Assembly (NCBI RefSeq): GCF_009192765.1
Contig: NZ_VOHQ01000001.1
Span: 186,001-250,000, forward strand
DNA: 64,000 bases
Reading direction: 5' to 3'
Source of the DNA: Agriterribacter humi
Lineage (GTDB): Bacteria > Bacteroidota > Bacteroidia > Chitinophagales > Chitinophagaceae
Part shown: positions 1 to 64,000 of the stretch, piece after piece
Layout of the letters: every line of letters starts with the position of its first letter
How positions within the stretch are numbered: position 1 is the stretch's first letter
Program-made: the position numbers and the translations under genes
Notes under the pieces: generated by a model
What the model saw: only the letters and a program-made list of their open reading frames with translations
What the model was told of the DNA's origin: nothing
The model's database searches: none

Positions 1-258
1 TAAAGTACCGTTCAGGTATGCGCTTAGTGCTTCTGCATACTCCCCGTTCACGACCATTGTTTCATCTGTTATTCTGCCAACAGTAAATGGAGCCGGCATA
101 AAGTTGGCGTATATATCATTTATATATGCTTCTGCGACTGCCGGATTTGACCACACGTCATCACTTCCCAGTGAACTCAGGTTTTTTTTGTTTAAAGGAT
201 TGCACCCAATAAACACTAATATGAAAAAACTATTCAATAATATCTTTACTACTTTCAT
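1..258 (-). CDS. SusD/RagB-like glycan-binding lipoprotein, N-terminal part
   Basis: The first 86 codons of a minus-strand gene are present and the rest lies beyond the window start. The product begins MKVVKILLNSFF, has a short hydrophobic signal and a lipobox ending in FIGC, so it should be an outer-membrane-anchored lipoprotein. The stretch around EAYINDIYANFM is typical of the N-terminal helical region of SusD/RagB proteins. It starts 35 bases downstream of the SusC stop, the usual order for a SusC/SusD pair. SusD proteins cap the SusC barrel and bind oligosaccharide at the cell surface. The substrate cannot be told from this fragment. Confidence 0.85.
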   Translation of the reverse strand, partial: MKVVKILLNSFFILVFIGCNPLNKKNLSSLGSDDVWSNPAVAEAYINDIYANFMPAPFTVGRITDETMVVNGEYAEALSAYLNGTL

Positions 259-293
259 ATTGCTATTTTTAATAAAACAATAATAAAATTGAT

Positions 294-3200
294 TTAGAAC
301 GCAACATTTGCACCCAGTGTAAATGTTTTCATAGTCGGGTATGAATTCATGCTGCCTACACTGGGATCGTGATATTTGTATTTCGAGAGTGTAATTAAAT
401 TTGTTCCCGAAACGAAGAATGTCACGCCTGAAATCGTCATTTTTTGACAGATACTTCTGGGAAGTGCATATGTAAGATTTACATACTGTAAACGTAAAAA
501 GCTGCCATTCTTTAACCAGAAAGTTGATGGCAAATGGTCCACAGTGTAATCCCAGGTAACTGGTTGCGGGTATTTAGCATCAACATTATCTGGCGACCAT
601 GAATCAAGCCAGAAAGATGGTGGCCTTGCTCCATCAAAAAAACGTCTGCCATATCCATCATCATACAATTTCGATCCCCCCGTTACGCCCTGAAGAAATA
701 TATCTATGCCAATCCCTTTCCACCTTGCATTAAGGCTCAATCCAAATGTATATGGATTCAGGGAGTGTTTACCCTTTAGTACCTGCCTGTCATAATCGTC
801 AATTTTTCCATCAGGAATGCCGTCCTGCCCGTTTACATCTTCAAAATTAAGTGCGCCAAGAGCGGGTGTGTGCCCATAAATTGTATAACCGGCAGGAAGA
901 TCATCTATTTCTTTTTGAGTACGGATGATATCTGTAGCAACCAGCATCCGTATATAATCAGTAGGACGCCCATTGGGGTCATCAACTTTCTGTACATTTT
1001 GAGCAACATCTCTTAATTTAACCTTGTTTGCCGCATATGAAAAATTGCCTTTTACTCCAAACTCTACTTCACCCAAATTAGTATTATAACCTAATTCGAG
1101 TTCATATCCATGTGCGTCAACAATTCCATAATTTTCGGGCGGCATGCTTCCACCGAAAGAAACAGGCAAAGAAGCGATCCTCGAATCAAGAATGTCGTAA
1201 TTGTGCCTCTGGTAATATTCCGCAGAAAACAAAAAACCATTAAATAAACGAGCGTCTAAACCAAGATTCAACTCCCTGGTTTTTTCCCATGTTAAATTTG
1301 GATTCACTATTCCATTGTAAGTTACACGGGGTTGAGGAGCGGTACCGAATAAATAATCGCCATTAACTGCATAAGACTCACTCCATTTCCAGCCACCAAC
1401 AGCGTCATTTCCCGCAAGCCCCCAGGAACCACGTAGTTTCAGGAAATCAATACTTTTTACTTTGAAAAAATTTTCGTTCGACATTACCCAACCGGCCGAA
1501 ACAGAAGGAAATGTTCCCCAGCGATGACCAGGGCCAAAAAGCATTGAACCGTCCCGCCGGGCGGTAACATTTACAAAATACTTTTCACTATAACTATACA
1601 AAATCCTTCCTATGTAAGAGGCGCGCCCAAATTCACTTTCACTACCATTCACGTACGAGTCATTCCTGGAGGCTGATGTTGCCCAAAACTGGTCGTTCTG
1701 CACCAAAGGAAACCCTTCTCTTACCCCATAGAAATAATCGTACTTCCCTTCACTTTGCTCGTAAACCACAACCGCGTCAATATTATGTTCTCCAAATTTC
1801 CTGGCATAATTTGCAGAAAAATTCAATTGATAGTTATTGGTTGCCTCCTGGATTTTCGCCAATCTTTCTTTATTGGGATATGCTGATTTTATTGAGCCTG
1901 TAATCTCGTCTGTGTATATAGCCCCATTGGTACCTTTTCTTACTACATCATATAAAGTCGTTTTAAGTTCATGTAGCTTCATGGTGGTAGCTTCATAATT
2001 CGGGCTGTATTTTCCAGACACCGATAACCCCTCTATAACCGGAATTTTGTAAGTCAGTCCAAGCTGCATGGCAACATTACGCTCAACCCTGGTATTTGTA
2101 CCGCCTTCTTCAACAAATGCCAAAGGATTTCCAATCCAGCCCGGGTTGATGAATTTTCCATCGGATGTTTTGGGCGGCACATTTGGCAGATAATAAAGTA
2201 GCCGTCCCCACAGATTACCAAATTGGGGGTTAACGTCAAAACCAATAAGATCTTCCTGCATGGCAAACCTTTTTCTTGTTCCCTGGTTATAGGCAATATT
2301 AAAAACCCCGCTCAGATTCTTCGTGAAATTCACATCAATATTTGACCGAAAATTGTATTTATTAAAATCAGCATTTTTAATAAAGGCTGATTGATCGAAA
2401 AAAGAACCACCCAGAAAATACTTTATCTTATCAGAGCCGCCACTGGCTGTAAGTGAATGCTTTTGCAACACGGGATCCTTGTATGCTAAAGTATACCAGG
2501 CTTTGGCAGGATCGTGATCGTTAAAAAAGGCTACCTCTTCATCATCATACATGGGCGCTATGCCCCTGTTTGTGCGGGCGTAATTGTTTAGTCTCACCAT
2601 ATCTTTAGCACCTACATAATCAGGTATCTTAGAAGGTTTGTCAAAACTATATGAATAGTTATAATTAAACTGGAATTTTCCCGATGTGCCTTTTTTGGTG
2701 GTTACAAGAATAACGCCATTCGCCGCGCGGGCGCCATATATAGCTCCCGAAGCCGCATCTTTTAAGACGGTAACATTATCCACTTCTGAATAATCCATCG
2801 CATCAAATAGCCGTTTATCAGAAACTACACCATCAATAACATATAATGGATCATTACCAGTACTTTTCCAGGTATTTACAGAACGTACACGAATAGATGC
2901 AGCATATCCTGGTGCGCCAGAGCCCTGGTTCACATATACACCGCTTAACCGGCCGGCAAGTCCATTAGAAAGATTAGGTACCGGCATATTCTTAACATCT
3001 TCAGATTTCATAACAGCAATAGCACCAGTGACGGATGCTTTCTTCTGCGTGCCATACCCCACTACCACCACTTCATCTAACCCTGAAGCGGCTACTTTTA
3101 GTACAATATTGTTTAGCTGGTTTCTTCCGTTTACCGGTATTTCTATGGTTTCATATCCTACCATACTTACTTCCAATATGGCTTTTGCGTCTACGGCAAT

Positions 3201-3692
3201 AGAAAAAGAGCCGTCTGATTCAGTGGTAACACCAATATTCTGACCTTTTACTTTTACCGATGCTCCTTCCAGCGGGTTGCCGTTTTCATCTGTTATCTTA
3301 CCTCGCAGCTCAAGCTGGTTCAACAGGTCTGACTGGCTGGGAGAAATCACCACCAGGTAATCATTTACAATTTTATAAGCCAGTGCATTACCCAGCACTT
3401 TCTGCATGATCTCCGGTATGGTAGCATCCGTAACATGGATGTTTACTTTACCAATTTTTTTGATATCGTTCTGCAGATAGAAAAAGCGGTAAGCGCTCTT
3501 TTTCTGGATATTCGAAAAAACTTTTGTCGCTTCAACCTGTTCCAAATTCAGTGAAAACCTCTCCTGGCTATACCCTTTGGCAGCGGCCTGGATAAAAGGA
3601 ATTACCAGTAGCAAAACAGTTATTTTCATACACAGTAAATTCTTAAATACCGGACTGCATATATCATGCAGCCTGTACCTGCTTTTTTTCAT
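294..3692 (-). CDS. SusC/RagA-family TonB-dependent transporter with STN domain
   Basis: An 1132-residue outer-membrane transporter that would import a SusD-bound glycan with TonB energy. The start is set at MKKSRYRLHD (3692), which leads directly into a signal sequence; an in-frame Met 25 codons upstream gives an implausible N-terminus. In order: signal peptide to about residue 42, STN (secretin/TonB short N-terminal) domain about 45-117, carboxypeptidase-regulatory-like beta domain about 128-200, SusC motif LDEVVVVGYGTQKK about 205-218, plug about 220-335 with YVIDGVV, then a long beta-barrel. STN domains relay substrate status to a FecR anti-sigma factor, and the next genes upstream are exactly FecR and an ECF sigma factor. 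SusD follows downstream. Confidence 0.95.
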   Translation of the reverse strand: MKKSRYRLHDICSPVFKNLLCMKITVLLLVIPFIQAAAKGYSQERFSLNLEQVEATKVFSNIQKKSAYRFFYLQNDIKKIGKVNIHVTDATIPEIMQKVLGNALAYKIVNDYLVVISPSQSDLLNQLELRGKITDENGNPLEGASVKVKGQNIGVTTESDGSFSIAVDAKAILEVSMVGYETIEIPVNGRNQLNNIVLKVAASGLDEVVVVGYGTQKKASVTGAIAVMKSEDVKNMPVPNLSNGLAGRLSGVYVNQGSGAPGYAASIRVRSVNTWKSTGNDPLYVIDGVVSDKRLFDAMDYSEVDNVTVLKDAASGAIYGARAANGVILVTTKKGTSGKFQFNYNYSYSFDKPSKIPDYVGAKDMVRLNNYARTNRGIAPMYDDEEVAFFNDHDPAKAWYTLAYKDPVLQKHSLTASGGSDKIKYFLGGSFFDQSAFIKNADFNKYNFRSNIDVNFTKNLSGVFNIAYNQGTRKRFAMQEDLIGFDVNPQFGNLWGRLLYYLPNVPPKTSDGKFINPGWIGNPLAFVEEGGTNTRVERNVAMQLGLTYKIPVIEGLSVSGKYSPNYEATTMKLHELKTTLYDVVRKGTNGAIYTDEITGSIKSAYPNKERLAKIQEATNNYQLNFSANYARKFGEHNIDAVVVYEQSEGKYDYFYGVREGFPLVQNDQFWATSASRNDSYVNGSESEFGRASYIGRILYSYSEKYFVNVTARRDGSMLFGPGHRWGTFPSVSAGWVMSNENFFKVKSIDFLKLRGSWGLAGNDAVGGWKWSESYAVNGDYLFGTAPQPRVTYNGIVNPNLTWEKTRELNLGLDARLFNGFLFSAEYYQRHNYDILDSRIASLPVSFGGSMPPENYGIVDAHGYELELGYNTNLGEVEFGVKGNFSYAANKVKLRDVAQNVQKVDDPNGRPTDYIRMLVATDIIRTQKEIDDLPAGYTIYGHTPALGALNFEDVNGQDGIPDGKIDDYDRQVLKGKHSLNPYTFGLSLNARWKGIGIDIFLQGVTGGSKLYDDGYGRRFFDGARPPSFWLDSWSPDNVDAKYPQPVTWDYTVDHLPSTFWLKNGSFLRLQYVNLTYALPRSICQKMTISGVTFFVSGTNLITLSKYKYHDPSVGSMNSYPTMKTFTLGANVAF

Positions 3693-3878
3693 ATATTTGA
3701 ATTGAAAAGTTAATAAAGGGGAATGAGCTGGCCCTACAGTCTGGCTGATTCCACTGTTTAAGTACATTAGCTTTTTTGGGGAAGAGTTCCAACCTCTTCC
3801 CTTTTTAATGGATTGTTTATGGCGGATCGTAATAAATCATAAGCAAGTTTTTGGGTTTATAATATGTATGTATAAGCG

Positions 3879-4979
3879 TTACCTGATAAAAACATCGTTG
3901 CCATTTATATCGTACTCAAACCCTACCATGATCTGTAATACATGCATTGCCTCATCAAGGCTTACATTATCAAAGTCGCCGGTCATGAGTATGTCTTTCA
4001 TTTTCTCGTTTTTAAAATGAATATGCACATTATACCAGCGTTCCATTTTCAGCGCCACTATTTCAAGCGGCTCCTGGGTAAAAACCACTTTTTCCTTTAC
4101 CCATACCGCTTCTTCCGGCATGTTCGTTTCCTTTTTATCGGGCTTTACAGCCTGCACTTCATAGTTAAGCGGCGTAATGGTAATGGGGGTATGCGCATAC
4201 CCGTCCTCTTTTATTGTGCTGTTATTCCTGAGGGAAATTTTTTCATTGGGTAATAAAATCACTTTTTTTTCATCATCCTCTTTCAGGCTCACTTCCACTT
4301 TACCTTCTACTACTGTTGTTTCTATATCCTCCTTTGTGTTATAGGCTTTTACATTAAACACGGTGCCAAGCACCTTTACCATCATGCGTTTGGTATTAAC
4401 CAAAAACGGGTGGGAAGCATCTTTGGTCACTTCAAAAAAAGCTTCCCCCTTTAACCACACTTCACGGTTTTTGTTACCAAAGTCTTTATTGTATACCAGG
4501 CTGCTGCCACTGTTCAAATGAACCTCTGTACTGTCGGGCAGCATTATTTTTTTTCTTTCACCTTTCAAAGCCACTGTTACCGAATCCCTGCTTTGTGCAA
4601 CAACAACGGCAGAAAGTTTTTGTTTATCCGATGCGTAAAGCAGCCACACACTCAACAGCACAAGCCCGGCCACGCATGCCGCTACCATGGCCCTGAAAAA
4701 AAACATTTTTTTTGTTTTTGGCCGAAACAAGGGTACGGCTTCCCCGTTTTCAGGTTCCGTTTGAAAACGCTGCACGGTACGCTCCCACTTTTCGTCCAGC
4801 TCCTTTTCATTTACCTTAGCTTTTTTCTGCCAGATCTCCTGTACCATCTCCAACAGGTAGGGTTGAACTGATTCATCCTGCAGCAGTTGCCCCAATTCAG
4901 CCAGTTCATTGTCGGTTGCTTCATTACTTAGCTTTTTTCCCAGTAAAATAAAAATCCTGGCTTCCTTCATTTTGAGCAT
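3879..4979 (-). CDS. FecR-family anti-sigma factor with DUF4974
   Basis: A 366-residue inner-membrane anti-sigma factor. Residues 1-90 form a helical cytoplasmic region expected to bind the sigma factor. One membrane segment lies at about 92-116. A periplasmic FecR domain follows at about 130-245 (LPDSTEVHLNSGSS and GEAFFEV are typical), and a DUF4974 domain at about 300-366, which contacts the STN domain of the partner transporter. It sits between the ECF sigma gene and the STN-bearing SusC gene, so the three form a cell-surface signalling cascade. An alternative start at Met4 (4970) is possible. Confidence 0.93.
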   Translation of the reverse strand: MLKMKEARIFILLGKKLSNEATDNELAELGQLLQDESVQPYLLEMVQEIWQKKAKVNEKELDEKWERTVQRFQTEPENGEAVPLFRPKTKKMFFFRAMVAACVAGLVLLSVWLLYASDKQKLSAVVVAQSRDSVTVALKGERKKIMLPDSTEVHLNSGSSLVYNKDFGNKNREVWLKGEAFFEVTKDASHPFLVNTKRMMVKVLGTVFNVKAYNTKEDIETTVVEGKVEVSLKEDDEKKVILLPNEKISLRNNSTIKEDGYAHTPITITPLNYEVQAVKPDKKETNMPEEAVWVKEKVVFTQEPLEIVALKMERWYNVHIHFKNEKMKDILMTGDFDNVSLDEAMHVLQIMVGFEYDINGNDVFIR

Positions 4980-5037
4980 TGTATTCTAAAGGACACAATA
5001 AACCATTGCATCCCCTATAGATGAATAAAATTTATTT

Positions 5038-5640
5038 TCAGGATAATTTCGGACCCGATAAAAACGGAGAAGATTTATGATAAGGGTAGAAATCGACATG
5101 GTGGAGTGATGCGGCAATTTTTCTGACAGCCACAGCAATATGGTTTTCTACAGTGCGCGGGGAAATATTCAGTATCTCTGCAACCTCTTTGTAGGTGAGC
5201 TCATCCTCTTTAACGAGTTTGTATACAATCCGGCATTTGGGCGGCAGTTCATGAATGGCTTTGTTTACCAATTGCAACAGCTCCGTTGCAACCAACAAAT
5301 CTTCGGGGTTAGGTACCAGCTCACTGCAAATTACATCTAATTGATTCAGACCCATGACATGGGTATCCGTCTGCCTGTTGATATAATTGAGGCATTGGTT
5401 TTTGATTGAAACGTACAGGTAAACCCGCAAATTGGAAATATTGGTGATAGTGGAACGTTTATTCCAGATTTTTACGAAAAGATCTTCTACGATTTCTTCA
5501 GCTACTTCTTTAATTTTCACAATGGATGCAGCAAACTGAAAAAGCCCGGTGTAATAATGCCTGAATAACTGTTTAAAAGCATGCTGATCACTAAAAAGAG
5601 CAACCTGTTCCTGCAGCGCAAATATCTCTTTTCCGGTCAT
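5038..5640 (-). CDS. ECF RNA polymerase sigma-70 factor
   Basis: A 200-residue extracytoplasmic-function sigma factor of the Bacteroidetes SusC-linked type. Region 2 spans about residues 20-88. Region 4 spans about 120-180, with a helix-turn-helix around LTYKEVAEILNISPRTVENHI. The start is placed at MTGKEIFALQ (5640) because the 23 codons upstream are Asn/Lys-rich and low-complexity. It precedes the FecR gene by 58 bases and probably activates the SusC/SusD operon when FecR releases it. GH127 lies 263 bases upstream on the same strand; that gap is AT-rich and I see no defined site in it. Confidence 0.93.
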   Translation of the reverse strand: MTGKEIFALQEQVALFSDQHAFKQLFRHYYTGLFQFAASIVKIKEVAEEIVEDLFVKIWNKRSTITNISNLRVYLYVSIKNQCLNYINRQTDTHVMGLNQLDVICSELVPNPEDLLVATELLQLVNKAIHELPPKCRIVYKLVKEDELTYKEVAEILNISPRTVENHIAVAVRKIAASLHHVDFYPYHKSSPFLSGPKLS

Positions 5641-5903
5641 TACAGATAGTTTAGGACTTATTGGCACAATGAAGTTATTGTTATTTTTATTAAAAAAACA
5701 ATAACACATTTTTTTGCAATGTATGCATTGGATGTCTTCGCTTATGGCAATCGTTTGCGCTATTTTTTGTAACCCGGTTAAAACCCGGCAAAGGATTTAT
5801 TTTCTTCATTAAAGACCATGTGAGAAATACAATGCTTTATCCATCCGGCAACACCAGTATTTATAGCCGGTAAAATTACATTTACTGAAATGATATTATC
5901 CTG

Positions 5904-7931
5904 TCACCTTGCAATCACCGGAAACTGGGCAATTCTTAAACGGGTAGCGCCATAAGGTATTAAAATAATTTCTTCTTCTTCTTTTGCCGTCTCCAACTGG
6001 TAAGTGACGCTGTATGGAATAGGCCCCGTCATTTCATTGTACAATTGCCAGGATGGGATAAGCCTGGCTTTGGTCTTTATGGAAACGGGCACACTACCCG
6101 CATTCCAGGGAAAGTTTGAAATTGCTTTCTCTTTCTCAAACGTATAATGTTCATCCAGCTTATTATCTGCTATATCATTTAGTCCGTAATTCCATGGCGT
6201 GGTGGGCCGCACTTCAAAATAACTGTTTCCATAGGCTACCGGATCTTTGTCATTTTTAACCTCCCTCACTTCTTCGCCAATTTTTAGCGCATACACGATT
6301 GGTCCGCGTTCAATGGAAACCGAATTTTCATGCCAGGTGTTTTTAAAGATATGCATCGGCAGCGCTAATTCAACCCTGTCACCCGATTTCCATTCACGGT
6401 TAATTTTAATAACCTGGTTTCCCACGGCTTCCTGCCAAATTTTATCATTGATCTTTATGACAGCTTTTTTGCACCATGCGGGTATACGCAGGTGAAAAGG
6501 AAAAGTAACCGGTTTATTTTTGTTATCCACCTGTAAAGTAAATTTTACAGACTCCCCGAACGGATAATCGGTTTCTTCATTGAACGATATGGCTGTTCCA
6601 CCTGCAACAATGGCCTTTACTGAACTTGGTGAATAAATCAGTGCTGCAAGTCCTTTATCGGGTGTGGCATACCACAGGTTTTGAGTAAATTTTGGCCACC
6701 CCTGATGCATGTTCGATGTGCAACAGGGATAACCTGTAAGCAATCCATAACACAGATCTGTTCCGCCATGATTAACATCAAAATTTCGCGTATGCCTTGT
6801 TATCATTACCTGGTTTGCCTGCTGAAAATACTGCCTCCGCATAAAATCGTCAGAAATCTGAGCGGGTAAAGCATTAAAAGCTATCTTCTCAATATGATCC
6901 GCATAACTTGCTTTGCCTGTAATGGCAAGTATATTTTCAAGACTGAACATCATTTCAACAGCAGAACATAATTCTGAGCCCTGTGTTGGATTATTTCCAT
7001 GCAAAGCTTCGTCGCCGCCATAAAGTCCGTGTGCCATCCCGTTGTATTTCCGGATATCTTCAAAACCTTTCTCCGTTGCATCTAAGTATTTTTGTTCAGG
7101 ATGATGCTGGTAATAAATGATGGGCTCTTTTATTCCCTGGGCAAGGTTTACACAATGAATGCTTCCCGGATTGGAAAGCATATCGGTATGTAAAAATGCA
7201 TTTGTATAATCAAAGGTCTGCCTGTGAAGCAGATCGCCCAATTCAAGCAGAAACTGATCGCCTGTTATATTATAAAGCCAGTAAACAATCATTAAATTAT
7301 CACCTCCCCGGTAACGTGCCCAAAAAGTCCAGTGATCAAGCGGTTTTTGGGGAAGTTCTTTCAATTGATATTTAAAATAGTTCGTCATGAGTGTAATCAC
7401 TCTTTGATCATGGGTTGCACTATAATACTGCTTCAAGATTTTAAGCATTACCATTTTTGGCCACCAGTCACGGCTATTGTCTCTTTGAAGGCCCGGCTCA
7501 GCGGTATAGTCTTTAGCAGGCCCAAAATATCCATCTGGCTGCTGACTGTTTATAGCCCACTCAATCCAGGGCTTTGTTTTTGCGATCAGCGCCTTATCAC
7601 CCAAAATATAGGCAAGCGGCAAAAGTCCGTCTATCCAGTATGGGCCGCGCTCCCATTGATCTCCGTCACCACCCAGCCAGCCATTCCTGTGGTTCATTAC
7701 CAGCGGATAAAGGGTATCCAGGTTTCCTGTTGCGCCATTTTTTTGCCTGGTCAGCATCTCTTTTAACCATCCCTGCGGTTTAATGGCTCCCAATGGAAGT
7801 TCCGTATATGGGTTTGGCCGGAGTGGCGCACGGCTATGGGTATAATCTCCGGAACCATTTTTTTTGTTTACCTGCCCAACTGCATGAAGCATGAAACTTA
7901 TAAAAAGGAATGACAGGAAGATTTTTTTCAT
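5904..7931 (-). CDS. GH127-family glycoside hydrolase (putative beta-L-arabinofuranosidase)
   Basis: A 675-residue exported enzyme of the DUF1680/GH127 family. A signal peptide covers roughly residues 1-20 (cleavage near HAVGQ). The body is an (alpha/alpha)6 barrel followed by beta domains. The metal-site signature of the characterised bifidobacterial beta-L-arabinofuranosidase, Glu-x-Cys plus a Cys-Cys pair, is present as E320-L-C322 and C403-C404 in YPCCTSNMHQ. In the known enzyme one Cys of the pair is the nucleophile on a zinc ion. The gene is transcribed toward the sigma/FecR/SusCD genes and diverges from the secreted-enzyme cluster at 8130, so it probably acts in periplasmic or surface glycan breakdown. 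Specificity beyond the family is inferred. Confidence 0.85.
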   Translation of the reverse strand: MKKIFLSFLFISFMLHAVGQVNKKNGSGDYTHSRAPLRPNPYTELPLGAIKPQGWLKEMLTRQKNGATGNLDTLYPLVMNHRNGWLGGDGDQWERGPYWIDGLLPLAYILGDKALIAKTKPWIEWAINSQQPDGYFGPAKDYTAEPGLQRDNSRDWWPKMVMLKILKQYYSATHDQRVITLMTNYFKYQLKELPQKPLDHWTFWARYRGGDNLMIVYWLYNITGDQFLLELGDLLHRQTFDYTNAFLHTDMLSNPGSIHCVNLAQGIKEPIIYYQHHPEQKYLDATEKGFEDIRKYNGMAHGLYGGDEALHGNNPTQGSELCSAVEMMFSLENILAITGKASYADHIEKIAFNALPAQISDDFMRRQYFQQANQVMITRHTRNFDVNHGGTDLCYGLLTGYPCCTSNMHQGWPKFTQNLWYATPDKGLAALIYSPSSVKAIVAGGTAISFNEETDYPFGESVKFTLQVDNKNKPVTFPFHLRIPAWCKKAVIKINDKIWQEAVGNQVIKINREWKSGDRVELALPMHIFKNTWHENSVSIERGPIVYALKIGEEVREVKNDKDPVAYGNSYFEVRPTTPWNYGLNDIADNKLDEHYTFEKEKAISNFPWNAGSVPVSIKTKARLIPSWQLYNEMTGPIPYSVTYQLETAKEEEEIILIPYGATRLRIAQFPVIAR

Positions 7932-8129
7932 ATGCTGTTTTAAAGGGCTTTAAAATATTTAATTTGAGTTAGCATCTTAAACAATAAAAAATTAAGGTAC
8001 CGATTTTATATCTACCTCCCCAATTGATGCGGGGCGATAAGAAATATTTGACCTAAATATATGGACTCATTATTGCATTTGTCTTAATTTCAAATAAAAC
8101 ATTCAGGTTAAACCACAAAACTATCGGCA
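7932..8129. promoter_or_regulatory. Divergent promoter region between GH127 and the secreted-enzyme cluster
   Basis: A 198-base AT-rich gap between two divergent transcription units. It should hold promoters for both directions. I find no convincing TAnnTTTG box or long palindrome, so the sites themselves are not called. Confidence 0.4.
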
Positions 8130-9293
8130 ATGTACAGGCGGCAATTTATAAAACACAATTCGCTGGCGGCACTGGGGCTGGCCTTCAGCCCTTTGCAGTT
8201 TGCCGGCGAAACAGGAGGCGGGGGCAATCTCCATTTTATTAGCCCCATTGACGGAGACATGCTGCATAAACATGATGGTATAGTAATGGGCGAAACATTA
8301 CAGGCCCTGGTAAAAATTGCGGCGCCTGCCAACAGTTCTATTACCGTGAATGGTATACAGGCAAAAAAGAGTAATGGAATTTTTACGGCTGAAATAGCTT
8401 TGGCTAATTTTCAAAATGCAATTGAACTGAGTGATAAAAAAACCGGAATACAAAAAAACATCACGGTATACTGGCTTAAAAACCTGGCAGATAATTACAG
8501 GCTTTCTATTGATGATGCGGTATGGTTTTTAAAAGACATCAACGCCAATACATCCACGTATAGTTCAATCTTCAACAACCCCTTTCTCGGATTTTTAAAA
8601 GAGGTACATGATGCGTATGACACTAAAGTGCATATCAATATCTTTTACGAAACCGATGGCTTCAACCTTTCTCAAATGACCGATCAGTTTAAAAATGAAT
8701 GGCGGGCTAATGCCAGTTGGTTGCAGCTTAGCTTTCATGCAAAAGCGGAGTTTCCTGACAATCCTTATATACACGCCGGTTATGACCAGGTAAAAACAGA
8801 ATGCGATGCGGTAATCCAACAGATCAGGCGTTTTGCAGGAGATGAATTAACGGGACCAGTTACCACCCTGCATTGGGGCGAAGTGCCGGTTGAAGTATCC
8901 AGGGCGCTGAGAGACGCGGGGTATACGGGACAACTATGCGACTTTAATGTAGACGATAATTTGTCTCCTTGTTCCTATTACTTAAATGTGGAGCAAAGAA
9001 GACATATTAATAAACGATTTTTATGGAGAGATAATAAAGAAGCGATTGGTTTTATAAAAAGCAGTATCATTATAGATACAAAAAAAACAGAGCACATCAT
9101 TCCTTATTTAGATCAATATGAACAACAAGGCCGTAAACCACCTTATGCAGATTTACTGATACATGAACAATACTTTTATCCGGGTTACCATAACTATCAA
9201 CCCAATTACCGGCAAAAAGTATTAACCGCGGTAAAATGGGCGGTGGAAAAAGGATATACGCCTGCATTTTTAAAAGACTGCATATATGAATAG
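8130..9293 (+). CDS. Tat-exported polysaccharide deacetylase-like protein
   Basis: A 387-residue exported protein of uncertain function. The N-terminus MYRRQFIKHNSLAALGLAF matches a twin-arginine signal (RRxFIK), implying export in folded form. Residues 33-115 look like a beta-sandwich domain. From about residue 122 the sequence resembles a NodB/polysaccharide deacetylase barrel: D128-D129 in LSIDDAVWF, H203 in QLSFHAKAEF and H248 in TLHWGEVP are candidate metal or catalytic residues. The assignment rests on these motifs only. It overlaps the next gene by 8 bases, so the two are probably translated together. Confidence 0.6.
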   Translation: MYRRQFIKHNSLAALGLAFSPLQFAGETGGGGNLHFISPIDGDMLHKHDGIVMGETLQALVKIAAPANSSITVNGIQAKKSNGIFTAEIALANFQNAIELSDKKTGIQKNITVYWLKNLADNYRLSIDDAVWFLKDINANTSTYSSIFNNPFLGFLKEVHDAYDTKVHINIFYETDGFNLSQMTDQFKNEWRANASWLQLSFHAKAEFPDNPYIHAGYDQVKTECDAVIQQIRRFAGDELTGPVTTLHWGEVPVEVSRALRDAGYTGQLCDFNVDDNLSPCSYYLNVEQRRHINKRFLWRDNKEAIGFIKSSIIIDTKKTEHIIPYLDQYEQQGRKPPYADLLIHEQYFYPGYHNYQPNYRQKVLTAVKWAVEKGYTPAFLKDCIYE

Positions 9294-12200
9294 TATCCCA
9301 TTCACCTTAAACCATATTATCAAACGCATGATCGCCGCCTCCGCGGTTAGTGTCTTCGCTAACCCCATAATCACAAAATCTAAATGGAATGCTTATACAC
9401 CGGTAATATTAATTATCCTACTGGGAACAAGTAGCCTTTTCACTTCCTGCAAACAAAAACCGCCAGCAGCGACAGACGGGTTAAGGGTTCCGGAAGGATA
9501 TACGATAGAGCGGGTAGCGGGGCCAGATCTGCTCTCCTACCCCATGTTTGCCAGTTTTGATAACCAGGGCCGGCTTTTTGTAATTGAATCGAGCGGAAAA
9601 ACAACGTCTACTGAAGATGTATTAGAGAACCCAACTTTTCAAATCCGGCTTTTGGAAGATATGGATGGCAATGGAATTTATGATAAGAGCGTCGTATACG
9701 CAGATCATATTCCCTACCCAATGGGTGGCTATTTTTACCGGGGGAGCTTATATGTAGCCGCGCCGCCTAACCTCATGCGCTTTACGGATGCGGATGGAGA
9801 TGGCATAGCCGAAAAGCGGGAAGCAGTATTGAGCGGATGGGTGCTGCATCATAATGCGGCCACGCTGAGTGGACCTTTTATGGGGCCCGATGGCTGGTTG
9901 TATTTAGCCGACGCCCGGCGCGGATTTAGCATTAAAACAAAAGAAGGCGACTCCCTAACGGGAAAGGGTGCACGAATTTGGCGTTGCCGGCCCGATGGAA
10001 CGGGATTGGAATCTGTTTCGGGCGGAGGCTTCGACAACTCCGTAGAGATTGCTTTTATGCCTTCGGGCGAAACAATAGGAACAATGACCTATTTCACCGA
10101 TCCTAAAGACGGGTTTCGTGATGCCGTGATGCACTGGGTGGAAGGCGGCGTGTATCCCAAGCCCAACAGCGTTATTGAAGAAGACCACCTGAAGTTAACG
10201 GGTGAACTGATGCCTGTGATGACAAAGCTGGCGCGGATATCTCATGCGGGTATAATGCGCTATCGCGGATCGGCGTTTGGCGCCGCATTCAAAGGCAATC
10301 TATTTACCGCCCAGTTTAATACGGGGCGAATTATGCGGCATATTATTACCCCGGAAGGCGCTACGTTTAAAACTGCAGACGAACCTTTTATGCAATCCGA
10401 TAGTTTGGATATGCATCCAACGGATATACTGGAAGATGCGGATGGCAGTTTGCTGATGGTGAATACCGGCGGCTGGTTTATTGCGGGCTGCCCACTTTCT
10501 GTGGTGGCTAAAACCAACGTATTGGGTGGCATTTACCGCATTCGCAAAACGGGTGCGCCGGTTGTAAACGATCCCTGGGGAAGGAAATTGAATTTTAAAG
10601 AGATGCCCGTACCTGATCTTGTTAAATATATGATGGATGATCGGCCTTTTGTTCGCGACAATGCTATAGAACAAATTGTTATAACCGGTGAACCGGCTGT
10701 TGATGCACTTAAAAATGCAATACCCACTATTAAAGATGAAGAACTGCGTGCGGCAGCAGTGTTTGCCCTTTCGCGCATAAACACCGCATCCGCAAAAGAG
10801 GGTGTGCGTAAAGCATTGGATGATCAAAGCGTTATTGTACGTACCGCGGCAGCGCGCATGGCGGGTATAGCAAAAGACAAAGAGGCACTGAGTAAGTTAA
10901 TGCAAATGGTGCGGCAAGATGAAGCCCCCGCCCGGCGGCAGGCCGCAACAGCGCTTGGCCAAATTGGCGATGAAAAGGCGGTAGCGGCACTTCTAAGCGC
11001 TTCCAAAAACCCTGATGACCGTTTTGTAGAACATGCAATAATTTATTCGCTCATCACCCTGAAAAAAGTGGCACCACTGACACTTGCATTAAACGATAGC
11101 TCTGTTAATATGCGTAAGGCGGCATTGGTGGCGCTCGATCAGATGGACGGTTCACCCCTGCAAAAAAATCAGTTAACAGCTTTTCTGTCCGATGGAAACA
11201 AAACAATCCGTAATACAGGTATATGGGTGGCGCTGCATCATCCCAACTGGAGCGACATTGTAACCAACTTCCTGCAAAAACAATTAAATACAGCGGCATT
11301 GCCGGTGGAAGAACGATCATCATTACGTGAGCTCATGGTAGCGTTCAGCAACGACGACAAGACCTTGCAAAATTTCATTGGAGCCCAGTTATCAAGTTCA
11401 GCAACACCGGTTGAAAAGAAAATGTTTTTGATGGATGTAATTGGCCGCAGTGCGGTTCAAAACATTCCTTCTGCATGGATAAATCCATTGGGTAATCTAT
11501 TAAAAGGCGATAATGCAACACTCCGTTCCGCGGTATTAGATTTAATTGAATCGCATGGCATTAATACATTGAACAAAGAACTCAATCAAATTATACAGGA
11601 CACAAAGCCTCCCACTGCTTTCAGGCTTAAAGCTTTCAGTGCACGATTAAAGTCGGAGAAATTACTTTCCGATTCGGAATTTCAATTGCTGTTTCATTTC
11701 TTAGATAAAGATCAGGAATCGCCCGTCAGGCAATCTGCAGTGCGTTTGCTTGCCCAGTCTAATGTAAGCGACACGCAATTGCTATCCCTGGCAAAAGAAC
11801 AAGTGGCGCAGGCGGATGTTTTTTTACTGCCTTCGCTTATTACTGCGTTTGAAAAAAGCAAAAGTGAAGAAGTAGGCAAGGCACTGATAGCAGCACTGCA
11901 ATCTTCCACCAACGGGTTGGGCAGCCTGTCTGTAAAGGACATGCAAAAATTGTTTGACGCATACCCGTCATCCGTGCAGGCATTGGCCGAACCCCTTATG
12001 AAAACACTGCAAGATCAGCAGGCGTCACGTTTATCGCAGTTGGAACAATTAGAGGCCTCGCTCAAAAGAGGCGATGTGGGAGAAGGGCGCAATCTTTTCT
12101 TTAGCAAAGCCACCTGTTTCACCTGCCACTCTGTAGAAAAGAATGGGGGGCAGTTTGGGCCTGACCTGACAAATATCGGTGAAATCAGATCGCGGCACGA

Positions 12201-12507
12201 TTTGCTGGAAGCCATTGTATACCCCAATGCCAGCTTTGCACGGGAGCATGAAACATCAAAAATAATAACCAAAACCAATACGTACACAGGCATCATCACC
12301 GAACAATTGCCGGATGCCATCATAGTAGCAACCGGCCCCGGTTCCATCATGCGGGTACCGCGCAGCGAAATCAGTTCCATTGAACTGCAAAATGTTTCTA
12401 TGATGCCACCCGGATTAGACAAGATATTAGACAAACAGGAACTGGCTAACCTGATGGCCTACCTGGTTTCTTTACCTGACGGACTGGGACAAATAAAAAG
12501 TCACTAA
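9286..12507 (+). CDS. Lipoprotein with beta-propeller, HEAT repeats and c-type cytochrome (PVC-type heme protein)
   Basis: A 1073-residue exported protein. The first 40 residues are an unusually long leader, then a hydrophobic segment ends in LFTSC, a likely lipobox. Residues about 65-420 resemble the propeller of PVC-type heme-binding dehydrogenase-like proteins. Residues about 440-900 carry degenerate HEAT/PBS-lyase-type helical repeats. A cytochrome c domain at about 930-1070 has the heme motif C944-F-T-C947-H948. Such proteins are abundant in Planctomycetes and some Bacteroidetes and are thought to oxidise sugars or related substrates and pass electrons on; no substrate is established here. 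The gene overlaps the Tat-exported protein by 8 bases, and a DUF1080 gene follows 12 bases later. Confidence 0.85.
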   Translation: MNSIPFTLNHIIKRMIAASAVSVFANPIITKSKWNAYTPVILIILLGTSSLFTSCKQKPPAATDGLRVPEGYTIERVAGPDLLSYPMFASFDNQGRLFVIESSGKTTSTEDVLENPTFQIRLLEDMDGNGIYDKSVVYADHIPYPMGGYFYRGSLYVAAPPNLMRFTDADGDGIAEKREAVLSGWVLHHNAATLSGPFMGPDGWLYLADARRGFSIKTKEGDSLTGKGARIWRCRPDGTGLESVSGGGFDNSVEIAFMPSGETIGTMTYFTDPKDGFRDAVMHWVEGGVYPKPNSVIEEDHLKLTGELMPVMTKLARISHAGIMRYRGSAFGAAFKGNLFTAQFNTGRIMRHIITPEGATFKTADEPFMQSDSLDMHPTDILEDADGSLLMVNTGGWFIAGCPLSVVAKTNVLGGIYRIRKTGAPVVNDPWGRKLNFKEMPVPDLVKYMMDDRPFVRDNAIEQIVITGEPAVDALKNAIPTIKDEELRAAAVFALSRINTASAKEGVRKALDDQSVIVRTAAARMAGIAKDKEALSKLMQMVRQDEAPARRQAATALGQIGDEKAVAALLSASKNPDDRFVEHAIIYSLITLKKVAPLTLALNDSSVNMRKAALVALDQMDGSPLQKNQLTAFLSDGNKTIRNTGIWVALHHPNWSDIVTNFLQKQLNTAALPVEERSSLRELMVAFSNDDKTLQNFIGAQLSSSATPVEKKMFLMDVIGRSAVQNIPSAWINPLGNLLKGDNATLRSAVLDLIESHGINTLNKELNQIIQDTKPPTAFRLKAFSARLKSEKLLSDSEFQLLFHFLDKDQESPVRQSAVRLLAQSNVSDTQLLSLAKEQVAQADVFLLPSLITAFEKSKSEEVGKALIAALQSSTNGLGSLSVKDMQKLFDAYPSSVQALAEPLMKTLQDQQASRLSQLEQLEASLKRGDVGEGRNLFFSKATCFTCHSVEKNGGQFGPDLTNIGEIRSRHDLLEAIVYPNASFAREHETSKIITKTNTYTGIITEQLPDAIIVATGPGSIMRVPRSEISSIELQNVSMMPPGLDKILDKQELANLMAYLVSLPDGLGQIKSH

Positions 12508-12519
12508 ACTTTGAAGACA

Positions 12520-13353
12520 ATGGAAAAAAGAATCCTTATTTTTCTGGCATTCATTTGCGCATTAACATTTATCGCGACAGGAAATTTTGCGCAAACCAAT
12601 GCATCCTTATTAAGTGCCAGAGACACAAAAACCAACAAAACGATTGAGCTCTTCAATGGCAAAAATCTAAAAGGCTGGTACACTTTTATTAAAGGGCGGG
12701 GAAGAGGCAGCGATCCCCAAAAAGTATTTACGGTTAACGATAAGATGATTAGGGTTTCGGGTGAGGAATGGGGTTGCATTACTACCAACAAAGAATATGA
12801 AAACTTCACGCTAACTGTTGAATTTAAATGGGGAACAAAAACATGGGAACCACGTGTAAAGAATGCAAGAGACAATGGTATACTGGTACATTCTACCGGA
12901 ATGGATGGCGGTTATGATGGTACCTGGATGCACGGAATTGAATGCCAGATTATAGAAGGCGGCACGGGCGACTTACTGGTGGTTGGCGATAAAACTGAAA
13001 AGTTTGCTATTACCTGCCCGGTAGCAACTGAAAAACAGGGAGGCAGTTATCTTTTTCAGCCGGATGGCAAGCCTGTTACTATTCATGGCGGGCGCATTAA
13101 CTGGTATGGCCGCGATGCAGACTGGGAGGATGTAATTGATTTTAGGGGGAAAAGCGATGTTGAAAAACCAGTGGGGGAATGGAACAGGATGGAAGTTGTT
13201 GCCAAAGGAAATGATATCTCTATATTTTTAAATGGCGTGCTGGTAAATCAGGCCATGCAGGTTAAACCCGCAAAAGGACGGATACAAATTCAATCCGAAG
13301 GCGCGGAAATGCTGATAAGACGGATCGAACTCACGCCAATAAGTACAGAATAG
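12520..13353 (+). CDS. DUF1080 / 3-keto-disaccharide hydrolase-domain protein
   Basis: A 277-residue exported protein. The ATG at 12520 is preferred; an in-frame TTG at 12511 is also possible. The signal peptide ends near GNFAQ. The mature part starts with ELFNGKNLKGW, the hallmark of the DUF1080 (3-keto-disaccharide hydrolase) jelly-roll fold. Family members have been linked to cleavage of 3-keto-glycosides produced by sugar 3-dehydrogenases. The gene follows the cytochrome/propeller lipoprotein by 12 bases, which fits an oxidise-then-cleave scheme, although no flavin-dependent glucoside 3-dehydrogenase is seen in the window. Confidence 0.85.
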   Translation: MEKRILIFLAFICALTFIATGNFAQTNASLLSARDTKTNKTIELFNGKNLKGWYTFIKGRGRGSDPQKVFTVNDKMIRVSGEEWGCITTNKEYENFTLTVEFKWGTKTWEPRVKNARDNGILVHSTGMDGGYDGTWMHGIECQIIEGGTGDLLVVGDKTEKFAITCPVATEKQGGSYLFQPDGKPVTIHGGRINWYGRDADWEDVIDFRGKSDVEKPVGEWNRMEVVAKGNDISIFLNGVLVNQAMQVKPAKGRIQIQSEGAEMLIRRIELTPISTE

Positions 13354-13439
13354 CGGGGATAGCCTGCTAAAAAAAGTATCCCGCTAATACTGCGGTTACC
13401 GGACACGGTGAGTATAGAATCTGCCATTATCTTACTTCA

Positions 13440-14849
13440 ATGAACAGGAAAGTGAAACTTAAAATCTGTAATAAAAAACAAATGTCGCATAAGCCGCCAC
13501 TGAAACCGATTGTGCTTGGATTCTTTATTTTTTTTATTGGTGCAGGTACAGCTTTTGCCCAGCAAATACGCATTGGGGTTTTTAATGCGAATGTTACGCC
13601 ACCAATCGGTAGCCCGGTGGCGTATGCTACAGCCCGATCCATTATGGATTCGCTCAGCGCCAGGGGAATCGTTATTCTTTCGGATGAAAAGCCCATTGTA
13701 TTATGCGCTGTAGACTGGATAGGTATTGGAAATGAAGGGCTGGAAGTATGGCGCCGGCGTTTGGCGGAAGCGGCTAATACCAGCATTGAGCGGGTGTCGG
13801 TACATGCACTGCATCAGCACGATGGTATTCATTGCGATTTTACCATGGCAAGGATTATGGATGAATATGGTATGGGCGGCATCCGCTTTGATACCGCATT
13901 TTTACACGCGGCTATTCAGCATGTATCCGATGCCATTAGTAAGGCTGTAAAAAATACACAGCCCGTTACGCATCTTGGTTTTGGACAAGCAAAGGTTGAT
14001 AAGGTAGCTTCCAACCGCCGCATATTAGACGAAAACGGTAAGGTGAAAATTATTCGCTGGAGCGCCACTACCGATTCCGCCGCTATAGCCGCTCCGGAAG
14101 GGCTGATTGACCCCTGGCTGAAATGCGTGAGTTTTTGGAATAATGAAAATCCGTTAGCCATAATGACATATTATACTACACATCCTCAAAGTTATTATGG
14201 AGACGGTGATGTAACCTGCGAATTTATTGGCATAGCCCGTAATGCAAGAGAGAAAGAAACGGGGGGCATTCCACATATTCATTTTAACGGCGCCAGCGGC
14301 AATATTGCAGCCGGCAAATACAACGATGGCTCTAAAGCCATGCGACCAGTGCTGGCAAACCGGGTAGAAACTGCTATGCATGAAGCCTGGGAGCAAACTA
14401 AAAAAACAGCAATAAGCGGAAAAGATATGAGCTGGAAAAATACGGAGGTAAAACTCCCCCTTGGAAAAAACATATTGGAGGCGGAATTGAGAGCCACCTT
14501 ATCGGATGAAAAAAAATCAGCAGCGGAAAAAGTGGCGGCGGCAGAAAAATTAGCCTGGTACCAACGGTCTGTAGCAGGCCAAAAAGTAAATATATCCGCT
14601 CTGCGGTTAGGCAAGGTATGGTTGCTGAATTTACCGGGCGAACTGTTTGTAGAATACCAGTTAGCGGCCCAAAAAATAAAACCGGGTGCACAGGTATGCA
14701 CAGCCGCCTATGAAGATTACGGTCCGGGTTATATTGGTACTAAAATATCCTATACCCAGGGCGGTTACGAAACCAGTGGTATTGTTTCAGGTACGGCGCC
14801 CGAAGTTGAAAAGGTATTAATGAAAGCTATTAAAAAAGTGTTGAAATAA
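13440..14849 (+). CDS. Neutral/alkaline ceramidase-like exported protein
   Basis: A 469-residue exported protein with a signal segment around FFIFFIGAGTAFAQ. Met15 (13482) is an equally plausible start. The opening IRIGVFNANVTPPIGSP and the motif VHALHQHDG are typical of the N-terminal domain of neutral/alkaline non-lysosomal ceramidase-like proteins. HFNGASGNIAAG occupies the place where true ceramidases carry their nucleophilic Ser motif, but the sequence is not the classical one, so ceramide amidase activity is doubtful. Relatives occur in planctomycete and Bacteroidetes clusters with DUF1080 and PVC-type cytochromes, as here. It is the last gene of the 8130-14849 unit. Confidence 0.7.
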   Translation: MNRKVKLKICNKKQMSHKPPLKPIVLGFFIFFIGAGTAFAQQIRIGVFNANVTPPIGSPVAYATARSIMDSLSARGIVILSDEKPIVLCAVDWIGIGNEGLEVWRRRLAEAANTSIERVSVHALHQHDGIHCDFTMARIMDEYGMGGIRFDTAFLHAAIQHVSDAISKAVKNTQPVTHLGFGQAKVDKVASNRRILDENGKVKIIRWSATTDSAAIAAPEGLIDPWLKCVSFWNNENPLAIMTYYTTHPQSYYGDGDVTCEFIGIARNAREKETGGIPHIHFNGASGNIAAGKYNDGSKAMRPVLANRVETAMHEAWEQTKKTAISGKDMSWKNTEVKLPLGKNILEAELRATLSDEKKSAAEKVAAAEKLAWYQRSVAGQKVNISALRLGKVWLLNLPGELFVEYQLAAQKIKPGAQVCTAAYEDYGPGYIGTKISYTQGGYETSGIVSGTAPEVEKVLMKAIKKVLK

Positions 14850-14932
14850 ACGATAAACTCAAATTGAAACGGATGTTCCCCTGTAACTTGTAACCTGCAA
14901 CCTGAATCAATCTTAAAATTCACCTACCTCTC
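14850..14932. repeat. Short intergenic stutter repeat
   Basis: Between two convergent genes lies CGATAAACTC, then a stretch of the form GTAACTTGTAACCTGCAACCTG (14882-14904). On the other strand this reads as the GCAGGTTGCAAG word family of 43537-43583, and the first part matches the AGTTTATCG word seen at 17814 and 43487. Confidence 0.6.
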
Positions 14933-15766
14933 TCAATAATCCCCCAATGTTTCCGGCAATTGGGCCAACGCTTTTTGTAATTGTTCATCGTTTGGAGCTA
15001 TTCCATGCCACTCGTGGTGACCTTCCATAAAATCTACCCCTTTTCCCATAATAGTATGCATCATTATGGCAATGGGCTTACCCTTTCCGGTAAGTGATTT
15101 TGCTTTGTTTACAGTGCCGATCAGGTCATCAATATCATTACCGTTGGTTTGAAGAATTGTCCAGCCAAAGGCTTCAAACTTTTTGCCTATATCGCCTAAA
15201 TCCATCACCTTTTGCGTGGGACCATCAATTTGCTGACCGTTCCAATCAATAGTGGAAATCAGATTATCTACCTTATTGTGGGCCGCAAACATAATAGCTT
15301 CCCAGTTTTGTCCTTCGTCTAATTCACCATCTCCGTGCAGGGAAAAAACAAGTTTATCGTCATTATTCAATTTTTTAGCGAGTGCCGCACCTATAGCCAC
15401 GCTCATTCCCTGCCCCAGCGATCCTGAAGCCACTCTTATACCAGGCAAATGCTCATGGGTGGCCGGATGCCCCTGAAGCCTTGAATTTATTTTTCTAAAA
15501 CTGGCCAACTCAGTGATCGGAAAATAGCCCGACCTGGCAAGCGTAGCATAAAACACCGGTGAAATATGCCCGTTTGAAAGAAAAAACAGGTCTTCACCCT
15601 TACCATCCATATTAAATGAAGGGTCGTGTTTCATAATATCAAAATAAAGTGCGGTAAAAAAGTCAGCACATCCCAATGATCCTCCCGGGTGTCCGCTTTG
15701 GCAGGCATGTACCATTCTTACTATGTCTCTCCGGATCTGTGTGGCTATGTCTTTTAATTCTGGCAT
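14933..15766 (-). CDS. Transketolase, N-terminal subunit
   Basis: A 277-residue protein covering only the thiamine-diphosphate-binding half of transketolase. H26 in GHPGGSLG and the GDGELDEGQNWEA motif at 145-157, followed by N176, form the TPP/metal site. Full transketolases are about 650 residues; many bacteria encode the two halves as adjacent genes. No C-terminal subunit lies beside it: both neighbours are on the plus strand and unrelated. It should work in the non-oxidative pentose phosphate pathway once paired with a C-terminal subunit encoded elsewhere. A pentose link to the arabinosidase-containing island is possible but unproven. Confidence 0.92.
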   Translation of the reverse strand: MPELKDIATQIRRDIVRMVHACQSGHPGGSLGCADFFTALYFDIMKHDPSFNMDGKGEDLFFLSNGHISPVFYATLARSGYFPITELASFRKINSRLQGHPATHEHLPGIRVASGSLGQGMSVAIGAALAKKLNNDDKLVFSLHGDGELDEGQNWEAIMFAAHNKVDNLISTIDWNGQQIDGPTQKVMDLGDIGKKFEAFGWTILQTNGNDIDDLIGTVNKAKSLTGKGKPIAIMMHTIMGKGVDFMEGHHEWHGIAPNDEQLQKALAQLPETLGDY

Positions 15767-15995
15767 AATTTTTCGCTTTTAAAATGGTGCCAAAGCTAAA
15801 TAAACTGTTGGATATAAGTAGATAGGATTGCATTTTTTGAGAAATATAGTTTTATTTCTCAATACTAACATATTATGCCAACCGTTTTATACAGGCAGTA
15901 CGTATCAGTAGTACAGTGTATAATCTTTCGTTCTTTGCATTGTATTTATGCAAATAAAATAATTATCATATTTTCGCACCTTTAAAGCGAACCGG

Positions 15996-17135
15996 ATGGA
16001 AATCATTTTGCTGGCAACTATTTTAGCTTTCGTTATTACATTTACTGCAATACCTGTAATTATTAATGTATCTGAAATAAAGAAGCTGTACGATCTGCCG
16101 AATGCAAGAAAGATACACGCTATGCCGGTTCCCTCACTGGGCGGACTGGGCATATTTGCAGGTTTTATCATTTCCTGCCTCATGACCATTTCTTTCAGCT
16201 CTGCTCCCGGTTTTCAATATTATTTTGCGGCGGCATTGGTTATATTTTTTCTTGGACTGAAGGATGATATTCTTATCCTTACCCCAATGAAAAAGATCAT
16301 AGGGCAAATTATAGCCGCTTTTATTATTATTTATAAGGGAGGGATTGTTATCAAAAGTATGCACGGTTTTCTTGGGGTAAACGAACTGCCCGAAGTAATT
16401 AGTTTAACCTTAACCTATCTTACCGTAATTGTAATTATCAACTCCTTTAATCTTATTGATGGTGTTGACGGGCTTGCGGCGGGGCTGGGGATTTTTACCA
16501 CATTAACTTTTGGAGTATATTTTTATGTTGCCGCCCATGCAGAATATGCGGCCCTTGCTTTTGCCATGTGCGGCAGCCTGCTGGCTTTTTTAATTTTCAA
16601 CCGGTCACCCGCACGTATTTTTATGGGCGACACCGGTTCTTTATTAATAGGATTGATCAATGCCATTTTGGTAGTTCAGTTCATCAATATTGCAGATTCA
16701 CCCGGAGCCACAGTACCTTTGCATGCGTCTCCTGCAATTGCGATTGCCCTGCTTATCATTCCTTTGTTCGATACACTAAGAGTTTTTTCCATCCGTATAT
16801 TTAACCGGCGTTCACCATTCAGTCCCGACCGCAACCATATTCATCACATTCTGTTAGACAGAGGAATGACGCACAAAGCGGTGAGTTTTACTTTAATTGT
16901 GGTAAATATTTTCTTTGTTGCCGTTGCGTATTTCTTAAGTTTTCTTAGCATTAATATTCTTATCCCGCTTTTAATAACACTTGCATTTGCGGGCTTTGCA
17001 TTGGTATACCTGCGCAAACCCAGGCTTATGGTTGTTGCCAATGGGAATACTGAAGATATCCTGCAACTTACCAAGCCCAAGCCTTCCAGGATCATGCCTT
17101 TAACTCCTGCAAAAAAAGCGGCTGAACGTAACTGA
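15996..17135 (+). CDS. wecA: Undecaprenyl-phosphate GlcNAc-1-phosphate transferase-like protein (WecA/TagO/MraY family)
   Basis: A 379-residue polytopic membrane enzyme. The family signatures are present: the Asp pair in GLKDDIL (D90-D91), NLIDGVDGLAAG (about 152-163), FMGDTGSLLIG (about 208-218) and the HIHH segment after PDRN (about 281-285). It would transfer an amino-sugar phosphate to undecaprenyl phosphate and start lipid-linked surface polysaccharide synthesis. The motif set fits WecA/TagO better than MraY. A near-consensus -7 box (TATTTTCG, 15969-15976) lies 20 bases upstream of the ATG. No glycan biosynthesis genes adjoin it. Confidence 0.88.
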   Translation: MEIILLATILAFVITFTAIPVIINVSEIKKLYDLPNARKIHAMPVPSLGGLGIFAGFIISCLMTISFSSAPGFQYYFAAALVIFFLGLKDDILILTPMKKIIGQIIAAFIIIYKGGIVIKSMHGFLGVNELPEVISLTLTYLTVIVIINSFNLIDGVDGLAAGLGIFTTLTFGVYFYVAAHAEYAALAFAMCGSLLAFLIFNRSPARIFMGDTGSLLIGLINAILVVQFINIADSPGATVPLHASPAIAIALLIIPLFDTLRVFSIRIFNRRSPFSPDRNHIHHILLDRGMTHKAVSFTLIVVNIFFVAVAYFLSFLSINILIPLLITLAFAGFALVYLRKPRLMVVANGNTEDILQLTKPKPSRIMPLTPAKKAAERN

Positions 17136-17166
17136 TTTCCATATTCATTTTATTCTTTCCATTTGT

Positions 17167-17174
17167 TAGCTTTG
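17167..17174 (+). promoter_or_regulatory. Putative -7 promoter box for frr
   Basis: TAGCTTTG matches the Bacteroidetes -7 consensus TAnnTTTG, 23 bases upstream of the frr ATG. No clear -33 TTTG is seen. Confidence 0.35.
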
Positions 17175-17197
17175 CAACGTATTTAATTTTTTTAATT

Positions 17198-17761
17198 ATG
17201 TCAGAAGAAGTATCATTTGTTTTAGATGTTGGTGAAGATGCCATGAAAAAAGCAATCAGCCATTTGGAAGTGGAACTGGGAAAGATCAGGGCCGGAAGGG
17301 CTACACCCCAGATGCTTGACGGACTGGTTGTAGATTATTATGGATCGCCAACGCCTATTAGCCAGGTAGGAAATATTTCAGTAGCTGATGCCCGTACCTT
17401 AACCATTCAGCCATGGGAAAAAAACATGCTCCAGCCCATTGAACGTTCTATTATTGGAGCCAATATAGGCGTAACCCCGCAAAACGATGGAATAATTATA
17501 CGCCTCTTTCTTCCCCCGCTAACAGAGGAAAGAAGAAGGGAACTGGTTAAAAAAGTGCATGCCGAAGGAGAGCAGTCGAAAGTAGCTGTGCGCAGTATAC
17601 GCCGGGACGCAATAGAAGATATTAAAAAGTTGCAGAAAAACGGGTTAAGTGAAGATGCGGGCAAAGATGCAGAAAAAGAAATTCAGCAACTCACCGATAA
17701 ATATATTACGTTAATAGACAATTATCTTGCCTCCAAGGAAAAAGAAATGATGGCGGTGTGA
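17198..17761 (+). CDS. frr: Ribosome recycling factor
   Basis: A 187-residue cytoplasmic protein of normal length that, with EF-G, splits post-termination ribosomes. The segment from IRAGRATPQMLDGL through ADARTLTIQPW and the C-terminal helix with ELVKKVHAEGEQSKVAVRSIR are diagnostic. In many bacteria pyrH precedes frr, but here the upstream gene is the WecA-like transferase. A stutter-repeat gap follows. Confidence 0.97.
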   Translation: MSEEVSFVLDVGEDAMKKAISHLEVELGKIRAGRATPQMLDGLVVDYYGSPTPISQVGNISVADARTLTIQPWEKNMLQPIERSIIGANIGVTPQNDGIIIRLFLPPLTEERRRELVKKVHAEGEQSKVAVRSIRRDAIEDIKKLQKNGLSEDAGKDAEKEIQQLTDKYITLIDNYLASKEKEMMAV

Positions 17762-17930
17762 TTGTAAACAGCAGGTAGTAAGTGGTGAGGAGTGGTAAGT
17801 GAGTGATAAATAGAGTTTATCGTTTCATGGGTGAGAAGAGAGAGGTGAAACGTGAGTGGTGAGATGGTGAGTGGTAAATAGTGAGTGATGAGTAAATACA
17901 GGGTGCGAGATGAATCTTAATCAGGTAATC
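17762..17930. repeat. GTGAG/GTGGTAA stutter repeat containing a hairpin element
   Basis: The gap after frr is built of variants of GTGAGTGGTGAG and AGTGGTAAGTGAG. Embedded at 17816-17856 is an element starting TTTATCGTTTCATG whose arms CGTTTCA (17821-17827) and TGAAACG (17846-17852) can pair. The same element occurs at 43769-43810, with 37 of 42 aligned columns identical by eye. Confidence 0.8.
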
Positions 17931-18677
17931 ATGGCTGTTATAAAATTAAAAAACATCAGTACCCGCGCACCTAAGCGTTATAATAAGGAAAAAACAAAAA
18001 TAAAGACAGAAGAAATACTACTTGAATTGGATGACCTGCAAAACCTGCTTTTTGCAGAAGGCAAGCATGCCATATTAGTAGTAATACAAGGTATGGACGC
18101 CAGTGGAAAAGACGGGGTTATACGGGATGTATTTGGAGAACTTAATCCGCAGGGCGTAACCGTTAAGTCATTTAAAGTACCGACTGAGGAAGAAATGGCA
18201 CATGATTTTTTATGGAGAGTACACGCCGCCGCACCCCGCAAAGGGGTAATACAGATATTCAACAGGTCGCACTACGAGGATATACTGGTAACCAGGGTGC
18301 ATAAATGGTGCGATGATGAAACGGCTAAAAAAAGAATGAAGGCCATCAATGATTTCGAGTCCCTGCTTACGCAGCACAACAATACCCATATTCTTAAATT
18401 CTACCTTCATATTTCTCCCGAAGAACAACAGCAAAGATTAAACGAAAGAATACATGACCCGGCTAAAATGTGGAAGTACAATGAGAAAGATTTCGAAGAA
18501 GCCAAACACTGGGACATTTATATGAAGATGTATGAGGATTGCTTTGCACATTGCAATGCCGTACCCTGGCATATCATTCCGGCAGATCAAAACTGGTATA
18601 AGGAGCACCTCATTGCTTCTGCTCTGCACTCCACGCTGAAACAGCTCAACATGCAATATCCCGGTTTAAAGAAGTAG
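17931..18677 (+). CDS. ppk2: Polyphosphate kinase 2 family protein
   Basis: A 248-residue cytoplasmic phosphotransferase. The ATG at 17931 gives MAVIKLKNIS, which resembles family N-termini; an in-frame ATG at 17910 abuts the repeat. The P-loop GMDASGKDG, the lid FNRSHYEDILVTRVHKW and the C-terminal region around HIIPADQNWYKEHLIA are PPK2 hallmarks. The enzyme phosphorylates nucleotides from polyphosphate; class and nucleotide preference cannot be read from sequence alone. A CHAD protein, another polyphosphate-associated domain, lies at 61304. Confidence 0.93.
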   Translation: MAVIKLKNISTRAPKRYNKEKTKIKTEEILLELDDLQNLLFAEGKHAILVVIQGMDASGKDGVIRDVFGELNPQGVTVKSFKVPTEEEMAHDFLWRVHAAAPRKGVIQIFNRSHYEDILVTRVHKWCDDETAKKRMKAINDFESLLTQHNNTHILKFYLHISPEEQQQRLNERIHDPAKMWKYNEKDFEEAKHWDIYMKMYEDCFAHCNAVPWHIIPADQNWYKEHLIASALHSTLKQLNMQYPGLKK

Positions 18678-18805
18678 CATAATAACTACCGGTGTATTTT
18701 TTGTGTATAACCCCTCTCCCTTCAAATTAAAAAAATTATACATTGAAATAGATATTAGTATTATATTCAGTGAGATTTTTTTTCTAATCTTAAAAAACCA
18801 ACACT

Positions 18806-19174
18806 ATGGGCTTCATTAAAGATTTTAAAGATTTTGCATTAAAAGGCAATGTAGTAGACCTGGCCGTTGCCGTAATCATTGGCGGTGCTTTCGGAGCAAT
18901 TGTTTCCTCACTTGTGGATGACGTTATTACTCCTTTACTGCTCACGCCTGCCTTAAAAGCCGCGAATGCAGAAAACCTCGACCAGTTAATGTGGGGCGCT
19001 GTAAAATATGGTAAATTTCTTTCGGCGATCATCAAATTTGTGATTATTGCATTCATCCTGTTCCTCATTATCAGGGCCATGAAAAGCTTGCAGAAAAAAG
19101 AAGTTGCTGCTCCTGCCGCTCCCTCTTCTACCGACAAATTACTGATGGAGATACGCGATGAGTTAAAAAAATAA
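18806..19174 (+). CDS. mscL: Large-conductance mechanosensitive channel
   Basis: A 122-residue inner-membrane protein of typical MscL length. The N-terminal helix GFIKDFKDFALKGN is followed by TM1 (VVDLAVAVIIGGAFGAIV), a periplasmic loop, TM2 (FVIIAFILFLIIRAM) and a cytoplasmic helix ending LMEIRDELKK. It releases solutes under hypo-osmotic shock. A strong terminator follows, so it is probably transcribed alone or with PPK2. Confidence 0.96.
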   Translation: MGFIKDFKDFALKGNVVDLAVAVIIGGAFGAIVSSLVDDVITPLLLTPALKAANAENLDQLMWGAVKYGKFLSAIIKFVIIAFILFLIIRAMKSLQKKEVAAPAAPSSTDKLLMEIRDELKK

Positions 19175-19207
19175 TTGGTAGCAACCACTCTGGTGCATTA
19201 TTTGTGT

Positions 19208-19245
19208 AAAAACCTGGTATTCCTGAGTACCAGGTTTTTATTTTA
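19208..19245 (+). terminator. Rho-independent terminator after mscL
   Basis: Twelve-base arms AAAAACCTGGTA (19208-19219) and TACCAGGTTTTT (19228-19239) with an 8-base loop, followed by a T-rich tract. The stem is nearly symmetrical and may also work on the other strand. Confidence 0.9.
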
Positions 19246-19291
19246 TACAGGAACAAAACGTTTTTTATACTTTCGCGCAAATTTTACAACC

Positions 19292-20245
19292 ATGAAAAAA
19301 ATCTTACTTAGTGCTTTCCTTGTTTCTTTTGTTTTTACCACTGTGTTATATGCACAGGATCCTACCGTATCAGAAATGCGGGATGCGGCAGGAAGAGCTA
19401 TCACCAAAGACCCGAATGATACGATTCCCCAGGTTTGGAAAAAGGGCGGACTTTTCAGTGTTAATGTAAACCAGGGCGCTTTAAGCAACTGGGCTGCGGG
19501 TGGCGACAAGTCATCTTTATCCGTTGCTGCTCTTCTCAACTTATATGCTTTTTACAAAAAAGACAGGCATATCTGGGATAACACATTAGACATTGCTTAT
19601 GGTTTTGTAAACACAACCAGCCTTGGAAGCAGAAAAGCAGATGACCGATTTGATTTTCTTTCCAAATACGGCTACCAGCTTGGCAAAGGAAACTGGTATG
19701 CCAGTGCATTATTTAATTTCAGAACGCAGCTATCAAAAGGATATGCTTATCCTAAAGACCAGGACAAAATACTGACTTCAAATTTTCTTTCGCCGGCCTA
19801 TATATTGCTTTCACCGGGTGTAACTTATCAGCCCAATGAAAATTTTTCCGTATCGCTTTCTCCTGCAACAGCAAGATGGACGATTGTAAACGATGATGGA
19901 TTATCGGATGCCGGGGCATTTGGTGTAGATCCGGGAGAAAAGGTAAAAACTGAATTTGGCGCTTTTGCTTCTGTAAATTACAAAGCCAATATCAGCGAAA
20001 ACGCATCTTATGTGGGGCGGCTTGATTTGTTTTCAAACTACCTGAATAATCCACAGAATATTGATCTTTATATGACCAATATGCTGCTGGTAAAGGTAAA
20101 CAAACTGATTACGGTAAGTCTTTCACTGGATATGATTTATGATGATGATGTAAAAACAATTGATGCAGACGGTAATCCGCGTGGTCCAAAACTTCAGCTC
20201 AAAGAGCTGATGGGCATTGGTTTATCTTATCGTTTTAAAAACTGA
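19292..20245 (+). CDS. DUF3078 outer-membrane protein
   Basis: A 317-residue exported protein. The start is placed at MKKILLSAFL (19292); the in-frame extension upstream crosses the mscL terminator and is not coding. The signal peptide ends near LYAQDP. The segment GGLFSVNVNQGALSNWAAGG and the alternating aromatic strands that follow are typical of DUF3078, a Bacteroidetes family predicted to form an outer-membrane beta-barrel. A near-consensus -7 box, TACTTTCG, lies at 19268-19275. Function is unknown. Confidence 0.85.
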   Translation: MKKILLSAFLVSFVFTTVLYAQDPTVSEMRDAAGRAITKDPNDTIPQVWKKGGLFSVNVNQGALSNWAAGGDKSSLSVAALLNLYAFYKKDRHIWDNTLDIAYGFVNTTSLGSRKADDRFDFLSKYGYQLGKGNWYASALFNFRTQLSKGYAYPKDQDKILTSNFLSPAYILLSPGVTYQPNENFSVSLSPATARWTIVNDDGLSDAGAFGVDPGEKVKTEFGAFASVNYKANISENASYVGRLDLFSNYLNNPQNIDLYMTNMLLVKVNKLITVSLSLDMIYDDDVKTIDADGNPRGPKLQLKELMGIGLSYRFKN

Positions 20246-20264
20246 TTTTCGTTTCTTACATTTG

Positions 20265-20309
20265 CTGCGTCCCGTTTCGGTTACATTGTGTAAAACCGGC
20301 GGGACGTAG
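20265..20309 (+). terminator. Hairpin between the DUF3078 gene and scpA
   Basis: Outer arms CTGCGTCCCG (20265-20274) and CGGGACGTAG (20300-20309) pair with one G-T; inner arms CGGTT (20278-20282) and AACCG (20294-20298) also pair. AT-rich sequence follows but no clean T-run, so this may be a terminator or a processing or attenuation structure. Confidence 0.55.
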
Positions 20310-20326
20310 TATTTAAATATTGCATA

Positions 20327-21109
20327 GTGAATACAGAATCATACCAGATCAAGCTACCCCAATTTGAAGGTCCCTTTGACCTTTTATTATTCTTTATCGA
20401 AAGGGATGAACTTGATATTTATGATATACAGATCACAAAAATCATCAATGATTTTGTAACCTACATGCACGGTGCGGAAGATTTAAGTATAGAATTGAGC
20501 AGTGAGTTCATACTTTTTGTATCCACACTTATGCGCATCAAAGCAAAAATGCTGCTGCCCCGCAAGGAAATAGATGAGCAGGGTAATGAAATTGATCCGC
20601 GCCAGGAACTGATTGATAAATTGCTTGAATACAAACGGTTTAAGGAAGCTTCTATAAAAATGGCAGAAATGGAAGCGATTCGCATGCTGATGGTAAAGCG
20701 GGGTAATATTCAAAAAGAAATGGTGCAGGTGGGTGAAGATGCAGGTGAAGGCACCGAAATACAAACCATTACCATGTTTAAGCTGATGAAGGCTTTTGAA
20801 AGGGTAATGCAACGGTTGCATGATCGCAATAACAAGCCCCAGCATGTGGTATATAATTATCATTATACCATGGAGAGCAGCAGGGAATATATGCTTGATA
20901 TGGTACATGCTGAAAAAACGGCGGCATTCGAAAAGGTTTTTGAAATTTGTGAGAACCGTATACACGCCATTTTTCTTTTTCTTTCTTTGCTTGAACTGGT
21001 ACAACAAAAATACATGAGCATCATTACCGGTGAAGGCAGAAACAATTTTATCGTGGAATGGAATGAAAACAGGGAGGAACTGGTATCTCTTGATGAAGTA
21101 GGGGAATGA
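20327..21109 (+). CDS. scpA: Segregation and condensation protein A
   Basis: A 260-residue kleisin subunit of the SMC-ScpAB condensin complex. The N-terminal signature LPQFEGPFDLLLFFIERDELDIYDI binds the SMC neck, and the C-terminal winged-helix region ends near FIVEWNENREE. The start is GTG, 17 bases past a large hairpin. scpB, often adjacent, is not in the window. Confidence 0.93.
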   Translation: MNTESYQIKLPQFEGPFDLLLFFIERDELDIYDIQITKIINDFVTYMHGAEDLSIELSSEFILFVSTLMRIKAKMLLPRKEIDEQGNEIDPRQELIDKLLEYKRFKEASIKMAEMEAIRMLMVKRGNIQKEMVQVGEDAGEGTEIQTITMFKLMKAFERVMQRLHDRNNKPQHVVYNYHYTMESSREYMLDMVHAEKTAAFEKVFEICENRIHAIFLFLSLLELVQQKYMSIITGEGRNNFIVEWNENREELVSLDEVGE

Positions 21110-21244
21110 TAGCTGCCAGCTATCAGCCGTCAGCTATCGGGTGAGTAATTACTAACGATATGAATTGATCGCTGAAAGCCGATCGCTAACTGCCATAATC
21201 TCTGCAAAAGCATTTACAACCCAAACGGCTACTATTTTTATTAC
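21107..21244. repeat. AGCTATCAGC-type stutter repeat after scpA
   Basis: GATAGCT and AGCTATC (21108-21124) form a 7-bp hairpin overlapping the scpA stop codon. Related words follow: CAGCCGTCAGCTATCGG and later GATCGCTGAAAGCCGATCGC. ACTAACGA occurs within it, as in the gaps at 30118 and 43459. No gene is seen here. Confidence 0.7.
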
Positions 21245-23185
21245 ATGAAATCAAACGCTATCCTTTTTCTTCTTTTTCTGCTGCCCCTGTTTTGTGCTGC
21301 GCAGGATAGTCCTTTGCAATGGGAGGCAAACAGCCAAAAAAACAGTGCCGCTTCCTATACGATTACGATAAAGGCCAGCCTTGCCGAAAAATGGCATGTG
21401 TATGCAGATTCTATTACAGATCTGGAACTGGAAGGATTGCATATAAGCTGGGACAACGACAATATTCAAAAAGACGGAAAAACTACTGCCACCCCCGGGG
21501 CAACAATAATAAAGGATCCCGTTTTTGAAAACCGGGAACTGCATGTATATACCGGCAATTTTACACTCGTCCAAAAAATAAATATTACAGGCGATGTTCC
21601 TGCGTCGCTTAAAATAGCATTACATGGTTTTGCTTCTAACAATGAAGCGTTTATTCCGCTTGAAGAAACAAAAAACATACAGTTCGAAGGTGGCATAGCG
21701 CCTGTTGCTGCCAGCCAGATTAAATTGCAGGGAGTGGATCTTAAGCATCCCGTATTACCCTGCGGCGATGCGCATGCATCAGGTCAGAGTTTACTTACTG
21801 TTTTTTTTCTAGGCCTTGTGGGGGGAATAATCGCCCTGCTTACGCCGTGCGTATTTCCTATGATCCCCGTTACCGTTTCTTTTTTTACCAACAGGGCATC
21901 AAATAAAAATCAGGCGATACGCAATGGTATATTATACGGCTTTTTCATTTTCCTTATTTACGTTTTAGCCAGTATCCCATTTCATGTTATCGGCAATGTG
22001 CAACCCGAAATATTTAATAATATTTCAACCAATGCATGGCTCAATGTTTTTTTCTTTGCCGTTTTCATTTTTTTTGCTGTTTCATTTTTTGGTTATTTCG
22101 AAATAAACCTGCCTGCAGGCATCGCCGGTAAAGCAGATGCAAAAAGTAGTTTGGGTAGTATAAGTGGTATATTCTTTATGGCGCTAACCCTTGTTATTGT
22201 ATCTTTTTCCTGTACCGGTGTAATATTGGGCACTTTGCTTGTGGGTACCGCATCCGAAGGTGCATGGTCGCTCACCACCGGCATGGCAGGATTTGGAACC
22301 GCCCTGGCATTGCCTTTCGCGTTGTTTGCCATGTTTCCCAACTGGTTAAAATCGCTGCCCAAAAGTGGCGGGTGGCTGGATACGGTAAAAAAAATACTTG
22401 CATTTGCAGAACTGGCACTGGCCTTTAAGTTTCTTTCCAATGCCGACCTGGTAGAACACTGGGGCTTGTTGAAACGGGAAGTATTTATAGGCATTTGGCT
22501 ATTGATTGCATTGGGACTGGGTTGTTATCTTTTTGGATGGTTAAAGCTTCCTCATGATTATAAAGGACAAAAAATATCGGCAACGCGCAAAGTGCTGGGC
22601 ATATTATCCTTTATTTTTGCGGTATATCTTGTGCCGGGCCTCACTCCTTCGCATTATGCCAATCTTACCTTATTAAGCGGGTTTCCGCCACCATTAAGCT
22701 ACAGTGTATATGGCAAAAAAAACGTGCATGGCAAAGGTGTTGAACCACATGTAATAAATGATTATGAAAAAGCGGTGCAGCTATCCGCGGAGCAAAACAA
22801 ACCTATTCTTATTGACTTTACCGGGTGGGCCTGTGTAAACTGCCGCAAAATGGAAGAACAGGTTTGGACCAAGCCTGAGATTTCATCTCTTCTTACAGAA
22901 AAATTCATCCTCGTTTCATTGTATGTTGATGACCGTAAAAAACTCCCCCCATCCGAAAGATTCACCTATACTTTCCCCGGTGGAAAAGAGAAGGATATTG
23001 AAACCATAGGCGACAAATGGGCTACTTTTCAATCTGAAAATTTCGGGCAATCTACCCAGCCACTGTATGTTATCTTAAACCATGAAGGCAAATTAATGAC
23101 CCATCCTGTTGGCTATACGCCAGACGTTAAAAAATACGAAGACTGGTTAAACTGCGGGCTGAAAGCATACACATCAAATCAATAA
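21245..23185 (+). CDS. dsbD: DsbD-type thiol:disulfide interchange protein
   Basis: A 646-residue inner-membrane electron-transfer protein. A signal peptide ends near FCAAQ. A periplasmic immunoglobulin-like domain covers about 25-150. A CcdA/DsbD-type membrane domain of about eight helices follows, with C202 in LLTPCVFPM and a second Cys in VSFSCTGVILG. The C-terminal thioredoxin-like domain has C530 and C533 in WACVNCRKM. It would carry reducing power from cytoplasmic thioredoxin to periplasmic proteins, including c-type cytochromes. The N-terminal domain lacks an obvious redox Cys pair, unlike E. coli DsbD. Confidence 0.92.
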   Translation: MKSNAILFLLFLLPLFCAAQDSPLQWEANSQKNSAASYTITIKASLAEKWHVYADSITDLELEGLHISWDNDNIQKDGKTTATPGATIIKDPVFENRELHVYTGNFTLVQKINITGDVPASLKIALHGFASNNEAFIPLEETKNIQFEGGIAPVAASQIKLQGVDLKHPVLPCGDAHASGQSLLTVFFLGLVGGIIALLTPCVFPMIPVTVSFFTNRASNKNQAIRNGILYGFFIFLIYVLASIPFHVIGNVQPEIFNNISTNAWLNVFFFAVFIFFAVSFFGYFEINLPAGIAGKADAKSSLGSISGIFFMALTLVIVSFSCTGVILGTLLVGTASEGAWSLTTGMAGFGTALALPFALFAMFPNWLKSLPKSGGWLDTVKKILAFAELALAFKFLSNADLVEHWGLLKREVFIGIWLLIALGLGCYLFGWLKLPHDYKGQKISATRKVLGILSFIFAVYLVPGLTPSHYANLTLLSGFPPPLSYSVYGKKNVHGKGVEPHVINDYEKAVQLSAEQNKPILIDFTGWACVNCRKMEEQVWTKPEISSLLTEKFILVSLYVDDRKKLPPSERFTYTFPGGKEKDIETIGDKWATFQSENFGQSTQPLYVILNHEGKLMTHPVGYTPDVKKYEDWLNCGLKAYTSNQ

Positions 23186-23224
23186 AAAATCGCTTACATT
23201 TAGGTTAACTAAACTAATCGTGTT

Positions 23225-24829
23225 ATGCCCATACGGATGACAGACGATCCGCAGGATCAACAGGAACAATTTAATGATGGTGGCGGCGAACAAAGAGGCG
23301 GAGGCGGTTTACGTGGCGGTGGTGGCGGGCTGTTGGCTTTTTTACCCCTTTTACTGCGGATTTTTGGAATTAAAGGAATTTTGGTAATCGCAGCTATTGG
23401 AATAGGAGGTTATTTTTTACTGGGGCGCAGTGGTTGCGGGAATATCGTAAGCCAGGCAGGGCAACTGGCTACCGGAGGAATACTCGATCCACGGCAATTT
23501 CAGAAAGCCAGCATTTATGAAGCATTAGAAGAAGATGATACAAAAAACCCATTACCCGAAGCTACTAACCTGCAACGCTATGCGCCGCAGGTAGGCAACC
23601 AGGGAGAACAGGGAAGTTGCGTGGCCTGGAGCAGTGCCTACGCAGCAAGAAGCATACTGGAAGCCGCCCGTACGGGGCAAGCTGCCGACCAGGTAAAATT
23701 CAGCCCCGCTTTTTTGTACAACCAGATCGGGCTCGATGGCTGCCAGGGCTCTTATATCATAAAGGCTATGGAATACATGACCAGGCAGGGTTCATTGCCT
23801 TATGAACAATTTCCGTACAATGATCAGAATTGCACCCAGCAGCCCTCAACCAATTTAATTCAGCAGGCAGGCGAATTTAAAATGCGCGGCTTTAACAGGC
23901 TAACCAAAGGGGATAACACCGAAGAACTGGATATGCGGGCTATTAAAGAAAATCTTGCCCAGGGCGCCCCTGTTGTAATAGGAATGATGGTTGGAGAAAG
24001 TTATATGCAAAACATGCTGGGAAAAGATGTGTGGTATCCCGGGCCGGGTGATGCCGGCATGATGGGCTTTGGCGGCCATGCACAATGCGTAGTAGGTTAT
24101 GACGATACAAAATATGGCGGCTCTTTTTTAATCATGAATAGCTGGGGACCCGAATGGGGAAACAACGGATTTGCCTGGGTGCGCTATCCTGATTTTAACA
24201 GATACGTAAGAGAAGCCTATGGATTAGAACCTATGGCAAAAGCCGGTAGCGCCGCCAATACCCCTTTTGCATGTGAAATTGGTTTGATGGAAGTGCAATA
24301 CGATGGAAAAAAAACAAGTCCGAAGAGTTACATCCCATTACGCGTAAATGCCGGCAATCGTTTCGAAACCACTATGCCCGTTAAAGTCGGTACAAAATTT
24401 AAAATGGAAGTGAAGAATACTACCGAATGCTACATCTATGTATTTGGTAAGGAAACCGATGGCAGCAGTTATACCTTATTTCCTTATCCCAACGCCAAAG
24501 ATCCTTCGACAACAAAGTACTCACCTTTTTGCGGCATTACCGGCTACCGGCTGTTTCCAAAAGATAAAAGCATGATGCCCGACAGTATTGGCACCAAAGA
24601 TATGATGGTGGTGGTGGTAAGCAAACAGCCATTGGATTGGTATAAGCTCAATCAAACGATCAGCCAGCAACCACAAACTGATTATGCTGTACGGGTAAAT
24701 AATGCTTTACGTACCCAAAGTACATCCAATATCCGGTACGAAAGCACAGCAACAGGTACTATTAAATTCCAGAGTGCTGCAGGAAATAACCAGGTAGCCA
24801 CATGTGTGGTAGAAATAAGCAAACAATAA
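23225..24829 (+). CDS. Membrane-anchored papain-like (C1) cysteine peptidase with DUF4384-like domain
   Basis: A 534-residue protein. A Gly-rich acidic N-terminus (about 1-35) precedes a membrane segment at about 36-66. The C1 peptidase core has C132 in QGSCVAWSSAYA, H285 in GGHAQCVVGYDD and N305 in MNSWGPEWGNNG: the full Cys-His-Asn set. The C-terminal region (about 345-534) contains CYIYVFGKETDGSSYTLFPYP, like DUF4384 domains that often follow caspase-like or peptidase modules. No propeptide is evident. The catalytic domain should lie outside the cytoplasmic membrane. Substrate unknown. Confidence 0.88.
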   Translation: MPIRMTDDPQDQQEQFNDGGGEQRGGGGLRGGGGGLLAFLPLLLRIFGIKGILVIAAIGIGGYFLLGRSGCGNIVSQAGQLATGGILDPRQFQKASIYEALEEDDTKNPLPEATNLQRYAPQVGNQGEQGSCVAWSSAYAARSILEAARTGQAADQVKFSPAFLYNQIGLDGCQGSYIIKAMEYMTRQGSLPYEQFPYNDQNCTQQPSTNLIQQAGEFKMRGFNRLTKGDNTEELDMRAIKENLAQGAPVVIGMMVGESYMQNMLGKDVWYPGPGDAGMMGFGGHAQCVVGYDDTKYGGSFLIMNSWGPEWGNNGFAWVRYPDFNRYVREAYGLEPMAKAGSAANTPFACEIGLMEVQYDGKKTSPKSYIPLRVNAGNRFETTMPVKVGTKFKMEVKNTTECYIYVFGKETDGSSYTLFPYPNAKDPSTTKYSPFCGITGYRLFPKDKSMMPDSIGTKDMMVVVVSKQPLDWYKLNQTISQQPQTDYAVRVNNALRTQSTSNIRYESTATGTIKFQSAAGNNQVATCVVEISKQ

Positions 24830-24873
24830 ATAACCGTATTGCCAAAAATATTTCCTGAAAACAAACCTGCCGT

Positions 24874-25350
24874 ATGAACGCATTTATTAAACTGGTCCGT
24901 AACCCGCTAAAGTTCCGCATGTTCTTATTTTTGAAGTTGCCCGGCGCTTATTTTTCGGGTGTAAGAATAAAATCTATTTCAGAAGAAAAATGCGTGGTAA
25001 CGGTACCGTATAAGTGGTTTTCAGGAAACCCGTTTGGTTCCACATATTTTGCCTGCCTGGCTATGGCCGCCGAAATGAGTACCGGTGCCTTATGCCTGGC
25101 TAATGTTTACAAGCGCAGCCCCTCTGTATCCATGCTGATAACAGATATGAGCGCAGCCTATTATAAAAAAGCTACTGATCTTACATCCTTTGTATGCAGA
25201 GACGGGATAGCGCTACGGGATGCAATAGAGGAAGCCATCGCCGCCAATGGCGATAATATGATTACTGTACAAACCTCCGGAACCAATGAGGCAGGAGAGT
25301 TAGTGGCCGTGTTTAATTTCACCTGGTCATTTAAGGTTAGGCGCAAATAA
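24874..25350 (+). CDS. DUF4442 hotdog-fold protein (putative thioesterase)
   Basis: A 158-residue cytoplasmic protein related to the DUF4442/PaaI-like hotdog family. The region WFSGNPFGSTYFACLAMAAEMSTG corresponds to the central helix and preceding loop of hotdog enzymes. Acyl-CoA thioesterase activity is an inference from the fold. It is followed 7 bases later by the remains of a GH13 gene. Confidence 0.78.
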   Translation: MNAFIKLVRNPLKFRMFLFLKLPGAYFSGVRIKSISEEKCVVTVPYKWFSGNPFGSTYFACLAMAAEMSTGALCLANVYKRSPSVSMLITDMSAAYYKKATDLTSFVCRDGIALRDAIEEAIAANGDNMITVQTSGTNEAGELVAVFNFTWSFKVRRK

Positions 25351-25357
25351 GCGGACT

Positions 25358-25811
25358 ATGAAAAAAATAGTTTTCATCTTTTTTATTGTGTTTGCTGCAA
25401 AAGCCAGTGCCCAGTATGCAAAAATATATCCATCCAACTGGTGGACCGGAATGAACAATCCCAAACTACAATTATTATTACATGCCGGATTTGATATTGC
25501 CGACGAAACCATGCAAATCAATTTTTGTTAAAAAGCTGGCTCTTTTTAGAAAGCATTCTCCTGCGCTTACTACCGGTAAGCTCATGCAGTTTGTTCCTGC
25601 AGACGGGGTATACGTTTATTTCCGTTACAATGAGCAGCAAACCATAGCTGTTGTATCCAATAACTCCAAAGAAGCAAGGACAATAGCATCTGCACGATTT
25701 GCCGAACGTACCAATTGTTTTTTGTATGCGAAGAATATTACTACAGGTGATATAATACAATCTGAAGTATTTTCAATACCTGCCAATACTACATGGGTAC
25801 TTGAGTTGTAA
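25358..25811 (+). pseudogene. Remnant of a GH13 cyclomaltodextrinase/neopullulanase-like gene
   Basis: The first part (25358-25531) encodes a signal peptide and then YAKIYPSNWWTGMNNPKLQLLLH, the start of the N-terminal domain of exported Bacteroidetes cyclomaltodextrinase-like GH13 enzymes, and stops after 57 residues. In another frame (open to 25811) the sequence resumes as KKLALFRKHSPALTTGKLMQF, continues through DGVYVYFRYN and ends in TWVLEL, which is the C-terminal end of the same kind of enzyme. The whole catalytic barrel is missing and the join near 25520-25530 is out of frame. A deletion of well over 1 kb is inferred. Confidence 0.8.
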
Positions 25812-25937
25812 AAATAGGGTGCTTTCGCTCTGCGATGCGCTCTGCCATTGTCCGGATGTATGGTTTACTATATATCTTCAACCTATATTTGCGGCAATAT
25901 TAGAGCCGTGCACACAGAAAAGCAAACGTTTTACATC

Positions 25938-26666
25938 ATGAAAAAAAATCAAGTTATTTCCGGCAATCCTATTCCCGGTGAACCGGTACATGTACCAGAT
26001 TTTACAGTTGGCGTGTCGGTAGACTGCGTGATCTTTGGTTTTGACGACAATAAACTGAAAGTTCTCCTTATTAAAAGCGATATGCAACCCTATAAAGATC
26101 ATTGGTCGCTGCTTGGAGATATTGTTAAACCAGATGAAGATATTGATGCTGCTGTTTCGCGGATTGTAAAAGACCGCACGGGGTTAAATGATGTATATAT
26201 GGAACAGGTACGCACTTTTGGCAAGGTAAACCGGCATCCCAAAGGAAGGGTAATAACCATTTCCTATTGCTCTCTTATTAATATCAGGCATAATGAATTA
26301 AAAATCCTGGATAATGAATTACACTGGCATGATGTGCATGAAATTAAAGAAATGGCTTTTGACCATAAGGAGATATTAGACGCATGCTATAACTGGCTTC
26401 AGTACCGGATGCAGGAACACCCATTAGGATTACGCTTACTGGAAACAGAATTTTCGTTGCGCGATCTCCAGCTTTTATATGAAAATATTCTGGGTGAAAA
26501 AATGGACAGAAGAAATTTCCGGAAAAAATTTTTTAGTATGGGATTGCTCATTGATACGGGTGTGCTGGAAAATAATGTACCTCACCGGCCGGGAAAATTA
26601 TACAGATTTGATTATGAAAAATATGGAAAAACGAAAAAAAAGAAATGGCTGGGCATAGATTTTTAA
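25938..26666 (+). CDS. Nudix-type transcriptional regulator (NrtR/AraR-like)
   Basis: A 242-residue protein starting MKKNQVISGN. The N-terminal Nudix-like domain (about 20-150) has a degenerate Nudix box: the region after GDIVKPDEDIDAA reads VSRIVKDRTGL and lacks the REUxEE glutamates, so hydrolysis is unlikely. A C-terminal winged helix (about 165-235: FSLRDLQLLYENILGEKMDRRNFRKKF) is typical of NrtR-family repressors. Bacteroidetes members include AraR-type regulators of sugar use. It follows the GH13 remnant, so it may once have controlled that gene. A terminator follows. Confidence 0.85.
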   Translation: MKKNQVISGNPIPGEPVHVPDFTVGVSVDCVIFGFDDNKLKVLLIKSDMQPYKDHWSLLGDIVKPDEDIDAAVSRIVKDRTGLNDVYMEQVRTFGKVNRHPKGRVITISYCSLINIRHNELKILDNELHWHDVHEIKEMAFDHKEILDACYNWLQYRMQEHPLGLRLLETEFSLRDLQLLYENILGEKMDRRNFRKKFFSMGLLIDTGVLENNVPHRPGKLYRFDYEKYGKTKKKKWLGIDF

Positions 26667-26702
26667 ACAGTAGACAGCACACCCGATAAAATATTTTACA
26701 TA

Positions 26703-26735
26703 AAAAGGCCGGACTGAAAAAGCCCGGCCTTTTAT
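26703..26735 (+). terminator. Rho-independent terminator after the Nudix regulator
   Basis: Arms AAAAGGCCGG (26703-26712) and CCGGCCTTTT (26724-26733) around an 11-base loop, on a 10-bp stem with a GC-rich core. A/T symmetry allows use on both strands. Confidence 0.9.
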
Positions 26736-27011
26736 AAACCCCTAAACTAACTTCCTGAATACAATAGTACTATCGAATAAATATGCCAGTATTTTTTTAG
26801 CCGGTTTTAAAGTGTAACTTTACTATCATTTATTGCTTTTCATAGGAGATATTCCACAGGATGGGGAATTTATTGCTCATAAAAAACGGGGGCACTTCTT
26901 TACAAACCAATACCGGGGCGGTTAAACCTACTATTTATTTTTGGCAGGAAAATGTATTACTATACAGTAATAAAAAATAAATGATTATTATCACTATTAA
27001 AATCAACTATT
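26736..27011. promoter_or_regulatory. Promoter and possible operator region of the ytxH operon
   Basis: A gene-free stretch before the YtxH gene. TATTTTTG at 26936-26943 matches the TAnnTTTG -7 box. Just downstream, TATTACT (26955-26961) and AGTAATA (26966-26972) form an inverted repeat with a 4-base spacer, well placed for a repressor. The part before 26930 shows nothing definite. Confidence 0.4.
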
Positions 27012-27287
27012 ATGAAAGCAGATTCTAAAGTATTGCTGGGCTTATTGGCAGGCGCAGCCATAGGTGCAATAGCGGGTATTCTTTTCGCTCCCGACAAAGG
27101 TTCTGAAACCAGGAAAAAAATATCGAAGAATACCACTGACATGGGTGATCAGTTGAAACACAGCTTCGATGATTTTGTTGACACGGTAAAAGACAAATAC
27201 CGCAATGCAAAAAATGAAGTGGAAGACGTAGCCGAAAAAGGCAAGGTGAGCACCTTTGGCGGCCAGGCAAAAAATTCAATGACTTAA
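27012..27287 (+). CDS. YtxH-domain small membrane protein
   Basis: A 91-residue protein with one N-terminal membrane segment (LLGLLAGAAIGAIAGILFAP) followed by DKGSETRKKISKNT, the classic YtxH pattern, and a charged helical tail. YtxH/GvpP-like proteins are common general-stress proteins of unknown mechanism. It heads a three-gene set with a holin-like protein and an unknown protein. Confidence 0.88.
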   Translation: MKADSKVLLGLLAGAAIGAIAGILFAPDKGSETRKKISKNTTDMGDQLKHSFDDFVDTVKDKYRNAKNEVEDVAEKGKVSTFGGQAKNSMT

Positions 27288-27350
27288 AAAACCACACTGA
27301 TGTGGCGCTAACAACCATTAATATTCCGGCGGCATAAAATACTCATAATA

Positions 27351-27695
27351 ATGAAAGAATCAGTCTCTGAAAATATAACAATGTTAATTGAAGATACGGG
27401 CCGCTATATAGAAGCAAAAACGGAACTGTGGAAATTAAAAGCAGTTGATAAAAGTACGGAGATGGCTGCATCGCTCGTTTCGCAGCTTATTGTCATCTTT
27501 ACTGCTTTTATTGGAATTGTAGCGTTGAATACCGGTATCGCATTGTTATTGGGAAAATGGCTTGGTGAAGTATATTATGGTTTTTTTATTGTCGCCGGTT
27601 TTTATTTTTTATTGGGCCTGATCCTGTACCTGGCACGGAAGAGCCTGATAAAAACACCATTTTATAATGCTGTTATCAATAAAATATTGAAATGA
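27351..27695 (+). CDS. Phage-holin-3_6/Holin-X-like membrane protein
   Basis: A 114-residue protein with an N-terminal amphipathic region (ITMLIEDTGRYIEAKTELWKL) and two membrane helices (about 42-68 and 75-97). This matches the putative holin superfamily III found beside YtxH genes in many non-phage contexts. No phage genes are nearby, so a membrane-stress role is more likely than lysis. It overlaps the next gene by 4 bases. Confidence 0.8.
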   Translation: MKESVSENITMLIEDTGRYIEAKTELWKLKAVDKSTEMAASLVSQLIVIFTAFIGIVALNTGIALLLGKWLGEVYYGFFIVAGFYFLLGLILYLARKSLIKTPFYNAVINKILK

Positions 27696-28069
27696 ATATT
27701 CCATTACGCTCAGAAGATATTAAAGCCAGGATTAAAGTACTGGAAGAGCAAACCCTTGTTATGGAGGGAGAATTAAAAGGAAAGTTCAAAGAAACTTACG
27801 AAAGTTTTAAGCCGGCTAACCTGATAAAAAGCGCCTTTCATGGAATTACTTCAGATCAGGGATTTAAAAACGGAATACTTAACACAGTTCTTAAATTCGG
27901 ACTCGGATATGCAGGCGGCCGTTTATTCTGGAATCCTTCAGGAAGCATTGCAAAAAAAGCTATTGGGGCGGCACTGCAATTAGGAACCAGCAAAGAAATA
28001 GGTACGAAAATATCTATCTGGAAAAAATTCGTTACCAGTCTGTTCACTAAAGATAAAAAAGCGGCCTAA
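27692..28069 (+). CDS. Conserved hypothetical protein of the ytxH/holin operon
   Basis: A 125-residue protein. The start codon overlaps the previous stop (ATGA), so it is translationally coupled to the holin-like gene. Residues 1-35 are charged and probably coiled-coil (IKARIKVLEEQTLVMEGELKGKFKETYESF). A weakly hydrophobic Gly-rich part follows (LKFGLGYAGGRLFW). No characterised family is recognised; by position it belongs to the same stress-related membrane module. Confidence 0.75.
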   Translation: MNIPLRSEDIKARIKVLEEQTLVMEGELKGKFKETYESFKPANLIKSAFHGITSDQGFKNGILNTVLKFGLGYAGGRLFWNPSGSIAKKAIGAALQLGTSKEIGTKISIWKKFVTSLFTKDKKAA

Positions 28070-28166
28070 AGCTCTTCCTGCCGTCACTTCTCCGTCATTG
28101 TTTTCAATGGTTGTTCTCTTATAGGGAATAATTCTCTATCTTTCGTAAGTGAACAACCCGCATTTT

Positions 28167-28850
28167 ATGAAAAATTTATTGCTTGTCCTTGCTTTTGCAT
28201 TCGCAAACCAGGATACCAGTGCACAAAATTGTGCATCGTTCTACCTTTTGCAAAATAATAAAACTGTAGAGCTTGCAGTATACAACAAAAAAGGAAACGC
28301 AAACGGAACAATCATTTATAAAATTTCCAGTCAACCTGCCAAAGGCAATACAACTACAGCCACCATACATACCAACTTGCTTGATAAGGAAGGAAAATCT
28401 GTGAATAAGGGAGTTAGTAATGTAAAATGCAGCAATGGTATCATCATGATTGACATGAACTTATTTCTTCCACAGCAACAAACCGAACAATTTAATAAAG
28501 CACATGCCAAAGTTAAAAATGCATTTCTTGAATATCCCGCTGTAATGAAAACCGGCGACCAGTTAAAAGACGGGGCATTTAATATGGAGATTGACAATAA
28601 CGGTTTAAAGCAAATTTTAAAAATGCAGATCTTTAACAGGAGAGTAACCGGTACAGAAAAAGTAAGCACAAAGGCCGGTACCTGGAACTGTATAGCGATA
28701 AGCTACCGGGTAAACCTGAATATTCAAACAGGTCCCATTGCCATACCACTGAACTATAATGCAACGGAATGGTATGCCCCCGGATTTGGCATTGTTAAAA
28801 CCGTAAGTGAAACCGGGTCAACCGAAATTGTTGCTGTAAAACAGGGATAA
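28167..28850 (+). CDS. TapB-like (DUF3108-related) exported protein
   Basis: A 227-residue protein with an N-terminal signal (MKNLLLVLAFAFANQDTSAQ). The start is set at this ATG rather than a GTG six codons upstream. The remainder is beta-rich with a C-terminal segment YNATEWYAPGFGIVKTVSETG, characteristic of the TapB/DUF3108 group of periplasmic proteins. Function is unknown. TATCTTTCG at 28137-28145 resembles a -7 box. It converges on the SPOR gene. Confidence 0.7.
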   Translation: MKNLLLVLAFAFANQDTSAQNCASFYLLQNNKTVELAVYNKKGNANGTIIYKISSQPAKGNTTTATIHTNLLDKEGKSVNKGVSNVKCSNGIIMIDMNLFLPQQQTEQFNKAHAKVKNAFLEYPAVMKTGDQLKDGAFNMEIDNNGLKQILKMQIFNRRVTGTEKVSTKAGTWNCIAISYRVNLNIQTGPIAIPLNYNATEWYAPGFGIVKTVSETGSTEIVAVKQG

Positions 28851-28871
28851 TATAATAACCTGACTGCTTAC

Positions 28872-29339
28872 TTAGGGCTTATCACTTACGACACCCAATA
28901 TAAGTTCCCCGTCTTTAGAAGGCTTTATCTGTATCTTTGATGGCACAATAAATACGCCGGAAGGATAAATTTTTTTTACCTCCTGTAGCAGACTTTCCGC
29001 ATCTTCCCTCGTTCGGAAATTACCCATTTGAATTTTGAAATAAGGAGAATGATAAATGAAATACGTTTTCTCACCCGGAAAATCGCTTAACATCCGGGTT
29101 TTAACCGAAAGCGCTTTCTTCCGGTCATTGGTGTTGATTACCTGTAAACGGAATCCCGACATATTCCTGATTGTTTTTAAATAGGTGGCTTCATTAATCT
29201 CCCTGTTCTTTTTTACAAGTGCATTTACCCTCGGATCGCTGTTTACGGAAACATGCTGCAGGGAATCATTTACCAAATCTTGCGCAATTGCTCCCAAAAC
29301 AATAAAAAAAGCGATGGCGGAAATACATATTTTTTTCAT
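28872..29339 (-). CDS. SPOR-domain exported protein
   Basis: A 155-residue protein with a signal peptide (cleavage near LGAIAQ) and a C-terminal SPOR domain of about 75 residues (FRLQVINTNDRKKALSVKTRM through YFKIQMGNFRTREDAESLLQEV). SPOR domains bind denuded glycan strands of peptidoglycan at division sites. It has no membrane anchor, so it is presumably periplasmic. Confidence 0.85.
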   Translation of the reverse strand: MKKICISAIAFFIVLGAIAQDLVNDSLQHVSVNSDPRVNALVKKNREINEATYLKTIRNMSGFRLQVINTNDRKKALSVKTRMLSDFPGEKTYFIYHSPYFKIQMGNFRTREDAESLLQEVKKIYPSGVFIVPSKIQIKPSKDGELILGVVSDKP

Positions 29340-29448
29340 GATGAGCGATTTAATGACATTGATGCTGAATGCTAATGTACATACTCTTTTACATACGCGC
29401 CAAAGCGCAGAAATGCACTTTAGCTTTTAATAATGTTAAATATAAAAA

Positions 29449-30117
29449 TCATACCAGGTTATTGCCCGATTGTTTCATAATATCAATGCTGCTGCTGCAT
29501 CCGATACGATTTGCTCCCGCAGAAAGGAGTTCGCGGGCAAATGTGAAACTACGTATCCCACCAGATGCCTTTATCTGGATATGCGGCGGAAGATACTGCC
29601 TCATGAGTTGAACAGCTTCAACCGTGGCGCCTTTTCCGCTATAACCCGTAGAGGTCTTTAAAAAATCTACACCTGCAGCGCCATATAATTCGCAGCATTT
29701 AATGATCTCGTCAATGGTTAATAACCCCGATTCTATAATAATTTTTATTACGCGGCTCTTGTTCCTGATCACAGGCAGTATAGCATTGATTTCGCCGGCA
29801 ATAAATTGCCAGTCGCTGTTTTTTATAGCCGCAATATCAGCTACCATATCCAGCTCATCTGCTCCATCTACTATGGCCAATACTACTTCCGCCAGCTTTG
29901 CTTCAATAGCCGAATACCCAAATGGAAATCCTATTACAGTAGCTGTTTGTACTGTTGAACCAGCAAGTAATTTTACAGCTTTCTTTACGTATAAAGGGGG
30001 AACGCATACTGCAGCGAAACGGTATTCAATTGCTTCGCCACAAACCCGCTCAACATCTTTTAATGTTGTATCAGGTTTCAAAAAAGTGTGATCAATATAC
30101 GAGGCGATATTATTCAA
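29449..30117 (-). CDS. deoC: Deoxyribose-phosphate aldolase
   Basis: A 222-residue cytoplasmic class I aldolase that cleaves 2-deoxyribose-5-phosphate to acetaldehyde and glyceraldehyde-3-phosphate. The N-terminus IASYIDHTFLKPDTT, the Schiff-base segment GVDFLKTSTGYSGKGAT and the C-terminal IKASGGIRSF are diagnostic. It works in deoxynucleoside salvage. No other deo genes are adjacent. Confidence 0.96.
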   Translation of the reverse strand: MNNIASYIDHTFLKPDTTLKDVERVCGEAIEYRFAAVCVPPLYVKKAVKLLAGSTVQTATVIGFPFGYSAIEAKLAEVVLAIVDGADELDMVADIAAIKNSDWQFIAGEINAILPVIRNKSRVIKIIIESGLLTIDEIIKCCELYGAAGVDFLKTSTGYSGKGATVEAVQLMRQYLPPHIQIKASGGIRSFTFARELLSAGANRIGCSSSIDIMKQSGNNLV

Positions 30118-30281
30118 TTCGAAGGTTAGTTGTAGTTTGTAGTTTATAATTTATTGTTTATAGTTGAGTAAACTACTAACGACAGGCTGAAAACGCCTTC
30201 TTTCACTTCTCTCTTTTCACTCATGCTTTGCCCATTGCTGACCGCCGACTGCTGACAGCCTTCTTCGCATGTATGCTATCA
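30118..30281. repeat. Composite stutter-repeat gap between secA and deoC
   Basis: Three word types occur in succession: TAGTTTGTAGTTTATAATTT (around 30132), the core ACTAACGACAG (30175-30185), an inverted GTGAAAAG-type run (TTCACTTCTCTCTTTTCACTC, around 30200) and GCTGACCGCCGACTGCTGACAG (30237-30258). The ACTAACGACAG core recurs at 43593-43603. Confidence 0.75.
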
Positions 30282-33200
30282 TCAGGCTTCCTTTCCATGG
30301 CACTGCTTGTATTTTTTACCACTGCCGCAGGGACAAGGATCATTTCGACCGATCTTGGGTCCAACTTTAACCGGCTCCTGTTTTGTGGCTGCACCGGAAG
30401 GATCAAAATAATCATTTTCATTTGCCGCATAATCATCGCCACGGGCATCAATCTCGTCCTTATTGGCCTTCATCTTGCTCATGTCGGTTTTCTGTTCCCT
30501 GCCTTCTCTTATCTGTCCCGCATTTTGCTCAACAGGTATAGCAGCGTGGCTGAGGAAAGAAACGATATCCCTGTTCACCTCTCCATCCATGTTACGGAAC
30601 ATTTCAAAAGCAGAAGTTTTATATATAATCAAAGGATCTTTTTGTTCGTATACTGCTGTTTGCACACTATGCTTTAAATCATCCATTGCCCTCAGGTGCT
30701 CCTTCCAGGCATCATCTATCACGGCAAGCGTAATGGTTCTTTCCAGGGCGTTTGCCAATTCTGTTCCTTTTGATTCTAAGGTTTTTTTCATGTTTGTCAG
30801 TACCTGAATTCCTTTTTTGCCATCCGAAAAAGGCACCACCACATTTTCAATATGATTGCCCTGCATGAGCTTAATATTCTGAAATACGGGCATTGATTGC
30901 TTCGTAAGGTTTTCCTTACGCTCCTGGTAGTGCGCAGATGCTTCACTATACAAATGATCCGCTATCTTATTGATATCCCCTTTCATAAACTCATCGTGCG
31001 TAATGGTAGTATCAATGCCAAAATGAATGATGGCAGCCAGTTTAAAGCCTTCAAAATCTTCCTGCTCGCGGAAAGAATTTATCAACCCTTCCGAAACATT
31101 ATAAAATGCATTATCCAGGTCAAGTGCCAGCCGGTCGCCAAACAATGCATGCTCACGTTTGGTATATACCACATTACGCTGCTTGTTCATCACATCATCA
31201 TATTCAAGCAGGCGTTTGCGGATACCGAAATTATTTTCTTCTACTTTTTTCTGCGCTCTCTCAATGCTTTTGGTGATCATGCTGTGTTGAATCACCTCGC
31301 CTTCCTTATATCCCATCCTGTCCATCAGGGAAGCAATACGTTCACTGCCAAACATACGCATAAGGTCGTCTTCGAGCGATACGTAAAATTGTGAAGTACC
31401 CGGATCGCCCTGGCGTCCGGCACGGCCGCGCAACTGCCTGTCTACGCGGCGCGACTCATGTCTTTCCGTACCAATAATAGCAAGACCCCCCGCTTCCTTA
31501 ACACCAGGTCCTAATTTTATATCCGTACCACGACCCGCCATGTTGGTGGCAATGGTAACAGCCCCGTTTAAACCGGCTTCCAGCACTACCTGCGCTTCAC
31601 GGGCGTGCTGTTTTGCATTCAATACATTGTGCGGTATTTTCCTTGCCTGCAGCATTTTGCTCAGCAATTCACTTACTTCAACAGAAGTAGTACCCACCAG
31701 GCAGGGGCGGCCGCTGTTTCGCAATTTCTCAATCTCTTCAATTACCGCTTTATACTTTTCGCGTTTGGTTTTATATACCAGGTCCTGCTCATCTTTACGT
31801 GTAACTGGTATATTGGTAGGAACAGAAACCACATCTAATTTATAAATGCTCCAGAACTCACCTGCTTCCGTTTCCGCAGTACCCGTCATACCCGACAGTT
31901 TATGATACATACGGAAGAAATTCTGCAAAGTAACCGTAGCATAGGTTTGCGTAGCAGCTTCAACCTTCACATTTTCTTTGGCTTCTATAGCCTGGTGCAA
32001 ACCATCGCTGTACCTGCGGCCTTCCATAATACGGCCGGTTTGTTCATCCACAATTTTCACCTGCCCCTCTACTACAATATATTCTACATCATTCTCAAAT
32101 AAAGTATATGCTTTCAGTAATTGCTGCACCGTATGTATGCGATCGGCTTTTTGCGCATACTCATTTAACACTTCCTCCTTCCTGCGCAACTTGTCTTCCG
32201 GAGTATCATCGCCCTTTTCAATATCAGATAACTGGATGCTGAGATCCGGGAGTACAAAAAAGTTAGGATCTTCGCCTCCCTTTGTAATGTATTGCAGTCC
32301 TTTATCCGTAAGTTCTACCTGGTTGTTTTTTTCGTCAATATGAAAAAATAGTTCCTCGTCTACAATATGCATGTGCTTTCCCTGGTCGGCCATGTAAAAG
32401 TTTTCCACCTTCTGTAATTTTACACGAATGCCGGGTTCACTCAGGTATTTAATTATTGCCGTATTCTTGGGTAAACCACGGAAGGAACGCAACAATGCAA
32501 GCCCTCCCTCGCGAACATCATCTTTGCCTTCAGCTATTAACTTTTTGGCCTCAATCAACGCTTTGTTCACCACTTGTTTCTGCGCTTCCACCAACTGGTG
32601 TACACGGGGTTTTAACTGGATATATTGCTGATCATCGCCGCCTTTCGATATGGGACCCGAAATGATCAGTGGCGTACGGGCATCATCAATCAATACGCTA
32701 TCCACTTCATCCACCATACCGTAATGATGCTTGCGCTGTACCATTTCATCAGGATTATGAACCATATTATCGCGCAGATAATCGAAACCAAATTCGTTGT
32801 TGGTTCCGTAGGTTATGCTTGCCTGGTACGCTTTTCTGCGTTCTGCACTGTTGGGATAATGCCGGTCAATACAATCTACCGTCAGCCCAAGAAATTCATA
32901 TAAAGTGCCATTCCATTCCGAGTCACGTTTGGCGAGATAATCATTTACCGTAACAATATGCACTCCCTGGTCGGCCAGGGCATTCAGATAAGCCGGTAAT
33001 GTAGATACCAGCGTTTTACCTTCACCGGTAGCCATCTCGGCAATTTTTCCCTGGTGTAATACAACACCACCAAGCAACTGTACATCATAATGCACCATGT
33101 TCCAGGTAACAAGATTGCCGCCTGCCAGCCAGCTATTCTTATACGTTACCTTGTCGCCCTCAATAATAATATGCGATTTTTTAACACTTAACTCCCTGTC

Positions 33201-33608
33201 GAGTTCCGTAGCAGTGGCTACGAGTTCCGTATTGTTTGCAAAACGACGCGCTGTTTCTTTCATAACAGCAAACGCTTCAGGCAGAATTTCATTAAGCACC
33301 TCTTCCAATTTTTCATTGCGCTGCTTGCCCAGTTTATCTATTTGCTGGTATATTTCATCCTTTTGCATTATTTCGGTAAATGCCAGTTCTTCTGCCTTTT
33401 TCTTAAGCTCCGCTATTTCATTGTCAACTGTTGAAACGTGCTGTTTAATGCGGGATTTGAATTCCGTGGTTTTGCTTCTCAGTTCATCATTAGAAAGTGA
33501 TGCATAAGAAGTAAAATACGTGTTGATCTCTTCCACGTAGTGCGAAATACTCTTAATATCTTTTTCCGATTTGTTTCCTCCAAATATCTTAGAGATAAAT
33601 TGCAACAT
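30282..33608 (-). CDS. secA: Preprotein translocase ATPase SecA
   Basis: An 1108-residue motor ATPase driving export through SecYEG. The Walker A region ATGEGKTLVSTLPAYLNAL, the DEAD-like VDEVDSVLIDDARTPLI, the RQGDPG/AGRGTDIKLG motifs and the C-terminal zinc-binding SEC-C motif NDPCPCGSGKKYKQCHG are intact. It is about 200 residues longer than E. coli SecA because of the insertions usual in Bacteroidetes. It is the likely motor for the Sec-exported proteins encoded in this window. Confidence 0.98.
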   Translation of the reverse strand: MLQFISKIFGGNKSEKDIKSISHYVEEINTYFTSYASLSNDELRSKTTEFKSRIKQHVSTVDNEIAELKKKAEELAFTEIMQKDEIYQQIDKLGKQRNEKLEEVLNEILPEAFAVMKETARRFANNTELVATATELDRELSVKKSHIIIEGDKVTYKNSWLAGGNLVTWNMVHYDVQLLGGVVLHQGKIAEMATGEGKTLVSTLPAYLNALADQGVHIVTVNDYLAKRDSEWNGTLYEFLGLTVDCIDRHYPNSAERRKAYQASITYGTNNEFGFDYLRDNMVHNPDEMVQRKHHYGMVDEVDSVLIDDARTPLIISGPISKGGDDQQYIQLKPRVHQLVEAQKQVVNKALIEAKKLIAEGKDDVREGGLALLRSFRGLPKNTAIIKYLSEPGIRVKLQKVENFYMADQGKHMHIVDEELFFHIDEKNNQVELTDKGLQYITKGGEDPNFFVLPDLSIQLSDIEKGDDTPEDKLRRKEEVLNEYAQKADRIHTVQQLLKAYTLFENDVEYIVVEGQVKIVDEQTGRIMEGRRYSDGLHQAIEAKENVKVEAATQTYATVTLQNFFRMYHKLSGMTGTAETEAGEFWSIYKLDVVSVPTNIPVTRKDEQDLVYKTKREKYKAVIEEIEKLRNSGRPCLVGTTSVEVSELLSKMLQARKIPHNVLNAKQHAREAQVVLEAGLNGAVTIATNMAGRGTDIKLGPGVKEAGGLAIIGTERHESRRVDRQLRGRAGRQGDPGTSQFYVSLEDDLMRMFGSERIASLMDRMGYKEGEVIQHSMITKSIERAQKKVEENNFGIRKRLLEYDDVMNKQRNVVYTKREHALFGDRLALDLDNAFYNVSEGLINSFREQEDFEGFKLAAIIHFGIDTTITHDEFMKGDINKIADHLYSEASAHYQERKENLTKQSMPVFQNIKLMQGNHIENVVVPFSDGKKGIQVLTNMKKTLESKGTELANALERTITLAVIDDAWKEHLRAMDDLKHSVQTAVYEQKDPLIIYKTSAFEMFRNMDGEVNRDIVSFLSHAAIPVEQNAGQIREGREQKTDMSKMKANKDEIDARGDDYAANENDYFDPSGAATKQEPVKVGPKIGRNDPCPCGSGKKYKQCHGKEA

Positions 33609-34021
33609 ATTGAGAATGTATTAATAAAGATGTACTTATGATATAGTGCTGAGTTAATTGTAATATGCCGGGTTGTTGTCAGAGATGAGAGTGAGATGTG
33701 AAAGTGAATGAATTGCCATTCACCATTGCTTATTCACTTTTTCACCTTTATCCTCTCACTTTTCACGATACAATACGTTATATATGATTAACTTAACACG
33801 AGTTATCCTTTTTTCCTGACAAATATAATGCTGTTTTTAAGGGCAGTCATAATGGCAGAAGGTTTGCAAAGGTAAGAAAACTAAGAAAGAGGAGGCTGAT
33901 GACAGATGTGAAACTTTTAAGATTTTACTGAGCCGCTAATCTATAGCCCATATTCGTGGAAAGCATAGATTAGGGCATTCTTAAAATAAGTTTGAGCATA
34001 ACCAAACAATAACAAATCAGG
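33609..34021. repeat. Gap upstream of secA with inverted repeats
   Basis: No gene is seen. GTGAAAGTGAAT (33698-33709) and ATTCACTTTTTCAC (33732-33745) are near-perfect arms of a larger imperfect inverted repeat (about 33681-33770) of GTGAAA-type words. CTAATCTAT (33936-33944) and ATAGATTAG (33965-33973) form a separate 9-bp hairpin about 50 bases downstream of the MBL stop; it has no T-run on the gene's strand. Confidence 0.6.
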
Positions 34022-35425
34022 CTATCCCAATCCAATCTCGTAATGCTTTTCGGGTATCTGCACATCCAAAAAATCTTTTTTTAGCAAACGGTTCCTGAAA
34101 TCCTGCTGCACATCGTACTCGCCATGAACAAGAAATAAAGTTTTTACTTCCCGCGGATTTTGACAGGCCAGGAACTGGCTCAGATCTTCATAATCGCCGT
34201 GGGCGCTCATACTGCGGATGGAACCAATTTCTGCATTCACCTGGTGATAAACTCCAAAAATAGTTACTTCCTTTGCGCCAGCTATTAGCCTGCCACCCAG
34301 GGAATGAGGTTCGCAATAGCCGGTAAACAAAATAGTATTGCGGCTGTTTTCAATGGTATTGCTGATATGATGCTTTACCCTGCCACCTTCGGCCATACCG
34401 CTGGCGGAAATAATGACGCAGGGCTCATTGCGGAAATTGAGCAGCTTCGATTCATCAACCGATTTAATAAACTTCAACCCTTTAAACCCAAAGGGATCCT
34501 GGTCTGATTGCAATATCTTCTGAATAGCATTATTAAAGTATTGAGGATATTTTTTTACGATCTCAGTAGATTTGACACTAAGCGGACTATCCACAAAATA
34601 ATCCAGGTCGGGCAATCTTTTTTCTATCTCCAACTGGTTAAGCGCAAATAAAATTTCCTGTGTACGGCCAACACTAAAAGCAGGCACTACCAGCTTGCCT
34701 TTTTTCTGTATGCATGCTTTTTCAATCCATTGCAGGATCTGGTCGGGTGTAGTAGCATGCTGGTCGTGCAGGCTGTTGCCGTAGGTTGATTCCAGTAAAA
34801 TATAATCTGCCTGGGGGAAAGTTTGGGGTGAACGCAAAATAACATCCCTGTAACGCCCCACATCACCACTAAAACTGATACGGGTAGTTTTGCCACTCTC
34901 TGTTATTTTCAAGTGCACTGCGGCACTGCCAATAATATGACCGGCATCGGTATACAATAATTCAATACCATCCTCTATTGTAAACCAATTGCCATATTCT
35001 ACTGTTCTGAAAAAACCACTGGCTTTTTTTGCATCTTCTGTATCGTATAAGGGTTGCAAATATCCCTGGCCGGCTGCTGCCCTTCGCTTATTGATGTACT
35101 TTACCTCATCTTCCTGTATGCCGGCCGAATCTTCAAGCAATACTTCCGTTAGCTCCCGGGTGGCGGGTGTACAGAATATCTTTCCCCTGAAACCATCTCT
35201 CACTAATTTGGGTATTAATCCGCTGTGATCTATATGTGCATGCGACAAGACCAGGTACTCTACTTCCGGCGGATTAAAGCCCCAATCCCTGTTCAATACA
35301 TCTGTTTCCTTACCCAATCCCTGAAACATTCCGCAATCCAATAATATTTTTTTACCGCTTTTTAAGGTAATCAAATGCTTTGAACCTGTGACGGTACGGG
35401 CTGCGCCGTGAAATGCTATTTTCAT
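34022..35425 (-). CDS. MBL-fold/beta-CASP RNA-specificity exonuclease-like protein
   Basis: A 467-residue cytoplasmic metallo-beta-lactamase-fold protein. The metal motif SHAHIDHSG has H62, H64, D66 and H67. The central beta-CASP domain (about 210-380) includes PAFSVGRTQE and DSPLSVKSTEI. The C-terminal part holds SAHGDYEDL and FLVHGEYD, the zipper-like RMMBL region. Proteins like this act as 3'-end endonucleases or exonucleases on RNA. Length and domain order are those of the stand-alone YsiA/CPSF73-like group. Confidence 0.9.
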   Translation of the reverse strand: MKIAFHGAARTVTGSKHLITLKSGKKILLDCGMFQGLGKETDVLNRDWGFNPPEVEYLVLSHAHIDHSGLIPKLVRDGFRGKIFCTPATRELTEVLLEDSAGIQEDEVKYINKRRAAAGQGYLQPLYDTEDAKKASGFFRTVEYGNWFTIEDGIELLYTDAGHIIGSAAVHLKITESGKTTRISFSGDVGRYRDVILRSPQTFPQADYILLESTYGNSLHDQHATTPDQILQWIEKACIQKKGKLVVPAFSVGRTQEILFALNQLEIEKRLPDLDYFVDSPLSVKSTEIVKKYPQYFNNAIQKILQSDQDPFGFKGLKFIKSVDESKLLNFRNEPCVIISASGMAEGGRVKHHISNTIENSRNTILFTGYCEPHSLGGRLIAGAKEVTIFGVYHQVNAEIGSIRSMSAHGDYEDLSQFLACQNPREVKTLFLVHGEYDVQQDFRNRLLKKDFLDVQIPEKHYEIGLG

Positions 35426-35504
35426 ATAGTAACGTTTGTTTTAAATATTCAGGGAAGAAACAATATTAAAGAAACAAGTTCCCAATAAATTATCAAACCA
35501 AAAA

Positions 35505-35560
35505 AAAATACCTCACCCCCAGCCCTCTTCACAAAGCGGAGAGGGGATACGAAGAACGAA
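35505..35560. repeat. Interspersed CCTCACCCCC/CCCTCT...AGAGGGG hairpin element
   Basis: ACCTCACCCCCAGCCCTCTTC leads into CCCTCT (35523-35528) and AGAGGGG (35540-35546), a short GC-rich hairpin. Similar CCTCACCCCC...GAGAGGG elements are scattered through many Bacteroidetes genomes, from general knowledge. It lies in the 226-base gap between the MBL and GH13 genes. Confidence 0.6.
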
Positions 35561-35651
35561 GCGAAATGAGGAACAGCAGTGAAATGAAGCTGAATACTTA
35601 GCAGTACAAAAGCTACATCATTACTTCCCTCTGTTCCTACAAAACCTTGCA

Positions 35652-37187
35652 TCAGTTAATGAGTTCCCAAACCTCAATCGCGTATGGCGAAACGACTACC
35701 TCTATACTCCCCGTTTTCACAAGGGCAGCAGCTTCACCATATAAATGTTGCAGGCGTTTATTTGCAAATGAAATTTTATCAGCACTGGAATTGATGTACA
35801 CCATTTCAGCATTGCCCGATAAATTGATTACTATTATGATAACCTGATCTTCACTATATCGCAAAAAGGAATATGCATTGTCCGAATGGTTGGCCAATGT
35901 TTTATATTTCCCGTGTGCAATAGCTGCATTTGATTTTTTTAAAACCATGAGTTGTTTATAAAAATTCCACAAAGAATGCACATCATTCTTTTGTTCTTCC
36001 AATGAAATACCATCATCCTGTCTCAGGTTACTGTCGTGCCACCAGGGACCGGTATCTTTGTACCACAAAGCCATTCCTTTCCGGGAAATATCTTTATACC
36101 ATTTAAATGCTTCGCGCCGTGGAATATCATTTCCATCGGATATGCCATATTTTCCAAATCCCCCCTCTCCTGTCATACCCAGTTCCTGCCCGTAATAAAT
36201 AGCTGCTGTTCCACCCAACAACAGGTTTAAGGCAGCGCCCGTACGTAATTTATGGGTATCGCTCAACACATGCGAAGCGAAACGTTGTGTGTCATGATTC
36301 TCTATAAATACAATATTTTGGCTGATGTCAGGTATAATATTGAAAGTAGTTTCAGCTATTTGAGCTATTCTTTCTTTTTCAAATGCAAGCATTGCTTCCC
36401 TGAGCGGAAAAGCGAATACGCGGTCTGCACCACTCTTTTGTATATAATCTTCGCCAAACGAATTCCAATCGGTTTGTTCGGCAATAAAGATCAGTTCCGG
36501 ATTATCTTTTTTTAGTTTACTGATCAATGGCTTCCAGAATGTTTCAAACAAATTACTGAGCCGCTTTTTATTGTCGAGCGTATCCATCATATGATCCAGC
36601 CGAAAACCATCCACACCATCCGCCGCATTACCCGGATTAGTCCAGTAACTGAATAGCCTGTACATATAATCCTGCACTTTTTTATTATGCAGGTTAACGG
36701 TGGTAATGTTCCTGTAAACCGCGTCATACCCATGCACGCCATTGATATCAAATATTATGGTTTCCGGTATTTTGTTTTCTTCATCTTTATACAGCAAATA
36801 TTCACTAAATGGAGAAGATGGATTTTCGTAAGTATCTTTATACCATACATGATCTTCGGTTATATACTGGATCTCCATATCCATGTATATTTTCATTCCC
36901 CTGTGATGTACTTCCCTTACTAATGTAAAATAAGATTCAGCCGTTCCATATGCAGGATCAATGGATTCAAAATCATCCGCAAAATAATTGTGATAATAGG
37001 CGGACCTGTAGAGGGGAGTAAGTAAAATGGAAGTAACACCCAGGTCCTGCAAATAGTCTAACTTTTGTATCAACCCGTTCAGGTCGCCATGCCTGTCATC
37101 ATTGCTATCGAAAAAGCTACGCTGAAATATGTGGTAAATAATTTCGGCATTGGAAGGATTATCGCTATTGCTCTTTTTAATATGCAT
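35652..37187 (-). CDS. GH13 alpha-amylase family hydrolase, cytoplasmic
   Basis: A 511-residue enzyme without a signal peptide. The GH13 conserved regions are intact: DGFRLDHMMD with nucleophile D198, FIAEQTDW with acid/base E237, and FIENHDTQRF with H298-D299. The C-terminal beta domain covers about 430-511. It would act on alpha-glucan oligosaccharides or trehalose-like sugars in the cytoplasm. No other alpha-glucan genes adjoin it; the GH13 remnant at 25358 is a different, exported type. Confidence 0.9.
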   Translation of the reverse strand: MHIKKSNSDNPSNAEIIYHIFQRSFFDSNDDRHGDLNGLIQKLDYLQDLGVTSILLTPLYRSAYYHNYFADDFESIDPAYGTAESYFTLVREVHHRGMKIYMDMEIQYITEDHVWYKDTYENPSSPFSEYLLYKDEENKIPETIIFDINGVHGYDAVYRNITTVNLHNKKVQDYMYRLFSYWTNPGNAADGVDGFRLDHMMDTLDNKKRLSNLFETFWKPLISKLKKDNPELIFIAEQTDWNSFGEDYIQKSGADRVFAFPLREAMLAFEKERIAQIAETTFNIIPDISQNIVFIENHDTQRFASHVLSDTHKLRTGAALNLLLGGTAAIYYGQELGMTGEGGFGKYGISDGNDIPRREAFKWYKDISRKGMALWYKDTGPWWHDSNLRQDDGISLEEQKNDVHSLWNFYKQLMVLKKSNAAIAHGKYKTLANHSDNAYSFLRYSEDQVIIIVINLSGNAEMVYINSSADKISFANKRLQHLYGEAAALVKTGSIEVVVSPYAIEVWELIN

Positions 37188-37290
37188 ATTGCAGACTGCA
37201 ATATAACAACAACACGATAGTTTCTTTATACTGTTCTAATTGGAAAAGAAAACGCTGCGGCAAAAAAGTGAGTTTATGATCATCAAAATC

Positions 37291-39207
37291 TTATTTTGAC
37301 AAGATAGTCAGTTCCGTGCGCCTGTTCCCGGCTCTTCCTTCTTCCGTAGTATTATTGGTTACAGGTTGAGACGCGCCAAAGCCTTTGTATTGCAAGCGTA
37401 CAGCTTCAATGCCTTTGGTAATAAGATAATCAACCACTGCTTTTGCACGGTTGTCAGACAGTTTTACATTATCGGCTGCTTTACCCGTATTATCGGTGTG
37501 CCCGCTGATCAGTATCTTAATACCGGGATTATCGTTAAGTAATTCCACTACACGGTTTAGTTCGGCTATGGATTGCTGTTTTAATTCAAACTCGTTAACA
37601 TCAAAAAAGATATTGTTGAGAATAACAGAAGCATTTGCTTCTATAGGCTGCAGTCCAATATCAATGGTATAGGTAGCGTCGGGCGTTTTTTGGCTGAACG
37701 GAAAATTCCCTGAGTAAAATAAGTATCCTTTCCGGTTTACATTAAATGCATAATCTTTGCCCAATGGCAGTGTAATAAGATAATGACCGCTTTCATTGGT
37801 TTGTACTTTTACAAGGGTTTGTCCTGAAGCAATATCAATTAATTCCACTGCAGAGGGCAATCCCTCTTTGGTTGTGCTGTCAAATACTTTTCCCTGCACC
37901 CATAATGTTTTGTTGGGCCGTATATCTTCCCGCATTTCAAAAGTATAAATATCCAGTCCGCCACGTGTGTCCGACCTGTCGCTGGCATAATATGCGGTTT
38001 TACCATCTGCCGCCACTACCAGGCTGCCTTCATTTTCGGTAGTATTAATAGGATAGCCTAAGTTTTCAATATTATCCCAGGTACCATCACTTTGTTTGCG
38101 GGCAAGAAACAGATCATCGCCACCATATCCTGTTAATCCATTAGAAGTGAAATACATGGTTTGATTATCTGCATGAATAAAAGGGCAGCTTTCATCACCG
38201 CCTGTATTTATTTTTGAGCCCAGGTTTTCGGGTTTGCCCCAGCGCCCGTTGGGCATACGTTTTGAAACATAAATATCTTTACCGCCATATCCGCCGGGCC
38301 TGTTGCTGGAAAAATACAATTCCCGCTTATCGGGCGAAAGGCATGGCGAAGATTCCCAGAATTCACTGTTTACGGATTCTCCCAGGTTTTCGGGCGTGCT
38401 CCATCCTCTTTTGGTAAGAGATGAAAAAAACAAATCGCAGCTTCCCATCCCTTCCGGAAAATTACAGCCTGTAAATACCAGCCACTCACCATCCTGGGAA
38501 ATATTTTGCGCTCCTTCATTGAAATTGCTGTTAATGTCTCCATCAATCCCTTTTGCTTTCGACCAAAGACTATCGTTACGGTCGCTCACAAAAAAATCTT
38601 CATTATACCCCTTCACGCGCCGGGTAAACACCAATGTTTTGTCATCTATGGTAACAGAAGGATAGTACTCGAGATCTGCACTATTAATACTGTCGCCGGC
38701 ATTACGGGGAGCAAAAACATAATTTTTAGTGGGGTGATCCTTATCGTACTGCACAGCAAACTCAAAAGAACGTTTGCGGTATTCGCCTGCTTTACGGCTG
38801 GGCTCATTAAGATCGGGATTGGCAAGAAATTCATTCACCGCATTAAGCGCCGGCTCAAACCGTCCTGCTCCTGCCAGGTTAATAGCATAGGGCAGCTTAT
38901 AATCTTCCGTATATTGCATGTCCATTTCAAAAGCCTTTTCGTAAGCAGCTATGCAACTGTCGTATGCTTTCATTTCGCCGTAAATGCCAGCCTTGGTAAG
39001 CCACGCATCCACGTACCGCTCATCTGCTCCGAGGGCACGATCTATAAATTGCAGGGCTTCTTTGTAATGACCATTTTGCGCCTGGTCGAGCCCCAGGTTA
39101 TAAAAATTAATCGCTTTTTTATTTATTTTCTGAGGATCATATTGCTGGGCGAAAGATACGCTGCACAACAGGCAGATGCAGAACAATATAGCTATTCGGT
39201 TTATCAT
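37291..39207 (-). CDS. PorE-like OmpA-family protein (TPR, WD40-like, CarboxypepD_reg, OmpA)
   Basis: A 638-residue exported protein with signal peptide ending near SVSFAQ. TPR-like helices (about 25-150) are followed by WD40/PD40-like blades (about 185-440) with repeated ELYFSSNRPGGYGGKDIY-type segments, a carboxypeptidase-regulatory-like domain (about 450-520) and an OmpA C-terminal peptidoglycan-binding domain (about 530-638, SGHTDNTGKAADN). This is the domain order of PorE of the type IX secretion system. Several paralogues occur per genome, so a T9SS role is a reasonable but unproven guess; no other por genes are in the window. Confidence 0.85.
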   Translation of the reverse strand: MINRIAILFCICLLCSVSFAQQYDPQKINKKAINFYNLGLDQAQNGHYKEALQFIDRALGADERYVDAWLTKAGIYGEMKAYDSCIAAYEKAFEMDMQYTEDYKLPYAINLAGAGRFEPALNAVNEFLANPDLNEPSRKAGEYRKRSFEFAVQYDKDHPTKNYVFAPRNAGDSINSADLEYYPSVTIDDKTLVFTRRVKGYNEDFFVSDRNDSLWSKAKGIDGDINSNFNEGAQNISQDGEWLVFTGCNFPEGMGSCDLFFSSLTKRGWSTPENLGESVNSEFWESSPCLSPDKRELYFSSNRPGGYGGKDIYVSKRMPNGRWGKPENLGSKINTGGDESCPFIHADNQTMYFTSNGLTGYGGDDLFLARKQSDGTWDNIENLGYPINTTENEGSLVVAADGKTAYYASDRSDTRGGLDIYTFEMREDIRPNKTLWVQGKVFDSTTKEGLPSAVELIDIASGQTLVKVQTNESGHYLITLPLGKDYAFNVNRKGYLFYSGNFPFSQKTPDATYTIDIGLQPIEANASVILNNIFFDVNEFELKQQSIAELNRVVELLNDNPGIKILISGHTDNTGKAADNVKLSDNRAKAVVDYLITKGIEAVRLQYKGFGASQPVTNNTTEEGRAGNRRTELTILSK

Positions 39208-39618
39208 TATTATATGTAAGAAATGATAACGAAGCTATTCAAAAATTATTCCGCAGTATAAAAGAAATTGTTAATGGCCGCCCGAAGCAGCATTAATAAT
39301 TGATTCAGTACTTGCAGTTCATATTTCGTTAATTGGTGATTTTGCCACAAAGTTACAAGATCACAAAGGAAAACGTTTTGTGGCTATATTGCTTTTTTTA
39401 TGATCGTCTTCGGAAGTATTTTTAGTTTTTGAGCAACCCCTAATTTAAAGTTGGATTATGTATTGCGACCCTGGAAGGGTCGAACAATAAATGTTTTACC
39501 GCTGAAAAAACAGGCACAAAAAGCCTGCAGGATCCTGTACAAACAAAAAGCCTGTAAGCTTGCCGTACTTATATTCCGTGCAAATCTTACAGGTTCTGAA
39601 AAACTATATGAAATTTTA
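39208..39618. repeat. Gap with small hairpins downstream of infC
   Basis: No gene is seen. CCACAAAGTTACAAGATCAC (from 39350) is a stutter of the ACAAAG word and ends in TTTTGTGG (39376-39383), which can pair with its start. CGACCCT (39466-39472) and AGGGTCG (39476-39482) form a 7-bp hairpin with a 3-base loop like those at 49712-49825. CCTGTAAG (about 39552) and CTTACAGG (about 39587) form a longer-range inverted repeat. Confidence 0.6.
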
Positions 39619-40203
39619 TTACTTTTTCTTCTTCTGGCTTTTAGGAGCAAAAATAATCATCATCCTTTTACCTTCTAATTTAGGCAATCCTTCAGGAGCG
39701 CCCATTTCGTTCAATCTTTCGGCAAACTTAAGGAGGAGCAATTCGCCTCTCTCTTTAAACATAATAGCACGGCCTTTAAACTGCACATATGCTTTTACTT
39801 TATTGCCATCCTTCAAAAAATCTTCGGCATGTTTGGCTTTAAAATTAAAGTCGTGCTCATCTGTATTGGGTGTGAACCGTATTTCCTTTACCTCAGAAAC
39901 TTTGGAATTGGCTTTCATTTCCTTTTCCTTCTTCTTCTTTTCGTACAGGAACTTATTATAATCAATGATCCTGCATACAGGGGGATCTGCATTTGGAGAA
40001 ATTTCTACAAGGTCGAGTCCCTGTTCAATAGAAAGCTTTAATGCATCCTGTATAGAATATACGCCTACTTCCACATTATCGCCTACCAGTCTTACCTGGG
40101 GCACTCTTATCATGTGATTAGTGCGATGCTCCTGCTGTTGTTCTTTTCTGAAACGGGGGTTGAAATTACCCCTGGTAAATTGCGGTCGTGGTGGAAATGC
40201 CAT
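39619..40203 (-). CDS. infC: Translation initiation factor IF-3
   Basis: A 194-residue protein with both IF-3 domains. The N-terminal domain begins around [24 protein letters not shown]; the C-terminal domain contains [31 protein letters not shown] and ends in a Lys tail. An N-terminal extension rich in Pro, Arg and Gln (about 1-30) precedes the conserved start. It binds the 30S subunit and monitors initiator tRNA. It follows thrS by 131 bases, but the usual downstream ribosomal genes rpmI and rplT are absent. Confidence 0.96.
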
Positions 40204-40334
40204 TTACAATTTTTAAAGTGATACTCCTTTTCAGGGAGGTTTTAATTGTTATTGTTAAGATTTGAAATAATCTGTTTAACCGGATGAGCTATTGTTTTTT
40301 GTTTCTCTTCTCACTTTTAACCTTTCTCCTTCCC

Positions 40335-42263
40335 CTATCCCCTGTTCTTTATTTCAACGACTGTTTCTTTAATAAAATCGTCAACCGGTTTTGAGCCAGT
40401 GTCGCCTTTGCCCTGTCTTCTTACCGCCACTTTATTTTCATTTACTTCCTTCTCTCCCACAACCAGCATATAAGGTACTTTGGCCAACTCGGTATCGCGT
40501 ATCTTTCTGCCTATCTTTTCAGGTCTGTCGTCAATCTCAGCACGAATATCCGCATTTTTCAACGATTCCAAAACATTTTGTGCATATTCCATGAACTTGT
40601 CACTGATGGGTAAAATCTTTACCTGTAGCGGCGCCAGCCATACCGGAAATTTACCTGCATAATGTTCCAGCAAAAAACCGATAAAGCGTTCATGGGTCCC
40701 TAATGGCGCCCTGTGAATGATGAGCGGTATTTCGGGCGCATTATCCTTATTGGTGAATTCCAGCTTAAAACGCCTGCCCTGTGCAAAATCTACCTGGTTG
40801 GTTGCCAAAGTAAATTCCCGTCCGATGGTGCTCCATATCTGCACATCAATTTTAGGGCCGTAAAAGGCAGCTTCATCCTGCACTTCCACAAAAGGTGTAT
40901 TGGTGCGTATCAACACATCTCTAACCAATGCTTCGGTTTCCAGCCACAATGCCGGCTCATCCACATATTTCTTTCCCAGTTTGGAAGCATCGTGTAAACT
41001 AAGCCGCATGACATATTTATCAATGCCAAAAATCTTAAAATATTTAAGGTACATTTCATTTACCGACTTAAACTCTTCATAAAATTGTTCTTTAGTACAG
41101 TAAATGTGCGCATCGTTCATATGGAGGCAGCGAACCCTCATCAAACCAAACAACTCCCCACTCTGCTCGTAACGGTAGCAGGTTCCGTATTCGGCCAAAC
41201 GATATGGAAGGTCCTTATAACTTTTGGGCTCAGCAGCAAATATTTTATGATGGTGCGGACAATTCATCGCCTTTAGGTAGTATTTGGTGCCATCCAGTTC
41301 CATAGGCGGATACATGCTATCCTGGTAATAGGGCAAATGTCCGCTGGTGAGGTACAGGCTTTCTTTGGCTATATGCGGCGTAACCACTCTTTTATAACCT
41401 GCTCTTTCTTCTGTGTCTTTGGCTAATTTTTCGAGCGCCTCAATAACAATTGCCCCATTGGGTAGCCACAAAGGCAGCCCCGGTCCAATATCATCATCAA
41501 ATGCAAAAATGCCCAACTCTTTACCCAACTTGCGATGATCCCGCTTTTTTGCTTCCTCCAGCATATGCAGGTATTCATCCAATTCTTTTTGATTGGGAAA
41601 GGTTATTCCATATATGCGGGTAAGTTGCTTATTCTTTTCATCGCCCTTCCAGTATGCACCGGCAATATTGGTAAGCTTGATGGCTTTTATTAAACCCGTT
41701 TGGGGAATATGCGGCCCGCGGCACAAGTCGGTAAATGCTCCCTGGCTGTAAAAAGTGATATTGCCATCTTCCAGGTTTTGCAACAGGTCAAGCTTGTATT
41801 CATCTCCCTTATCTTCAAAATATTTTATGGCATCTTTTTTCGAAATTTCCTTACGGATATATGGGTTGCCCTGCTTTGCCAGTTCCGACATTTTTTTTTC
41901 GATGGCCGCCAGATCTTCTTCACTTACTTTTCTATCGCCTAAATCCATATCATAGTAAAAGCCGTTCTCAACAGGCGGGCCCACCCAAAACTTTACACCA
42001 GGAAACTGCGCCTCAACCGCTTCGGCCAATAAATGCGCAGAGGAATGCCAGAAAGTGGATTTACCTTCTGCTTCATTCCAGGTTAGTAATTTTAATGTGC
42101 TGTCGTTATAAACAGGACGCGTAGCGTCCCATACCTGCCCGTTTACAACCGCAGCCAGTACTTTTTTTGATAGTCCTTCACTGATAGATTTTGCAATATC
42201 CAATGCAGTAGTGCCTGGTTCATATTCGCGTACTGCGCCATCCGGAAAAGTAATTTTCACCAT
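40335..42263 (-). CDS. thrS: Threonyl-tRNA synthetase
   Basis: A 642-residue class II synthetase of usual length: N-terminal TGS domain (about 1-62), editing domain with HSSAHLLAEAV, catalytic core (about 265-535) with MNCPHHHKIF and RCLHMNDAHIYC, and a C-terminal anticodon-binding domain. A strong Shine-Dalgarno AGGAGG sits 7 bases before the ATG, unusual among Bacteroidetes, and supports the start. Its TAnnTTTG promoter box lies in the divergent gap. Confidence 0.97.
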   Translation of the reverse strand: MVKITFPDGAVREYEPGTTALDIAKSISEGLSKKVLAAVVNGQVWDATRPVYNDSTLKLLTWNEAEGKSTFWHSSAHLLAEAVEAQFPGVKFWVGPPVENGFYYDMDLGDRKVSEEDLAAIEKKMSELAKQGNPYIRKEISKKDAIKYFEDKGDEYKLDLLQNLEDGNITFYSQGAFTDLCRGPHIPQTGLIKAIKLTNIAGAYWKGDEKNKQLTRIYGITFPNQKELDEYLHMLEEAKKRDHRKLGKELGIFAFDDDIGPGLPLWLPNGAIVIEALEKLAKDTEERAGYKRVVTPHIAKESLYLTSGHLPYYQDSMYPPMELDGTKYYLKAMNCPHHHKIFAAEPKSYKDLPYRLAEYGTCYRYEQSGELFGLMRVRCLHMNDAHIYCTKEQFYEEFKSVNEMYLKYFKIFGIDKYVMRLSLHDASKLGKKYVDEPALWLETEALVRDVLIRTNTPFVEVQDEAAFYGPKIDVQIWSTIGREFTLATNQVDFAQGRRFKLEFTNKDNAPEIPLIIHRAPLGTHERFIGFLLEHYAGKFPVWLAPLQVKILPISDKFMEYAQNVLESLKNADIRAEIDDRPEKIGRKIRDTELAKVPYMLVVGEKEVNENKVAVRRQGKGDTGSKPVDDFIKETVVEIKNRG

Positions 42264-42270
42264 ATATAAT

Positions 42271-42302
42271 TCCTCCTGTTCCTTAAAAAGAGTGCAAATT
42301 TA
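42271..42302 (-). promoter_or_regulatory. thrS promoter box and Shine-Dalgarno
   Basis: Read on the minus strand, TAAATTTG (42302-42295) matches TAnnTTTG, and AGGAGGA (42277-42271) is a strong ribosome binding site just before the thrS ATG. Confidence 0.5.
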
Positions 42303-42357
42303 ACGAACTATTGGCGTATCATTTCATTTACCGCACCAATTTCCTTAGTATTGAGAT

Positions 42358-42365
42358 TATTTTTG
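42358..42365 (+). promoter_or_regulatory. Putative -7 box of the gene at 42370
   Basis: TATTTTTG matches TAnnTTTG but lies only 4 bases before the ATG at 42370. If it is used, translation more likely starts at Met7 (42388), which directly precedes the hydrophobic signal core. Confidence 0.35.
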
Positions 42366-42369
42366 CTTT

Positions 42370-43458
42370 ATGAAAGTTTTGTATGCAATGAAAGGATGGT
42401 TTGTGTTGATTTTAGTATTGGGTAGCTATCATGGTATAGGTCAGAATCTCAGCGGGCAATGGCGTGGCTCATTCAATTCGGCAGGCAATGTTGTTGCCAT
42501 GGAAGGAGAAACAGAATATGTGCTGGAGCTGTATATTAAGGGCGACAAGGTTAGCGGGTATTCTTATTCGTATTTTAATTATCCCGAAAAAAAGTATTAT
42601 GTGATATGCAGGCTGGAAGGCAGTTATGAATCTTCGAGCAAATCGGTGGTGGTAAATGAAGAAGAAAGAATTAAAGGCAATACACCACCCGACTGGGGCG
42701 ATTGTTTGCAAACGCATATCCTTACCTTTTTAAAGCAGGGCAGCACGGAAAAATTAGTAGGCAGATGGCGGGGATACCGTCCGGATGGTTGTGGGGTAGG
42801 CAGTACTGAACTGGAAAGAAAGACCCTTACACGGGTTGTTCCCCGTAAATCTTCACCCCAAAAAAACACTCCGTCAATAGCAAAACAAAAAACCACCACT
42901 CAGCAAAACCTTATTCATAAACCCAAATCCGGTTCGGGTACAACTAAAAAATCCGCGCCCAAAAAAAATCCACCGGTTGTAAAAAAGAATAATACAAAGC
43001 CTAAAGCTGCAACACCCGATAAAGAAACGATCGTTCCTAAAACCCAAAGGGTTCAAGGCGCTACAAGATCTGAGCTACCAGATATTACAGCTCCTGAGCT
43101 TCCGGGATATGCCAAAAGAAGTAAAAACATTCTAAAGGTCATAGAAATTCCAACAGACGGGGAATTTAAGGTAGACTTTTATGATAATGGAGAAATTGAC
43201 GGTGATACGATCTCCGTTTTTTACAACAACAAATTGTTGTTATCACATCACCGTTTAACAGATCAGCCGCTTTCTTTAACAATTAAACTTGATACTACCC
43301 GCGAAGAAAATGAACTGGTAATGTATGCCGATAACCTGGGCGCCATTCCTCCCAACACCGCTCTAATGATTGTAACGGTAGGTGGTAAACGCTACGAAGT
43401 ATACATTACTTCAACAGAAAAATTAAGCGGAACCATACGGTTTAAACGGAAAGAGTGA
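42370..43458 (+). CDS. Exported two-domain hypothetical protein with Lys/Pro/Thr linker
   Basis: A 362-residue protein with a signal peptide (WFVLILVLGSYHGIGQ). Residues about 25-150 form a domain containing two related GxWRG segments (LSGQWRGSFN, LVGRWRGYRP), suggesting a lipocalin-like barrel. A low-complexity basic linker (about 155-240) rich in Lys, Pro and Thr follows. The C-terminal domain (about 255-362) contains DFYDNGEIDGDTISVFYNNKLL, seen in exported Bacteroidetes proteins of unknown role. I do not recognise a named family. Met7 is an alternative start. Confidence 0.75.
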   Translation: MKVLYAMKGWFVLILVLGSYHGIGQNLSGQWRGSFNSAGNVVAMEGETEYVLELYIKGDKVSGYSYSYFNYPEKKYYVICRLEGSYESSSKSVVVNEEERIKGNTPPDWGDCLQTHILTFLKQGSTEKLVGRWRGYRPDGCGVGSTELERKTLTRVVPRKSSPQKNTPSIAKQKTTTQQNLIHKPKSGSGTTKKSAPKKNPPVVKKNNTKPKAATPDKETIVPKTQRVQGATRSELPDITAPELPGYAKRSKNILKVIEIPTDGEFKVDFYDNGEIDGDTISVFYNNKLLLSHHRLTDQPLSLTIKLDTTREENELVMYADNLGAIPPNTALMIVTVGGKRYEVYITSTEKLSGTIRFKRKE

Positions 43459-43926
43459 CAGGGAGTTTATTTATGATTTGTGGTTTGTAGTTTATCGTTG
43501 CATTGTGTTCCGGATTTGAAATTTGAGATTGGTTCGGGTTGCAGGGTGCAGGTTGCAGGATGCAGGTTGCAAGTTGCAGGGTACAAGGAGCCACTAACGA
43601 CAGCATGAACGCTTGAATGGTGGGATATTAGTTGTTAGTGGTTAGTGGTGGTTGCAGGAAGATGCGGTCGGTACCCGGCATAAGGAGGGTCAGACCGCAT
43701 CTTTGCGTTACCGCTCTCAGGGTGAATGGTGAAAAGTGAAAGGTGAATGGTAAATTTATCGTTTCACGTTTATCGTTTCCCGGGGTGAGAAATGAGAGGT
43801 GAAACGTGAGAAGTGAAAACACTATTCACTGCCAGCAGGCAGGTTTGGTTCTTTTCATTTGTTTCCTGGTGCTTTGTATTTCCTTCTGGTTACTCCCCTG
43901 CAACTTGCGACTTGTACTCCCAGGCA
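43459..43926. repeat. Large composite stutter-repeat region
   Basis: A 468-base gap of layered repeats. TTTGTAGTTTATCG lies near 43483-43496. GGTTGCAGG/GTGCAGG/TTGCAAG words run over 43537-43583. ACTAACGACAG is at 43593-43603. GTTAGTGGTTAGTGG lies near 43635. GTGAAAAGTGAAAGG words run around 43725-43750. The hairpin element of 17816 recurs at 43769-43810, here with 8-bp arms CGTTTCAC (43760-43767) and GTGAAACG (43799-43806). An inverted CTGCAACTTGCGACTTG copy sits at 43900-43916. Open frames here are not genes. Confidence 0.85.
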
Positions 43927-44739
43927 CTACTTCAATCTTTCCAAAGCCTCCCTTGCGGCAGCAAAATCTTTATCCAGTCCCAGGGTTTTTTGATAATACA
44001 ATGTTGCTTCCGCTTTATTGCCCAGCGCTTCCTGGCACCTGCCCGACTGGTAATAGGCTTCGGCAAAAGTATTGCTCACCTGTATGGCCCGCTCAAACAC
44101 TTTTAGTGCCTCAGCATAATTTTGCTGGTCGTACAGCAGCAAGCCTTTCTCAATATAAGCCTCTAAAAAAGTATAATCATTTTTAATGCACTCATCAAAC
44201 TGCTCAATGGCTTTTGCCTTATTATTGATATTGGAATAATACAATCCTTTAATGAATCTTGCCTGCGAAGCAACACGCGGCTCTTCCGCCAGGTTAATGA
44301 TCCTGTCGGCAATGGCAAGCGCTTCTGGTTTTAACTGGTTCGCATATACTGCCGACAATTGCAATAAAGGCTCCGCGAACATGGGTGCTCTTTCCACAGA
44401 TTTTTTTAATGCAGTAATGCCGTTAACCGTATCCCCGCTCTGCAAAAAAATGGCTCCCCGCCTGTACCACAGCCCGGCATTTAAACTGTCAGCAGCAAGC
44501 ATGGTATCATTTTGCGTAAGCGCTTCTTTAAACCTGTTGTTCTTTAACAGTGCATCCATTAAAAGATAGCGAAGTCCGGCAGAGTCGGGCTTTGCCTTTA
44601 CTGCCTGCTGTAACTTTTGTATCGTTACGGATGGATTTTCCGGCTCCGCTATGGTATTCGTACGATCAGGCGAAGTATTGCACGCACAGAAAAAAACTGC
44701 CAGTAATAAAATGGGTATATTAAACCGCCTGATCCTCAT
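43927..44739 (-). CDS. Tetratricopeptide-repeat lipoprotein
   Basis: A 270-residue lipoprotein with lipobox FFCAC around residue 19. About six TPR-like helical pairs cover 40-265 (for example [28 protein letters not shown]). Such proteins serve as scaffolds at the cell envelope. Its start overlaps the end of purL by 20 bases, so it is translated from purL mRNA. Confidence 0.87.
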
Positions 44740-46942
44740 ATTGCATATATTTTTCTATGGCCGTATCGTATTTATCCTTCCATACTTCTATTTCACCCCA
44801 ACTTTTTCCATCCACTACTATTTCATTTTCCGTAACCACGCCAATTTTTTCAAAGGGTATACCGGCGGCTTTTAGTTTTTCTTCCAATGCCGGAGTTTGT
44901 GTTTTACTAACGGAAACCACTACCCTGCTTTGCGCTTCACCAAACCAGAACGCATCCCGTCTGAATGTATTATTGGTTTGAACATCATAACCCAGTTCGC
45001 GGTTAAACCCGCTTTCGCAAAGCGTTACAAAAAGTCCGCCTTCACTGATGTCGTGTGCAGACTGAATTAAGTTGTTTTTAATTAAGCCGCTAACAGCCTG
45101 CTGTAAGCGATATTCTTCCTCCAGGTCAAAATATGGCGCCGGTGAATATTCCACACCATGCAGCTTATGTATATATTCAGAAGAATTGATATCATTCCTG
45201 CTTTGTCCTACCAGGAAAATCAAATCACCCGGCTGTTTAAAGTCCAGCGTCATTTTATCGCTGATATCATCCAGCAATCCCACCATGCCAATGGTTGGCG
45301 TGGGATACACCGCGCCTTCGGGATTTTGATTATAAAAGCTCACGTTACCACCGGTAACAGGCGTATCAAATTTTATACAGGCTTTACTCATCCCCTTAAT
45401 CGCATATACAAACTGATAATATACTTCGGGGTCGTAAGGATTACCGAAGTTGAGGCAGTTGGTAACGCCTAAGGGAGTACCGCCGCTGCATACGATATTC
45501 CTTGCCGCTTCGCTTACCGCAATCATACAACCCACAAACGGATCGGCAAAAACATAGCGGCTGTTGCAGTCTGTAGTAACCGCCAGTCCTTTTGTTGTAC
45601 CCTTTACTTTTACGATCTGCGCATCGCTGGGCGCATTGGTAGAGGTGTTGCCCGTACCCACCATGCTATCGTACTGTGTATATATCCAGCGCTTGGAAGC
45701 GATATTGGGAATGGTAATTATTTTTTCAGCAACGGCTTTCAAATCGGCAGGAACCGGTATGGTAGCAGCATCAAAGGCTTTCACCTTACTAAAATAAGCC
45801 GGCTCGCGGTATTCTCTTTCGTATACGGGAGCTCCGCCACCCAACACCAAACTTTCTGCAGGCAGTTCGGCTTCTAATTGGTCATGCATATAAAAGCGAA
45901 GCATGCCATCGGTAGTTACCTCACCTATTTGTGAACAGGGCAGGTCCCACTTATCAAATATAGTCAGCACTTCTTCTTCCCTTCCTTTTTTAACGATCAG
46001 CAGCATACGTTCCTGACTTTCGCTCAGCAGCAATTCCCAGGCTTTCATGCCCGACTGTCGCGTAGGTACATTATCCAGATTAATGCGCATACCCACGCCA
46101 CCTTTGGCGCTGGTTTCGGCCGTAGAACAAATGATGCCAGCCGCACCCATATCCTGCATACCCACCAGGGCGCCGGTTGGAATAAGCTCTAAGCAGGCTT
46201 CTAATAATTTTTTTTCCTGGAAAGGATCACCTACCTGCACGGCGGGAAGGTCTTCCACACTGCTGGCGGTAATATCGGCTGAAGCGAAAGCCGCTCCGCC
46301 CATACCATCTTTGCCCGTTGCCGAACCTACAATAAACACCGGGTTGCCTTCCCCTTCCGCGGTGGCGCTTACGGTTTGTCCTGCTTTTACCACGCCCACG
46401 CTCATGGCGTTTACTAACGGGTTGGTATGATAGCAATCCTCAAAATATATTTCGCCGCCTACGGTAGGCACACCAAAACAATTGCCATAATGACCAATGC
46501 CGTGTACTACCCCATTTAATAAATGTTGCGTCTTTTCTTCCCCGATATTGCCAAAGCGGAGGGAATTTAATGCTGCAATGGGCCGTGCCCCCATGGTAAA
46601 AATGTCGCGGTGAATACCCCCAACGCCTGTAGCCGCGCCCTGGAAGGGTTCAATAGCTGAAGGGTGGTTATGGCTTTCAATTTTAAACACCACGCCCCAG
46701 CCATCACCAATATCTGCCAGGCCGGCATTTTCCTCGCCTGCTTTCACCAATAGTTTGGCGCCCTCGCGTGGAAGTGTTTTCAACCATTTAATAGAATTTT
46801 TATAACTGCAATGCTCACTCCACATTACGGAGTAAGCGCTTAATTCGGTAAAGTTGGGAGTGCGGCCCAGTATCTTTTTGATCATCTCAAATTCTTCCGG
46901 GCGAAGTCCTAATTTTTCGGCTGTTTCAACTGTTATTTCCAT
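44720..46942 (-). CDS. purL: Phosphoribosylformylglycinamidine synthase subunit PurL
   Basis: A 740-residue protein of the small (Bacillus-type) PurL class, which needs separate PurQ and PurS subunits; neither is in the window. Characteristic segments are [16 protein letters not shown] near the N-terminus, [24 protein letters not shown] and the second-half [11 protein letters not shown]. It catalyses the ATP-dependent conversion of FGAR to FGAM in purine synthesis. Confidence 0.97.
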
Positions 46943-47288
46943 GTAAAGTATGTATCAAAGTATAGGAAGCCGCGAAATTACGAAATGGCAGCGGGATTTA
47001 TGACCGGGATTGCAGGATGTTGGTATTACCGGGATAAATGTGAAGAAGAAGGAGATTTTTATGGCCCCGACGTTCGGTACGGGTAGCATCTTTCCTTGCG
47101 TCGCACACTTGTACGTTAGGAGCATTGCGCGGCAAGCTGATGCCCATTGGCGCAAGTATTCCGGGCTACACACAAAACAGTGCGACCAACCCTGCGTCAG
47201 CGCGGGACGAGCGCCGGTACCCGCTGTTTTTCACCGAAGGCATATCTGTGGTGTAAAGGAATCCAAATGAACTGCACGTAAATCCGCT
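46943..47288. repeat. GC-rich gap with small dispersed repeats
   Basis: No gene is supported. The segment 47101-47133 beginning TCGCACACTT aligns without gaps to 49917-49949 (26 of 33 identical by eye). GAGCGCCGGTACCCGC (about 47208) and an inverted GGCGCAAGT (47150-47158) resemble the CACTnGCGCnGGT motif repeated at 48977, 49219 and 49628. Base composition is higher in GC than the flanks. Confidence 0.6.
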
Positions 47289-47741
47289 TTAAAATGGCTT
47301 CAACACCATCAGTACAATGATCATTAAGAAAATCATATTCTCTATTCGTTCATAAAAGAACAATTTACCGGCTAATACATAATAGGCATCCGGTATTTTA
47401 TCATCTGAACTGTTTTTCAATAATGCCTTTACCGGCTTCGATCTTGGTGATAAAATAACCGGTCCGAATGTCAGTGCAATGATGAAGAGCACCAAACTGG
47501 TAACATACCATCCCATTTGAAATAAATACGGACGAATTGCGCCCATCGTTACACCAGAAAGCAGCAGCAGTGTTCCCCCCACCATCACGAAATGGTGTAA
47601 CCGGTTCCGGATGAGGTAAGCATGTTTTAACTCTGCCATTGTTTTTGCCTTTGTCACAATATAAATCATAACAAAGCCCGGCCCCATACCCAAAATGGCA
47701 GAAAAAACATGGATCAACAAAAGAAAATTATAAAACGTCAT
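47289..47741 (-). CDS. DUF2269-like integral membrane protein
   Basis: A 150-residue protein with four membrane helices. The N-terminal FLLLIHVFSAILGMGPGFV, with its His and Gly residues, and the later LFFYERIENMIFLMII fit the DUF2269 family of predicted integral membrane proteins. Function is unknown. Confidence 0.75.
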   Translation of the reverse strand: MTFYNFLLLIHVFSAILGMGPGFVMIYIVTKAKTMAELKHAYLIRNRLHHFVMVGGTLLLLSGVTMGAIRPYLFQMGWYVTSLVLFIIALTFGPVILSPRSKPVKALLKNSSDDKIPDAYYVLAGKLFFYERIENMIFLMIIVLMVLKPF

Positions 47742-47898
47742 GATCTAAACTTCCAGCTTTGCAATATTACCCGGCTTTACAAACATATCCTAATGATGAT
47801 GGGAAAGGTCTGTAATACAGCGAACTTTTTTTGCTAATTTATTACAGATTTAGATCAACAAACGGTATGAAGGGGGATAATGTGATACTTTTGCCACT

Positions 47899-48891
47899 AT
47901 GCCATTTCGGTTTTATAATCCTTTCGAAAATTTACATCTTAACGACAGCACCTGCTTTCTTACGGGCGTGGATATTATACACCCAGACGAAAATATTACC
48001 GTTTTCCCTGCCTGGATACTTGATCGCTTTCTGCTGAGAGATCAAAAATTTAAAATGATAGATCAGGTAACTTCTATTTTGTACGGAGATCTGAAGTTGC
48101 CATGTTCCGCCAAAGTAGCCAAGGCTTTCAACGACCTGGAATTTAAAATCCAGGAAGCTTTTAATAACGGCTATGATGGGGTACAGTCCATATCGTCTGA
48201 AAACCTGTTTTTATGGATGAGTAAAATAGTATATGGTGTTTTGTATCATGATTTGCTTCTTGAAAAGACAAGACTGCAAAAGCAAGACAAAGTATTCCGG
48301 CTTTCATCCCGTTTAAAAGAACGGTTGGGTTTGTTTCACCTGATGCTCCAGTCATTGGTTTCACCTGTTACATTTAAAGGGTTAGAGCCCTGGAGTATTT
48401 CCGTTGTAAGACTAAAATATTCAAAAGACATTTTTAATTACCGTGATGATCCCGTCAACCTTATCTTCTCGCTTGGCATGAATGGGTTTGGACTCATAGC
48501 CTGTCTCCAGGACAGCGGTCTGGTAAAGCAAACGCAAAAAGAGATTCTTGATAAGATAAACGATGCAGTATTGCATCCTGTTCAATTTGAGGAGCTATGC
48601 GCAAGGTTCTTCTATTCAAATTATCTTTTGCATTATCAACCAAAATACAACATTGAGAAGAATAATGCAGGCATTACCATTGAAACATTACCTGTAGCAG
48701 CAGATGCCGGCAAACCGTTGTTCGGTAAATGGGATGATTCTATTTTTGCACAGGTTTTGGCAGAGCATTGGAGACCGTGGGGCTTTACAAAAAAAGACAT
48801 TATTACAGTTCCCAATGATCCGATCAGTTTTTTGAAAAATGATTATACGCATGAGTTTATAGCGCCGGATTCAATCCATTTGCCGTGCTAA
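47899..48891 (+). CDS. Conserved hypothetical protein
   Basis: A 330-residue soluble protein without signal peptide or membrane segment. An N-terminal CFLTGVDI and VFPAWILDRFLL resemble the openings of HNH-like zinc-finger proteins, but no second Cys pair or HNH motif is visible. The rest is mainly helical. I do not recognise a characterised family. It lies alone, next to the repeat-rich zone, and is of normal base composition. Confidence 0.75.
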   Translation: MPFRFYNPFENLHLNDSTCFLTGVDIIHPDENITVFPAWILDRFLLRDQKFKMIDQVTSILYGDLKLPCSAKVAKAFNDLEFKIQEAFNNGYDGVQSISSENLFLWMSKIVYGVLYHDLLLEKTRLQKQDKVFRLSSRLKERLGLFHLMLQSLVSPVTFKGLEPWSISVVRLKYSKDIFNYRDDPVNLIFSLGMNGFGLIACLQDSGLVKQTQKEILDKINDAVLHPVQFEELCARFFYSNYLLHYQPKYNIEKNNAGITIETLPVAADAGKPLFGKWDDSIFAQVLAEHWRPWGFTKKDIITVPNDPISFLKNDYTHEFIAPDSIHLPC

Positions 48892-49243
48892 AAAGAGGGC
48901 ATATCCTGCCGTAAGAAGTCTCAATTTACGTTTGTGCTGTCGGGCTTGTCGTTTGTATTGTTGCTTTTCTCTTCTCCCCGCACTGGCGCCGGTCTGCAGC
49001 AGCGCAAAGAGCAGAGCCGACCGGTGCTTATCTATTACTTGTTTAGCAATAAGAGCAGTAACGGTAAAGGCAGAAGGTCTGGCTAATCACAAAGCTATGC
49101 TATCAAACCTGTGCCAGCACGGGAAAGTATTCCCATAGATTCCTCGTGCCCCGCCCTGGCGGGCAGGTTACCAATGACGTTTATGAAAGGTTAATTATCA
49201 GCACTGTAAAATTCAGCGCTCTCACTCGCGCTGGTCAATAGTG
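48892..49243. repeat. Repeat-rich gap before the ORF6N gene
   Basis: No gene is supported. A 23-base unit CCCGCACTGGCGCCGGTCTG (48977-48999, last three bases CAG) is related to the units at 49219-49241 and 49628-49650. CGCCCTGGCGGGCAGG (about 49153) is a short GC-rich palindrome-like sequence. Confidence 0.6.
49219..49241 (+). repeat. Direct repeat, left copy
   Basis: CTCTCACTCGCGCTGGTC plus AATAG. It matches 49628-49650 in 19 of 23 positions by eye, in the same orientation, and ends 2 bases before the ORF6N ATG. Confidence 0.7.
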
Positions 49244-49537
49244 ATGGCAAAGAAGGAAATACAAATCCTGGTAATGGAGCAAAAAATATTGAATCACATT
49301 TATGTGGTGCGAGGCGAAAAAATAATGCTGGACAGAGATCTTGCCGAACTGTATGGAGTAGAAACAAGAGTGCTGAAACAGGCGGTTAAAAGAAATGCGG
49401 ACCGGTTTCCTAAAGATTTTATGTTCGAGATGGCCAGCAAAGACATCGAAAATATTTTTGGCGTACTAAAAGAGTTGATAGAAAAAGATGCCAGACCTGC
49501 AACCCGAAACAAAATTGGCTTTAAACACTACGACTAA
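49244..49537 (+). pseudogene. ORF6N-domain protein with probable internal deletion
   Basis: A 97-residue open frame. Residues about 10-75 (ILNHIYVVRGEKIMLDRDLAELYGVETRVLKQAV, then NADRFPKDFMFEM) form a clear ORF6N DNA-binding domain of phage antirepressor type. The next residues jump to NIFGVLKELIEKD and RNKIGFK, which resemble the last residues of full-length ORF6N proteins of about 170-190 residues. The middle, normally containing the TEQGVAML-like segment, is missing, so an in-frame internal deletion is inferred. It lies between direct repeats at 49219 and 49628. Confidence 0.75.
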
Positions 49538-50160
49538 GCATTGTCAATCACAAGGCTCAGCTTAACGCCAACGATGGTTAAAAAAGTTGAGCATTTGCAC
49601 AAAGTTGCCGGGAACGTTGAGTAACATCTCTCACTCCCGTTGGTCTGTAGCAAAAGCAATGTGCATGACTAACCATAGGCTGCCCCGAATTGCTTCAATA
49701 TAGCCCCACTCTATCCCAAAGGGATACAAGGTTTATAAAGAACTATGGGGAAAGTCTTCGACCCCTTCGGAGTCGCACCATTTCGATGTTAGCAGGATTA
49801 TAGACCTGCAACCCTTTCAGGGTTGTATAACATGTCTTATGCCGTATACCTTTCACATCATATGAATCGTGTGTTAATGCAATTGCCGATTTCCAGGCAT
49901 TAATTCATTTCCCGCATCGCACACTTCGGCTTTAGGAACATTGGGTGGCCGGGAAATGTGAAAAAACGGTATTCTGGCATGATTTTATTCTAAGTATTAA
50001 TTGAAGAGAACTATTATGAAATTAACGTTCCTGGTTTAACCACCTGATTAGATACGAAGCCTGCTGAAGGGGTTCTGATCCTTCGATACAGGATTATTGT
50101 ACCAAGAGGAAAGCAATAATAGCGACCTGCTTTAATTCAAAAAATTAATATTTGCTTATC
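49538..50160. repeat. Gene-free region with short hairpin repeats
   Basis: The right direct repeat lies at 49628-49650 (CTCTCACTCCCGTTGGTC). Three small hairpins follow: TATCCC/GGGATA (49712-49726), CGAC...GTCG (49759-49775, with CCCTTCGGA inside) and CAACCCT/AGGGTTG (49809-49825). The TCGCACACTT repeat is at 49917-49949. No gene is supported. Confidence 0.7.
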
Positions 50161-50634
50161 ATGAAAATACTCTGTGTGATTTTTTTGTGCATGGTGCAAC
50201 ACTATAATTCCTTTGCTCAATACACGGCCAGGGAATCAGCATTAGGCATTCGTGCCGGAGGTGCAACAGGTATTACTTACAAAAAATTCTTTAATAGCAA
50301 TTTCGCTTTTGAGGTAATTGCCGCCAAGGATTTTCCAGAAGATAACGATGGTATTTTTATTTCCGGTTTATTTGAAAAACATGCTGCCCTTGCCGGCAAA
50401 CGATTTTCGGCATTGATTGGAGGTGGACCTTCCTATCATTTTGAAAGAAATAGTTTTGGATTAGCCGCTATTATCGGTTTTGACTGGAGGATTTTGAATT
50501 CCCCTCTTAATCTTCAGGTGGATTGGAGTCCAGGTTATTATTTTGCCGGCGAAAAGGGCTTTACCACAGTTAATGCTGCTTTTAGTGTCCGATATATCTT
50601 AAATCGGAAGCAGGTTTATTCTGATGATTATTGA
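50161..50634 (+). CDS. Small outer-membrane beta-barrel-like protein
   Basis: A 157-residue exported protein. The start is MKILCVIFLCM (50161) rather than an in-frame TTG three codons earlier. The signal peptide ends near NSFAQY. The mature part shows alternating beta-strands with Gly and aromatic residues and ends in a strand, FSVRYIL, suggesting an eight-stranded barrel. No named family is certain. Confidence 0.7.
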   Translation: MKILCVIFLCMVQHYNSFAQYTARESALGIRAGGATGITYKKFFNSNFAFEVIAAKDFPEDNDGIFISGLFEKHAALAGKRFSALIGGGPSYHFERNSFGLAAIIGFDWRILNSPLNLQVDWSPGYYFAGEKGFTTVNAAFSVRYILNRKQVYSDDY

Positions 50635-51057
50635 GATGAAAGCTTTTTTAATTAAAAGATCATACGCATTTTACTGTAATAACGAGGAACACGCCCTTAA
50701 TATTTTTCTTCAAAATGAAAGGAGCAGACACGGACGGAAAGAATAAATGCATAAGCTGTTCTGCGATGAAATTCTGACCGAGCAATCGCATGAGCCGATT
50801 TCAGCAAGTTTGTGCTCTCCCGATTTTTGCTTCCATAGTCTTATTTAGCTCATAACGTAGAACGAATTCCCCACTTGGAGAGCGCCAAATATGCTCTCCC
50901 CGGACTTTGTCGCTTAACTTTTTTTGAACAGGCGCTTTTTTCTTAATGCAATCTTACGGATAACAGCGATCTCCAACATCCCTTTAACAGGTAAGTACCG
51001 GATGGAATAGAGACGAGTTTTGATTAATTTTATGCTTTTGCAACAGCATCTTTAAAC
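50635..51057. other. Gene-free region before the TonB-dependent receptor
   Basis: 423 bases without a supported gene. GCTCTCC occurs at about 50812 and 50893, with GGAGAGC between them at about 50876, giving short inverted repeats. TATGCTTTTG near 51030 loosely resembles a -7 box for the receptor gene. Confidence 0.4.
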
Positions 51058-53553
51058 TTGTTTCCATTGAACCAACATTTATCTGCCATTATTAAAAGAA
51101 AAAGGATTGCCCGCTTTAGAAAGCTTTCTTCTTCAACTATTATTTGTAATTTTTTCTTTTTTCTTTTACTGTTCATATGCCCGGTACTGCAGGCGCAAAA
51201 AAAACAGGATCTGAAAATAACCGGCAAGGTTACGGAGGCACGGAACAACACGGCACTTGGATACGCCACCGTTCAACTGTATAAGCTGCACGACAGTTCT
51301 TCGGTTGCTACTGTTACCACCGGAGAATCGGGCAATTTTACCCTTGAAGCACCTGCGGGTACATACTATGCCCTGATTGAATTTATTGGTTACAATCCGT
51401 TTAAAACCGCTACTATCACACTTACACCGGGTAATACACCGTTCAACCTTGGTGTTATACCACTCATTTCTGCTTCTAAAACGCTTGAAGAAGTATATAT
51501 TCAGGCCGAGAAAAGCTCAATGGAATTATCGCTCGACAAAAAAATATTCAATGTAGGCAAAGACCTGGCAAATGCCGGGGGAACCGCTGCCGATATTTTG
51601 AGCAATATCCCTTCAGTAGCAGTAGATGTGGAAGGCAATGTAAGCCTGAGAGGCAGCAACAGTGTGCGGATACTGATAGACGGAAAGCCATCAGGTTTAG
51701 TGAGCATCAAAGGCGGAAGCGGCCTGCAGCAACTGCAGGGAAGCATGGTAGAAAAAGTAGAGATCATCACCAACCCATCTGCCCGTTATGAAGCGGAAGG
51801 CATGGGCGGCATCATTAATATTGTATTAAAAAAGGAACGCAAGGAAGGGTTCAACGGTTCTTTTGATGTAGTGGCAGGATATCCTGAAAATTTTGGAATA
51901 GCAGCCAACGTAAATTACCGCCGTAAAGATTTTAATTTTTTCGTTAATTATTCCGCCTCTTACCGCAATGCGCCGGGAAAAAATGACCTGTACCAGGAAC
52001 TATACCGCAACGACAGCACTTTCATCTCCACCAAAAATATGGAGCACCATTTAAAAGGCATGTACAATAACGCAAGAGCAGGATTAGACTATTTCTTCGA
52101 TGATAAAAATATACTAACGGCCGCCTATACCTACCGGCTCAGCAAAGGCAAACGTTTTTCCGATATCTTTTACCACGATTATGAATCGACCATAAAAAAT
52201 CTTACCGGCATTACCCACCGCACACAGGACGAAACAGAAACGGAACCCAATTCGGAATATGCGCTCAGCTATAAAAGAACCTTTGCCCGGCAGGGACAGG
52301 AATTAACCGCCGATGTACGCTACCTTGATAATTGGGAAAACTCTGATCAATATTTCGGGCAGCAAAGCTTTAACCCGGATGGCAGCCACACAGATATACC
52401 TTTTATATTGCAGCGCTCCGTAAATGATGAAACTGAAAAACAATACCTCACCCAAATTGATTATATCCATCCTTTTGGAGAAAAGGGAAAGCTTGAGGCG
52501 GGACTGCGCAGCAGCTTCCGTAATATGACCAATAATTATACGGTAACCGAAGAGGATGCAAACGGCGACTGGTTTGAACTGCCGGGGCTGACGAATAATT
52601 TTTTATACAAAGAAAACATCAATGCCCTGTATGCCATATTGGGCAATAAGGTTAAAAAAATTTCCTATCAGTTGGGGCTTCGCAGTGAGCTCACCAATGT
52701 AACCACCACCCTCAAACAAACCAATGAAGTAAATCCGCGCAAATACCTGAACCTTTTCCCGAGTGCGCATGTTACGTATGATCTGCCCGAAGGACATGCT
52801 ATACAGGTAAGCTACAGCAGGCGGGTACGCCGCCCTCAGTACAATGATCTCAGTCCGTTTATGACCTATAGCGATAACCGCAATTACTGGAGCGGCAACC
52901 CTGATCTTGATCCGGAATTCACTCATTCTTTTGAAATAGGCCATATAAAATATCTCGATAGGGCATCCATCAGTTCATCATTATACTACAGGAATACGAA
53001 AGGAAAGATATTGTATGTAAAAAGAGTGGATGAACAGGGCAACTCGGTTACCCTTCCGCAAAACCTGGCAACCGAAAATTCGTTTGGCGCTGAATTTACA
53101 GGATCATATTCGGCTTTTACCTGGTGGAAAACAGATGCCAGCATTAATTTTTTTCGCGCCATTACCGATGGCAGCAACCTTGATGATGAATTTAGGAGCG
53201 ATACGTATAGCTGGTTGGTGCGTTTACTCTCTCGGGCTACTGTTTGGAAGAATACGGATATACAAATCCGCGGCAACTACGAAGCGCCACAACAAACACC
53301 GCAGGGCAGACGCAAATCAATAGCTACAATGGACCTGGCTGTTAGTAAAGATATTCTTAAAGATAAAGCCACCCTTACGCTGAATGTTTTAGATGTTTTT
53401 AATTCACGCCGTTACCGCTCCATTACCGAAGGCGCTAATTTTTACACGGAAAACATGTCGCAGGGAAGATTGCGGCAGGTTAATCTTACCTTCAATTACC
53501 GGCTTCGCCAGCCCAAGAAAAAAGTAAAAGAAACACTGGAGCAGGAATCGTAG
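51058..53553 (+). CDS. TonB-dependent outer-membrane receptor (OMP_b-brl_3 type)
   Basis: An 831-residue protein. A signal peptide (NFFFFLLLFICPVLQAQ) precedes a carboxypeptidase-regulatory-like domain (about 50-140), a plug domain (about 150-265, with LRGSNSVRILIDGKPSGL) and a barrel ending in LTFNYRLRQ. It lacks the SusC signature and has no SusD partner, so it is a non-SusC receptor of unknown ligand. No ATG precedes the signal peptide in frame; TTG at 51058 is the best candidate, and the TTG at 51067 is an alternative. Confidence 0.88.
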   Translation: MFPLNQHLSAIIKRKRIARFRKLSSSTIICNFFFFLLLFICPVLQAQKKQDLKITGKVTEARNNTALGYATVQLYKLHDSSSVATVTTGESGNFTLEAPAGTYYALIEFIGYNPFKTATITLTPGNTPFNLGVIPLISASKTLEEVYIQAEKSSMELSLDKKIFNVGKDLANAGGTAADILSNIPSVAVDVEGNVSLRGSNSVRILIDGKPSGLVSIKGGSGLQQLQGSMVEKVEIITNPSARYEAEGMGGIINIVLKKERKEGFNGSFDVVAGYPENFGIAANVNYRRKDFNFFVNYSASYRNAPGKNDLYQELYRNDSTFISTKNMEHHLKGMYNNARAGLDYFFDDKNILTAAYTYRLSKGKRFSDIFYHDYESTIKNLTGITHRTQDETETEPNSEYALSYKRTFARQGQELTADVRYLDNWENSDQYFGQQSFNPDGSHTDIPFILQRSVNDETEKQYLTQIDYIHPFGEKGKLEAGLRSSFRNMTNNYTVTEEDANGDWFELPGLTNNFLYKENINALYAILGNKVKKISYQLGLRSELTNVTTTLKQTNEVNPRKYLNLFPSAHVTYDLPEGHAIQVSYSRRVRRPQYNDLSPFMTYSDNRNYWSGNPDLDPEFTHSFEIGHIKYLDRASISSSLYYRNTKGKILYVKRVDEQGNSVTLPQNLATENSFGAEFTGSYSAFTWWKTDASINFFRAITDGSNLDDEFRSDTYSWLVRLLSRATVWKNTDIQIRGNYEAPQQTPQGRRKSIATMDLAVSKDILKDKATLTLNVLDVFNSRRYRSITEGANFYTENMSQGRLRQVNLTFNYRLRQPKKKVKETLEQES

Positions 53554-53602
53554 ACAAATGGGCTGAAATTTAGATGACGATAATTTACCCCAATATTTTT
53601 TA

Positions 53603-53627
53603 ATTGATTATGTGCGGGTATATCAAT
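53603..53627. promoter_or_regulatory. Inverted repeat upstream of the P-type ATPase
   Basis: ATTGAT (53603-53608) and ATCAAT (53622-53627) are separated by 13 bases, about 40 bases before the ATPase ATG. FNR-type half-sites read TTGAT/ATCAA but use a 4-base spacer, so this is only a possible operator. Confidence 0.25.
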
Positions 53628-53665
53628 AATTTCCTGTTGCGTTACCGCATTATACAAAAGTCATC

Positions 53666-56185
53666 ATGCCCGACAACATCAATATACCCGAATCCATTAC
53701 AGGATTAAGTGCATCCGAAGTTGAAGCAGCCCGAAAACAGTACGGCGCCAACCACCAGATAACCCCTGATACTAATCAATGGTGGCGTGTATTGCTGGAG
53801 ATGCTGAAAGAACCCATGCTGCTTATTTTAATTGCGGTAACTGCCATTTATTTTGCAATGGGTGAATATGGCGAGGCTTATTTTATGCTTGTAGCTATTA
53901 TCATTGTCTCTGGTATTTCGTTTTACCAGGATAACCGCAGCCGTAAAGCACTGGAAGCGCTCGAAAAAATAAATCAACCCTCAAGCCAGGTTATAAGGAA
54001 CGGTCAACTGCAAAATATACCCACTAAGGATATAGTGGTGGGTGATATGTTGCTGGTAGCAGAGGGCGATACCATTAACGCGGATGGCAAAATAGTACAT
54101 AGCAATGATTTTTCCGTTAATGAATCCATGCTCACCGGCGAAGCCTATTCGGTATTTAAATCTCCCGACGCAAAGGATAACTTGATATACAGTGGCACAT
54201 TGGTAGCCTCCGGTCTTGCAGTATGCCAGGTAGAGCAGGTAGGCAAACAAACAAAAATTGGGAAAATCGGAGAATCCATATCGCGCATTCGTGAAGAAGC
54301 TACGCCCCTGCAATTGCAAATTGAAAAGTTTGTAAAAACAATGGCGGTTGCAGGAGTTGTTGTTTTTTTATTGGTATGGCTGGTAAACTATTGGGAAAGC
54401 AGGAGTTTGGCCGACAGCCTTTTAAAAGGACTTACCCTGGCCATGAGCGTTTTGCCGGAAGAGATACCCGTTGCATTCACCACCTTTATGGCATTGGGTT
54501 CATGGCGGTTAATGCAACTGGGTATCATCGTAAAAAAAATACGCATAGTGGAAACGCTTGGCAGTGCTACGGTTATATGCGTAGATAAAACCGGTACCAT
54601 TACCCAAAACAGGATGAGCTTACAGTCGGTATATGCATACGCCAACCACACCCTTTATGAAAACAACAATTGGCAGGATGATGCTGCGCGGTTGGTAATA
54701 CGGTATGCCATGTGGGCAAGCGAACCCGTTCCTTTCGATCCGATGGAAAAAACCTTACACAAGGCTTACGAAAACAGTACCGCGCAAGATGAGCGTAAAG
54801 GGCACAATATGATACATGAGTACCCGCTGAACGGTAAGCCACCAATGATGACACACTTGTTTGAAAACAAGGATGGCAAACGCATCATAGCTGCCAAGGG
54901 TGCACCCGAAGCTATTATAGCCGTAAGCCGGCTTTCTGAAAAAGATAAAACAGCGATGCTGGAACAGGTGAATGTATTAGCGGAAAAGGGGTGTCGTGTA
55001 TTGGGTGTAGCCTCATCTTCTTTTGAGGGAACTGATTTTCCGGTAAAGCAACAGGATTTCCCTTTTCAATTGTTGGGACTGGTGGCGTTTTACGATCCTC
55101 CAAAAGCAAATATCAGATCGGTTTTTGAAAAATTTTACCAGGCAGGCATTGCTGTTAAAATTATAACAGGCGATAACGAAGTTACTACCAGGGCTATCGC
55201 ACAGCAGGCGGGATTAAAAAACGCGGGAGTAACCATGAATGGAGAAGACCTGCTACAGCTTTCAGAAGCAGAAATGCAAAACCGGCTTAAAGAAATAAAT
55301 ATTTTCACCCGCATGTTTCCCGAAGCAAAATTAGCTGCCATTAACGCATTAAAAAACGATAAGCAAATTGTGGCTATGACGGGTGATGGCGTGAATGATG
55401 CTCCCGCCTTAAAAGCTGCCCATATTGGAATTGCCATGGGAAATAAGGGAACAGAAATAGCCAAACAGGCGGCAGCGCTTATTTTGGCGGATGATGATTT
55501 ATCAAAAATGGCAGATGCAGTGGGCATAGGACGCCGCATATATACCAATATTAAAAAGGCGGTACAATATATTGTTTCCATCCACATACCTATTATACTA
55601 ACGGTATCATTACCGCTTTTCCTGGGATGGGTATACCCGGCCATTTTTACACCTGTACATGTCATCTTCCTGGAACTGATCATGGGTCCAACCTGTTCCG
55701 TTGTATATGAAAATGAACCGATGGAACAGAATGCCATGCATGTTCCTCCGCGTCCGTTTACTTCCACTTTTTTATCCCTGCATGAAATGACGATCAGTAT
55801 TGTGCAGGGACTGGCAATTACTGCCGGCGTACTGCTGATGTATCAATATGGTGTACAAAATGGGTATGATGAAGCCGGGACAAGAAGCCTGGTTTTTTCT
55901 ACAGTGATACTTGCCAACATTTTCCTTACGCTGGCTAACCGTTCCTTTTACTATTCGTTACTATCCGAAATGCGTAACCGCAATACCCTGATGCTGTATA
56001 TAATTTCAGCCACGGTAGTTATGCTGATGCTGATGCTGTATGTTCAGCCAATAGCGCGATTCTTTACCATTACACCGCTTTCCCTGAAGGATTTGCTTAC
56101 CTGCTGCTTCGCAGCAGCCATTTCCGTATTATGGTTTGAAGTATGGAAATGGGCGAAAAGAAAAAGACTTATATCAGGAGTATGA
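53666..56185 (+). CDS. P-type cation-transporting ATPase (P2-like)
   Basis: An 839-residue inner-membrane pump. A cation-ATPase N-terminal domain (LSASEVEAARKQYGANHQI) is followed by membrane helices, the actuator TGEAY motif (about 157), catalytic D307 in CVDKTGTITQN and the hinge MTGDGVNDAPALK. TM4 reads P264-E-E-I-P268 rather than the PEGLP of Ca-ATPases, and the TM6 region reads ELIMGPTCSVVYENEP. Both suggest a P2-related subgroup whose ion is not settled. A sensor kinase gene follows on the same strand. Confidence 0.9.
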   Translation: MPDNINIPESITGLSASEVEAARKQYGANHQITPDTNQWWRVLLEMLKEPMLLILIAVTAIYFAMGEYGEAYFMLVAIIIVSGISFYQDNRSRKALEALEKINQPSSQVIRNGQLQNIPTKDIVVGDMLLVAEGDTINADGKIVHSNDFSVNESMLTGEAYSVFKSPDAKDNLIYSGTLVASGLAVCQVEQVGKQTKIGKIGESISRIREEATPLQLQIEKFVKTMAVAGVVVFLLVWLVNYWESRSLADSLLKGLTLAMSVLPEEIPVAFTTFMALGSWRLMQLGIIVKKIRIVETLGSATVICVDKTGTITQNRMSLQSVYAYANHTLYENNNWQDDAARLVIRYAMWASEPVPFDPMEKTLHKAYENSTAQDERKGHNMIHEYPLNGKPPMMTHLFENKDGKRIIAAKGAPEAIIAVSRLSEKDKTAMLEQVNVLAEKGCRVLGVASSSFEGTDFPVKQQDFPFQLLGLVAFYDPPKANIRSVFEKFYQAGIAVKIITGDNEVTTRAIAQQAGLKNAGVTMNGEDLLQLSEAEMQNRLKEINIFTRMFPEAKLAAINALKNDKQIVAMTGDGVNDAPALKAAHIGIAMGNKGTEIAKQAAALILADDDLSKMADAVGIGRRIYTNIKKAVQYIVSIHIPIILTVSLPLFLGWVYPAIFTPVHVIFLELIMGPTCSVVYENEPMEQNAMHVPPRPFTSTFLSLHEMTISIVQGLAITAGVLLMYQYGVQNGYDEAGTRSLVFSTVILANIFLTLANRSFYYSLLSEMRNRNTLMLYIISATVVMLMLMLYVQPIARFFTITPLSLKDLLTCCFAAAISVLWFEVWKWAKRKRLISGV

Positions 56186-56382
56186 TATACTTTATCTGGG
56201 AGTGATGGCTATGGAAACCGAACCAATAAGCCAGAAAGATCGGGCATAAAATGCTGGTGACTTCCATTAATTGTTATATTTTGGCAATTATATCCTGCTA
56301 TCAGTGTATAAAACGGGTGGCTTACTTAAATTAAAGGGTAGTGCACGCACTCATATAGCAGGCATCAGCAATAATCATTAAT

Positions 56383-57627
56383 ATGACGGAACTGGATACA
56401 GCGCATCTCGCATCTTTATTTGAACATGCAACCGAAGGCATTATACTTACCAATGGTAAAGGACAAATTACGATCGTTAATCCCGCTGCTGAACGCATGT
56501 TTAATTATGAAGCCGGCCAGATCATCGGGAAACCCATTGAATTGCTGATCCCTCAACGTTTTCACTCGCATCATGCAGAAGAGCGGGAAGGTTTTTACCA
56601 TCATCCGCAAAACCGGGTTATGGGCTCGGGAAGAGACCTGTACGGAAAAAGAAGTGACGGATCGGAAATTCCGGTTGAAGTGAGCTTAAGCTTTTATAAA
56701 AGAGGAGATGAATTGTTTGTAACTGCTTTTATTGTAGATATTACGCATAGAAAAAAGATAGAGCAAAACATGCTGCAGCAGCAAATGGAGCTGGAAAAAA
56801 TGACCAGCGATATGCGCAGACTAAACACACAGCTCGAAGTAAAAGTGGAGGAAAGAACACTGATATTAAAAGAAGCATTGCAAAAACTTGAACAATCCCA
56901 GAAAGAACTGAATGATGCACTCAGCAAAGAAAAGCAGCTCAGTGAAATTAAAAGCCGGTTTGTTTCTATAGCTTCCCACGAATTTCGTACACCACTCAGC
57001 ACAGTACTATCTTCGGCTTCTTTACTTTCAAAATATACCACTACAGCCGAGCAGGATAAAAGAGACCGCCACGTAGAAAAAATTAAAAATGCTGTAAGAA
57101 ATTTAAATGACATTTTAGATGATTTCCTGTCTCTTGGAAAATTAGAGGAGGGTAAAGTGGAAATACATCCCGTATTGTTTAACCTGGAAGAATTTATGGA
57201 AGAACTGGCTGAGGAGATGAAACCTTTACAAAAAGCAGGACAGCAGGTCATTTTTTCCTGCGAAGGAAATCCGGAGCTCTTTTCCGATAAGCGGTTGCTC
57301 AAAAATATTATCATTAACCTTCTTGCCAACGCTATTAAATTCTCAGCCGAAAACGCATCCATTGATATCAGGAGCAAGACAAGCCTTTTGCAGTTTGAAA
57401 TTGAAATTGCAGACAATGGCATTGGTATTGCCAAAGAAGACCAGGAACATTTGTTTTCGAGCTTTTTCAGGGGAAGAAATGCGGTTAATATACAGGGAAC
57501 AGGGTTGGGACTTCATATTATAAAAAGATATGCCGACATTTTAAATGGAACCATTAAAATAAAAAGTACTTTGGGCAAAGGAACTACTGTTACAGTTATT
57601 ATTCCTCAAACCGGTCAAAAATCATAA
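56383..57627 (+). CDS. PAS-domain sensor histidine kinase
   Basis: A 414-residue soluble kinase with no membrane helix. A PAS domain covers about 8-120 (GIILTNGKGQITIVNPAAERMF), a coiled coil about 122-190, the DHp domain holds H199 in IASHEFRTPLS, and the HATPase domain has N-box NIIINLLANAIKFS, G1 IADNGIGIAKED and G2 GTGLGLHIIKRY. PAS domains of this type often sense oxygen, redox or light, but no cofactor-binding residue can be assigned. It is followed 3 bases later by its likely response regulator. Confidence 0.95.
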   Translation: MTELDTAHLASLFEHATEGIILTNGKGQITIVNPAAERMFNYEAGQIIGKPIELLIPQRFHSHHAEEREGFYHHPQNRVMGSGRDLYGKRSDGSEIPVEVSLSFYKRGDELFVTAFIVDITHRKKIEQNMLQQQMELEKMTSDMRRLNTQLEVKVEERTLILKEALQKLEQSQKELNDALSKEKQLSEIKSRFVSIASHEFRTPLSTVLSSASLLSKYTTTAEQDKRDRHVEKIKNAVRNLNDILDDFLSLGKLEEGKVEIHPVLFNLEEFMEELAEEMKPLQKAGQQVIFSCEGNPELFSDKRLLKNIIINLLANAIKFSAENASIDIRSKTSLLQFEIEIADNGIGIAKEDQEHLFSSFFRGRNAVNIQGTGLGLHIIKRYADILNGTIKIKSTLGKGTTVTVIIPQTGQKS

Positions 57628-57630
57628 GCC

Positions 57631-58686
57631 ATGGCATCTGTTTTAGTTATTGACGACAATCCGGATATTCGCGATAATACTGCAGAAATACTGGAGCTTG
57701 CAGGATATACAAGCCTGACTGCGGAAAACGGAAAGAAGGGAATTGAAATAGCGCTTCGGGAAAAACCGGATATTATTATCTGCGATATTATGATGCCCGA
57801 ATTAGATGGTTACGGCGTATTGCACCTGTTGCAAAAAAATGCCGATACCCGTAATATCCCCTTCATTTTTTTAACCGCAAAAACCGAAAGATCCGATCTG
57901 CGTAAAGGCATGGAAATGGGTGCTGATGATTATATTACCAAACCATTTGAAGAAATTGAACTACTGAATGCTGTGGAAGTGCGGCTCAAAAAAAGAGAAA
58001 TTTTATCTCAGAAATATGTACCGGGTGCTTCAGGCATCACACAGTTCATGAAAGATGTAAATGATTCGGGACTTATACAACAACTTACCAATCAATATGA
58101 TGTAGTACCTTATACCAGGAAGCAATTTCTTTACCAGGAAGGAAAGCGCTCCCGGTTTCTATATTATATAGTAAAAGGAAAAGTAAAAGGGTTCCGAACC
58201 CATGAAGATGGCAAAGAATATATTACCGACCTCTTTAGTGATGGAGATTTTATAGGCTATTCCCCTATCATTGAAGATAAAAACTACAACGATAGTGCTA
58301 TCATACTTGAAGATGCGGATATTTTGCAGTTGCCCAGGGAAGATTTTCAGAAAATGATATACAATGATATTGCCGTAGCTACAAAATTCATTCACCTGAT
58401 AACACAAAATGTAAAAGAAAAAGAAGAACGGTTACTGAACCTGGCATACAGTTCACTGCGCAAACGCGTAGCAAAGGCGCTGGTAGATATCCATACCAAG
58501 TTCAATGCAGGTACACCTTCAAAACGCATTGAAATATCAAGAGAGGACATCGCTCAGTATGTAGGCACGGCCACCGAATCGCTGATAAGGACTTTAAGCG
58601 ATTTTAAATCCGAGAAACTGATCGAAATCAGGGAGGGCAAAATCATTGTTTCTCAGCCAGACCAGCTTAGTAACCTGCTTTATTAA
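57631..58686 (+). CDS. Response regulator with CRP/FNR-type output domain
   Basis: A 351-residue fusion. The receiver domain (about 1-120) has D52 in ICDIMMPELDG, T82 and K104. A cyclic-nucleotide-binding-like domain covers about 155-245; the Arg-Ser pair that binds cAMP phosphate is absent (SPIIEDKNYNDSAI), so cAMP binding is unlikely. A CRP-type helix-turn-helix is at about 275-345, with recognition helix TESLIRTL keeping the Glu and Arg of FNR/CRP. It is probably phosphorylated by the adjacent PAS kinase. It overlaps the convergent gene by 4 bases. Confidence 0.93.
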   Translation: MASVLVIDDNPDIRDNTAEILELAGYTSLTAENGKKGIEIALREKPDIIICDIMMPELDGYGVLHLLQKNADTRNIPFIFLTAKTERSDLRKGMEMGADDYITKPFEEIELLNAVEVRLKKREILSQKYVPGASGITQFMKDVNDSGLIQQLTNQYDVVPYTRKQFLYQEGKRSRFLYYIVKGKVKGFRTHEDGKEYITDLFSDGDFIGYSPIIEDKNYNDSAIILEDADILQLPREDFQKMIYNDIAVATKFIHLITQNVKEKEERLLNLAYSSLRKRVAKALVDIHTKFNAGTPSKRIEISREDIAQYVGTATESLIRTLSDFKSEKLIEIREGKIIVSQPDQLSNLLY

Positions 58687-59081
58687 TCATTATCCCTGCT
58701 AAGATCATAATCATCTTTTATAGCATCTTTTTTGTTATCTGATGCTGAAATTTCCCTGCCATGCTCATTTTGTTGGGCAAGGGTCCAGTCATCCGTCATG
58801 GTAGTTTCCAGCCATATATTCCCCGAGCGCCTAAAAACCTGTGCATGTAAAGGAAACAGTTTGTCAAGCGCCTGCTCCAGTTCCCTTACTTTCATCTCTC
58901 CTACAATTTCTATGCTGCCTTCTGTAATTTTTTTTTGGGCTTCTGCAATGTTATGATCGCCTGGCAACAGGGGGCGCATACCATTACTTTTGAAAAACTC
59001 AATTTTCAAAAAAGGAAATGTACTGCTGAACGTCTTTTGTACATCACTAATTGGCAGCTTCGAAGAAATACGCAAATGCAT
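58683..59081 (-). CDS. Conserved hypothetical protein
   Basis: A 132-residue soluble protein. The N-terminal part (about 1-100) has an alternating alpha/beta pattern (KLPISDVQKTFSSTFPFLKIEFF, then SIEIVGEMKVRELEQALDKLF). The C-terminal 30 residues are acidic and Asp/Lys-rich. No named family is recognised. It converges on the response regulator, sharing 4 bases. Confidence 0.7.
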   Translation of the reverse strand: MHLRISSKLPISDVQKTFSSTFPFLKIEFFKSNGMRPLLPGDHNIAEAQKKITEGSIEIVGEMKVRELEQALDKLFPLHAQVFRRSGNIWLETTMTDDWTLAQQNEHGREISASDNKKDAIKDDYDLSRDND

Positions 59082-59242
59082 GACGCGGTTTTACTTTCAA
59101 ATATCTCTAAAAGTTCCGGCACATAAAAGAACCAGTATCATTATTGATCATGAGTTTTATCAGGTAGCTCCAAGTATGATAATAATCACAGAAAATACTG
59201 CTGAAACTGATCTGGGTCATCTATTCAAAACCGGATATCATT

Positions 59243-59250
59243 TAGTTTTG
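59243..59250 (+). promoter_or_regulatory. Putative -7 box of the PPOX gene
   Basis: TAGTTTTG matches TAnnTTTG and lies 15 bases before the ATG at 59266, supporting that start over upstream in-frame Met codons. Confidence 0.4.
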
Positions 59251-59265
59251 AAAAAAATTGAAAAC

Positions 59266-59736
59266 ATGTTTGGAAAATTAAATGCCGTTGAAATAGAAGC
59301 AGTAATTCAGCAGCAGCCGGTTGGCCGGATCGGATGCCACGCAGATGACTTAACTTATTTTGTACCAATTAGTTACGCGTACGATGGAACTTATATTTAT
59401 GCACGTAGTTTTGAAGGTATGAAAATAAATATGATGCGAAAAAATCCCAGCGTTTGTTTCCAAACAGACAATACGAATGATCTTTCTAACTGGCAAAGTG
59501 TAATTTTGTGGGGAGTATTTGAAGAACTGGAAGGAGCAGAAAGGACCCAGGCCCTAAGGAAGCTCACAGAACGCACTTTACCTATTGTTTCCAGTGAAAC
59601 CATGCACCTTACTCCCCAATGGCCTTTTATGCCAGAAGATATAAACAATATTAAAGGAATTGTTTTTCGTATACGTGTAACAGAAAAAACCGGGCGCTTT
59701 GAAAAAATAAAGGATAGAAATTTTTTTGCTACCTGA
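59266..59736 (+). CDS. Pyridoxamine 5'-phosphate oxidase-related flavin-binding protein
   Basis: A 156-residue split-barrel protein. The start MFGKLNAVEIEAV fits homologues and follows a TAnnTTTG box; the frame is open further upstream but is not conserved-looking. GRIGCHADDLTYFVPISYAYD, then MRKNPSVCFQTD and NWQSVILWGVFEEL are typical of this group, which binds FMN or related cofactors. Many Bacteroidetes encode it close to CRP/FNR-type or two-component regulators of low-oxygen or nitrosative stress; here the REC-CRP protein is the nearest regulator. Confidence 0.85.
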   Translation: MFGKLNAVEIEAVIQQQPVGRIGCHADDLTYFVPISYAYDGTYIYARSFEGMKINMMRKNPSVCFQTDNTNDLSNWQSVILWGVFEELEGAERTQALRKLTERTLPIVSSETMHLTPQWPFMPEDINNIKGIVFRIRVTEKTGRFEKIKDRNFFAT

Positions 59737-59760
59737 GTCATCTTTCCAAAATAGCGCATC

Positions 59761-60144
59761 ATGAAAATTATTTTATTGTTGCTGCTTTCAGCCGTAGGAA
59801 TTACCTCGGTTATTTGCAGTATTATTATGATTACAAATCCTGATGGCAGTATACTTCAATTATCACGCGATCTTCTAAAACCCACTCCATTTAAAGGGTT
59901 TTTTATACCAGGCCTGATACTGTTACTGGTTGGATTAACAAACGTTATTGCGGCAATCCTGCTATTATTGAAAAAAAGCAACTGGTATCGTTGGTCAATT
60001 ACTGCCGGAGCAATAATAACCGGATGGATCATTGCGCAAATGATCCTGATCCAAACCGTAAGCGGGATGCAGGTGTTGTATTTGGGAGCAGGGCTATTTA
60101 TCCTCTTACTCTCCTGGCAGCTCAGAGGGAAATGGGTGGTATAG
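59761..60144 (+). CDS. Small four-helix membrane protein, unknown
   Basis: A 127-residue integral membrane protein with four predicted helices (about 3-24, 44-66, 74-97 and 103-120). No family is recognised. It follows the PPOX gene by 24 bases and may be cotranscribed. Confidence 0.72.
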   Translation: MKIILLLLLSAVGITSVICSIIMITNPDGSILQLSRDLLKPTPFKGFFIPGLILLLVGLTNVIAAILLLLKKSNWYRWSITAGAIITGWIIAQMILIQTVSGMQVLYLGAGLFILLLSWQLRGKWVV

Positions 60145-60172
60145 CTTTGTGGAGGTAATACTGTTCACGTCC

Positions 60173-61243
60173 CTATTTTGTTGACCGCCGCAGTTTGCCG
60201 GCATCATCGCTTCTGCTAAGCAGTATATTCAGCGGTTCCCATTCCTCAATATAATCTGTACTTATTTTTAATAGCGCCACAAACGGGATAAATAATATCA
60301 TACCCGAAACACCCCATAAAATACCCCCGGCAATAATGGCCACCAGCATAGCCCAGGTGCTTACATTCAATTGCACACCCACAACTCTCGGGAAAATAAC
60401 ATTGGCCTCAAGATATTGCACAACTGCAAAAATACCCACCACGCCGATCGGGTACCATATTGAACCGGTAGACAACCATGCCACTGAGATAGGCAACAAA
60501 GCACTCACAACAATACCAATATAAGGAATGATGGTCATGATAGCACAAAGCATTCCAAACAAAAAAGCATGTTCTATACCAAGCGCAAGCAGGCCAATGC
60601 TATTAAGCACTCCTACTATAATGTATACCAGTACCATGCCCTTAATATAATTAAAATAAACATCAATCATTTTCTGCAAAACCATATTCAGTTGCGGCAG
60701 GTAGCGGCTGGAAACGATCCTCTGAAGGAACCGAACAAATACACGGCGGTGATACAAAAACAATGCACTGTATATAGGGATCAGGAACAACATAAAAAGC
60801 ATGTTCAGCGTATTATCAATCGCCGCTTTTACAATTCCGCCAGTGTTGCCTATACCCTGCTCCATCCAATTGGCTGTAGTAAGCCCAAAGCTTTCTGTGA
60901 TCCACTGTTGTACTTCCTCCCCTGTAATCCGCAATTTTTTTATTAGTTCGGGCGCATCCTGGCGAAATACATTGATCTGCCAGATCAACAGCGCTGCAAC
61001 CCCCGCAAAAAGAAGCGTTACAATCAACAGGCAAACAGCAATGGCAGCACTCCTGGGAAAATGGCGCTGCTCCAGCCATTTACAAACAGGATACAATATC
61101 ATGGCAATGAGCAGCCCCAGAAACAAGGGTATAAAAAGCGTCTTCCCGAAATAGAGTATAATAGCTGCAAAAAATATGATCTGCAGATATTTAAGCGTAT
61201 TGACTGCAGAGTGGGCCTGGTTTGTCATAATATAGAATAACAT
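60173..61243 (-). CDS. AI-2E family transporter (PerM-like)
   Basis: A 356-residue polytopic protein with about seven helices. The pattern YFGKTLFIPLFLGLLIAMILYPVC near the N-terminus, the long periplasmic loop, and IIPYIGIVVSALLPISVAWL fit the AI-2E/PerM family. Members export small solutes or act as Na/H antiporters; the substrate is not predictable. Met6 (61228) is an alternative start. Confidence 0.87.
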   Translation of the reverse strand: MLFYIMTNQAHSAVNTLKYLQIIFFAAIILYFGKTLFIPLFLGLLIAMILYPVCKWLEQRHFPRSAAIAVCLLIVTLLFAGVAALLIWQINVFRQDAPELIKKLRITGEEVQQWITESFGLTTANWMEQGIGNTGGIVKAAIDNTLNMLFMLFLIPIYSALFLYHRRVFVRFLQRIVSSRYLPQLNMVLQKMIDVYFNYIKGMVLVYIIVGVLNSIGLLALGIEHAFLFGMLCAIMTIIPYIGIVVSALLPISVAWLSTGSIWYPIGVVGIFAVVQYLEANVIFPRVVGVQLNVSTWAMLVAIIAGGILWGVSGMILFIPFVALLKISTDYIEEWEPLNILLSRSDDAGKLRRSTK

Positions 61244-61303
61244 TTAATAAAAGTAATACCCTGTAATTCAATTGTCATCTTTTTCTAAACCACTTTTTTT
61301 AAT

Positions 61304-62125
61304 TTAAAAAAGGTCCGGCATTGCAATGCTGTTCACAATTTCCTTTTTCAATTTTCTTTTCTCAGCCAGCCATATATTACGCAAAGATTGCATTTCATTT
61401 TTTTTAGTATGATCGTTTTTCTTCATTGCTCTTTTAAGAAAAGAAAGATCAACACAAAGATCATTATATATTCCTAACGCCTGAGCCAATTGCTCCGCCG
61501 CTTTCTCCTGGCGCTTATTCCAGAAAGTGAAAGGCAGTTTTATTTTCATTTCAGAATGGTATAGTTTTATAATATAGATGATATCTTTGAGGCCCTTCCT
61601 GATCGTATGCAATTCTTCATTAGAATAAGATCCTTTATTGGCGATGGATAAAATATTATCCAGCTTTAACCTAAAAAATGTCCTTACAGCAGCAGCGCCT
61701 ATTTCATTTGGCAATTTCTTTTTCAACTTTAGTTCTGCTGCTAAGAAATCTTCGTCTGACAGCAATTTATTTTCCCTTTTCCCCCTTTTTTCAGCAACAT
61801 CATTCCATACCATCTTTATTTCCGGGAACTGCTGTTTGTTGTTCTTAATGGCAGCTTTCATTCGTTTGTGGCGCAATTGCCTGTCACGCACTTTTCCTGC
61901 ATATTTATACATCTTTTTAATCTTGGATGGAAGCTTCAGCTCATCTTCTTTTTTTAACTCCAATGACAGCAGCCGCAGGAATGCCCTCAGTTTTTTAATT
62001 TCAACCCTGAAAAGATGAATCGCTTCCGCACTGCCATCTTTTTTCATTTTCCCGGCATATTTTCTCAGCCTCTTAAAAAACATCCGGATGATATGTGCTG
62101 TGTTTTGCTTTATCACTACCACCAT
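61304..62125 (-). CDS. CHAD-domain protein
   Basis: A 273-residue Lys/Arg-rich helical protein. Conserved His and basic residues such as AIHLFRVEIKKLRAFLRLL, LHTIRKGLKDIIYIIKLY and KVRDRQLRHKRM are typical of CHAD domains, which bind inorganic polyphosphate. No CYTH phosphatase domain is fused. With PPK2 at 17931 it points to polyphosphate use. Confidence 0.85.
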   Translation of the reverse strand: MVVVIKQNTAHIIRMFFKRLRKYAGKMKKDGSAEAIHLFRVEIKKLRAFLRLLSLELKKEDELKLPSKIKKMYKYAGKVRDRQLRHKRMKAAIKNNKQQFPEIKMVWNDVAEKRGKRENKLLSDEDFLAAELKLKKKLPNEIGAAAVRTFFRLKLDNILSIANKGSYSNEELHTIRKGLKDIIYIIKLYHSEMKIKLPFTFWNKRQEKAAEQLAQALGIYNDLCVDLSFLKRAMKKNDHTKKNEMQSLRNIWLAEKRKLKKEIVNSIAMPDLF

Positions 62126-62292
62126 TTTTGTTTGCTATAAAAAGTTAACAATTGAACAATGCCGCTAACCAGAACTATAGGTACTTGCGGATTGTTCAGC
62201 CAAAATGCACTTGATGGACCAGGCAATCTCATTCAAAATAAATTCAAATGCTTTTAACATATCAATCGAACTGTTCCCAAAAGCTTTGTTGG

Positions 62293-62871
62293 TTATAAGA
62301 TTTGATAGAGCTTTATATATTGAAGCAGCATGATTGTTTTTGCGTCTTTGATTTCTCCATTGTCAATCATATGCATCGCCTGTTCAACAGGGATCTCCAG
62401 CACTTCAATATTTTCCTGCTCGTGTTCCAACCCACCTCCTTCATGCACTTTCATAGATGCCGCATATTCCGCAATAAAAAAGTATAAGATTTCTGTTACC
62501 GAACCGGGAGACATATACGCCTCAAATATTTTACGAACATCTGTAACCTTATATCCTGTTTCTTCCTCTGTTTCTCTTTTAATACAATCTTCAGGGTTGT
62601 CTTTATCCAGCAAACCCGCACAGGCTTCAATCAGCATTCCACTGCTATTGCCGTTAATAAACGTGGGCAGCCTGAACTGCCTCGTAAGGATAATGGTCTT
62701 TTGTTCTTTGCTATAAAGTAATATCACGGCGCCATTACCCCTGTCGTAAGCTTCCCTGCTTTGTATTTGCGTTGTTCCATCTTTCTTTACATATTCATAA
62801 GTTATTTTTTTAAGCGTGTACCAGTTATCAGACAGGATTTCACTCTTTATAATATTCACCTTTTGTATCAT
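62293..62871 (-). CDS. nudK: NUDIX hydrolase, NudK-like (GDP-mannose pyrophosphatase family)
   Basis: A 192-residue enzyme with an intact catalytic Nudix box in ACAGLLDKDNPEDCIKRE followed by TEEETGY, including the REtxEE glutamates and the two-residue insertion seen in NudK-type boxes. It probably hydrolyses sugar-nucleotide or related pyrophosphates. Its N-terminus (ILSDNWYTLKKITYEY) matches NudK proteins. It is distinct from the non-catalytic Nudix regulator at 25938. Confidence 0.87.
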   Translation of the reverse strand: MIQKVNIIKSEILSDNWYTLKKITYEYVKKDGTTQIQSREAYDRGNGAVILLYSKEQKTIILTRQFRLPTFINGNSSGMLIEACAGLLDKDNPEDCIKRETEEETGYKVTDVRKIFEAYMSPGSVTEILYFFIAEYAASMKVHEGGGLEHEQENIEVLEIPVEQAMHMIDNGEIKDAKTIMLLQYIKLYQIL

Positions 62872-63053
62872 TTTAAATATCTTTTTGAATTACAATTATG
62901 CCGGCCATTGGTTTTGTGAAGATATTTCATTTCCGGCCACAGGAAACAAACAGTCGAGGCCATTTAAAATTTAGCATTGCTATTCCTTCATTTGAAGAGT
63001 GGAGAATATTAAGCCTCATAGCGGTAAGTTTTAAAAATCCCTTATTATATGGC

Positions 63054-63083
63054 AAAAAAATCCCCACCGGAATCCGGTGGGGG
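63054..63083 (-). terminator. Rho-independent terminator after the YceI gene
   Basis: Arms CCCCACCGG (63062-63070) and CCGGTGGGG (63074-63082) with a 3-base loop; on the minus strand a run of seven T follows, 24 bases after the YceI stop. Confidence 0.9.
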
Positions 63084-63106
63084 AAGTACCAAAGGTTGTG
63101 AACGCA

Positions 63107-63730
63107 TTATTCGCCTGCTACCAGGTTTATTTTAAAATTAATCTCATCGCTGATCAGATCGTCTTTCATCCCTTCATAAGCTACACCCCAATCTTTACGG
63201 TTAATATTAAAGTCGGCTTTAGCGGCGAACTTACCGGCGCTGCTTTCAATTACATCGGCTTCGTAAGTAATATTTTTTGTTGCATCGCGCAGGGTAAGAT
63301 TGCCTGCTATAGCTATTTTATTATTACCAAGGTCCTTTACTCCGGTAATTTCAAATTTGCTGGTTGGATATTTTTCAACAGCAAAAAAGTCATCCGATTT
63401 CAGGTGATTTTCCAGCTTTCCCTTAAATTCAGGATCAGTAATATCTTTATTTTCAAGAGAAGTCATATCAATGATAAAAGAGCCGCCTGTGAGCTTACCT
63501 TCATTTATGATCAGGTCGCCACTTTGCAGTTCAATACTGCCGGTGTGCGCCCCGGTTACTTTTTTCCCGTGCCATGCAATGGTAGAAACTGCTGTATCAA
63601 CCGTTAATTTATCACCTTCAACGGCTGCCGCTACCGCAGCATCTGTCGTTTCGGCTTTGTCGCCTTCGGGATTGCTTACACAACTTACCGCAAGGGCAGC
63701 AATAGAGAGAGAAAAAAATACTTTTTTCAT
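63107..63730 (-). CDS. YceI-family lipoprotein
   Basis: A 207-residue exported protein. A lipobox ends at AVSC (about residue 16). The mature part has an Ala-rich linker, then a YceI lipocalin-like fold (VSTIAWHGKKVTGAHTGSI, SKFEITGVKDLGNNK, FNINRKDWGVAYEG). YceI proteins bind isoprenoid or similar hydrophobic ligands and are often induced by stress. A TAnnTTTG box and a 26-bp palindrome lie directly upstream. Confidence 0.92.
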   Translation of the reverse strand: MKKVFFSLSIAALAVSCVSNPEGDKAETTDAAVAAAVEGDKLTVDTAVSTIAWHGKKVTGAHTGSIELQSGDLIINEGKLTGGSFIIDMTSLENKDITDPEFKGKLENHLKSDDFFAVEKYPTSKFEITGVKDLGNNKIAIAGNLTLRDATKNITYEADVIESSAGKFAAKADFNINRKDWGVAYEGMKDDLISDEINFKINLVAGE

Positions 63731-63755
63731 TTTTGGTTATTTTAGTTTTAGAATA

Positions 63756-63782
63756 CAAAATTAATGTTTAAACATTAATTTT
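63756..63782 (-). promoter_or_regulatory. Perfect 26-bp palindrome over the yceI promoter
   Basis: Half-sites AAAATTAATGTTT (63757-63769) and AAACATTAATTTT (63770-63782) are exact reverse complements. The minus-strand -7 box TAATTTTG (63763-63756) overlaps it, so a bound dimeric repressor would block transcription of yceI. Confidence 0.8.
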
Positions 63783-63931
63783 AAGGAAGAATATAGCCTT
63801 TTTGGAGATAAATAAATAACTCAATCATAAGTAGCTGACAACCAATAAAAAATTATTCCCCAAAAACCAGCCCCTGTTGAAAACAATACTGTTTTCATAG
63901 TCATAAATAATTTTACACAATCCCAGGAGAT

Positions 63932-64000
63932 ATGACAATCAAAGATATAGTCCGGTTACGTTTAGCAAATCAGCAAATAGCAGGTCAGGTATTTACACAA
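63932..64000 (+). CDS. Winged-helix DNA-binding domain protein (HTH_42-like), partial
   Basis: The first 23 codons, reading MTIKDIVRLRLANQQIAG and onward, start 2 bases after a good Shine-Dalgarno (AGGAGA, 63925-63930) and continue past the window end. The opening resembles winged-helix DNA-binding domain-containing proteins (IARLRLHNQRL-type start). The function of the family is unclear. The 200-base gap before it holds only the yceI control region and AT-rich sequence. Confidence 0.65.
   Translation, partial: MTIKDIVRLRLANQQIAGQVFTQ

Follow-up and report, generated by a model that had tools for sequence, protein, structure and literature searches.

A cytochrome c lipoprotein directly followed by a DUF1080 protein: core of a candidate oxidative glycan-cleaving gene set in Agriterribacter humi

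The 64-kb stretch of Agriterribacter humi DNA analysed here (the window) carries a plus-strand unit encoding DeAc, Prop, a DUF1080 protein and CerL, with a GH127-like gene and a polysaccharide utilisation locus on the other strand (Table 1). Our ORF calls agree with the genes and coordinates that an earlier note had given for GH127, DeAc, Prop, DUF1080 and CerL. The genes of the ECF-controlled SusCD pair claimed there were likewise confirmed, by Pfam for the ECF, FecR and SusC proteins and by an adjacent SusD at the left edge of the window, which continues outside it. The 8-base overlap described for DeAc and Prop exists if Prop starts at its first ATG and disappears if it starts at Met15, the next in-frame ATG; between the ORFs as called, the distance is 50 bases in the related locus L065 and 92 in L085. 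The 12-base gap between Prop and DUF1080 is correct for the ATG at 12520, and a TTG at 12511 is a possible alternative start. Searches of the stretch between the divergent GH127 and DeAc genes gave no match to a Bacteroidota-type promoter, and sigma-70-like matches there were no commoner than chance. No dehydrogenase gene lies within the plus-strand unit in the window.

Table 1. Genes, domains and intergenic region of the locus, in window positions
Feature	Position	Strand	Description
SusC	294..3767	-	Pfam; SusD, GH29-like and LamG/weak GH36N proteins next, mostly beyond the window
FecR anti-sigma factor	3879..4979	-	Pfam
ECF sigma factor of neighbouring polysaccharide utilisation locus	5038..5709	-	Pfam
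GH127-like glycosidase	5904..7931	-	Pfam; divergent neighbour
Intergenic stretch, GH127 to DeAc	7932..8129		presumed promoter region
DeAc	8130..9293	+	387 aa; twin-arginine export motif; weakly Ig-like N-terminal part, conserved C-terminal part
Prop	9286..12507	+	propeller, HEAT repeats and cytochrome c; TIGR02604/DUF7133 and TIGR02603; lipoprotein signal by eye
Prop propeller domain	9469..10581	+	residues 62-432; soluble PQQ glucose dehydrogenase/AA12 fold (predicted model)
Prop HEAT-repeat domain	10582..12060	+	residues 433-925; Pfam, AlphaFold2 model
Prop cytochrome c domain	12070..12480	+	residues 929-1065; CxxCH at 944-948
DUF1080 (3-keto-disaccharide hydrolase family)	12520..13353	+	Pfam; signal peptide by eye
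CerL	13440..14849	+	distant relative of neutral/alkaline ceramidases; putative zinc amidase; signal peptide by eye

Relatives of Prop were collected through two conserved peptide patterns, and all counts of loci below refer to the best 80 of 116; since all of these were found by the same two patterns, they represent one subfamily. An ORF is present downstream of Prop in 76 of the 80 loci, and the next ORF is a same-strand DUF1080 gene in 27 of these and a same-strand PF01261 xylose-isomerase-like TIM barrel gene in 14, so that one or the other follows Prop directly in 41 of 76. Among ORFs of these loci at a distance of at least five genes, DUF1080 was seen in 3 of 442 and the TIM barrel in 1 of 442. 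The remaining 35 loci have another same-strand ORF (22) or an opposite-strand ORF (13) at this position, and no run contains both enzymes together. The median gap after Prop is 33 bases to DUF1080 and 30.5 bases to the TIM barrel. Linkage of Prop and DUF1080 thus exceeds chance, by a binomial test that takes no account of kinship; mapping of the DUF1080 label onto the Prop tree requires 10 changes (gains or losses), compared with 23.2 in shuffles. One Prop-DUF1080 pair was found in Acidobacteriota, and the A. humi genome itself holds four DUF1080-DUF7133 neighbour pairs where 0.57 are expected, as well as a Prop paralogue of 47% identity (L059) followed by a PF01261 protein.

The conserved core is therefore Prop followed directly by DUF1080, which is smaller than the system drawn earlier. 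One other genome repeats the gene order DeAc-Prop-DUF1080-CerL and another the order DeAc-Prop-DUF1080, while in a genome of the same genus (G028) Prop-DUF1080 and DeAc-CerL lie on different contigs. Of the gene linkage expected in relatives, that of Prop with DUF1080 and that of DeAc with CerL (L022, L065) held, and that of GH127 did not. GH127 matches its Pfam catalytic domain at 107.3 bits and its middle domain at 66.4 bits, and alignment with 5mqo, 4qjy and 3wre shows that ExC and CC are kept, positions that we take to be the active-site Glu and Cys residues; by this match and putative site it is assigned to the family from its sequence. At the same time, it was found in none of the 80 Prop loci and therefore looks like local company of the plus-strand unit. 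SusC shares the run of Prop in 10 of the 80, and the proposal that GH127 and the ECF-SusCD genes are parts of the system is not supported.

DeAc and CerL share Prop's run in 2 and 5 of the 80 loci, so that any role for them rests on few genomes; CerL is missing from L085. Three of the five CerL-bearing runs are distant (L071, L081, L101). The description of DeAc as deacetylase-like was not upheld: no Pfam family was found above cut-off, nor any reported at E up to 10 with filters that drop most weak matches, hhalign against six PF01522 (CE4)-matching proteins gave a probability of 2%, and no deacetylase was among the 50 structure matches listed for its predicted model (pLDDT 68.4). Its proposed Tat export fits the twin-arginine motif RRQFIK, which is seen in three of six aligned relatives (L065, L085, L022; identity of the six 50-73%), the other three having no export signal. 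DeAc is rare, occurring in 4 of the 294 genomes of the family and 5 of the 396 of the order (A. humi counted), and its relatives have GH109_C-type proteins and 3HCDH as neighbours. For CerL, called ceramidase-like, family homology is evident by profile comparison (hhalign 99.9%, E 1.1e-33, 413 columns, against six same-genome proteins matching PF04734, three of them above its cut-off) though not by a direct PF04734 match in the Pfam search, which makes it a distant member of the neutral/alkaline ceramidases.

Prop matched DUF7133 (142.1 bits), HEAT_2 (94.3 bits) and Cytochrom_C (38.1 bits) in a Pfam search and passed the NCBIfam cut-offs for both TIGR02604 (151.0 bits, cut-off 122.2) and TIGR02603 (97.7 bits, cut-off 68.15); with its N-terminal and heme domain models both above cut-off, it is a PVC-type heme-binding CxxCH protein. 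Its AlphaFold2 model (pLDDT 86.8, pTM 0.84) was predicted to contain a propeller with the PQQ sugar dehydrogenase fold, an assignment based on Foldseek matches to 5min_A, a PQQ glucose dehydrogenase (E 2.5e-8, TMt 0.54), and to 6jt5, an AA12 pyranose dehydrogenase (E 5.9e-7, TMt 0.57). Across 53 aligned Prop rows, conservation is highest in the propeller (mean pairwise identity 59.5%, 43 of 371 positions invariant), lower in the cytochrome (52.1%) and lowest in the HEAT repeats (35.5%). Polar propeller residues invariant in all 53 rows include E101, S102, T266, T268, R278, D279, K292, R317 and N345, and a sister clade with the TIM barrel has a changed propeller, with D250N and H283Y. The heme ligand positions C944, C947, H948 and M1040 are present in 53 of 53 rows. 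Met1040 aligns with M292 of the Kuenenia diheme cytochrome Kustd1711 (7zs0), the residue altered in two mutants with solved structures (7zs1, 7zs2), and is probably the second heme ligand; with CxxCH and this predicted axial ligand, Prop classes as a c-type cytochrome. Kustd1711 aligns with Prop in its C-terminal cytochrome domain and, unlike Prop, has 316 residues with two cytochrome stretches and no propeller or HEAT match seen.

The DUF1080 protein of the window scores 109.8 bits against PF06439 (cut-off 26.8) and belongs to that family. According to excerpts of PMC9007349, hydrolysis of 3-ketotrehalose, and probably of 3'-ketolactose, is carried out by DUF1080 proteins, a group that also includes an endo-xanthanase/lichenase. 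Among solved structures, the TIM barrel is closest to various types of isomerases and epimerases. In the levoglucosan pathway, two proteins with a sugar phosphate isomerase annotation, LgdB1 and LgdB2, carry out elimination and hydration of 3-keto sugars, and a Gfo/Idh protein reduces such sugars (PMC7676230, in part). The DUF1080 and TIM-barrel families are unrelated, yet both include enzymes acting on 3-keto sugars; we assume here that the annotation of LgdB1 and LgdB2 is of the PF01261 kind.

How the sugar would be oxidised can be read in several ways. Prop itself could be the dehydrogenase, as the earlier note suggested, its propeller and a bound cofactor oxidising the glycoside and passing electrons to its own heme like a quinohemoprotein. 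The fold and the many invariant polar residues of the propeller agree with this. So does the finding that, of the 41 loci where DUF1080 or the TIM barrel sits at +1, 34 have neither an exported-type Gfo/Idh nor a GMC gene within six genes, six ORFs being visible on both sides in only 21 of the 41. However, the catalytic His and the PQQ-binding Arg named for sGDH/AA12 enzymes in excerpts of PMC6881789 are not kept: in a low-identity alignment, the Arg column holds D in 42 and N in 11 of 53 rows (the Asn of the Arg-Asn is kept in 52 of 53), and no His is conserved in the 53 rows, H189 occurring in 15 within a gappy column. No PqqE was found above cut-off in the A. humi genome, though the same holds for all 14 control genomes and PQQ uptake is possible. 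We consider this reading somewhat unlikely. A stronger form, in which Prop would be a self-contained new glycoside 3-dehydrogenase with a quinoprotein-like propeller lacking the PQQ His and Arg, one that uses another cofactor or acts directly via its cytochrome c and hands the 3-keto-glycoside to DUF1080 or, in the sister clade, to a TIM-barrel lyase, appears doubtful; if true, PVC-type heme proteins would gain a function as enzymes.

A possible, still tentative reading is that Prop serves as electron acceptor and scaffold, a counterpart of the cytochrome LacB, with a separate exported LacA-type GMC or Gfo/Idh protein making the 3-keto sugar. The loss of the PQQ-site residues is consistent with this, and 12 of the 80 loci have an exported-type Gfo/Idh gene in Prop's run, in 11 cases with a twin-arginine-like motif. 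In the run of L085, one of the two nearest relatives, an exported protein (L085:7188-8537) is nearest to the BT_2158_fam glycoside 3-dehydrogenases (130.7 bits, E 5.6e-38, with the equivalog cut-off of 750 far above), which speaks against oxidation by Prop and suggests that Prop may instead be the acceptor. The A. humi genome has four LacC-like genes, and at C23 of this genome Gluconate_2-dh3 (LacC-like) and GMC genes lie directly upstream of a DUF7133/HEAT/cytochrome protein (L160); LacC-like and GMC genes lie 7 to 10 genes downstream in the Larkinella loci L078, L082 and L083, and a LacC-like gene 6 upstream in L101. On the other hand, an exported-type Gfo/Idh is within six genes in just 7 and a GMC gene in none of the 41 loci, and a propeller conserved above the cytochrome domain would be needless for a mere scaffold. 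A hydrolase-only locus, with DUF1080 as an ordinary glycosidase and Prop engaged in respiration or in sensing with no bearing on the cleavage of glycans, seems improbable. The endo-xanthanase/lichenase in the DUF1080 family, the nearby GH29-like protein and GH127 with its Glu/Cys positions would suit it, as would excerpts of PMC5615132 in which the functions of planctomycete-type cytochromes are called unknown, but it gives no evident reason why Prop is repeatedly found tightly paired with DUF1080 or the TIM barrel, or in the company of Gfo/Idh and 3HCDH.

Our main reading is that DeAc-Prop-DUF1080-CerL form an exported oxidative (3-keto-glycoside) glycan-cleaving set with Prop and DUF1080 as its core (probability roughly 0.6). 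The pair would probably break glycans outside the cytoplasm by prior oxidation, with electrons passing to the heme protein. Oxidation of a glycan sugar, with C3 the likeliest position, would send electrons through the cytochrome c of Prop to respiration, and DUF1080 would cleave the 3-keto-glycoside, whether by elimination or by hydrolysis. Some relatives also have, later in the same run, a 3HCDH-like dehydrogenase and a Gfo/Idh/MocA protein of the cytoplasmic type: Gfo/Idh genes without export signal are in Prop's run in 16 and 3HCDH genes in 15 of the 80 loci, and A. humi has orthologues of both (78% and 72% identity) outside Prop's locus. CerL, and perhaps DeAc, may remove acyl groups, possibly from N-acetylhexosamines. 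Points against the main reading are the 35 of 76 loci with neither enzyme at +1, the endo-xanthanase/lichenase among DUF1080 proteins, the varied isomerase and epimerase relatives of the TIM barrel, the origin of all 80 loci in one subfamily and the few genomes behind DeAc and CerL. Of the deacetylation, oxidation and extracytoplasmic cleavage originally envisaged, the redox 3-keto-glycoside route is the best reading, and the deacetylation step is not supported by the profile and structure comparisons of DeAc.

The evidence partly supports viewing the Prop-DUF1080 system as a variant of a known 3-keto-glycoside route, the difference being the pairing with a cytochrome c lipoprotein. In excerpts of PMC9007349 and by the names of family models, BT2157/BT_2158/BT_2159 of Bacteroides thetaiotaomicron and LacABC of Caulobacter likewise involve a DUF1080 enzyme, Gfo/Idh partners being the point shared with Prop's relatives, and LacABC oxidises outside the cytoplasm, as proposed here; in A. 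humi, however, DUF1080 is tied to a propeller-HEAT-cytochrome c lipoprotein and not to LacABC or a BT_2158-type dehydrogenase. Levoglucosan LgdA-B1-B2-C, as excerpted from PMC7676230, similarly proceeds by oxidation, elimination, hydration and reduction with an isomerase-like eliminase and hydratase and a Gfo/Idh reductase, but is NAD-linked, and its set of four enzymes includes neither a cytochrome nor a DUF1080 protein. The propeller fold of Prop is shared by soluble PQQ glucose dehydrogenase and by AA12, which also carries an attached heme domain (PMC6881789, in part); Prop differs in its heme c and HEAT repeats in place of cytochrome b and in its His and Arg positions. The planctomycete-specific cytochromes covered by the excerpts of PMC5615132 are of other types (PSCyt1-3), with a carbohydrate role suggested there from CBMs and neighbours only.

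A literature search that covered few subscription papers returned no description of the Prop-DUF1080/TIM pairing in the excerpts of the matches listed, and we found no function for TIGR02604/DUF7133 proteins in the material searched; the A. humi genome has 23 such matches above cut-off, in about 21 proteins. The repeated pairing with families that cleave 3-keto-glycosides offers a concrete test of TIGR02604/DUF7133 function, and an oxidative role of Prop-DUF1080 would make a direct connection between the breakdown of glycans and the respiratory chain.

Linkage between Prop, the propeller/HEAT/cytochrome c lipoprotein of the window, and the DUF1080 gene behind it proved real. The Prop alignment was scanned against the genome collection, and the best 80 of 116 relatives were analysed as loci; relatives from a separate scan, which overlap partly with the genomes of these 80, were excluded from the counts. 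The next ORF after Prop, present in 76 of these best 80 loci, was a same-strand DUF1080 gene in 27, a same-strand xylose-isomerase-like PF01261 TIM barrel in 14, another same-strand ORF in 22 and an opposite-strand ORF in 13, against a background, at least five genes from Prop, of 3/442 for DUF1080 and 1/442 for the TIM barrel. The binomial p for this pairing (7e-63) is nominal and ignores kinship. On the Prop tree the DUF1080 label changes 10 times versus 23.2 in shuffles and the TIM label 3 times versus 13.1, losses possibly counting among the changes; among Prop proteins of at least 53% identity, again from the best 80 of 116, DUF1080 came next in 22 of 34.

The genome itself (5.69 Mb, 34 contigs) holds four DUF1080-DUF7133 pairs within 3.5 kb, one of them with a sub-cut-off DUF7133 match, versus 0.57 expected; double matches were merged for this count, one sub-cut-off DUF1080 match was left out and one such DUF7133 match included. 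A Prop paralogue on contig C6 (47%; L059) is followed by a PF01261 protein. Counting about 21 proteins each for DUF1080 and DUF7133, plus four LacC-like genes, this genome has a wealth of candidate oxidative glycan genes; a Pedobacter strain is said in PMC9007349 to carry ten DUF1080 proteins.

Our main argument for giving Prop a part in 3-keto-glycoside chemistry is that two unrelated families with members of such activity share the place directly after it. The TIM-barrel profile has isomerases and epimerases as its nearest solved relatives, including a 3-keto-D-glucoside 4-epimerase (E 2.8e-9), so that its role here is a putative one. DUF1080 proteins are active on 3-ketotrehalose and probably on 3'-ketolactose (PMC9007349), and PMC7676230 assigns the elimination and hydration of 3-keto sugars to two proteins with a sugar phosphate isomerase annotation, LgdB1 and LgdB2, and oxidation or reduction steps of the same route to Gfo/Idh proteins; related lyases appear in PMC13273386.

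ORF calls plus Pfam and NCBIfam matches bore out the gene content described in the earlier note (see table), and export signals were recognised by eye in all four plus-strand proteins (twin-arginine in DeAc, lipoprotein in Prop, Sec in the DUF1080 protein and CerL). The 8-base overlap claimed for DeAc and Prop depends on which start codon Prop uses. With a possible control of the unit by the ECF-SusCD system in view, promoters were scanned for: the Bacteroidota promoter pattern matched four times across the window versus 4.39 expected, with no match within 7932-8129, and a sigma-70 scan of 4900-15000 gave 20 matches versus 22.4 expected, two of them touching that interval.

Features of the window and of loci compared with it
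Feature	Position	Strand	Description
SusC, FecR, ECF sigma factor		minus	
SusD, GH29-like, LamG/weak GH36N proteins	beyond window		after minus-strand SusC
GH127 protein	5904-7931	minus	divergent neighbour
DeAc	8130-9293	plus	Tat-motif protein
Prop	9286-12507	plus	propeller/HEAT/cytochrome c lipoprotein
DUF1080 protein	12520-13353	plus	
CerL	13440-14849	plus	ceramidase-like protein
L085 Gfo/Idh-type protein	L085:7188-8537		exported type
L085 cytochrome	L085:1063-4275	minus	PSCyt1-PSCyt2-LamG-PSD1 protein, planctomycete-type with carbohydrate-binding-like domain; opposite strand, upstream of L085 unit
L160	G000:C23:470001-482500		LacC-like and GMC genes before DUF7133/HEAT/cytochrome protein

The proposed search for the same gene order in relatives recovered DeAc-Prop-DUF1080-CerL in L065, a Chitinophagaceae MAG, where SusC, a different SusD type and a GH20 protein follow, and DeAc-Prop-DUF1080 without CerL in L085, a Sphingobacteriales MAG, behind two Gfo/Idh genes with twin-arginine-like motifs; these two loci and the window form one clade on the Prop tree (SH-aLRT 99). 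In G028, of the same genus, a SusCD pair and a GH16 gene precede adjacent DeAc and CerL (L022), and Prop-DUF1080 is on a separate contig (L049). From these gene orders the window unit looks like Prop-DUF1080 placed between DeAc and CerL. The conserved unit has Prop-DUF1080 as its core and DeAc and CerL as rarer associates: in the best 80 of 116 loci, CerL lies in the run of Prop in 5 and DeAc in 2, with close CerL proteins (58-73%) near Prop in L065, L074 and L119. Counting the own genome, DeAc is present in 4/294 family genomes and Prop (E <= 1e-30) in 17/294; a DeAc scan of viral_contigs gave no matches. GH127, which had been counted into the unit, had no match in these best 80 of 116 loci, many shortened by contig ends, and was therefore removed from the core. 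SusC occurs in the run in 10 of the same best 80, and GH127 and the window's SusCD type look like local company.

Does Prop itself oxidise the sugar, as the earlier note suggested? Structure prediction gave a good model (pLDDT 86.8, pTM 0.84), in which the propeller matches PQQ glucose dehydrogenase in its apo form and AA12 pyranose dehydrogenase. The residues do not follow: PMC6881789 gives His144 and His363 as catalytic and Arg430 and Asn431 as PQQ contacts, and in a comparison of 53 Prop subfamily members with three GSDH proteins and 15 own-genome DUF7133 paralogues the Arg was present in 3/3 GSDH, 4/15 paralogues and 0/53 subfamily members (D in 42, N in 11), Asn was retained in 52/53, and no conserved His stood at the catalytic place in the 53 rows, where the alignment is gappy. 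We therefore rejected a canonical PQQ enzyme. A propeller profile searched against PDB sequences found no PQQ dehydrogenase, just designed propellers and chance matches, and no PqqE above the cut-off was found in the own genome, a weak negative because the control genomes gave none either. At the same time, the propeller is the most conserved domain of Prop (43/371 positions invariant), so it probably holds an active or binding site, though one other than the canonical PQQ site. Residues 250 and 283 follow the partner (D in 28/28 and H in 27/28 DUF1080 rows; N and Y in 14/14 TIM rows), but the TIM rows form a single clade, so the switch amounts to about one event and was discarded as independent evidence.

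The conservation of the propeller speaks for Prop as the oxidase, a reading that we consider slightly less likely than a role as electron acceptor; the lost His and Arg and candidate dehydrogenases elsewhere speak against it. The Gfo/Idh-type protein of L085 is nearest to BT_2158_fam, a glycoside 3-dehydrogenase, although at 130.7 bits it is far under the equivalog cut-off of 750; in the own genome a LacC-like and GMC pair immediately precedes another DUF7133/HEAT/cytochrome protein (L160), which suggests that such proteins can act as cytochrome for a GMC dehydrogenase; and three Larkinella loci carry LacC-GMC genes downstream of Prop, at a distance of 7 to 10 genes. These neighbours support Prop as an electron acceptor, to which we give a probability of about 0.35. 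Against it, an exported-type Gfo/Idh lies within six genes in 7/41 DUF1080-or-TIM loci and GMC in 0/41, six ORFs on both sides being available in just 21/41. We rate the acceptor slightly above the oxidase because contig ends hide neighbours in 20/41 loci and because LacC-GMC genes are present, if 7 to 10 genes off, in those three.

GMC and LacC were searched among all ORFs of the best 80 of 116 loci; for 100 unlabelled neighbours, Pfam families were found in 64, and the first 25 of 91 families were taken into account. In these best 80, the run of Prop contains Gfo/Idh without export signal in 16, 3HCDH in 15, exported-type Gfo/Idh in 12, and PhyH and DMFA2_C in 9 each, with Prop-DUF1080-Gfo/Idh-3HCDH occurring together in relatives from Larkinella or Dyadobacter; orthologues of the Gfo/Idh (78%, C30) and 3HCDH (72%, C11) lie away from the window in the own genome. 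The PhyH dioxygenase gene is immediately 5' of Prop in L117, L121, L125, L128, L130, L132-L134 and L140, from Cyclobacterium, Lunatimonas and a Cytophagales MAG. The dimethylformamidase-like DMFA2_C proteins (L067, L074, L089, L090, L093, L106, L112, L119, L141) carry a twin-arginine-like motif in four of nine cases.

The label 'deacetylase-like' for DeAc found no support: hhalign gave 2% against polysaccharide deacetylases, the fold search no convincing match, and the searches no family assignment. Its relatives in L023-L025, L198 and L199 have GH109_C-type Gfo/Idh proteins and 3HCDH nearby, and GH20 in 3/5, which points to N-acetylhexosamine glycans as possible substrates. These relatives lack an export signal and belong to a different cluster; their neighbours are 3HCDH, enolase-superfamily and SDR genes, an EamA-type transporter gene recognised by eye, and a GH109_C-type protein in which a twin-arginine motif was likewise seen by eye. 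The cluster has the look of a separate pathway for amino sugars or sugar acids. A second DeAc copy in G028 (L197, C30) has one in-frame TAA on extending the profile match, perhaps just beyond the true ends. CerL kept its name as a distant PF04734 member by profile comparison, and its H127, H248, E401 and Y431 align with the zinc-ligand positions (two His, Glu, Tyr) of Pseudomonas ceramidase.

Of the oxidative system first proposed, then, GH127 falls away as a core component (0/80 loci, best 80 of 116) and the redox character of the Prop-DUF1080 unit is likely. Its working would be that of the known 3-keto-glycoside route, except that a propeller protein linked to heme takes the place in which one would expect a dehydrogenase.
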